This document shows positions 1-33,210 of a DNA stretch of 33,210 nucleotides, in pieces. Made by a program: the position numbers and the translations under genes. Below the pieces are notes generated by a model, which saw nothing but the letters and a program-made list of their open reading frames with translations, was not told the DNA's origin and did no database searches. This DNA is from Clostridia bacterium (lineage in GTDB: Bacteria > Bacillota > Clostridia > Christensenellales > UBA1242), in NCBI GenBank assembly GCA_017621525.1, contig JAGASX010000008.1, forward strand, positions 1-33,210. The letters run 5' to 3'. Numbering within the stretch: position 1 is the stretch's first letter; every line of letters begins with the position of its first letter.

Positions 1-270
1 AAACTCTGGCTTATGAGCGTAGCAGAAGTATATACACTTCTTGGCGGAGGCACCATAGGTGCCGACGGCACAATTGCGTCATCATGGAGCACAGAAGTAA
101 AAGCCGGCTGTAACTGGGATGCGGATAATACTTCGGATTATTATTGGCTTCGCTCTCCTGACTCTTTCCTTTCCTACGGTGCGTTCGGTGTCCACGACAG
201 TGGCGGTTGGAACAGCTACCGTGTTGACGTTAACCGCGCCGTGCGCCCCGCTTTCAATCTAAATTTCTAA
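1..270 (+). CDS. C-terminal end of a DUF6273-type surface protein (partial)
   Basis: The reading frame is open from the first base of the window (KLWLMSVAEV...) and ends in a stop at 268-270, so the ATG at 13 is probably internal and the gene starts outside the window. The 89 visible residues carry the pattern of DUF6273 proteins: LW-L-S-AE near the start, YYWLRSP in the middle, and a terminal VRPAFNL. In this family the domain usually closes long secreted or cell-surface proteins of gut Clostridia. Its function is unknown. A terminator hairpin follows. Domain assignment is by eye from these motifs. Confidence 0.75.
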   Translation, partial: KLWLMSVAEVYTLLGGGTIGADGTIASSWSTEVKAGCNWDADNTSDYYWLRSPDSFLSYGAFGVHDSGGWNSYRVDVNRAVRPAFNLNF

Positions 271-335
271 CGACAATTTTCGATAAAAACGTTACACTTA
301 AACAAAAATAACCCCCTATCGAAGTTAGAAAATAT

Positions 336-366
336 AAAATAGGCTGTTTAAAAGCCTATTTTTTAC
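336..366 (+). terminator. Intrinsic terminator after the DUF6273 gene
   Basis: Stem AAAATAGGCT (336-345) pairs with AGCCTATTTT (353-362) around a 7-nt loop and runs into a T-rich tail. It lies 66 nt after the stop codon of the upstream gene. Confidence 0.8.
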
Positions 367-545
367 TCCTTCCGTCAAGGCAACCTGGGGAGGCACCAAA
401 CAAGTTTAACGCGGACACGGCAGGGATAAACCCATGCCTAACCGCTACTTGTTCGGTTCCCCGTCCCAATCTCCCTCCTTCATAAGGACGCACTTACGTG
501 CGGTTGATTTTGTGCCACCTCCCTCAAAGATGGAGGTTTTGTATG
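365..545. repeat. REP-like intergenic repeat, copy 1 (reverse orientation)
   Basis: This non-coding stretch is richer in G+C than its surroundings and contains short hairpins: CGCAC/GTGCG at 489-502 and CCTCC/GGAGG around 518-537. GTGCCACCTCCC at 512-523 is the exact reverse complement of GGGAGGTGGCAC at 22203-22214. I read it as a dispersed intergenic repeat of the host; its exact ends are not certain. Confidence 0.5.
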
Positions 546-551
546 GAAGAT

Positions 552-1670
552 TTAACACATAACATCAATAAGGGTTATTGGTGCGTTGGTTGGGTTGTTG
601 ATAAAGGGTATGTTTTCACCCTCTGCAAGGGTTAGGGTGAGGTTTGCAAGGGTTAGGTTGGCGGTGTTGGCAGAGCCCGCTATGGTGAAAATTGGGGCGT
701 TGTATGCGTTTATTTGCGTGGCTTGAGTTTGTCCGTAAATTATAATGTTTTTGTCTGCCGGCAGGGTGATTGTTTTTGAAGTGTTGTAAAAGCCCTCGGC
801 AAGCATTATGCTGTCGCCGTCAATTGCATTGTCTATTATACTTTGCAGTGTTGAAAAATCTTCTACAATATATTTTGCGTAAACGTTCACTTCTTGGGTT
901 ATGGTAAAATTTTGGTAGGAAATTTGCACGGCGGTTGAATTGTACGAAAATGGCGTTGTGTCCACTATAAAGTCGGTGATTGCCTGTGTTTTTCCGCTGG
1001 CGTAGGTAAGGTTTACCGTCATGCCTGTGCAGTCAAAACTTTCGCCAACATAATAGTTTAATTTGTTTGCTGGGGTTGAAATTGCAATGCCGTTTGCAAA
1101 GTCTGGCAAAACGGTTATGTTTATTTGGGCGGTTAAATGTTTGTATTCAACATAAACTTGTGAATTTTGGGTAAGCACATCAGGTGCGATAATTTGATAT
1201 TCACCTGTTGCAAGCTGGCTTTCTTTTCCGCTTTCAAAAAATGCAGTTACAATAAGATTTGTTGAGTCAAAACTTTGCCCCTCATAATACTCGGTTTTTG
1301 TATAGGCTGTATCTAATTCTATTTTAAAAACCTGTCCGTCTGTAACATAAATTTCACATTCGGCTTTTATGTCGGTGTCTTTTATTTGTGCGGTGATTGT
1401 TGTTTGGCCGTATGCTTTGGCGGTAACTTTACCTCGTTGATTTACCGATGCAATTGTGCTATCTTCGCTTGACCAAACAACCCAATATCCGTTTGCATTT
1501 TCTGGTGAAAAATTTAATTGCAAATATGTTGTGTTGCCTAAAAATAATTCAACTTCGTTTTGGGTGAATGAAATATTTTCAACGGGCACATTTTTGCTGC
1601 CACAAGCGAATAAAAAAATAGAAGAAAATAATAAAAAACAAGTTAAAAATGTATATTTTAATGTTTTCAT
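552..1670 (-). CDS. Lipoprotein with bacterial Ig-like domains and a short beta-helix
   Basis: The 372-residue product begins with a lipoprotein signal: basic start, hydrophobic residues 7-20, and lipobox FLFAC with Cys23 as the lipidated residue. Residues ~30-110 look like a Big_2 Ig-like domain (VWSSEDSTIASV, GKVTAKAYGQTTITA). Residues ~113-188 and ~190-266 look like two Big_3-type domains, each starting with a Y(Y)xGxSFD motif. The last ~100 residues have the hydrophobic periodicity of a small parallel beta-helix. It should be membrane-anchored on the outside and may bind a ligand or surface polymer; no catalytic motif is visible. The start has a good site (AGGAGA) 9 nt upstream. The stop lies only a few bases from the intergenic repeat, so the C-terminus may be shortened. 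Confidence 0.85.
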   Translation of the reverse strand: MKTLKYTFLTCFLLFSSIFLFACGSKNVPVENISFTQNEVELFLGNTTYLQLNFSPENANGYWVVWSSEDSTIASVNQRGKVTAKAYGQTTITAQIKDTDIKAECEIYVTDGQVFKIELDTAYTKTEYYEGQSFDSTNLIVTAFFESGKESQLATGEYQIIAPDVLTQNSQVYVEYKHLTAQINITVLPDFANGIAISTPANKLNYYVGESFDCTGMTVNLTYASGKTQAITDFIVDTTPFSYNSTAVQISYQNFTITQEVNVYAKYIVEDFSTLQSIIDNAIDGDSIMLAEGFYNTSKTITLPADKNIIIYGQTQATQINAYNAPIFTIAGSANTANLTLANLTLTLAEGENIPFINNPTNAPITLIDVMC

Positions 1671-1851
1671 ACCTATTTTTCTCCTATTTATTTAATTTTT
1701 TTGATATTTTTTATTTAATAAAATTTAATTGTTATTTTTAAATAATTTTTATGCCGTGATTATGCTTTAATAAAATATTTAAGAAAATATTAAAAAATTA
1801 TTTTAAAAATATTTTTTTTTATTTATTTTTGTGTATTTTTTTTTTGCATTT
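1671..1851. other. AT-rich intergenic gap between trpS and the lipoprotein gene
   Basis: This gap is almost entirely A and T, with long T runs. I see no convincing terminator stem or promoter pair, so whether the lipoprotein is co-transcribed with trpS cannot be decided from the sequence. Confidence 0.5.
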
Positions 1852-2916
1852 TTAATTATTTAATAATTTTTCGTAATTAAGTCCCATTGCATCTTTCATT
1901 TTATTAAGGGTTTCTCTTGCGTGTGCAGAGGCAATTAAAGAATTTTCAAACAGCATTTCATATAATTCATTTATGTGTTTTAAACATTCTTCACGTCTTT
2001 TTCTTATTGGGGTAAGAAGTTCATTGATTACATTATTTAAGAAAAGTTTTACCTTTACGTCGCCAAGTCCGCCACGGGTGTAGTGTGCTTTAAGTTCATC
2101 AAGGTTTTTATATTCTGGCAGGTATTTTTCAAAATGAGCGTCATTTGCAAATGCATCAAGATATGCAAAAACAATGTTGCCTTCAAGTTTGCCGGGGTCG
2201 TTTACGCGGATATGGTCTGGGTCTGTGTATGCGGACATAATTTTTTGTTTTACTGTTGCCTCATCATCGCAAAGGTAAATTGCATTGCCGGCAGATTTTG
2301 ACATCTTCACCTTGCCGTCAAGTCCTGGCAGGCGTCCGCAAATTTTATCTTGTGGAATTATTGCCTTTGGTTTTGCAAAAATTTCTTCCTTTGGTTTATA
2401 TGTGTAGTTGAAAGAATTTAAAATTTCATTTGTTTGTTCAATCATTGGCAGTTGGTCCTCGCCAACAGGCACAATTGTTGCGCCAAATGCCAAAATATCT
2501 GCCGCTTGTGAAACAGGGTAGTTGATAAAGCCAATTGGCAAGCTGTTTTCAAAACCGCGATGTTTTATTTCTTCCTTAATTGTTGGGTTGCGTTGCAGGC
2601 GAGAAAGGGTAACAAGGTTCATAAAATAGGTTGTCATTTCGGCAAGTTCTGGAACACGTGATTGAATGAAAATTGTAACCTTGTTTGGGTCAATCCCCGC
2701 AGAAATATAGTCAATTACCACTTGAATAAGGTTGTTTTTTACTTTATCGATATTGTTTGCGTTGTCGGTAAGGGCTTGGGTGTCCGCCACCATGATATAA
2801 AATCTGTCAAAATTTCCCTCTTCTTGAAGTTCTACGCGTTTTTTAAGTGAGCCAACATAATGCCCAAGGTGCAAGTTTCCGGTTGGTCTATCGCCTGTAA
2901 GAATGATGTTTTTCAT
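1852..2916 (-). CDS. trpS: Tryptophan--tRNA ligase
   Basis: This class I aminoacyl-tRNA synthetase charges tRNA-Trp with tryptophan in the cytoplasm. The 354-residue protein starts MKNIILTGDRPTGNLHLGHY, giving the HIGH-type signature HLGH at residues 16-19. It has the KMSKS loop at residues 204-208 and typical TrpRS segments between them (INYPVSQAADILAFGATIVPVGEDQ). I chose the ATG at 2916 because AAGGAAAA lies just upstream, the N-terminus matches the family, and the longer frame back to 2979 overlaps the -35 box of the promoter. I see no T-box leader in the short 5' region. It is divergent from the giant surface-protein gene and appears to be ordinary host housekeeping. Confidence 0.95.
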   Translation of the reverse strand: MKNIILTGDRPTGNLHLGHYVGSLKKRVELQEEGNFDRFYIMVADTQALTDNANNIDKVKNNLIQVVIDYISAGIDPNKVTIFIQSRVPELAEMTTYFMNLVTLSRLQRNPTIKEEIKHRGFENSLPIGFINYPVSQAADILAFGATIVPVGEDQLPMIEQTNEILNSFNYTYKPKEEIFAKPKAIIPQDKICGRLPGLDGKVKMSKSAGNAIYLCDDEATVKQKIMSAYTDPDHIRVNDPGKLEGNIVFAYLDAFANDAHFEKYLPEYKNLDELKAHYTRGGLGDVKVKLFLNNVINELLTPIRKRREECLKHINELYEMLFENSLIASAHARETLNKMKDAMGLNYEKLLNN

Positions 2917-2950
2917 AATATTTTCCTTTTTTTTGATTAGTTTTGTATAA

Positions 2951-2979
2951 ATTTTAGCCCTTATACCCAATTTTGTCAA
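2951..2979 (-). promoter_or_regulatory. Promoter of trpS
   Basis: On the minus strand TTGACA (2974-2979) is followed, after 17 nt, by TAAAAT (2951-2956). This is a near-consensus sigma-A promoter about 35 nt upstream of the trpS start codon. Confidence 0.75.
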
Positions 2980-3056
2980 ATATTTGTGGGGGAATATGTG
3001 AAAAATATGCTTATATTTTCTGCTTTTATTTTTATACTAAACTTAGTTGAATTTAT

Positions 3057-3085
3057 TTGTCTTTATAATAAATTATTTGTATAAT
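3057..3085 (+). promoter_or_regulatory. Promoter candidate of the giant surface-protein gene
   Basis: TTGTCT (3057-3062), a 17-nt spacer and TATAAT (3080-3085) precede the gene by ~55 nt. The -10 box is perfect and the -35 box is weaker. Confidence 0.5.
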
Positions 3086-3100
3086 ATAAATATCTAAAAC

Positions 3101-3130
3101 TGCCCCTTTGGGGCAAAAGGCAAAGAGGAG
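3101..3130 (+). promoter_or_regulatory. 5'-UTR hairpin and ribosome binding site of the giant gene
   Basis: TGCCCC (3101-3106) pairs with GGGGCA (3110-3115) around TTT. It is followed by the ribosome binding site GAGGAG (3125-3130), 8 nt before the ATG. There is no T run, so this is unlikely to be a terminator; it may shield the 5' end or tune translation. Confidence 0.4.
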
Positions 3131-3138
3131 TACAAATT

Positions 3139-6100
3139 ATGGTTAAAAAATTTGTAAAAAGCATTTTTGTTTTGTCTATTCTGCTTCTTTCAGCAGGCTT
3201 GGCATTTTTTCTGCCAAACACCTTAAAGAAGGCAGAGGCAGAAGGGACAACCCTTTTGGCAGAGGGCAAAGAAGAAAAAGTCGACAGTCCTGTTAAACTT
3301 TACAATGACGGTGAACTTATTGAACTTACCGCACCAGCAACAGGCTCTTATTTTGGACATACTGGGGTTTATAAAATCACTTCGGCAAACGACCTTGCCT
3401 ATGTTGCATACATGGTAAACAAGGGTGATACAAACTATCAAAGCGGTGTTTACTATCAAACTGCAAACATCGACCTTGAAGGCAAACTTTGGACGCCAAT
3501 TGGTACATATACAAATCCTTTTAAGGGAATTTACTATGGCAATGGTAAAACCATTTCAAACATTTCAATAACTGACGCCTCTGTGGACGCAAACACAAAC
3601 TCGGCGGCAGGTCTTTTTGGTAATACAAACGCTGCCTCTCTTTGCGATATTGTTCTTGCCGGAACAACTGTTTACAACACAAATAAATCTTCGGCGTCTT
3701 TGGTTGGCTCGGCAACCGGCGGTGAAATTATCAACTGCTATGACAAAAGCAGTAGAATAGGCGCAAATGGCGTGGCCATGTCTTATGCCGTTGGCAAAAC
3801 CTCAAATACATATGTTTTCCTTGGTGGCGCTGTAAATGGGGACACTGCCGAATATACAAACGCAACTGCAATTACAAATGCTCTTCCAATCAACAGCAGT
3901 AGCACCGGACTTAAAAAGGGTTATGTTGGTTTTTACAAAATTGAAACCGGTGATTTTATGCGTGCAAACAGCACATGGTATGAAAGCAAAGTTGTACGTG
4001 TTCTTCTTTCAAACAATGCAACAAGCCCGGCGGTTTATTCTTACACGCCTATAAACAACCTTTACCAAAACACAATTCCTGTTTTAAGGGAAAATGCTGG
4101 CGACAACAACATATATCCAATTTTGCAGGGTAGCAAGGCGTCTATTCCTCAGGCATCAACTTTGCAAATTTCAAAATCCTTTATCACAACAATTTCTTAT
4201 GCAAGCAACCAAACAATCAGCGTTTATCTTAACTTTGGTTATGGCAATGGGCGCTCTGGGCAATATAATTTCCAATACGACCAAACTTTCAGTTCTTACT
4301 ACACATTAAATACCCATATGAATAAGCGCGTGGGATATGTTTTTGAAGGACTTTATAATGCAACCTCTTTTGTTGAACAAAATAAAATGAATGTTACCGG
4401 TTATGACTATAAAAAATCATTCCCAACTGCAAACTCTTCTTACTATTACAATTGGAGTGCAACTGGCGGACAGGACGTAACCGTTCAATTTGCAATTGCA
4501 AATGATGAAGGAGGCGTATTTACCACCGCTGCGGCGTTAAGGGCGGCTATATCTATAAAAAGTGCCGCCGGAGTTACAGGAACGATTGACAACATTAATA
4601 GTTATCGACGCGTAACTTCGGTAGTCAGCGGTGAGGAGGTTACGGTAGACTTTTCTCTTAACCCAGGTTATACCTTAAAGGCGTTTACAAACAACGAAAC
4701 CACTGTTACAATGGACGAAACAACCAAAAGGGCAGATGTGCCAAGTGGTGTTTATGTAAACTTCCTTAACACAACAGGAACTGGCAGTGATTATACAATC
4801 ACAAATAAAAATAACGATTCATACAACAAGGCAACAGCCGTTGCAGCCTATAATCAAGAAAGCGATTTATACACCATTTCAATAAACAACATTGTTGGCG
4901 ACGGCGGAATGGTTTATGTTGTTATTGGCAGAATTGAATATGAAATTGATATAGAGCCAATTTTTGTTAAAGAGGCAAATGAGGCGGACATTCCATATCA
5001 ATGGAGAATTATGAATGGCACAACACCGGTAAGCACAATTGCCGGCGTTGCAAGAATTGTTGGCGACACTCTTTATGTAAGACGCGGTGAGGCGCCAGTT
5101 CTTCGTATTACAACAAAATTGAACACCGACAGCAGTGCGGTTGTTATTGCAATTGCATCATACAGCGGTATGCAAACCCAACCAACCGAGGGCACAAAAA
5201 GCGACCCACGCTTTAATTACTATCAAACTTGGATTGTAAATAGCGGTACTGTTATTGGCAATGGCAATCTTACAATGCGTCTTGGCTTTTGCAAGTCTAT
5301 GATAACCATATCTTCTGTTGACCAAAACGGCAACATTTTTGAAGATGATAATGTTATGGCAAATGGGCTTTCTACCCAAGTAAACGGAAGCAGTGAATAT
5401 CTTAACAACTCTACCGGTTTTCTTATTTCTATGAACACAAGCGATAGCATACTTGTTAAAAACAATGGATACTATCAAGTTTCTGCCATAAAGGTAAATG
5501 GCAGTGCGCTTACAGGTATCACTCACAGCGCAGACGGCACAACCTCTTCTTGGTCAGGCAACGTGTTTAGCGTGATTTATGACGGAAGCGGTGTAAACTA
5601 TAACGTTGTGGTGGAATATGATCTCCGCTCGTTTAGCCTTTCTTATGAATACTATTTTGAAGGCACAAAACAAACTGCAATTTCTCCACTTCTTTCAACA
5701 ACAACCAAAAATGGGGCAACAACGCTTACAAGTACATCAAGCATTGCACCAACAACCGTGCTTACCATAACAAACACAATGACAAACCTTGGCAAAGGCG
5801 TGTTCTTTGTGCCAACCTTGGCGGTGGAACTTGCCTATGTGGATAAGGACGGAAAAACAATCACCCCTGCAACAGGTGTGGCTGGCTATCGTACAAGCAC
5901 AATCTCAAAGGGCTCTGCCTCAAACGGAACTTTCAACTATACACTTAATCTTGGCACTTACAATACAGTTGTAAAATTCTATTTTGAATACAGAACTGTT
6001 TCATTCTCTGTAAACAAACTTCAACTTTTAAATGGCGATGGTACAACAAGCGAAGTTACTTCTGGGCTTGTTGCAATTTCTCCAAATCTTGAATTTCAAT

Positions 6101-9100
6101 ATAACTTTGCATCAGGCACAGCAAGCCTTTCATCCGCAAACCTTGGTGGTATTCAAATTCACAGCCAATACTATTTGCTTGGCTGGTATCTTAAAAACGG
6201 CAAAGTTGCAGTAACTGACGTTTACGCAAGCCTTTGCAGTAATGCACAAATCATCGCAGATGTGGTGGCGGTTGGCGCACAAAATGCATCAGAAAATTCA
6301 TCAACTTTCACATATAACGGCGTAAATGCATATGTTCAGCAAAGAATTGTTGAAGTTAAACAAGCAACCGGTACAAGAGGCAATGGTCAGTTCTATCTTT
6401 CAGACAAAACAACCGTTGTAGACTCTTACCTTACAAATGCTGGAAGCGTTGTATACTCGCAAGAACTTGCAGTTTCAAACTCTGTTTACTATAATTTGGG
6501 ACACACTTTTGCAAGTTGGAGCGTGCCACTAAACAGCGGAAGTATCACCAATGGCAAATACTCAATCACCGGCAGTAACTGGTATGCCGTTTTCCGTAAA
6601 GCAAATGACGGCTCGGCTGTTTCTATTGATGAAAGCGGATACCAAACTTGGTCAGGTTTTTCAACTTTGACCAAAGAAACTCGCTCGGTTACACTTACCG
6701 CAACTTGGACAGTTATTGAATACAATGTTTCTGTTGATGGCGTTGCAAGTACAACCGTTAAAATCGGCGAAGTTATTTCTTACACAACTGTAAGGGAAAA
6801 CAAAGACGGACAGGCAACTTACACAATTGGCTCTCATGAAGTAAATGGCTCGGTTAAACTTGGTTATGTTGTTGTTGGTTATGACCTTGCCCATGCAGGC
6901 GGTGAAGAAACAATTGCAATGCGTGGCGCTACCATAGCAAACGGCAGATACGCCCTTACTGCAAGCAACTTCCTTGCCTTTATCAGTGATGACAACAGAT
7001 TTGAGGTAAACAGCACTCCAATTTCAATCACCACAATTCGCGAGGCTGGTACATACAAAATTTACCTTGAAAATTCTAAAAACGGGTACTTCTCTTACAC
7101 CTACGATAAAACCGCACTTGAAAACAAGGGTTATGGCGGGGTTGAAGATGGAACTATATATATTATAGTTACATTTGACTCTTCTGCCACAAACCTTAAA
7201 AAGGCACTTGATGAAAAACTTATTGTACCAAACAGAACAGGATATACCTATTCTGGCTGGGTACGCTCTGTGCAAGGGGAACAAACCTCAACGGCGTTCA
7301 GTTTAACAGCCATTTACACAGACACAAAAGATATTTTCATTGTGCCTACATGGTCGCTTAAATCGCAGACCGCACAAAGTGGACTTGACTTTGCCGATGA
7401 CGTGGGCAGTTTGCGAAAATTTTATGTTACAAACGCACACGACGTGCTTAACGGCTCTCTTTCTGGTACAAATGTTACCGCAACAGACAGCGTTGATAAG
7501 GCAAACCTTGTTCTTACCAACGGTGAAAAGGTAACTGGCTATGGTTATGAGGTAACATTCAATGGCGAAACTCGCACCTATGCAAGCCAAACAACCCTTA
7601 ATATCAACATTTTTGAAATTGCCGGCGAAGTTTCTGTTAAATTCTATATCACAATTCAAGACGTTGTAAACAAAAGCCCTGTAAACACCTATACCGCGTT
7701 TAGCAGTGCGGTAACTTTTGAAATGGTGAAAAACAGCATATATATTTACGACGCAAATCTTTGTTCTGTATACAATGGCACAAGCGAGTTTGTTGCAGGC
7801 GAGGCAAATGACTTTGGTAAATTCTTGTATCGCTATGATTGGGACGGAACAGACAGAGCCTCTGGCGAAAAAACTCCAATTGGTGCAACAAGTGCTTTCT
7901 TTACAAACTTTGCAGTTGCTGGTGGAGTTTACACCGCAGGTGCAAACCGCACACTTCGCATGGGGCTTAACTTAAACGTTTTTGGCACCAAAGACTTTAC
8001 ACAAATTTTTGATAACGTACAAAAAGACAGCAAAGAATATTTCATTCTTAACACAAGCCTTACAATTGAAAAAGCAAAAATAAACATAGCCTTTCCAAAC
8101 GGCTCGGCATACTATGTGCCAAATGTGATTGCAATTGTTTATACAAATGCGTCGCCTTTCCAATTCAGCGTGGGAAGCAAAACTTTCACATATACTTACA
8201 GCCAAATCACACTTCTTCCAAACGCACCTGCCGGCGTTTACACAGGCAGTGAACAGCACTCCGCCGACGTAGGTAAGTTTATTGTAAATGGCCTTACGGT
8301 AGAGGGATACAGCGACGAAGAGCGTGATGCAAACTTTGAATGGGTAATTTCAAAAAACAGCACATTCAAACTTCTTGACAGCGCCTCTGCACTTAAATAT
8401 CAATATCTTACAAAATATCTTACCGCAGAAAATGGGGCACTTAATTCAACCCTTGCCGGCGTTTATGGCGGAAAGGCGGATACGCTTTCTGTAACCGATG
8501 TTGCAATAAACGGCGTGTCTGTTGAAATTTCAAACAAAAGCCAATTCACCGTTTACCATGAAAATGATGTTGTGCTTTCTGTTGCAGGAAATGGCACTAT
8601 GGAGATGTACATATATATAAATAGTTCTCTCCTTTCATCAATCAGCCTTAAATTTACCGTTACAATCAACCTTTCATCTTCTCGCAGTGAAGTGCTGTTC
8701 CCACTGACTTTTGGCACAAACAGCAATGGCACAAGTTACAGCGATGAATTTGACGGGGCAGAGGGCTTGCTTTCAAGCGAAGAAACAATCTCTTACGGAC
8801 AATCAAGCAAAACAATTTACGCAATTCTTACAGATGTTGTAAAAGTTGCTTTGAATTACAATGGCGGTAAACGCGCAGACGCTGTAAACGATGTTGTTTA
8901 CCTGTCTGCTGTAAGTGGAGCGTTGCAAATGGACGCACCAACTTATCCATACGCAGGCATTTCATTTGGTGGCTTTACTTCACCAACGCTTGACGGCCTG
9001 ACCATTGGTGTAGGCGGTGGTAAAATGACACTTTCAACCACAAAGGGTGGTGCAACACAAAGCCTTATCGCAAAATGGAACTTTAATGAAATTATTGCAA

Positions 9101-12100
9101 CCCTTCCAAATGACACCATAACAAGATACGCAAGCGAAAAAGGCATTGCACTTGGCGTTGATGAGGTGATTGCAACAACTTCACCAGAAATTTTTGCAAA
9201 CAAAACATATTCGCTTTCTTCAAATGGCACAAACTTTGCGTTTAATGCAACAACTGCCAAGTTTGAAGTTAAAAATGGCGACGGCTTTGCAACAACCGAC
9301 ATGAGCGGAAGTTATACAATTGTGTTAAACTTCACATTCTCTGACGGCGTGCAAGCACCACAATCACAAACAAAAACATTCTCATTCACCTTAAACATTC
9401 TGGCAAACACAATTGAAGTGGCATACAATGGCGGAGAACTTGTTTTCAACAACTCAAACCAAGCAAACACCATTGCAATTGACTTCACACTTAACGGGGA
9501 AGATAACGGCAGTGAAATGCTTGCCTCACTTGCAACAAGTGATAGCACAAGTGCAAAACAATGCGTTTATATTGCAGGCACTCCAAACCTTACTTTAAGA
9601 AACGCAGGCGAGTACACAATTACATTTAATGTTGTAAGCAAATTTGGCGGGCTTTACTCTTTTGCAAACGGCACCGACACAACTTCGCTTACACTTACAA
9701 TCAAACAGTTTGAAATTGTGCTTGCAGATTATGCCGACCAAATCAACCTTGCCAAAGTTTTTGGTCAGGAAGATGAAAACCCTCTTAAAGCGACAATTGT
9801 TATTGCCCAAAATGGTGATGACGCCGTTGCGCTTTCATTTACAAGGAAAGAGGGCGAGGGCATTGGCAACTATGCACTTACCTTTAAAGAAATTATCGAC
9901 AGCGAAGATAAAATCAACTATGTTGTAAAAACCGACGGCTTTGACAGAGATTATCAAATTGTTATTCCGTCTGGCAACTTAAAGGTGGAACTTCTTTCTG
10001 CCTTTGCCTACACATACAACGGCTTTGCTTTGGGCGGATATGCAGTTTCATACAATGGCACAAACTATACACTTTCTGCAACTGCCGGAAGTGAAAACCT
10101 TGCCGTAACATTTGATATGTACTATATGAACGGCTCGGCAAAAATTCAAATTCCATTAAGTCAAAGGGAAACTTATGCCGGTTTTGTGGAATTTACCTCA
10201 AACGCAGATAAAAACGCGGGCTCTTATTCACTTTCTGTAAGACTTACCTCTGCCGGCAGTGATTGGGCGGGCGTTGACATGGTAAACAGCCAAAATGCAA
10301 TCATTTCAGTTGCAAAACGCACACTTACCGTAACTGCCATTGAAAAGGTATTTGACCAAACAGCAAACTTTCGTTACAACAACAAAAATATGGCAGGCAA
10401 TACCGCATTGCTTACTCTTTCAAATGTTGTAACTTATGCTGACGGCAGTTTTGATGAAATTGAAATTACCGGCTCTCTTGCCAAAGAAACAGTTGGCGTG
10501 GCAAAAGTTGTAAGCATGACAATAACCAACACTTCAAACTATACACTTGCTGATTTTACTTCTCTTAACGCAACAATTATTGCAGACAACACAACTACAA
10601 TCACCGCACTTCCAACAAACAGCACGCAATTTGACTATGGTGTGTTTACAAACGCACTTACTACAAGCGAAATTGCAAGCCTTGTTCCACTTTCATTTAA
10701 TAGTGGTGAAATTGGTTTGGCTTATCTTGCCATTTCAAACGCAACCCTTACCGGAAGCGACTTCTCAACAGGCGGATATGCAATTGTTGGCAGTCATACA
10801 ATCACATTTACAATTTCTTCAACAAACTTCACATTTGGTGGGGCAAGAGTTGACGACCTGTCGCACGTTTACACAATGACGGCAGAGGCAACAATCACAA
10901 TCAACCCAATTGCGGTTACAATCACCAATTCTTCACTTAAAATCACCAAGCCTTATGACGGAAACGCAAATGTGCTTTCAAAATTTGTAGGGCAGGCTGT
11001 AAACGCAAATGGCGGATACTACACTTCTTCTCAAATTCTTGAGGGCGACATAATCACTGTAAACAGCGGTGTTTATGAAAACGCACTTATCGGCCTTAAT
11101 AAGCTAATCACCCTTACTTATGCAGAGGGCGACGACAGCGCAAACTATATCATCACAACAGACGTTGTGGGCGATATTACAAAAATCACCCTTACATATA
11201 ATAAGAAAGGGGATACAGAAACTTTTGTTGACGGCGTTAAAGAATTTGGCAACTCTGCGCCAATAAAACTCGAATATTTGGGCGACTTTGACGACATAAT
11301 CAACGCTCTTCTTAGCGAGGACACATTCCTTACCCGCGTTGGTTACACCCAAATCGGTTGGAGATACAATGGCGTTTCACTTGCCGAAATAAATGAAAGC
11401 CAAAAGGCGCAAATGCTTCAAGCGGGCGTTGACGCAGGAAATGCCGGCATCACAATTGAGGCTGTTTGGCAAATTTCAACCTTTATTGTAAAAATTGAAA
11501 CAAATGACAGGGCAACCTCATCTGTAACACAAACAGCGGTTGAATATTACGCAGACCTTAAAGATATTGCAATCACCGCAAACATTGGTTACACCTTTGA
11601 GGGCGCAACTGCAAACAACCAAAACGCAACTCTTACCGTTGGCACAACAGGAAGAAGAGAGGGTAAAATTAGCCTTGAAACCATTGTTGGCGACATTACA
11701 ATCACAATTGTTACAGAGGAAATTGAGGTTAAAATCATCATTGACTACAACCCTCCAATGGATTTAGATGTTCTCACCGATGACGCATCATGGGGCAACG
11801 CTCGTGAAAGAGTGATGACATATACCCAACTTCTTTCAACCGACCTGCCTGTTTTACGAGTAAGCAAAGAGGACACATTTGATTTCAGCCACTGGACACT
11901 TTCAGACAGAACAAGCGAGGGCGCAAACCTTTGGACACGCATAAATGGTGCATCTCTTACCGCTGACAACCTTGACGGCTATGAATTTGTTGCACATTGG
12001 GCAGAGGCAGAACTTGAACTTATAATCAGCGCTGAAGAAACCGCCATAGTGGCAGTTTATGATGATGAGGGACACCCTCTTACCGCCACCGACGGCGTAT

Positions 12101-15100
12101 ACATTTTGCACTATCTTGACACATTTGTTGTGGACATAACCCACGATGATTGGTACAAGTGGACAAATGTTACAATCGACGGCGACTATAATTCAATTAT
12201 TGGCAACCAAACTGCAACCAACGCAAACAGTGGAAACTTTACAGTTGTGGAAATTGGCTCTCACATGACAATCAACATTGTAAGTGAGGCAATAAAAGTT
12301 GTATTTACAACTTCTTACATTTGCCCAGCATCAACCACAATTGCACAAGCATCTGGCTCTGTTACAGGCACATACACAGCAGACGCCGGCATGGAAACTA
12401 TGGCTGACGTACTTGGGCAGTATTTGCCAAAAGCGGGCACATTCAGGCAAGAAAGTTGGCAATATGGTGCAAGCGAAATTGAGTTTACTTCATCTGCACA
12501 AAATGTTATTACAACCATTCATGGAAGTGTGCCAACAAGCGACATTTCTATTGAACTTTCTGCAAACTTTGTTGGGCTTGACTATACTGTAACCTTTGAA
12601 AAGGGCACAGCACCAGAGGCAGAGTTTACCGGTGATGACGCCGGCGCAGTTTCTGCAACAAGGGTTTACAGATACGGCTCACCAATCACAGATATGCCAA
12701 TTCTTGACAATGACGGCAAGGATTACATTTGGATTAGTGGGGCAAATGAAATCTTCTCGGTAGGCAAAAACTTTGTTACAAGCCTTGCAAACGCAGACTG
12801 CACCCTTACACTTACCGCAGAATGGGAAAACATACCTTACAAACTTTATATCACACTTGACGAAAACGCAGACAAAGTAACAGATATGAAAGCAGACGGC
12901 GTTGCTGTTGGCGAGTACATTCAAGTTATTTTGGGGGCAACACAAGAAGTTTACTTCACAATTCTTACAGGTTATGAACTTGACCAAACAAACACAACAA
13001 TCACAGCCGGAAACGGGGAAACTTCACTTACTTTCAATGGCAATGTGCTTACAATTGTAAATGTTATGGCGGACACCCGCGTAAGCGTTGCCGTTAAAGC
13101 AAAAGACTATGTAATTTCAATCAACCAAACAGGTTTTGAAACACTTTCAAACGCAACATATAATGTAAGTTATATGCAAAACATTTCATCAATCTTTGAC
13201 GGACAATCATTCACCCGCGTTGGATATACAATTTCTGCACTTACCTATAAAGGTGTAAACTTTGCATCATTTAATGGCAGTGCGTGGACATTTAATGGTT
13301 TCTACGTTCAAAGCGGTGCTTACGTTTATGACGGCGGGCTGGAACTTGACATTGTTTGGACGCGTGATGAGGGCGCAAGTCAATTTACCCTTTCCCTTGA
13401 CAGCGTGGAAAATGTTTACTACAACGGCACAGAGCAAACAATTGCATACTCTTCAATCATCATAAATGGTGGCGAAACCTTTGCAATTGGCAACACCTTT
13501 GCAAATGGAGAGCGTGCAAAAGAGGCTTACTTCTTGCTTGATGAAAGCAAATACACAGCCCAAAACGACTTCTCATTTGTATACAAAAATGCAATTGCAG
13601 GTGGCAAACTTGTGCTTGTGATTGTTATTGAAGATGTTGTTGGTGGCGGAACTTACAGCCTTACTTCAAGCGAGGTGGAAGTTTCAATTTACCAAACAAA
13701 TGTTGTAATCAAAAATGCAAATGTTTATTCTTACTATACAGGCAGTGCCAATGTGGAACTTATCTCTGGTGCAAGTTTTGGTGAACTTTACTATCAAGAT
13801 AAGGTTACCGCAATGGGCGAACTTGAAATTGCAAAGGTTGAAATAATTGACCAAACAGGCAAATATTGGGTAAGCACAACTGCTGGCAATTATGAAGTGA
13901 AATACTACTTCAACACAGCATCGGGCTTTAACGCAAGCAACTATACCGGTATTGTTAAAGAGGGTGGTTTCTATACCCTTACAACCGCCGGCATGACTGA
14001 CAAAGTTTATGCACAAATTACACAATCAAATGCAACCATTCAACTTTCTGGCAGAGGATACGCAAACGGCAACGTACACAAAGTTGACAATGCCGAAGTA
14101 AAATTCCCTGAATATGTTTTGGGTGCAAATGCAACAATCAATTCAATTTATACGGCAGGTGCCGAGGCTGGCAGATACAGCCTTACAAGCGACTTTACAA
14201 TTGATGTTGACATCACAAATGGGGACGGCGAAGATATTAAATTCAACTTCACATTCTCAATTTCTGGCGACTATTCAATTGTTTCAACCGCTTACGCCTA
14301 TGAAGTTGTTGCAAGGGCAAAAGATTTTGCGGTTACAGAAGTTACTGACGCCGATGAAATTCTTTCTCTTACTTCAATTGAATATGAGGGCACAAAAATC
14401 ACTTTGGGCAGTGAAAATGTTGACTATTCTGTAAGGGGAGAACTTATCTTCTCAATTTCAGGCAATGGCACAGATAACCTTAAAATTTTGGTTACAAAGG
14501 AAAAGGCTGTTTCACTTTCATTCAGCCTTGCAGGAAATACCCCTGTGCTTGCTTGGACAAACACAACAGAGGTTTCTTCTCTTACTTCACTTCTTCAAAA
14601 CCTTGAAAGCGAGGGCGCCCATACATTCAACGCAACATATTCAACAGGCGCAAACCTTTACGCGGTGATGACCGAATACAAGGCTGTGCTTCAAAGCCTT
14701 GGTGATAAGGGTGGCGATATGGGATATAAATATATCGCACGCGGAACAACCCTTGCCCTTGACACTCCAATTGCATGGACGGGCTTTGACTTTGCCGAGT
14801 GGGTTGTTGAAGATGACCTTACAGTTGTTGGTAATGAAATTTCACTTGACAGAGATGGCACAATTGTTGCCTCAACCGCAAGGGTGATTTGGGAAATTGC
14901 AACCCCAACTGCAACCCTTGACAACTTTGCAGGCAGTGCACTTTTTGACGGTGGCGAAATTGAAATCACCTTAAATGACGTTATGTCTGGTGGTTTAACC
15001 AACGAAAACCAAAGCGAACTTACCTATGCCTATGAATTTTTAAGAGGCACAACCTCACTTTCAAAAACACAAAGTTTTAAGGTGGCGGGGCTTATCTCTT

Positions 15101-18100
15101 CAAGCGGTGAATACACCTTAAAAGTTACCGCATCAAAGGCAGGCTATGTTGCAAAAACTGCAAACTTTACATTCAATGTGTCAATCAGCGGACTTGTTTT
15201 AAATGAAGTTATATTCGACGCGGACACATTCACATATTCAAACAAAGATTTTGCAAATGATATTTTAATTACCTTAAAGGGCTTGTTTGATGACAAATTC
15301 ACTTTGGCAGAACTTACCAAAGAGGAAAACCCATACTGCTATTTCACAGTTGACAGAGGCATAATTAAAAATGTTGGCACATTCAATCTTACCCTTGTGC
15401 TTGACAGCGACGTGTTTGACACCGCAAGCATGGGCGAGTTTGAATACAATTATCAAATAACCGTTGAAAAGGCATCTATTCTTCTTAAACAAAGCGATAT
15501 TCCAGCCGAGCACAGCGAAAAACTTCTTGGCATGGAGGACCCAACTTTCACATTCAACATAACAATGTTTGAGGGTGAAAATGCGGAAGAAGTGGAAGTT
15601 TCACTCACCCGCCAAAGTGGCGAAAACAAAGGCGAGTATGCGTTTACTGCAATTTCAGTTGCATCTGCAAACTTCACCGCAGATATGGAAGAGGGCTTAA
15701 TCTTTACAATCAAACAGGCAGAGGGCGCACTTAAAGTTGTGCTTGAAAATGAAATTTCTGCCGTTTACAGCAAAACAATTCCTGTTATTGAAATTGCATA
15801 TAATGAAGAGTTTGGCCAATGGATTATGTCGCTTGGCGACAGTTCAACAAACCTTATTCTGCTTTACCAAAGCGGTGAGGACTTTATTGAAATTTCTGGC
15901 ACACTTTACAAAATAGCGCTTGAAAACATTTCATTCTCACTTGATGAGGCGGTTGACGCAGGCACTTATGACGCGGGCAACATGAAGTATGCTGGCGAAG
16001 GCAACTTTACAGACTTTATTGTTGCCGGAAGTGTAAAAATTGCAACACGTGCAATCACTTTGGCAGGCATCACAAAAGTGTTTGACAGAAATGAAAACAT
16101 AATTGCAACCACAGAAAATCTTAGCGGTCTTATCGCGGGCGACGACGTTGCCCTTACCGGTAAATACAAAACCATGACAGTTGCAAATGATATTGAACTT
16201 ACAAGCCTTGCCCTTACCGGCACTCGTGCGTTTAACTATCATATTGTTGCAGAGGGCGCAACAGGAGATATCACTCCACTTGCAGTAAATGATGTGGTTG
16301 TGGAAATTTCAAACGACCAATTTGAATATGGTCAAATTTCAAATACAACACCATCAAGCGAACTTTCTTCACTTGTTGGTGAAATAAAACTTTCACTTGA
16401 TGGCAATCTTGGCGACCTTTCACTTGACTTTATATCTGTTGAAAGCCTTGCAATTTCCGGTGAAGTTTCAACCGCTGGATACCTTAACGCTGGCAGTGCA
16501 GACATTGTGATTAAATTCGCATCAAACAACTTCTCTGGGCTTAAAGCAGAGGGCTATTCAGTATCAATTTACCTTACTCAAAAGCAACTTGACCTTTCAG
16601 CAATGACAATTGTGAAAGACTATGACAAAACCGCCACCTTGCCAAATGACATTGCAGGCGAGTTTGCATCTTACATTTTTGCTGGTGATGATGTGCAAAT
16701 TGATATGACTTTAAGTAAGTATGAAAATGCAGAAATTGGCACAAACAAGGCAGTTGCCATTGTGCTTGCGGGCAGTGATAGTGCAAACTATGTTGTACTT
16801 GACAACGTAAAAGGTACAATCAATGCATACTCTGTAAAACTTACAGTAAATGCAACAACACAGCATGCAGACCTTGTAACTGACGGCGCATTTGTAGCCG
16901 ACGGCATTATGCCAAATATTGGCAGTGCAACCTTTAAAGTGGGCTATCCAAGCACAGAAAGTGCAAGTGCGGTTATGGCATCGCTTACACTTCCTACAAG
17001 GACGGGTTACACCGCAACCGGCTGGAAGTATTATGACGGCAACGGCTATACAGCGCTTACAAGTGAAAACATTTTCTCTTTCCTTGAAAGCATTGTAAAT
17101 GACCAATCACTTACAGAAAAAACTGCAACAATTTACACCGCTTGGGAGATTGAATACTATTCAATTTCAATCAGCGGAGAAAACATTGCATCTTATCAAG
17201 TTTCTTCAACAGACATAGCGGCATTTGACGAAAACGACAAAATTAAATATTTCAGCGACGTAAGCATAGACTTCACCGCAGAACGCGGATATAAATTTAA
17301 GGCATATATGCTTGCAAGCGGAAATGCCGGCGGACGCAACTTTGATGATGTTGGAAACAACACTTCAACCATTGCGATAAGCCAAATTGCGTCAGACCTT
17401 GCTTTGGAAGTTACAACCGAAGAAATTATGGTAACATTTGCAATTGAAGCAAATATACCAGATTATACTACAAGAACAGACACAACCGACCTTGAAAAAA
17501 CATTTGCATACTCTCTTCTTTCAACTATGACAGAAGATGATATTGCTTCGCTTTCAGTTACCGAAGGCACTTACAGCCTTGTTGGGCTTTTGTACAACGG
17601 CTCTGACACAATAGGCGACAAAACATTGCAAGAAATTGTTGATATTGTTGATGAAAATCTTGCAACAGACCTTACAATCAACTTGCTTGCAAAATGGGCG
17701 GGTGAAGAATACCAAATCACCTTTGATGCAAATGGTGGTACACTTGTTGGCGACAGCCAAATAGACGCAGTTTATGGCAGTGCGTTTGCAGTTTCATTCC
17801 CAGATGCAATTAAAGACGGATATATCAAAGCTTGGGTTGACCATGAGGGCAAAGCCTATACAGAACTTGACGTGTTGACAACAATTGGCACGCTTGGCGG
17901 GGACGGAAAGTATCACCTTACTTTCACTGCCGAGTGGAGATATGCAGACTTCAACCTTACCGTTGCATTTGAAGAAAAAATTTCTGTAAAAGTAAATGAT
18001 GAAGAAATTTTAAGCGGACAGACATTTACGCTGACCTATGGCGACGAGGGTGTTAAAGTTGAAGTGTCAGTCGAGGCGGGATATTCATTCTCGGTTGACG

Positions 18101-21100
18101 ACAGCAGACTTGTTGGCGAAATGACACAAGAAGGAAATATCTTTGTAATTAAAAACCTTACAGCAGACAGCGTGATTAAGTTTAACAAAGTTTGCATTGA
18201 CAATACCCTTACCCTTACCCTTACCCAAGTTGAAAGCATTTTGGTAACAATTGACGGGGAAGAGGCACAAAGCGGTGAAGTGATTGTTGTAAAAACAGAA
18301 AGCGTGGCAGAAATTGTGCTTACTTCTGTGAAAGGTTATGAATTTACACTTGCAAACATCACATTCACTGGAAGTGGAACGCTTGACAGAGAAATTTCAG
18401 CAGATAAAGGCACCCTTACCCTTGTTTGGAGTGGCTTTACCGCAGACGGCGAGGCAGAAATTTCAGCAACGCCATCAACCAACACAATTACAATAGAGGA
18501 CGTTAGTGCATACTTTATGACACTTACCCTCAACGGACAGGCAATTGCCGTAACAGGTGGCACATTTGCAATTAAAACTGATGAAGAGGTTGCAGTTGCA
18601 GGTACACTTAAATATGGCTATGAAAACGCAAGCATTTCAACAGGCGACGTTGATTATGTTAAAGCGGGAAGTGTGGATAACACATTCAACAACAGCGATA
18701 AATACTTCTACTTTACCGCAACACTTACAAACATAAATGACAGTTTCAGCGTTGCACTTTCTGCGACAGAGCGTGAATACACATTTGAAGTTTCTGTTAA
18801 AGAGGGCATGGAGGCATTTGGACAAATCACCTCTACAACCCCTGTAACTGTTAAGTTTGGGCAGACGCTTGAAATTGCACAGCAAGAACTTCGCTATGAC
18901 TATATGTTCAATGGTTGGGAAAGCGGTGGAGAAATTATTTCTACTGACGCGGTTGCAACAATTGTTCTTGATGAAAGCCAAAAGGCACTTCTTGAAAGCG
19001 TTGCACACGGCGAAAATATTTCAATTTTTGCGACATATATTAAACGCACAATAAATGTAACATTCTCTGCGGGCATTTATGGCGGATACAGCCTTATCCA
19101 AGATGGCCAAGAGATTGCTTATATTGAAACCCAAACATCAGTCGTTCAAGAAATCATTTTGGGCATAGACCTTGTAATTCAACTTGTGCCTGATAAAGGT
19201 TATGAAGTTGACCTTGTAAAACTTGACGGCTTGGCAATTTCACTTGCCGACCATGGCTATACAGAAACTGACAAACTTGTTACAATTTCAACTGATATAG
19301 ACAATCCATTCACAAGCGTTGATATTTCATTTAAGGCAAGTGCACTTAACATCACAGTGCTTGCCGGTACAAGAATTCGCTATGAAGAGCACCTTGGCAC
19401 AGACGCCGGTGGTTGGATTTACGCAACAAACTCTCGTGGTGAAAGACTTGATGACAGCGTTTACAAACAAAATGACGGAGAACTTATCATTGGCGCAAAC
19501 TATAAGTTCAGCACATACACCGATATAAAAATTTACTTTGTTGCAGTTGCAAAAACCGGCTTTGCTTACACAATCAGTTGCGATACTCCGGGCGTTGTTA
19601 TCAACGAAAGCAACTTAAACGGCACAAAGGTATATTCATTCAGTGGAATTAAAGAAAACATCACAATCAAGGCAATTTTCATTGCAAAAGAAAACAGCGT
19701 AAACGTTCAATTTGCAATGCAAGGCGAAAGCGAAATTGCTTACGCAGGTACAATTGCCGTTGACTCTTCAAGTGCACTCGTTTCGGCAAGTCCAAACAGA
19801 GGCTCTCACCTTGAAATTGGCGTTGTTACAAGTGCAACACTTTCTCTTGAAGTGTACTCTTCACTTGCATACTCACTTCTTGCCGATGAAAATGGATATC
19901 TTGTATACTCAATTGCATACAAAGGCGATGGTTTCTTTGAAACTGTTACCGTTGGTATGCTAAGTGCTATGGATAGGGTTACAACAGGTTTCAGTTATGG
20001 CACAACACTTGAAATTCCAAACATCAACGCAGATGCAACCATTTACATTTACGTTGTTCCGCAAGAATACACACTTACCTTTGCAGTAAGCGATATTGAA
20101 TCTGTAACCATGACAACCAAAGTGCATTATGGTGAAGAATTTGATTTATCAAGTCTTACCGAGGAAGAACTTGGCATTATATTCCCAGAACGTGCAGGCT
20201 TTACATTCTCTGGATACTACACAAAACCACTTGGTCAAGGCACAATGTACATCAACGGCAAGCATGAAATTGTAAGCGTATGGCTTGAAGACGGCTTTGA
20301 ATTTAATGGTACAATCTATGTTAAAGATGACGGCTTTAATATGGAAACCAATTCATTCACCCTTTACGCTGGTTGGATTTTCAATAGGGCGGTGGTAAAT
20401 ATTGAATTTACACCTGCTGATGTGCAAAATGTTGATGAAAGCAAAACTGTTGCCGATATGATTTCAAACTATCACAGCATAACTGCTTGGACAAGTCAAT
20501 ATTCAAGATGGTATGTGGAAATTTTGATTGGCACAAATGTTGAATTTAAAGCAATCGACTTTGACGGATACGAGTTTGAAAGTTGGACACTTTACTTTGA
20601 AGATGAAACAGAGGGCGTAGAAAAACCAGCATCATTCACACTTATGGACATCAAGTTTGGCACATACACCTTAAAGGCTGTTTACAACCCAACTTACACA
20701 ATGCAAATTCAAAACCTTAACAATGGCAAAGATGACGGCGGTGATTCATATTTGGTACAAAACGGCGTTCGTATCACAGGAAAGAGTTTTGATAAAGATG
20801 AAATTCTTACACTTAAAAGTGTGCCTAATGAGGGATACAAATTCCTTTATTGGATAAACATTGATACAAACGAAAGATATATGCCAACCATTGACGCTAT
20901 GGGTGAGGCAACTTACACATTTGCACATCTCCGTATTCTTCCACTTAAACTTAAAGCGGTGTTTGTGGGCAAAACGGTTGTTGTAAACCTTAATACCGAA
21001 AATGCAACCCAATATCACACAATCCGCGAAGTAACAGTCAACGGCAAAACTGTTGATTACTCTTCACCATTCAATGCTTGCGTGGGTGATGAAATTAAAC

Positions 21101-22089
21101 TTTACGCTCGCAAAGCGCTGGGCTTTGGCTTTGAATTTATTGGTGCAGACTTCGCAGAAGAGTTTAACGACATAACAAACTACTATACATTCTCTCACAC
21201 CTTGTCAGTTGAAAACCTGCAACCTTTCGGGGCAGATTCTTACCTTATCAACATTTCGTTCAATGCGGTTAGGGAAAAACTTAATCTCTCATTCGGTACT
21301 GCGGTTGATATGGCAGAGGACGATACCGAAATTGGCAAGGCGGGCGGACTTCGCTTTAAAGACGCAACAGGCAAAATTTATGATGTTGTTGCAGGCAGAA
21401 GTTATCAAATAACATTTGGCGATTCAACCCAACTTTTAATTGATACAGAAACCAACTATCGCATTGCTTACATTTTGGTTAAGTGTCCAGCAACCTATGA
21501 TGCAACCGGCTGGCTTACAGACGGCAACCTTGTCATCGACCAAGACTTTGTAAGTGAATACTATTCAAGAAATATCGAAGTTGTAGTTTACTTCCAGCGT
21601 CTTGTTTGGACTATGGATGAGTTTAGGGCAGATACCTTTGCCGGTGGCTCTGGCACAGAGGCTGACCCTTACCAAGTTGCAACTCCTGCTCAATTTGCTT
21701 ATGTCGCTTACCTTGTAAACAACGGCATAGAGAAAAATGGAATTAAATACGCCGATGCACACTACGTTCTTATTGCTGACCTCGATTTCAGGGGCAAGTA
21801 TTGGGAACCTGTGGGCACAGAAGAAAACCCATTCAATGGAACATTCGATTTGGGCGAATATGAAATTAAGGGTGTTACACACTATAAGACATATTCAAAT
21901 CCAAAAACTTCTTACAGCGGGCTCTTCTGGCACCTTGGCGAAAAGGCGAAGATTATTCAAATCAACAATACCGCACTTGTGGCAGGTATTGTTGGCGGAG
22001 TACTTCTGCTTATCCTTTTGATTTTGCTTGTTATTTACATTGCAAGACGTCAGGCAAAACGCAAACGACAAGAGATTGCAAATGGATAA
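3139..22089 (+). CDS. Giant (6,316 aa) secreted, membrane-anchored multi-domain surface protein
   Basis: A single uninterrupted frame. A signal peptide (hydrophobic ~9-25, likely cleavage after Ala34) leads into a GLUG-like module at residues ~77-200. A very long stalk follows with InlB/Listeria-Bacteroides-type segments (for example near 1364, 2732, 4618, 5251 and 5680), MBG-like segments, and four YDG-type segments (near 2394, 2595, 4305, 4483). A second GLUG-like module lies at ~6176-6260. It ends in a hydrophobic helix (~6279-6301) and a basic tail (ARRQAKRKRQ), so it is held by a C-terminal membrane helix; no LPXTG motif is present. Such proteins are generally adhesins or surface scaffolds; no enzyme motif was seen. 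The protein is Thr-, Ser- and Asn-rich and almost free of Cys. Domain names are by eye; the frame, signal and anchor are directly visible. Confidence 0.9.
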   Translation: MVKKFVKSIFVLSILLLSAGLAFFLPNTLKKAEAEGTTLLAEGKEEKVDSPVKLYNDGELIELTAPATGSYFGHTGVYKITSANDLAYVAYMVNKGDTNYQSGVYYQTANIDLEGKLWTPIGTYTNPFKGIYYGNGKTISNISITDASVDANTNSAAGLFGNTNAASLCDIVLAGTTVYNTNKSSASLVGSATGGEIINCYDKSSRIGANGVAMSYAVGKTSNTYVFLGGAVNGDTAEYTNATAITNALPINSSSTGLKKGYVGFYKIETGDFMRANSTWYESKVVRVLLSNNATSPAVYSYTPINNLYQNTIPVLRENAGDNNIYPILQGSKASIPQASTLQISKSFITTISYASNQTISVYLNFGYGNGRSGQYNFQYDQTFSSYYTLNTHMNKRVGYVFEGLYNATSFVEQNKMNVTGYDYKKSFPTANSSYYYNWSATGGQDVTVQFAIANDEGGVFTTAAALRAAISIKSAAGVTGTIDNINSYRRVTSVVSGEEVTVDFSLNPGYTLKAFTNNETTVTMDETTKRADVPSGVYVNFLNTTGTGSDYTITNKNNDSYNKATAVAAYNQESDLYTISINNIVGDGGMVYVVIGRIEYEIDIEPIFVKEANEADIPYQWRIMNGTTPVSTIAGVARIVGDTLYVRRGEAPVLRITTKLNTDSSAVVIAIASYSGMQTQPTEGTKSDPRFNYYQTWIVNSGTVIGNGNLTMRLGFCKSMITISSVDQNGNIFEDDNVMANGLSTQVNGSSEYLNNSTGFLISMNTSDSILVKNNGYYQVSAIKVNGSALTGITHSADGTTSSWSGNVFSVIYDGSGVNYNVVVEYDLRSFSLSYEYYFEGTKQTAISPLLSTTTKNGATTLTSTSSIAPTTVLTITNTMTNLGKGVFFVPTLAVELAYVDKDGKTITPATGVAGYRTSTISKGSASNGTFNYTLNLGTYNTVVKFYFEYRTVSFSVNKLQLLNGDGTTSEVTSGLVAISPNLEFQYNFASGTASLSSANLGGIQIHSQYYLLGWYLKNGKVAVTDVYASLCSNAQIIADVVAVGAQNASENSSTFTYNGVNAYVQQRIVEVKQATGTRGNGQFYLSDKTTVVDSYLTNAGSVVYSQELAVSNSVYYNLGHTFASWSVPLNSGSITNGKYSITGSNWYAVFRKANDGSAVSIDESGYQTWSGFSTLTKETRSVTLTATWTVIEYNVSVDGVASTTVKIGEVISYTTVRENKDGQATYTIGSHEVNGSVKLGYVVVGYDLAHAGGEETIAMRGATIANGRYALTASNFLAFISDDNRFEVNSTPISITTIREAGTYKIYLENSKNGYFSYTYDKTALENKGYGGVEDGTIYIIVTFDSSATNLKKALDEKLIVPNRTGYTYSGWVRSVQGEQTSTAFSLTAIYTDTKDIFIVPTWSLKSQTAQSGLDFADDVGSLRKFYVTNAHDVLNGSLSGTNVTATDSVDKANLVLTNGEKVTGYGYEVTFNGETRTYASQTTLNINIFEIAGEVSVKFYITIQDVVNKSPVNTYTAFSSAVTFEMVKNSIYIYDANLCSVYNGTSEFVAGEANDFGKFLYRYDWDGTDRASGEKTPIGATSAFFTNFAVAGGVYTAGANRTLRMGLNLNVFGTKDFTQIFDNVQKDSKEYFILNTSLTIEKAKINIAFPNGSAYYVPNVIAIVYTNASPFQFSVGSKTFTYTYSQITLLPNAPAGVYTGSEQHSADVGKFIVNGLTVEGYSDEERDANFEWVISKNSTFKLLDSASALKYQYLTKYLTAENGALNSTLAGVYGGKADTLSVTDVAINGVSVEISNKSQFTVYHENDVVLSVAGNGTMEMYIYINSSLLSSISLKFTVTINLSSSRSEVLFPLTFGTNSNGTSYSDEFDGAEGLLSSEETISYGQSSKTIYAILTDVVKVALNYNGGKRADAVNDVVYLSAVSGALQMDAPTYPYAGISFGGFTSPTLDGLTIGVGGGKMTLSTTKGGATQSLIAKWNFNEIIATLPNDTITRYASEKGIALGVDEVIATTSPEIFANKTYSLSSNGTNFAFNATTAKFEVKNGDGFATTDMSGSYTIVLNFTFSDGVQAPQSQTKTFSFTLNILANTIEVAYNGGELVFNNSNQANTIAIDFTLNGEDNGSEMLASLATSDSTSAKQCVYIAGTPNLTLRNAGEYTITFNVVSKFGGLYSFANGTDTTSLTLTIKQFEIVLADYADQINLAKVFGQEDENPLKATIVIAQNGDDAVALSFTRKEGEGIGNYALTFKEIIDSEDKINYVVKTDGFDRDYQIVIPSGNLKVELLSAFAYTYNGFALGGYAVSYNGTNYTLSATAGSENLAVTFDMYYMNGSAKIQIPLSQRETYAGFVEFTSNADKNAGSYSLSVRLTSAGSDWAGVDMVNSQNAIISVAKRTLTVTAIEKVFDQTANFRYNNKNMAGNTALLTLSNVVTYADGSFDEIEITGSLAKETVGVAKVVSMTITNTSNYTLADFTSLNATIIADNTTTITALPTNSTQFDYGVFTNALTTSEIASLVPLSFNSGEIGLAYLAISNATLTGSDFSTGGYAIVGSHTITFTISSTNFTFGGARVDDLSHVYTMTAEATITINPIAVTITNSSLKITKPYDGNANVLSKFVGQAVNANGGYYTSSQILEGDIITVNSGVYENALIGLNKLITLTYAEGDDSANYIITTDVVGDITKITLTYNKKGDTETFVDGVKEFGNSAPIKLEYLGDFDDIINALLSEDTFLTRVGYTQIGWRYNGVSLAEINESQKAQMLQAGVDAGNAGITIEAVWQISTFIVKIETNDRATSSVTQTAVEYYADLKDIAITANIGYTFEGATANNQNATLTVGTTGRREGKISLETIVGDITITIVTEEIEVKIIIDYNPPMDLDVLTDDASWGNARERVMTYTQLLSTDLPVLRVSKEDTFDFSHWTLSDRTSEGANLWTRINGASLTADNLDGYEFVAHWAEAELELIISAEETAIVAVYDDEGHPLTATDGVYILHYLDTFVVDITHDDWYKWTNVTIDGDYNSIIGNQTATNANSGNFTVVEIGSHMTINIVSEAIKVVFTTSYICPASTTIAQASGSVTGTYTADAGMETMADVLGQYLPKAGTFRQESWQYGASEIEFTSSAQNVITTIHGSVPTSDISIELSANFVGLDYTVTFEKGTAPEAEFTGDDAGAVSATRVYRYGSPITDMPILDNDGKDYIWISGANEIFSVGKNFVTSLANADCTLTLTAEWENIPYKLYITLDENADKVTDMKADGVAVGEYIQVILGATQEVYFTILTGYELDQTNTTITAGNGETSLTFNGNVLTIVNVMADTRVSVAVKAKDYVISINQTGFETLSNATYNVSYMQNISSIFDGQSFTRVGYTISALTYKGVNFASFNGSAWTFNGFYVQSGAYVYDGGLELDIVWTRDEGASQFTLSLDSVENVYYNGTEQTIAYSSIIINGGETFAIGNTFANGERAKEAYFLLDESKYTAQNDFSFVYKNAIAGGKLVLVIVIEDVVGGGTYSLTSSEVEVSIYQTNVVIKNANVYSYYTGSANVELISGASFGELYYQDKVTAMGELEIAKVEIIDQTGKYWVSTTAGNYEVKYYFNTASGFNASNYTGIVKEGGFYTLTTAGMTDKVYAQITQSNATIQLSGRGYANGNVHKVDNAEVKFPEYVLGANATINSIYTAGAEAGRYSLTSDFTIDVDITNGDGEDIKFNFTFSISGDYSIVSTAYAYEVVARAKDFAVTEVTDADEILSLTSIEYEGTKITLGSENVDYSVRGELIFSISGNGTDNLKILVTKEKAVSLSFSLAGNTPVLAWTNTTEVSSLTSLLQNLESEGAHTFNATYSTGANLYAVMTEYKAVLQSLGDKGGDMGYKYIARGTTLALDTPIAWTGFDFAEWVVEDDLTVVGNEISLDRDGTIVASTARVIWEIATPTATLDNFAGSALFDGGEIEITLNDVMSGGLTNENQSELTYAYEFLRGTTSLSKTQSFKVAGLISSSGEYTLKVTASKAGYVAKTANFTFNVSISGLVLNEVIFDADTFTYSNKDFANDILITLKGLFDDKFTLAELTKEENPYCYFTVDRGIIKNVGTFNLTLVLDSDVFDTASMGEFEYNYQITVEKASILLKQSDIPAEHSEKLLGMEDPTFTFNITMFEGENAEEVEVSLTRQSGENKGEYAFTAISVASANFTADMEEGLIFTIKQAEGALKVVLENEISAVYSKTIPVIEIAYNEEFGQWIMSLGDSSTNLILLYQSGEDFIEISGTLYKIALENISFSLDEAVDAGTYDAGNMKYAGEGNFTDFIVAGSVKIATRAITLAGITKVFDRNENIIATTENLSGLIAGDDVALTGKYKTMTVANDIELTSLALTGTRAFNYHIVAEGATGDITPLAVNDVVVEISNDQFEYGQISNTTPSSELSSLVGEIKLSLDGNLGDLSLDFISVESLAISGEVSTAGYLNAGSADIVIKFASNNFSGLKAEGYSVSIYLTQKQLDLSAMTIVKDYDKTATLPNDIAGEFASYIFAGDDVQIDMTLSKYENAEIGTNKAVAIVLAGSDSANYVVLDNVKGTINAYSVKLTVNATTQHADLVTDGAFVADGIMPNIGSATFKVGYPSTESASAVMASLTLPTRTGYTATGWKYYDGNGYTALTSENIFSFLESIVNDQSLTEKTATIYTAWEIEYYSISISGENIASYQVSSTDIAAFDENDKIKYFSDVSIDFTAERGYKFKAYMLASGNAGGRNFDDVGNNTSTIAISQIASDLALEVTTEEIMVTFAIEANIPDYTTRTDTTDLEKTFAYSLLSTMTEDDIASLSVTEGTYSLVGLLYNGSDTIGDKTLQEIVDIVDENLATDLTINLLAKWAGEEYQITFDANGGTLVGDSQIDAVYGSAFAVSFPDAIKDGYIKAWVDHEGKAYTELDVLTTIGTLGGDGKYHLTFTAEWRYADFNLTVAFEEKISVKVNDEEILSGQTFTLTYGDEGVKVEVSVEAGYSFSVDDSRLVGEMTQEGNIFVIKNLTADSVIKFNKVCIDNTLTLTLTQVESILVTIDGEEAQSGEVIVVKTESVAEIVLTSVKGYEFTLANITFTGSGTLDREISADKGTLTLVWSGFTADGEAEISATPSTNTITIEDVSAYFMTLTLNGQAIAVTGGTFAIKTDEEVAVAGTLKYGYENASISTGDVDYVKAGSVDNTFNNSDKYFYFTATLTNINDSFSVALSATEREYTFEVSVKEGMEAFGQITSTTPVTVKFGQTLEIAQQELRYDYMFNGWESGGEIISTDAVATIVLDESQKALLESVAHGENISIFATYIKRTINVTFSAGIYGGYSLIQDGQEIAYIETQTSVVQEIILGIDLVIQLVPDKGYEVDLVKLDGLAISLADHGYTETDKLVTISTDIDNPFTSVDISFKASALNITVLAGTRIRYEEHLGTDAGGWIYATNSRGERLDDSVYKQNDGELIIGANYKFSTYTDIKIYFVAVAKTGFAYTISCDTPGVVINESNLNGTKVYSFSGIKENITIKAIFIAKENSVNVQFAMQGESEIAYAGTIAVDSSSALVSASPNRGSHLEIGVVTSATLSLEVYSSLAYSLLADENGYLVYSIAYKGDGFFETVTVGMLSAMDRVTTGFSYGTTLEIPNINADATIYIYVVPQEYTLTFAVSDIESVTMTTKVHYGEEFDLSSLTEEELGIIFPERAGFTFSGYYTKPLGQGTMYINGKHEIVSVWLEDGFEFNGTIYVKDDGFNMETNSFTLYAGWIFNRAVVNIEFTPADVQNVDESKTVADMISNYHSITAWTSQYSRWYVEILIGTNVEFKAIDFDGYEFESWTLYFEDETEGVEKPASFTLMDIKFGTYTLKAVYNPTYTMQIQNLNNGKDDGGDSYLVQNGVRITGKSFDKDEILTLKSVPNEGYKFLYWINIDTNERYMPTIDAMGEATYTFAHLRILPLKLKAVFVGKTVVVNLNTENATQYHTIREVTVNGKTVDYSSPFNACVGDEIKLYARKALGFGFEFIGADFAEEFNDITNYYTFSHTLSVENLQPFGADSYLINISFNAVREKLNLSFGTAVDMAEDDTEIGKAGGLRFKDATGKIYDVVAGRSYQITFGDSTQLLIDTETNYRIAYILVKCPATYDATGWLTDGNLVIDQDFVSEYYSRNIEVVVYFQRLVWTMDEFRADTFAGGSGTEADPYQVATPAQFAYVAYLVNNGIEKNGIKYADAHYVLIADLDFRGKYWEPVGTEENPFNGTFDLGEYEIKGVTHYKTYSNPKTSYSGLFWHLGEKAKIIQINNTALVAGIVGGVLLLILLILLVIYIARRQAKRKRQEIANG
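9706..11760 (+). repeat. Internal block A of the giant gene (diverged duplicate)
   Basis: Residues ~2190-2874 form an ordered series: an MBG-like segment, an AYTYNG segment, a YDG unit, a FDYG...TSEIASL segment, a second YDG unit, an InlB unit (TRVGYTQIGW) and a VTEEIEVKI segment. The same order recurs in block B near residues 4111-4770. Confidence 0.6.
15468..17460 (+). repeat. Internal block B of the giant gene (diverged duplicate)
   Basis: Residues ~4111-4774 are collinear with block A. Matching landmarks are FEYGQISNTTPSSELSSL against FDYGVFTNALTTSEIASL, TRTGYTATGW against TRVGYTQIGW, DSANYVVLDNVKGTI against DSANYIITTDVVGDI, and TTEEIMVTF against VTEEIEVKI. Confidence 0.6.
18204..18226 (+). 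repeat. In-frame TACCCT hexamer microsatellite
   Basis: Three full TACCCT units plus TACCC encode a Thr-Leu dipeptide run in the giant protein. Because the unit is 6 nt, slippage would change length without breaking the frame. Confidence 0.8.
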
Positions 22090-22097
22090 CTTAAAAA

Positions 22098-22128
22098 GAA
22101 AGTCATGGAATTTCCATGACTTTTTTTT
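22098..22128 (+). terminator. Intrinsic terminator of the giant gene
   Basis: AAAGTCATGG pairs with CCATGACTTT around AATTT, followed by an eight-T run, 9 nt after the stop codon. Confidence 0.9.
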
Positions 22129-22164
22129 GTGCCAGCGAGAACAAACACACTTTCTCTCTGTCCA

Positions 22165-22290
22165 AGCCCTCCCTTGTTCTTCTGCCTTCCCCTTTAGCCG
22201 TGGGGAGGTGGCACATAGTGCCGGAAGAGGCTCAACTTTAAGTTAAAAGTGAAAAGTGAATAGTGAAAAGGTGTGCTCCGCTCCGCACGC
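22165..22290 (+). repeat. REP-like intergenic repeat, copy 2, with a degenerate AGTGAAA tandem
   Basis: This copy contains GGGAGGTGGCAC (22203-22214), shared in opposite orientation with copy 1, and the hairpin GGCAC/GTGCC (22210-22222). It is followed by a degenerate tandem of AAGTGAA-like units (22241-22270) and a short GC-rich hairpin-prone patch. It lies on the host side of the element boundary. Confidence 0.5.
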
Positions 22291-22324
22291 TCCGCTTATA
22301 ATGTTGAAAATATAAAATCCACCA

Positions 22325-22354
22325 AAAGCCTTCCCCGGCGGGAAGGCTTTTTAT
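22325..22354 (+). terminator. Terminator-like hairpin near the element boundary
   Basis: AAAGCCTTCCC (22325-22335) and GGGAAGGCTTT (22340-22350) form a perfect 11-bp stem with a 4-nt loop and a short T tail. No gene reads into it directly, so it may be a backup terminator or part of the host intergenic repeat. Confidence 0.6.
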
Positions 22355-22447
22355 AAAAATATTCAAAAAACATTGCCATTTTGCTTGACAAAATGCCAAT
22401 GGGGGCGATTAAGTATCCAGAGACTAGCGAAATAAATAGCAATAAAT
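22353..22447. other. Probable left boundary / attachment-site region of the element
   Basis: This 95-nt gap between the last host-type hairpin and the recombinase terminator is where a left attachment site would be expected, because recombinase genes usually sit next to one. It holds an imperfect inverted repeat: 13-nt arms at 22371-22383 and 22389-22401, one mismatch, 5-nt centre. The crossover point cannot be fixed without the right end or an empty site. Confidence 0.35.
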
Positions 22448-22487
22448 AAGCCCAAATATAAGGCATTTTCTTATATTCGGGCTTTTT
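22448..22487. terminator. Bidirectional terminator after the serine recombinase
   Basis: AAGCCC (22448-22453) pairs with GGGCTT (22479-22484). After one mismatch the stem continues for 8 bp (AATATAAG with CTTATATT) around a 7-nt loop. The recombinase stop codon touches its right side, so it should end the minus-strand transcript; the T run on the plus strand suggests it works both ways. Confidence 0.7.
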
Positions 22488-24000
22488 ATATTTTGATATA
22501 AATATCGTATTTAGTTTCTTCTTTTACAGTTGTATTGCCTTTATATCGTCTAGTTTTAGTAAATGTTTTGCTGAATATCTTAACACAAGTTTCTTCGCCT
22601 TCAACTGCTTTATATTTAGTATAATTGAAAGCAATTTCTATTTTATCATTGTAAACAACAATTTCTTTTACTAATAGATTTATCATATTTTCAGTGCTTT
22701 GTTTTAGCGAGTATTTGAAGTAGTTAGCAATTTCTTCTTTTGTAAGCATTGCTTTTTCTTTTGATTTAGCAACCGTGATTTTCTTTTCAAGTTCTCGCTT
22801 TTCTTTTTCAAGTTCTTCAAGTCTTGATTTGGTTGTTTCTGTAAAGATGCCTTTTTCAATAGCACTCATTATGTTTGAAATAGATTTCATAACACTTGCC
22901 AAGTCTTGATTTAATATGTTTACAGAGTTATCTTCATTAACTCTTTTTTTATGCACATTGAAAACTTTCTCTACAAACATTGAAATATTGTTTTGTGTTG
23001 CAAATACTTTTAAGATTGCTTTGTTTACAACTTCTTCTAAAAAATCTTTTCTTATTATTTTAGAAGGGCAGGTCTTTTTATGATTAGGATTTGTATCATA
23101 GCATTTGTAGTATCTTAATGGCTGTCCTGTATTTGACTTTGCACTTAACGCATAAAGTTTTCTTCCACAATAGCCACAAAATACTTTGTTTTTTAGAATA
23201 AAGACAACTGCATCAACTTTACGATTTCCGTGTTTATTCTTTTCAATCTTTTGTCTAGCAAGTTCGTAAATGTCTTTATCTAAAATAGGTGGGTATATCT
23301 TATCATAGACTTGCCCGTTTACTCTATAAATACCTGTGTATTTTTCTTGTCTTAAAATATTATGAATTGTGCTATCTAAAAATTGATTACCTTTGTTTCT
23401 AATTCCTTGTGCATTTAATTCTCGTGCGATTTCTCTAACTGCTTTGCCATTTACATAATCAGTAAACATTCTTACGACAATTTCAGCTTCGTCTGGATTG
23501 ACTTTTAGTTTAGCACCATCTCTAACATATCCAAAGTTTACATAACCACCGATAAAGTTTCCTTTTAGTCGTGTTTCGTTCATACCACGCTTTGTCTTTT
23601 GTGAAAGTTCTTCCGAGTAGTATTGGTTCATACCTTCAAGCAAACTTTCTAATAAAGTGCCTTCTGGTGTTTCTGGTATATTTTCAACTGCTGACAAGAT
23701 TTTAATTCCATTGTCTTTAAGGTGTTTTCTGTGAATAGCCATTTCGTATTTGTTACGAGAGAAACGGTCTAATTTGTAAACTAAAACATAATCCCAGCTT
23801 TTCGCATCACTATCTTTTAGCATTCTTTGAAAGTTTTCTCTCATATCGTGAGTTCCTGTAATGGCTCTATCAATATAAGTGTCAAGAATTAAGATGTCGT
23901 TTCGCTTTGCAAAATCTTCGCAAACATGCAACTGACCTTCAATAGATTGTTCAGTTTGTCTATCGCTTGAATATCTTGCGTAAATGACTGCTGTTTTCAT
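22486..24000 (-). CDS. Large serine recombinase (integrase)
   Basis: This recombinase is expected to integrate and excise the element by cutting and rejoining at short attachment sites. The 504-residue protein has an N-terminal resolvase domain (~1-145) with the YxRxS motif YARYS, catalytic Ser11, and active-site arginines Arg79 and Arg82 (KLDRFSRN). A Recombinase domain (~150-255) follows, then a zinc ribbon with Cys275, Cys278, Cys300 and Cys311, then a coiled coil (~365-417) as in large serine integrases. The start overlaps the stop of the upstream resolvase-like gene by 4 nt, and a GGTGGTG site lies upstream. All key residues are present, so it should be active. It may be an integrase or a transposon-type recombinase; its place at the edge of a phage-like element favours integrase. 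Confidence 0.93.
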   Translation of the reverse strand: MKTAVIYARYSSDRQTEQSIEGQLHVCEDFAKRNDILILDTYIDRAITGTHDMRENFQRMLKDSDAKSWDYVLVYKLDRFSRNKYEMAIHRKHLKDNGIKILSAVENIPETPEGTLLESLLEGMNQYYSEELSQKTKRGMNETRLKGNFIGGYVNFGYVRDGAKLKVNPDEAEIVVRMFTDYVNGKAVREIARELNAQGIRNKGNQFLDSTIHNILRQEKYTGIYRVNGQVYDKIYPPILDKDIYELARQKIEKNKHGNRKVDAVVFILKNKVFCGYCGRKLYALSAKSNTGQPLRYYKCYDTNPNHKKTCPSKIIRKDFLEEVVNKAILKVFATQNNISMFVEKVFNVHKKRVNEDNSVNILNQDLASVMKSISNIMSAIEKGIFTETTKSRLEELEKEKRELEKKITVAKSKEKAMLTKEEIANYFKYSLKQSTENMINLLVKEIVVYNDKIEIAFNYTKYKAVEGEETCVKIFSKTFTKTRRYKGNTTVKEETKYDIYIKI

Positions 24001-24392
24001 TTTTTATCACCACCTTTTAATAAGTTGTCTATATAACTTTCAAAGAGTTTATAGGTTTCTTTGTAAGGTGATGAGTCAATATCTGTAAATACAACTCTAA
24101 TTCCGTTCTTTTTCATATCGTTTTTGAATTTCAAAATCTTTGAAAAATTACGACCTAAAACACAAGCCGAATAAATGATAATTGTATCAATATTAAGATG
24201 CTTGCATTCTTTCTTTAACTGTTCAAACATTGGATAAGTTTGAAGTTTTTCGTTAGACAAATCAATGTAGGTGTTTATAACTTTCAAATTATGAATTGTT
24301 GCACATTGTTCACAACTGTATAATTGTTCTGCAATGTTTGGTTCATACTTCCTATAAGTAATGTGTCTTGCATAAATAACTGCTTTTTTCAT
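23997..24392 (-). CDS. Free-standing, catalytically dead resolvase-domain protein
   Basis: The 131 residues align from end to end with the resolvase domain of the downstream recombinase (MKKAVIYAR against MKTAVIYAR; TYID; KKNGIRV against KDNGIKI), and there is no DNA-binding part. Ile11 replaces the catalytic serine, Val78 replaces the first active-site arginine, and the DRxxTGT stretch is lost; only the second arginine (Arg81) remains. The gene has its own AAGGAG site, keeps a full frame, and overlaps the integrase start by 4 nt, so it is translated with it rather than decayed. It could pair with the integrase through the catalytic-domain or helix-E interface and modulate activity or direction; this is inference. 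The alternative is an ancestral duplicate on its way to loss. Confidence 0.8.
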   Translation of the reverse strand: MKKAVIYARHITYRKYEPNIAEQLYSCEQCATIHNLKVINTYIDLSNEKLQTYPMFEQLKKECKHLNIDTIIIYSACVLGRNFSKILKFKNDMKKNGIRVVFTDIDSSPYKETYKLFESYIDNLLKGGDKK

Positions 24393-24558
24393 ATCGCTTT
24401 ACTCCTTTTTTATTTTTAGGGTATAGCCCATATTTCAAAAACACTATGTATTGGTTAGTGCTTAACTGGTTGAAAAGTAGTACAATTTTTTTATTTACAA
24501 GACAAAGTTTGTAAACAATAGTATATTTTCTTTTCTTCTCAACTTGTCCTATTAACAT
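24352..24558 (-). CDS. Possible 68-aa leader gene of the recombinase operon
   Basis: The ATG at 24558 has an excellent site (AAAGGAG, 7-nt spacing) and opens a 68-residue frame beginning MLIGQVEKKRKYTIVYKLCL, basic with hydrophobic patches. It overlaps the dead resolvase gene by 41 nt, which is long for a normal operon overlap. I do not recognise the product. Its 5' end lies in the left arm of the inverted duplication, and the right arm keeps AGTTTACCC but not the ATG. It may be a translated leader rather than a functional protein. Confidence 0.45.
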   Translation of the reverse strand: MLIGQVEKKRKYTIVYKLCLVNKKIVLLFNQLSTNQYIVFLKYGLYPKNKKGVKRYEKSSYLCKTHYL

Positions 24559-24789
24559 GGGTAAACTCCTTTTTTGTCTTTTTTTTGACACTTCAAAAAA
24601 AAATCAGGGAATGGGGCAACAACCAAAGATAAAGAAAAAAAATATTGTCTTTGTAATTTTTTATTTTAATTGTTTAAGCGATAATTTTTTTCCTTTGGTT
24701 AAGGGGCAACATTCTCTGATACAATCAAGCATCAAAAAGATGCGATACGAATTGGTAAAGTTTACCCACCAACAAACAAAGGACAAGTT
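24541..24789. repeat. Diverged inverted duplication in the divergent control region
   Basis: Four blocks mirror around ~24665. AACTTGTCC (24541-24549) mirrors GGACAAGTT (24781-24789). GGGTAAACT (24559-24567) mirrors AGTTTACCC (24759-24767). ATCAGGGAATG (24603-24613) mirrors CATTCTCTGAT (24710-24720) with one mismatch. AACCAAAG (24621-24628) mirrors CTTTGGTT (24693-24700). Between the inner blocks, GGGGCAAC is in the same orientation on both sides (24613-24620 and 24703-24710). There is no coding gene between 24559 and 24940. It probably carries the promoter and operator sites for the recombinase side, possibly for both directions. Confidence 0.65.
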
Positions 24790-24940
24790 GTCGTGATAAT
24801 GCTACTTTTATCCTAAAAATACTAAATGAAAATTATTCAATACAAAATTGCTACCACCTTAACACTAGTTGAATACCAACTAATACATACAAATTTGAAA
24901 AATGAAGTAGTAAAGTGTTGGTAACGAAAAGGAGATAGCA

Positions 24941-25084
24941 ATGAAGAAGAAAGAAAAGATTAAAGTTGAAGATTTGTTAGATTTATCATTATTAACAGAA
25001 GGGCAACTTCAATGTTTAGCAGAAGAATTTGAAAAAATGATATGTGATTTTTATAAAATGAAACCAGACAAAAAGCCCCCTTGA
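24941..25084 (+). CDS. Small acidic/basic 47-aa protein upstream of the repressor
   Basis: The ATG follows AAAGGAGA with 5-nt spacing. The product starts MKKKEKIKVEDLLDLSLLTE and ends KPDKKPP, with a predicted amphipathic helix through ...GQLQCLAEEFEKMICDF. The stop overlaps a TTGACA-like sequence 43 nt before the -35 box of the repressor promoter. I do not recognise it. The position between integrase and repressor would suit a small regulator such as a recombination directionality factor or Cro-like partner, but no HTH is evident. Confidence 0.6.
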   Translation: MKKKEKIKVEDLLDLSLLTEGQLQCLAEEFEKMICDFYKMKPDKKPP

Positions 25085-25126
25085 CAAAATTAGACAAAAA
25101 AAATTAAAAATGGTCAGTATAAACTC

Positions 25127-25155
25127 TTGACTTTTGGGGAAGGGCAACCTATAAT
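25127..25155 (+). promoter_or_regulatory. Promoter of the LexA-type repressor
   Basis: TTGACT (25127-25132), a 17-nt spacer and TATAAT (25150-25155). The spacer contains GGGCAAC (25142-25148), a heptamer seen three more times in the 540 bp upstream. Confidence 0.8.
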
Positions 25156-25164
25156 ATGAGTGTA

Positions 25165-25184
25165 TCGTGGAAATAATTCCACGA
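25165..25184 (+). promoter_or_regulatory. Palindromic operator candidate of the repressor gene
   Basis: TCGTGGAA and TTCCACGA form a perfect 8-bp inverted repeat with a 4-nt centre, just after the expected transcription start and before the AAAGGAG site. The placement fits autorepression; an mRNA hairpin is the alternative. It does not match the Gram-positive SOS box. Confidence 0.55.
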
Positions 25185-25206
25185 TTGACACAAAGGAGAA
25201 ATCCCT

Positions 25207-25815
25207 ATGAGAACTAAAAGTTCAATTTTAATGGATAAAATTATAGAGTTTATTGACAGTGAATATTACGCAAAGGGGAGAACCCCAACTATAATAGAAA
25301 TTGCGAGTGCTTTAAAAATATCAAAAAGTTGTGTTGGTAACTATTTAACTGATATGACACAAAAAGGTTTAATATCAAATAAAGGGGGTAGTCGTGGAAT
25401 TGTAACAAAATCTATGCAAAAGATAAGACAAGATACAGTTGAAGTTGCAGTTGTGGGCTCTGTTGCCTGTGGACTACCATTACTTGCCGAAGAAAATATA
25501 GAGTGTTATCTTCCTATCTCAAAAGAGTTTTTGGGCAGTGGCAAATATTTCATATTGAAAGCAAATGGCAATAGTATGATAAATGCAGGTATTTGTGATG
25601 GCGACTATGTAATTGTAAAGCAACAAGAAACAGCAGAAGAAGGTCAAATTGTCGTAGCTCTTATAGATGATGAAGCAACCTTAAAAAGATTTTACCGAGA
25701 TGACAAGCAGAAAAAAATACGACTTCACCCAGAAAATAATAGAATGAAAGATATGTATTTTGATAATGTTGTTATTCAAGGTATTGCTGTAAAGGTTATT
25801 AAAGACCTAATATAA
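25207..25815 (+). CDS. LexA-type self-cleaving repressor (winged HTH + S24 peptidase)
   Basis: This is the element's likely lysogeny repressor, inactivated by RecA-stimulated self-cleavage after DNA damage. Residues 8-65 form a LexA-like winged helix-turn-helix (TPTIIEIASALKISKSCVGNYL, recognition helix near 39-50; wing near 58-65). Residues ~78-202 are an S24 peptidase: cleavage site Cys88-Gly89 (VACGLP), nucleophile Ser123 (NGNSM) and base Lys160 (EATLK). The distances 88-123-160 are those of E. coli LexA (84-119-156), and the length of 202 residues is also the same. The ATG has an AAAGGAG site. It has its own promoter and palindrome. A host LexA is less likely given the phage-like surroundings. 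Confidence 0.88.
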   Translation: MRTKSSILMDKIIEFIDSEYYAKGRTPTIIEIASALKISKSCVGNYLTDMTQKGLISNKGGSRGIVTKSMQKIRQDTVEVAVVGSVACGLPLLAEENIECYLPISKEFLGSGKYFILKANGNSMINAGICDGDYVIVKQQETAEEGQIVVALIDDEATLKRFYRDDKQKKIRLHPENNRMKDMYFDNVVIQGIAVKVIKDLI

Positions 25816-25852
25816 TCGTGTTAATAGCATAAAGGTTTAGCCCACTTTGTGT

Positions 25853-25861
25853 TGTTATAAA
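25853..25861 (+). promoter_or_regulatory. Extended -10 promoter candidate before the structured leader
   Basis: TG (25853-25854), one base, then TATAAA (25856-25861), with no clear -35 box. Transcription would begin near 25868, at the first helix of the leader. Confidence 0.3.
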
Positions 25862-25862
25862 G

Positions 25863-25935
25863 AAACAAAAGATAGCAGACTCGGGTGATGGAGTTCCCGA
25901 CCACATTTTAGTTTACTAAATCCAAACTTTTGTTT
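25863..25935 (+). ncRNA. Structured 5' leader candidate (three-helix junction)
   Basis: AAACAAAAG (25863-25871) pairs with CTTTTGTTT (25927-25935). The pair encloses two hairpins: TCGGG/CCCGA (25881-25885 with 25896-25900, loop TGATGGAGTT) and TTTAG/CTAAA (25907-25911 with 25916-25920). It sits 8 nt before the ribosome binding site of the zinc-ribbon gene. The first hairpin resembles the GATGGxGTTC segment of the fluoride riboswitch, but the rest of that motif is absent. It may be an unrecognised cis-regulatory RNA or protein-binding leader. Confidence 0.5.
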
Positions 25936-25957
25936 TTATGGGAAAGGAGATGTGTTT

Positions 25958-26143
25958 ATGAATAAGTCAAGTTCTAAAAAAATTAGAATTAGATGTCCTG
26001 AATGCACCAACTTTATGCAGGCAACCATATCTGCAAATGGTAGTGCGAGTGGACAATGTCCCACTTGTAAAAGTGTGATAGTAACAAAACAACATTCTGT
26101 AAAAGAAAAGCACATTAGAATTATCAAAAATTGTAATGTGTAA
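25958..26143 (+). CDS. Small zinc-ribbon protein
   Basis: A 61-residue protein with a four-cysteine zinc ribbon: Cys13-x2-Cys16 (CPEC) and Cys34-x2-Cys37 (CPTC), 17 residues apart, flanked by basic segments (KKIRIR before, KHIRIIKNC near the end). Such small ribbons bind nucleic acid or act as adaptor modules. I chose ATG 25958 because AAAGGAG lies 8 nt upstream; a GTG at 25952 would be too close. The gene follows the structured leader and is separated from the next genes by a hairpin. The exact role is unknown; a transcription modulator is possible. Confidence 0.75.
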   Translation: MNKSSSKKIRIRCPECTNFMQATISANGSASGQCPTCKSVIVTKQHSVKEKHIRIIKNCNV

Positions 26144-26365
26144 AAATTAAATTCCGTTTATACTGCAAAATTAAGGTCGGGCTGAAATAGTGCTTAAAAA
26201 TAAATCCTTGTTCACTACGGTATAAGCAAGATTCGTGTAAAAGGGTATTAAATAAAAATTACGCCTTGACGGATAATAGTTTTTTGAAAGGAACTATTGC
26301 TCGTTGGGGCGTTTTTCTTTATAAAACTCCCCAGACTGAAATTTTAAGTTAAAAGGAGATTTGTT
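26144..26365 (+). other. Non-coding leader between the zinc-ribbon and regulator genes
   Basis: This stretch has no gene-like frame. It contains CTTG/CAAG pairing around 26203-26230 and a terminator-like hairpin at 26261-26316. It could be an attenuated leader for the downstream pair of genes. Confidence 0.4.
26261..26316 (+). terminator. Long terminator-like hairpin upstream of the regulator gene
   Basis: ACGCC (26261-26265) pairs with GGCGT (26308-26312); inside, AATAGTT (26275-26281) pairs with AACTATT (26292-26298), and five T follow. The stem has an unpaired internal loop, so it may be a regulated terminator/attenuator rather than a simple one. Confidence 0.55.
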
Positions 26366-26680
26366 ATGATAACAGTTAAAGAAATTAGAAATGATTTGAA
26401 AGATATTAAGTATTATTACGCAAGAAAAGATAAGATTGACAAAGCTTCTGCGAGTATTGGGGTGAATGGAATTTATGAAAAAGTTGAAAAATACAACAAA
26501 GCAATTTGCAAAGCACCACTTCGTATGTATGACTTATATGTTGGTCTATATCAAGAAAACAATACATTAGAGTCTTTGGCAGACAGTATTTGTTATTCTT
26601 TTGAATATGTTGCGAAACTAAATCAAAAGTTGGTTAAGTTTTTTGAAAAAGTATTAAATGAAGAAGGAGAGCAGTTATGA
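26366..26680 (+). CDS. Candidate phage late-type transcription regulator (sigma-region-4-like HTH)
   Basis: The 104-residue protein has a helical N-terminal half (VKEIRNDLKDIKYYYARKDKID). Its C-terminal segment is LESLADSICYSFEYVAKLNQKL, near residues 68-89. That end follows the pattern of phage ArpU/RinA/DUF1492 activators, where a sigma-70 region-4-like HTH (TLxxIAxxLxYSxxxVxxLhxxAL) ends the protein. Such proteins activate late operons. It has an AAAAGGAGA site and overlaps the next gene by 4 nt (ATGA). The match is by pattern only and moderate; a generic small HTH protein is the alternative. Confidence 0.6.
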   Translation: MITVKEIRNDLKDIKYYYARKDKIDKASASIGVNGIYEKVEKYNKAICKAPLRMYDLYVGLYQENNTLESLADSICYSFEYVAKLNQKLVKFFEKVLNEEGEQL

Positions 26681-26934
26681 AATTAAAGATAGTTGAAATA
26701 CCAGATTTCATTGAAAATGCAGATAATCTTTACAGAACGAAACATTACATTATTAAGCAAGTTCTAACTCTTGATAATGAAAGTTTGGAAGGAACTCATA
26801 TCATTAGTGCAGACACTTTTTATAAGAGAACTAAAAAGCGAGATAAACAATTTGATGTGTTGTTCTCCGACACTAATCATAAAAACGGAAAAAGATTACC
26901 TTGCACTATGTGTTCAAGAAAATATGTTGATTAA
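26677..26934 (+). CDS. Hypothetical 85-aa protein, coupled to the regulator
   Basis: Its start overlaps the stop of the regulator (ATGA), so the two are translationally coupled. The product begins MKLKIVEIPDFIENADNLYR, has no signal peptide or membrane helix, and ends with a CTMC pair (LPCTMCSRKYVD) too isolated to form a full zinc site alone; it could bind metal as a dimer. I do not recognise it. A terminator follows at once, so the two genes form a closed unit. Confidence 0.75.
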   Translation: MKLKIVEIPDFIENADNLYRTKHYIIKQVLTLDNESLEGTHIISADTFYKRTKKRDKQFDVLFSDTNHKNGKRLPCTMCSRKYVD

Positions 26935-26940
26935 AGAAAG

Positions 26941-26973
26941 AAGATAGCTATTTGATATGGCTATCTTTTTTTT
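26941..26973 (+). terminator. Intrinsic terminator after the regulator pair
   Basis: AAGATAGC (26941-26948) and GCTATCTT (26960-26967) form a perfect 8-bp stem followed by a run of T to 26973. Confidence 0.85.
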
Positions 26974-27016
26974 GTTCCTAAATCTTAACTAATCAATACC
27001 AAATTATACAAAAACA

Positions 27017-27038
27017 GCACTAGTTCTGCACTAGTTCT
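27017..27038 (+). repeat. Tandem 11-bp direct repeat
   Basis: GCACTAGTTCT occurs twice in immediate succession (27017-27027, 27028-27038). CACTAGTT also occurs at 24863-24870 in the other control region. This may be a pair of protein-binding sites (iteron or operator). Confidence 0.7.
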
Positions 27039-27121
27039 ATACTACTTCATACATGGTTTTCAAAGCATTTCTTTTATACAATAGCAGTGTAATCAGTTGA
27101 CAGGCAAACACAACCGATTGA

Positions 27122-27169
27122 CTTGCGTGAAATTTCGTAAAGGTGGCCACCTACGCTATATATCGCAAG
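27122..27169. other. Palindrome cluster in the non-coding block before the structural genes (origin candidate)
   Basis: AGGTGGCCACCT (27141-27152) is a perfect 12-bp palindrome inside an AT-rich gap. It is nested in GCGT (27125-27128)/ACGC (27152-27155), with CTTGCG (27122-27127)/CGCAAG (27164-27169) outside. The whole gap 26974-27290 has no gene-like frame. Filamentous phages keep origins and the packaging hairpin in such an intergenic block. No initiator gene is visible here to test this. Confidence 0.4.
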
Positions 27170-27290
27170 AAACGATTTGTTTTAATAAAGTCCTAAATGC
27201 TGGTTACAAAAATTACAACTTAATATTTTGAAAACGCTTTGCTAACGGCAATACGGGCAATTAGAAAAAATTTATTTTAAGGAGATGCAA

Positions 27291-27563
27291 ATGGCAAATA
27301 ACAATGAAAGGCGTTGGTTCGTGCCTAATAAACGAGCTGAAAGTTATGCAAGTGAGCGTAAAGCAAAAGTGCATCAAAGAGGTCAAAAAGAAGGGCAGAA
27401 ACTTACCGACTATGAAGCAGGTATGCGTTCTGGATATCTTCAATGTCAATCAGACCATGCAGGTTTGTATATTTACAAAAAAGCATTAAACGAAGGCAAA
27501 ACAAAACAAGAAGCTAAAAAACTTTCAAGAATTAAAGGTAAACATAAAGGGGGTAATAAATAA
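27291..27563 (+). CDS. Small basic protein, first gene of the structural operon
   Basis: The product has 90 residues, starts MANNNERRWFVPNKRAESYA and ends in a strongly basic tail (KLSRIKGKHKGGNK). It is predicted soluble, with no membrane helix. I chose ATG 27291 because AAGGAG ends 6 nt before it; the in-frame ATG at 27285 touches that site and cannot use it. The stop and the next start overlap (TAATG). The charge suggests nucleic-acid binding, for example replication or packaging of ssDNA; I do not recognise the family. Confidence 0.75.
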   Translation: MANNNERRWFVPNKRAESYASERKAKVHQRGQKEGQKLTDYEAGMRSGYLQCQSDHAGLYIYKKALNEGKTKQEAKKLSRIKGKHKGGNK

Positions 27564-27916
27564 TGGCTAATAAGAAAGAAAATCAAATTGTAGTAGAAAG
27601 AGAAACTTACGAAAAAAATGGTAAACAATACTTCTCATATTTCGTAAAGGGCAATGTTCGTGGTAAAGATGTAAAAGCCAGTGTAATGCCACTTGATATT
27701 GGTGGTTATACAGTATTAGATATCGTCTTTGGAAACGAAATGAAAGCCGAGTTGGTATTAAATCCTTATGAAATTAAGGACGAAAAGACAGGAACCGTTA
27801 TGAGTGGTAACACTTATTCAGTTCGTTCTGTTGACGAAAATGGCGAAATCTACGAATGCAGAATTAAGCCAGCAAAAAATTCAGATAAATCATTGTTAAA
27901 TATGATTTTGAGATAG
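27563..27916 (+). CDS. Candidate phage ssDNA-binding protein (pV-like position)
   Basis: A 117-residue soluble protein, rich in predicted beta strands (KQYFSYFVKG, VKASVMPLDIGGYTVLDIVFG) with many Lys and aromatic residues, as in small OB-type ssDNA-binding proteins. It overlaps the preceding gene and lies directly before the tiny membrane proteins, the place of the ssDNA-binding protein (pV) ahead of the coat genes in filamentous phages. Assignment rests on size, composition and position, not on a recognised motif. A GGGGG site precedes the ATG. Confidence 0.5.
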   Translation: MANKKENQIVVERETYEKNGKQYFSYFVKGNVRGKDVKASVMPLDIGGYTVLDIVFGNEMKAELVLNPYEIKDEKTGTVMSGNTYSVRSVDENGEIYECRIKPAKNSDKSLLNMILR

Positions 27917-27927
27917 GAGTGTGATAT

Positions 27928-28137
27928 ATGAACGAAAAACTAAAAATAACTTTATGGGTTCTTTTAGGAATTGTTGGTGCTATTGCACTATTCAGTTTGA
28001 TTGTTGTCATTGGTTGTTCTGTTAATGGACTAACTTTTGGTGAGCAAGTGTGTGAATGGTTTGGGGGTAACGCTGGAACTGTTGTTGATTCAGCTGAACA
28101 AGTAGCCGAAGCAATTACTGAAACACCTATTGCATAA
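27928..28137 (+). CDS. Tiny membrane protein, candidate coat protein 1
   Basis: The product has 69 residues: basic start (MNEKLK), one hydrophobic helix at ~8-29, then an acidic, partly helical tail (VVDSAEQVAEAITETPIA). VVIGC at the end of the hydrophobic stretch is lipobox-like (Cys30), so a lipidated 40-residue mature form is also possible. Small single-helix membrane proteins next to an ssDNA-binding gene are what inovirus coat proteins look like. The order of charges is the reverse of the usual processed major coat protein, so the assignment is open. An AGGAG site lies upstream. Confidence 0.6.
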   Translation: MNEKLKITLWVLLGIVGAIALFSLIVVIGCSVNGLTFGEQVCEWFGGNAGTVVDSAEQVAEAITETPIA

Positions 28138-28149
28138 GGCTAAATCTAA

Positions 28150-28308
28150 ATGAAAAACTTAATCATTACAATTTTAATAATTGTTCTGGTGGTTCTTTTC
28201 GGGACTTGGCCATTGTCAATCCTATCAAAAGTATTTGAGTATATCGGCATTGCTCTTGGTTGGCTTGCAGATGCCTTAAATCTCTTTGGTTGGAACGGCA
28301 TAGTTTAA
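28150..28308 (+). CDS. Tiny very hydrophobic membrane protein, candidate coat protein 2
   Basis: The product has 52 residues: MKN, a run of Ile/Leu/Val to about residue 18, then a second amphipathic-to-hydrophobic segment (VFEYIGIALGWLADALNLFG). It is close to the small inovirus coat proteins (pVII/pIX class) or to a processed major coat protein in size and character. The start is 12 nt after the previous gene, with a weak AAGG site. A strong terminator follows. A holin-like protein is the main alternative. Confidence 0.6.
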   Translation: MKNLIITILIIVLVVLFGTWPLSILSKVFEYIGIALGWLADALNLFGWNGIV

Positions 28309-28312
28309 TACG

Positions 28313-28354
28313 AAAGCACTAACTAGAACTAATAATTCTATTTAGTGCTTTTTT
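28313..28354 (+). terminator. Strong terminator between coat candidates and minor-coat/adsorption genes
   Basis: AAAGCACTAA (28313-28322) and TTAGTGCTTT (28342-28351) pair; after a single mismatch TAGAA/TTCTA extends the stem, and a T tract follows. In Ff phages a terminator sits at the same place, after gene VIII and before gene III, so that coat genes are expressed much more than the rest. Confidence 0.9.
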
Positions 28355-28386
28355 CTTTTTTCAAAAATCTATAAAAGGAGAAATAT

Positions 28387-29679
28387 ATGAAGACATTAAA
28401 AGTTATTGGAAACTGCTGTTTTGTGTTTCTCGCAATAATTGGTCTTTGTGTAAGTCTTGCTTATGGATACTATCATTTCTTTGTTAAAGATGTTACGACA
28501 GGAACTAACTATATAGACAATCAAATTGCTCTTGATATAGTTGCATCTGACGACTTAACGGAAGAACAGAAAAATGAGTTTGAAGAACGATATTTTATGG
28601 AAGCAAACTTTTTTAGTAACGCTAAAAATAATGGTATTGCTTTGCAAGAATTAAAGTTTAACTATTTTACAGATTATTCTTTATCTTCTAATGCTTATCG
28701 TTCAACAGGTATGCAATATTTAGGGGACTTAAAACAAAGTGATTTAATTATTACTGAAACAACAGAACAAGAAGCACAAAGATACGAAAGCACTTCATTC
28801 AGTTATTACGACACGACTAATGGTGTTAGTTGGGAAGGCAACAAGTTAAGAACACAACTTAATCGTGAAAGTGCTTTTACTATCAAAATTGATAATCGTG
28901 CTTTCCAGATCCAACTTACAGGAACTTATGAATGGACTACTTACAAGCGTAGTTGGTGGTCTTTATGGCTTTATAATCAACCTATTACAAATATTCTTTA
29001 TTACAACTATTTGAATGTTTTTGCAGATTGTATGGAAGCTATAAGAACTAATAATCAAGGTTATGGTGATTATTATATTACGGTTGATTTAAGCGAGTAT
29101 TTTACTATTCGTGAGTATGACTTGGAGTCTGGAAAATACAAAGAAGATAATGTTACAGATATTATCAAAAATTATTCAGTTTTGAAATTCCACTATGACG
29201 AGAACGGCGCAAGAAATAGCACACAATCATTGTTCGGTATTATTGACTGCAACCCAAGTTACGATATTGTGGAAGAAGAAATTGATACAACTTATTGGCA
29301 AGAAAGAATGGTTTATACACTTAATGAAGATGACTTTTCTTACAGATACAGTGATGTTTATCAAGGGTATTTTCTTTCGCTAAATATGGATACAAAGAAA
29401 ATGTTTGATGAAATGCCAAGAGCAAAAGTCAATGTCAATATTGATTTACAAGCTCAATATTTGAAAGATAAAAATATCAATATTGTTGGTCTTGACTACA
29501 ATGCTTTTGAAGGTTTTGAAATTGATACTCTTACAATTAAAGGTCAAGCACAGAAATTCTATTTGCTTGAAAAATCATTGTATGACACACAATTACAAAC
29601 ATTTAAGTATTCAAAAGGTTTGGAGTTTGATATTGCTCCAAATGCGACAAATAACGAATATCAGGGGGTAGAACTATGA
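28387..29679 (+). CDS. 430-aa membrane-anchored exported protein of the structural module
   Basis: One N-terminal hydrophobic helix (~10-29; MKTLKVIGNCCFVFLAIIGL) is followed by a ~400-residue, Tyr-rich and mostly acidic ectodomain with a KRSWWSLWLY patch near residue 180. A basic N-terminus and a single helix predict an N-in, C-out signal anchor. An AAAAGGAG site precedes the ATG; the stop overlaps the next start (ATGA). No family is recognised. Its place after the coat terminator and before a Zot-like ATPase suits a minor coat or assembly protein. Confidence 0.8.
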   Translation: MKTLKVIGNCCFVFLAIIGLCVSLAYGYYHFFVKDVTTGTNYIDNQIALDIVASDDLTEEQKNEFEERYFMEANFFSNAKNNGIALQELKFNYFTDYSLSSNAYRSTGMQYLGDLKQSDLIITETTEQEAQRYESTSFSYYDTTNGVSWEGNKLRTQLNRESAFTIKIDNRAFQIQLTGTYEWTTYKRSWWSLWLYNQPITNILYYNYLNVFADCMEAIRTNNQGYGDYYITVDLSEYFTIREYDLESGKYKEDNVTDIIKNYSVLKFHYDENGARNSTQSLFGIIDCNPSYDIVEEEIDTTYWQERMVYTLNEDDFSYRYSDVYQGYFLSLNMDTKKMFDEMPRAKVNVNIDLQAQYLKDKNINIVGLDYNAFEGFEIDTLTIKGQAQKFYLLEKSLYDTQLQTFKYSKGLEFDIAPNATNNEYQGVEL

Positions 29680-30188
29680 AATGGTATACCTATTTAATCT
29701 GCTTTATTTTGATAGTGGTCGGTGTATTTTGTGGCATTGAACTTTATCGTGAAGTAAAAGCAGAAAGTTATGTAAACGGCTCAATAGATATTTCTAATAA
29801 GTTCAGTCAAGAATCGTTTAACTATTCAAGCACAAGTGTCGTTTTCTATCACGATTTATATGACGATACAGACACTTATAGCTTTGAAAAAGATTTGTTG
29901 AAAGTTGACGATTTTAATGGAGAAAAGAAAGAATACAAAGTTATTTTGAATGACTATGTATTGATTGGTAGTGAAATAAATGCTGGTTCAGTTTTCTCTG
30001 TTGTAAACATGGACTTTTACGATACAAACGGAAATATTGTCTGCAACTCTACTATGAAAATATCTATTCAGTTTTTAAGTAATAAAACACAATTAACACT
30101 CGTAACGACAGGACAGGAAAGTGCTAGTTTCTTGGAACAATACTTTTCTGACAATGGTATTCGTTTAAGAGTGATAGAAATTTTATAA
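29676..30188 (+). CDS. 170-aa membrane-anchored exported protein of the structural module
   Basis: A hydrophobic helix at ~4-22 (YTYLICFILIVVGVFCGIEL) is followed by a ~140-residue beta-rich ectodomain. A VKAES stretch after the helix could be a signal-peptidase site. It overlaps the preceding gene by 4 nt and is 11 nt from the next, so the three genes form a tight unit. I do not recognise the family; a small virion or anchoring subunit is the contextual guess. Confidence 0.75.
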   Translation: MKWYTYLICFILIVVGVFCGIELYREVKAESYVNGSIDISNKFSQESFNYSSTSVVFYHDLYDDTDTYSFEKDLLKVDDFNGEKKEYKVILNDYVLIGSEINAGSVFSVVNMDFYDTNGNIVCNSTMKISIQFLSNKTQLTLVTTGQESASFLEQYFSDNGIRLRVIEIL

Positions 30189-30199
30189 AGGAGATTTGT

Positions 30200-33037
30200 A
30201 TGGAAACGAAAAAAGTATTAAGCATAATATTTAGTTTGTTATTTGTTGGTGCTTTTGCTTTCGTTCTCGTGTGGGGTATTACAAACTTCAATAAAGTTCA
30301 AGAAGGTTTATCTGGAACGGGACTTTATACACAAGAAGATTTGAATAAAGCATACGAAGATGGATACGATAAGGCATTAACCGATAAGGCTGAATATGAA
30401 GAATTGATTAACAGTTATAGAGATACAATAACAACTTTGACCGACCAAGTAACTCTTTTAACTTATGCTAATCAAGATTGTGAAACTCAAATAAAGAACC
30501 TTACTGAAACAAAGCAAGGTTTAGAAACACAAGTTGCTAATTTGACAAGTATTAAGAACCAAAATGAAGCAACAATTACAAGCTTAAATGCTGAAATAGT
30601 TAGTTTGGAAAAACAAGTTAAGACATTAACTGAAAGCAACGAAGATAAAGATGAAGAAATTGCAGTTTTGAAGAATCAAATTGCTAATTTACAGGCTTTA
30701 ATATCTCAATTACAAACAACTAATGCTCTTAATGTAGAAACTATTAACAGCTTAAATGCTCAAATTACTAATCTTAATGCTCAAATCAGCGACCTTACAA
30801 TGCAATTACAAAACAATTCAAGCAATGTAATCGCATTACAAAATCGTATTGCAGAACTTGAAAGAACGGTTGCGTATTACGAACAATATATTGCAAATCT
30901 TGAAAATGGCGAACAGGTTGTAGCGACATTTGAATTTGCAGGAAGTGTTTATAATATTCAAATACTAGCAAAGAACAGTATTGCAACTGTAACAACTCCA
31001 ACTTCTACCGATTATGTTATCTTTAACTATTGGACTGTTGATGGGGTGCAAGTAGATTTATCTACTTATCAAGTTGAAACAAATACAAGATTTGTAGCAA
31101 ATGTAACTTACAAATATGATGTTAAGTTTGTTGTAAATAATGAAGAATATGATAGTCAAGTGGTCGTAAAAAATGGTTATCCAACACTACCAGCAAATCC
31201 TGTTGTTGAAGGATATGAATTTGACGGCTGGACTACTAATGGTGTTGATATTGTAAAACCTAATACAAGTGCTGTAACTATGAATACAACTTATTATGCA
31301 AAACTTACAAAACTTCATACTGTAACATTTATGTATGAAGATTGGGTAATGGAAACACAACAAGTTAGAAATGGAAGTTATGCAAGTGCAGTTAGTGTAG
31401 AAAATACAAACTATAAGACATTTAATGGTTGGTTGTTAAATGGTGCAAAGGTTGATTTATCTACTTATAAAATTACAGGTGCAGAAACTTTTGTTGCTGA
31501 CATTATTTACAGCTATGATGTTAAGTTTATTTCTGACGGTGCGACTTACAACTCGCAGATCATAGCGAAAAATAATAAAGTGTCTATTCCTAACAATCCA
31601 GTAAAACAAGGTTATGAGTTTGATGGTTGGACTCTTGATGGAAGCAATATTATCAATCTTACAACTTATTCTATTACTGAAAACACAACTTTTGTGGCTA
31701 AATTTACTAAAATTCATACAGTAACATTTATTCACGAAAATAATGTAATATCAACTCAAAAAATTAGAAATGGTGAATATGCAAATTTTGTAAATATTGA
31801 TGCAGGTTATAATATTTTTGATGGTTGGACTATAAATGGTAATTTGGTTGATGTTTCAACTTACGCTATTAACGAAGATACAACTTTTTATTCAAAAATC
31901 ACTATCAATACTGCTGAATTAAAACGAGAAACTTTTGCAAGTTCTATACCTTCAAAATACGATATTACAAATGTAGTATTTGATAGATATACAAGCAATA
32001 ATCAATATGTTGTAAATGGTGTAAATGTTATAAGTGGCTTAACTCCAACACCATTAAATGACGATAATACAATCCAGTTATATGTAAAAAATATGGATAT
32101 TTATGTGTTGTCAAATATGAGAATTAAGATTGATACAGGAAACAAATTCTTCCAAGCATTTTATAGTGTTCAAAGCATTACATTGAATAACTTTGACACA
32201 AGTGAAGTTACAGATATGGCGAATATGTTTTCAGATTGCGAAGTAATAGAAACGCTAGATGTGTCAATGTTAGATACTTCTAATGTTACAACAATGAGCA
32301 GTATGTTTAGTTATAACGATAAAATGACTTCATTAAATATTTCAAATTTTGATACAAGTAATGTAACAAATATGCACTATATGTTTGCAAGTTGTGATTT
32401 ATTAGAAACATTAGATGTATCTCATTTTAATACAAGTAAAGTAGAAAGATTTAGTGGAATGTTTTCAAGCTGTCCTATGTTGAAGTTTGTTGATGTTTCA
32501 GATTTTGATACTTCAAGCGCAACTGACTTCGGCACAATGTTTGGTTACTGCGATAGTCTAAACGGAATAGATGTTTCAAACTTTGATACAAGTAAATCAA
32601 CTTCTTTACAACTTATGTTTACAGGCTGTAAGGCTTTAACTTATATTGATGTGTCTAATTTTGATACAAGCAATGTAACAAACTTTTCTGGAATGTTCCA
32701 AAATTGTGCATCATTAACTTCAATAGATGTTTCAAACTTTAACACAGATAAAATGACTTCTGTAAATTATATTTTCTATGGCTGTTCTTCATTAAAAACC
32801 ATTGATGTAACAAGTTTTAAGACACATAACATTACAGATTTCAGGGGTATTTTTGCAAGTTGTCCTTCATTAACAACTATTTATGCTAATGATAATTTCA
32901 ACACTGCAAAATGCACAAACGATTATAACTTATTTAATGGTTCAAAAGCGTTGGTTGGTGCAATCGCTTATGACAGTTCTAAATTAAGTATTGCTTATGC
33001 TAACTACAAGACTGGATACTTTACTTATAAGGCATAA
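30200..33037 (+). CDS. 945-aa anchored adhesin-like protein: coiled coil, InlB repeats, BspA (DUF285) repeats
   Basis: The basic start and helix at ~7-27 predict an N-in signal anchor. Residues ~45-235 are a long coiled coil (heptads such as ITSLNAEIVSLEKQVKTLTE). Residues ~240-572 hold five InlB/Listeria-Bacteroides-type units of ~66 residues with GYEFDGW motifs. Residues ~658-911 hold about ten 26-residue BspA-type repeats (LTxIDVSNFDTSNVTNFSGMFxxC). No enzyme motif or LPXTG was seen. BspA and InlB repeats mediate binding to proteins or cells. Its place just before a Zot-like gene is that of pIII-type adsorption proteins, so a receptor-binding virion protein is inferred, with a lysogen surface adhesin as alternative. 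An AAAGGAG site lies upstream. Confidence 0.85.
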   Translation: METKKVLSIIFSLLFVGAFAFVLVWGITNFNKVQEGLSGTGLYTQEDLNKAYEDGYDKALTDKAEYEELINSYRDTITTLTDQVTLLTYANQDCETQIKNLTETKQGLETQVANLTSIKNQNEATITSLNAEIVSLEKQVKTLTESNEDKDEEIAVLKNQIANLQALISQLQTTNALNVETINSLNAQITNLNAQISDLTMQLQNNSSNVIALQNRIAELERTVAYYEQYIANLENGEQVVATFEFAGSVYNIQILAKNSIATVTTPTSTDYVIFNYWTVDGVQVDLSTYQVETNTRFVANVTYKYDVKFVVNNEEYDSQVVVKNGYPTLPANPVVEGYEFDGWTTNGVDIVKPNTSAVTMNTTYYAKLTKLHTVTFMYEDWVMETQQVRNGSYASAVSVENTNYKTFNGWLLNGAKVDLSTYKITGAETFVADIIYSYDVKFISDGATYNSQIIAKNNKVSIPNNPVKQGYEFDGWTLDGSNIINLTTYSITENTTFVAKFTKIHTVTFIHENNVISTQKIRNGEYANFVNIDAGYNIFDGWTINGNLVDVSTYAINEDTTFYSKITINTAELKRETFASSIPSKYDITNVVFDRYTSNNQYVVNGVNVISGLTPTPLNDDNTIQLYVKNMDIYVLSNMRIKIDTGNKFFQAFYSVQSITLNNFDTSEVTDMANMFSDCEVIETLDVSMLDTSNVTTMSSMFSYNDKMTSLNISNFDTSNVTNMHYMFASCDLLETLDVSHFNTSKVERFSGMFSSCPMLKFVDVSDFDTSSATDFGTMFGYCDSLNGIDVSNFDTSKSTSLQLMFTGCKALTYIDVSNFDTSNVTNFSGMFQNCASLTSIDVSNFNTDKMTSVNYIFYGCSSLKTIDVTSFKTHNITDFRGIFASCPSLTTIYANDNFNTAKCTNDYNLFNGSKALVGAIAYDSSKLSIAYANYKTGYFTYKA
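30917..31915 (+). repeat. Five InlB-type repeat units in the adhesin-like protein
   Basis: Units start at residues ~240, 306, 373, 439 and 506. Units 2 and 4 both begin YDVKF; units 3 and 5 both begin HTVTF. This indicates duplication of a two-unit block. Confidence 0.75.
32171..32933 (+). repeat. About ten BspA/DUF285 repeats of 26 residues (78 bp)
   Basis: DVSNFDTS and its variants recur with a 78-bp period (for example gatg at 32492 and 32570). Each unit carries MF or IF before a conserved Cys in most units. The last unit is degenerate. Confidence 0.85.
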
Positions 33038-33042
33038 CAATT

Positions 33043-33210
33043 ATGATAACGATTATCTTTGCACCACCTAGAACAGGTAAGACCTGTTTTATGACTCATT
33101 TGTTAAATATGAGAGCATTTGACAGGGAACGAAATCGTGATATGGCGAGAGAGATAATCAGAAAAAATAATAATGGCTTTAACCTGACCGTGCCTAAACA
33201 CTGCGTAAGT
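33043..33210 (+). CDS. Start of a Zot-like (pI) P-loop ATPase (partial)
   Basis: Only 56 residues are visible, from MITIIFAPPRTGKTCFMTHL. A beta strand leads straight into a Walker A loop (APPRTGKT) at the very N-terminus, then a helix. This is the start of the Zot/pI ATPases that drive filamentous phage assembly through the membrane. The gene follows the anchored proteins by 5 nt with a weak AAGG site and runs past the window edge. From so little sequence, other P-loop ATPases (FtsK/HerA-like) remain possible; gene order is the main support. The first Gly of the classical Walker A is Ala here. Confidence 0.6.
   Translation, partial: MITIIFAPPRTGKTCFMTHLLNMRAFDRERNRDMAREIIRKNNNGFNLTVPKHCVS

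Follow-up and report, generated by a model that had tools for sequence, protein, structure and literature searches.

CcrA and CcrB of the SCC elements are two serine recombinases that are encoded side by side and act together, and the truncated transposase of the Inh type in Tn5 is an incomplete enzyme that could poison the oligomers of the active enzyme. TP901-1 integrase was found as a tetramer in its structure, and in Hin the first residues of helix E, inserted into pockets of the catalytic domain, govern the dimer-to-tetramer transition (PMC4513852). For the directionality factors of serine integrases, a site of action at the zinc domain or the coiled coil has been proposed or demonstrated (PMC3783163; PMC5814800). 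Inoviruses use serine or tyrosine recombinases (PMC6813254). An inactivated serine recombinase encoded by a separate viral gene has been described in poxviruses, namely F16 of vaccinia (OPG061; PMC4304020). The open-access literature searched contained no report of a catalytically dead or domain-only protein paired with a serine integrase.

Here we analyse a gene for a catalytically dead serine recombinase domain (the dead gene, encoding the dead protein) that overlaps the gene of an integrase in the genome of a Clostridia bacterium (GCA_017621525.1, contig JAGASX010000008.1). The window, that is, the whole stretch of DNA analysed, comprises 33,210 nucleotides of this contig, and its features are collected in Table 1. 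An earlier note, made from the letters of the window alone, had drawn attention to this gene pair.

Dead recombinase domain and the adjoining integrase

The dead protein matches the Pfam Resolvase family (PF00239, E=1.2e-12; score 48.5 bits, cut-off 23.3) and no other family above cut-off; the Recombinase and zinc-ribbon DNA-binding domains are absent. Its residues 1-124 show 28% identity to the adjoining integrase (E=6e-14). Aligned with 69 related integrase domains, it has Ile and Val at the positions of the catalytic Ser11 and of Arg79, both 100% conserved in these domains, and Lys, Tyr, and Cys at those of Gln15, Arg54, and Asp78, which are nearly invariant in active enzymes. The dead protein has thus lost five active-site residues rather than two, while keeping Arg9, Asp44, and the third Arg (residue 81 in the dead protein and 82 in the integrase). 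In the numbering of gamma-delta resolvase, the residues lost are presumably S10, Q14, R45, D67, and R68, and those kept R8, D36, and R71.

The AlphaFold2 model of the dead protein, built from a 64-row alignment, has the serine recombinase fold with a pLDDT of 85.6. Helix E spans only residues 111-127 in this model, the chain stopping in the first half of that helix, and LFESYIDNL of the dead protein aligns to LLESLLEGM at the start of helix E in the integrase. The best Foldseek match of the model is the catalytic domain of TP901-1 integrase (3bvp, E 6.7e-08), which VIA-align also ranks first (Z 15.3, rmsd 5.2 over 119 residues) and which a sequence search of solved structures likewise returned, if weakly (E 0.035).

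The dead gene has a good ribosome binding site (AAAAAAGGAGTAAAGCGATATG), and the Shine-Dalgarno sequence of the integrase lies inside its end; the nucleotides of the latter are identical in one of the two other loci described below (L032) and the site is similar in the other (L124). Because its DNA contains this Shine-Dalgarno sequence, the C-terminal KGGDK is identical in two of the homologs. The stop codon of the dead gene and the start codon of the integrase gene overlap by 4 nt in the window, 1 nt in L032, and 4 nt in L124. Promoter matches 5' of the dead gene were no better than those in shuffled sequences. The earlier note had read an intact frame, an own ribosome binding site, and a 4-nt overlap, and these were all confirmed, as were its two substitutions (Ser to Ile and Arg to Val), to which the alignment adds three; its further statements that the small protein resembles the N-terminal domain of the integrase and has no DNA-binding part agree with the local identity, the single Pfam match, and the end of helix E at residue 127.

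The integrase carries the Pfam Resolvase, Recombinase, and Zn_ribbon_recom domains and matches the integrase family phrog_95 (E=3.5e-109). Every active-site residue checked is present, and judging from its sequence it is probably an active large serine recombinase. The catalytic domains of the integrases of related elements are 73-88% identical, as against 31-60% for their C-terminal parts. Met87 (in the numbering of large serine recombinases), which follows the third active-site Arg, is common to all three integrases paired with a dead gene and rare in others (5%); this could be due to chance or shared descent.

Table 1. Features of the locus in the window (strand: -, reverse; +, forward;., neither).
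Feature	Position	Strand	Remarks
Large serine recombinase (integrase)	22486..24000	-	504 aa, intact
ATGA overlap, stop of dead gene and start of integrase gene	23997..24000	-	4 nt, from sequence
Dead serine recombinase domain gene	23997..24392	-	131 aa, ATG to TGA; without DNA-binding part; first half of helix E only
Shine-Dalgarno region of the integrase, AAAGGTGG	24004..24015 (approximate limits)	-	Within the last codons of the dead gene (KGGDKK)
Shine-Dalgarno region of the dead gene, AAAAAAGGAG	24400..24412 (approximate limits)	-	Comparable sites at all three loci
Nested inverted repeats, intergenic	24440..24895	.	Possible single-strand DNA hairpin
47-aa ORF	24941..25084	+	Small ORFs at the corresponding place in sister prophages
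LexA/S24-like repressor	25207..25815	+	Divergent from the integrase operon; PF00717, E=2.7e-31; phrog_4 transcriptional repressor
Small conserved prophage genes (104, 85, 92, 117 aa)	26366..27916	+	Homologs in sister prophages
69-aa membrane protein, coat-protein candidate	27928..28137	+	Similar ORFs at the same place in G257 and L228
52-aa membrane protein, coat-protein candidate	28150..28308	+	From sequence
Conserved proteins (430, 170, 945 aa)	28387..33037	+	Adsorption or assembly candidates by position
Start of Zot/pI-like ATPase gene	33043..33210	+	Gene truncated by contig end

Host prophage

Judging from its gene set, the element that carries the pair fits an inovirus-like (filamentous phage) prophage. 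The 430-aa protein has homologs in nine other genomes. The Zot-like homologs match phrog_197 (E=4e-8 and 1e-11), while the Pfam Zot match is only below its cut-off. Sister elements encode a Rep of the G2P type (PF23343 REP_ORF2-G2P, E=1e-10 and 1e-12) in a part that, in the window's element, lies beyond the contig end, and some homologous elements in related genomes encode a CRESS-type Rep (PF02407). A zinc-ribbon ORF is located downstream of the repressor gene, and the small ORFs found at the place of the 47-aa ORF encode 59-79 aa in L218, L219, L224, and L227. An integrative conjugative element was also considered and dropped, the genes being inovirus-like.

The nested inverted repeats that separate the dead gene from the repressor side, folded as single-stranded DNA, gave z=-5.4 against shuffles, and the corresponding region of L184 (15880-16200) gave z=-5.5; they are a candidate for the packaging signal or replication origin of a filamentous-phage-like element. 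A strong sigma-70-like promoter (TTGACT-17-TATAAT) followed by a palindrome (ATCGTGGAAATAATTCCACGAT) was found at 25127-25185, 5' of the repressor gene. The palindrome, of which the window holds one copy, is likely the operator of the repressor itself, and a second copy near the dead gene was not found.

At least seven sister elements (G340, G579, G597, G618, G547 C15, G547 C3, and G257) have a homologous integrase gene adjacent to homologous element genes, without the dead gene. As most sister prophages lack it, the dead gene is an accessory modifier rather than a required part. Viral contigs scanned for two structural proteins of the element gave nothing, the search for an empty attachment site within the genus gave scattered repeat matches only, and Rfam matched neither the window nor the loci of the broken integrases.

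The end of the prophage adjoins a 6316-aa ORF (3139-22089) with signal-like N-terminal and membrane-like C-terminal segments, likely a giant surface protein of the host. The intergenic segment at ~22177-22290, a dispersed repeat at the border of host and prophage, recurs on contigs C3 and C15 of this genome and is matched piecewise in relatives.

Homologs, selection, and ancestry

The dead gene was found intact and directly before an integrase gene in two genomes besides that of the window. Locus L032 (JAFXKG010000002.1, a sheep-rectum Clostridia MAG; the same place as G683:C1) encodes an ortholog of 130 aa with 59% identity, and G311, which belongs to the same order and another family, encodes a homolog of 126 aa with 34% identity (locus L124). 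Ser11, Gln15, Arg54, Asp78, and Arg79 are replaced in all three dead homologs, which all keep Arg81/82, Tyr7, Gln23, Cys27, Ala31, and Tyr42 and have dead-specific residues in common (H10, R14, P18, K88, F89, and others). In G311 (contig C10; L185, 8900-18530) a phosphorothioation defence island of Dnd (B, C, D, and E) and Pbe-like genes was observed between the repressor and the dead gene-integrase pair of an inovirus-like element.

The dead proteins of the window and L032 align without an internal indel. Their genes differ at 37, 24, and 60 first, second, and third codon positions, with dN 0.28 and dS 1.44 (near saturation) and hence a dN/dS of ~0.2; the corresponding values for the two integrases are dN 0.44 and dS 2.09. 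Judging from these sequences, purifying selection acts on the dead gene, of the same order as that on the integrase gene. The opinion of the earlier note that the small gene is kept is borne out by an intact ortholog pair at 59% identity. Two outcomes that the note had named as refuting it were checked and did not occur: the pair is not confined to the window, and the small gene is intact in both other genomes.

The three dead proteins form one clade with a support of 98/90, as read from three examples with long branches and few columns, and the sequences point to a single origin of this lineage from the catalytic domain of a large serine recombinase. In the tree of the integrases, the enzyme of the window clusters with those of G061 and G088, to which that of G311 is joined next, while the enzyme of G683 groups with that of G547 C15 (99/97). 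A clade of the three paired integrases was rejected (p-AU 9e-110), as was a clade of the integrases of the window and G683 (p-AU 1e-78), whereas the dead proteins of the window and G683 are the closest pair. As the integrases beside it do not form a clade, the dead lineage has been combined with different ones. Either the integrase would have been swapped beside a retained dead gene, in which case the overlap would have been re-formed with the new integrase, or the dead gene would have been lost repeatedly. That the dead gene occurs with different integrases speaks for a functional link to integrases in general rather than for a chance neighbourhood.

Profile searches covered 396, 74, 297, 391, 34, and 101 genomes, in overlapping sets, and a fourth case was not found in them; the class-level (391 genomes) and phylum-level (101 genomes) searches in particular added none. 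Viral contigs scanned with one, two, or three dead homologs gave ordinary integrases only, phage records gave integrases or unannotated matches only, and plasmids gave nothing. Remnants of a dead gene 5' of integrases were not detected by tblastn in any of the loci fetched.

Other short resolvase frames in relatives (L125-L137) proved to be integrases, truncated or broken, whose Ser is intact, and not dead partners. In six of them (L125, L126, L127, L128, L129, and L133), from several genomes, the 5' fragment of the integrase stops after LEGF in similar sequence of the FERSNGHN type, and in five of the six the DNA runs near GGGTTTGAGCGTTCAAATGGACATAAT; this region is perhaps an attachment site or an insertion junction inside integrase genes.

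Possible role of the dead protein

We prefer, with somewhat less than even confidence, to see in the dead protein a co-translated partner of the integrase that would restrain or tune it as a built-in brake or buffer through surfaces of the catalytic domain and helix E. The dead gene would have originated one time from a catalytic domain and then lost the active site and everything past the first half of helix E. It would be translated from the same mRNA as the integrase and directly before it, and since the genes adjoin on a shared mRNA, both proteins would be born together in a set ratio. The dead protein would dock onto subunits of the integrase by those surfaces of the catalytic domain and helix E with which recombinases normally form dimers and tetramers, and because it has neither the DNA-binding domains nor the nucleophile, a mixed complex could not complete recombination. 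With such a brake, excision or integration would require more integrase, and the prophage state could be stabilised in this way.

For this partner model, the fold, the loss of the active site, the operon structure, selection, common ancestry, the association with more than one integrase lineage, and the accessory status are established. The LFESYIDNL segment kept by the dead protein belongs to the kind of region by which Hin controls its switch between dimer and tetramer (PMC4513852). Of the reading given in the earlier note, the dead, domain-only, overlapping, and selected nature of the protein is supported, and mixed dimers or tetramers with an inhibitory or directionality role are hypothetical. 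Because the catalytic domain is so much better conserved than the rest of the enzyme, one protein binding to it could partner many integrases. The binding could be weak, because the missing half of helix E is part of the usual dimer contact. Against a brake, constant production of a potent inhibitor along with the integrase would seem to defeat its own purpose, unless the affinity or stability of the inhibitor is tuned. Against the partner model in general, most sister prophages manage without the dead gene, and there are only three examples with long branches.

Selection on the dead gene comparable to that on the integrase, and translation with and ahead of it, would also be expected if the dead domain were an activating or obligate subunit that the integrase needs to fold, dimerise, or synapse, as in a degenerate two-recombinase system of the CcrA/CcrB kind. 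We consider this rather unlikely, and less likely than a brake, because the closest integrases (L222 and L018, of the 56% identity class) occur without a dead gene while having the same catalytic residues and helix E; moreover, the catalytic domains of the paired integrases have no consistent compensating change except Met87.

A small protein encoded beside an integrase, in a prophage in which no other such factor was identified, also recalls a recombination directionality factor, in which case the dead domain would join the integrase on attL and attR and permit excision, and contacts between catalytic domains could in principle alter which synapse forms. In the published models of these factors the zinc domain and the coiled coil are the site of action (PMC3783163; PMC5814800), for which reason we regard this role as less likely than a brake. 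The dead protein is also translated together with the integrase rather than under a control of its own, and so would already be there at integration. Most sister prophages with related integrases do not have it, and one dead lineage accompanies different integrases. All in all, we judge a directionality factor unlikely.

The high conservation of catalytic domains relative to C-terminal parts, by which one decoy could meet many enzymes, and the presence of several such integrases per host would suit an exclusion factor, that is, a dead domain that poisons the integrases of competing elements entering the cell, and one of the dead homologs adjoins the Dnd-Pbe defence island. The integrase of its own element would be struck too, however, and we think this quite improbable.

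Very improbable, in our opinion, is a mere translation device, in which translating the upstream ORF would couple initiation of the integrase and the protein itself would be jobless. The overlap and the embedded Shine-Dalgarno sequence recur at all three loci as such a device would have it, but selection acts at the amino acid level along the whole protein, fold residues are kept, dead-specific residues are common to the homologs, and sister prophages initiate their integrase without a dead gene. A decaying, functionless duplicate of the integrase gene, which a paralogous domain adjoining its relative without the active-site residues might resemble, is hardly credible and is contradicted by intact genes in three divergent elements, a dN/dS of ~0.2, a single origin, and good ribosome binding sites.

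Returning to the dead protein as a partner of the integrase, it is possible, although we would not call it probable, that a dedicated pseudo-recombinase, encoded by some filamentous-phage-like prophages and inserted into serine-integrase complexes, sets or restrains recombination via the catalytic domain, unlike the known directionality factors, and is portable between integrase lineages. If this is true, integrases would be controlled through the catalytic domain by the mixing of subunits, a handle different from that of known directionality factors, and serine integrases, genome tools in wide use, could be tuned by a simple encoded means. Dead recombinases would then join the pseudo-enzymes that serve as regulators. 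The closely related prophages with and without the dead gene would offer a ready natural comparison.

Comparison with known systems

The fold of the catalytic domain of large serine recombinases (TP901-1, 3bvp; TnpX, 2mhc) is common to the whole chain of the dead protein, and the TP901-1 catalytic domain construct has nearly the same length. In contrast to these enzymes, the dead protein is the product of a natural stand-alone gene from which the Ser, Gln, two Arg, and Asp are gone, and it is without the recombinase, zinc ribbon, and coiled-coil parts.

Several OPG061 models were among the fold-search matches of the dead protein. Poxvirus OPG061/F16 differs in its size (~215-265 aa), in not being coupled to an active integrase, and in being sent to nucleoli; it is a precedent for a dead recombinase but not for an integrase partner. 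CcrA and CcrB are both full-length and catalytically active, whereas one member of the pair described here is domain-only and dead. A system like CcrAB consists of two competent recombinases, both needed; here one member is dead and the closest integrases occur alone. Tn5 Inh is a product of the transposase gene itself, whereas the dead protein is encoded by a separate, long-diverged ORF with a mutated active site and is 28% identical to its partner. We take CcrAB and Tn5 Inh as functional analogies, not as memberships.

The directionality factors phiC31 gp3 and Bxb1 gp47 are likewise small proteins encoded with a serine integrase, but factors of this type are not reported as resolvase homologs, unlike the dead protein. 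By both sequence and fold, the dead protein is a member of the serine recombinase superfamily, but it does not show the active site and the set of domains that a functional recombinase has.
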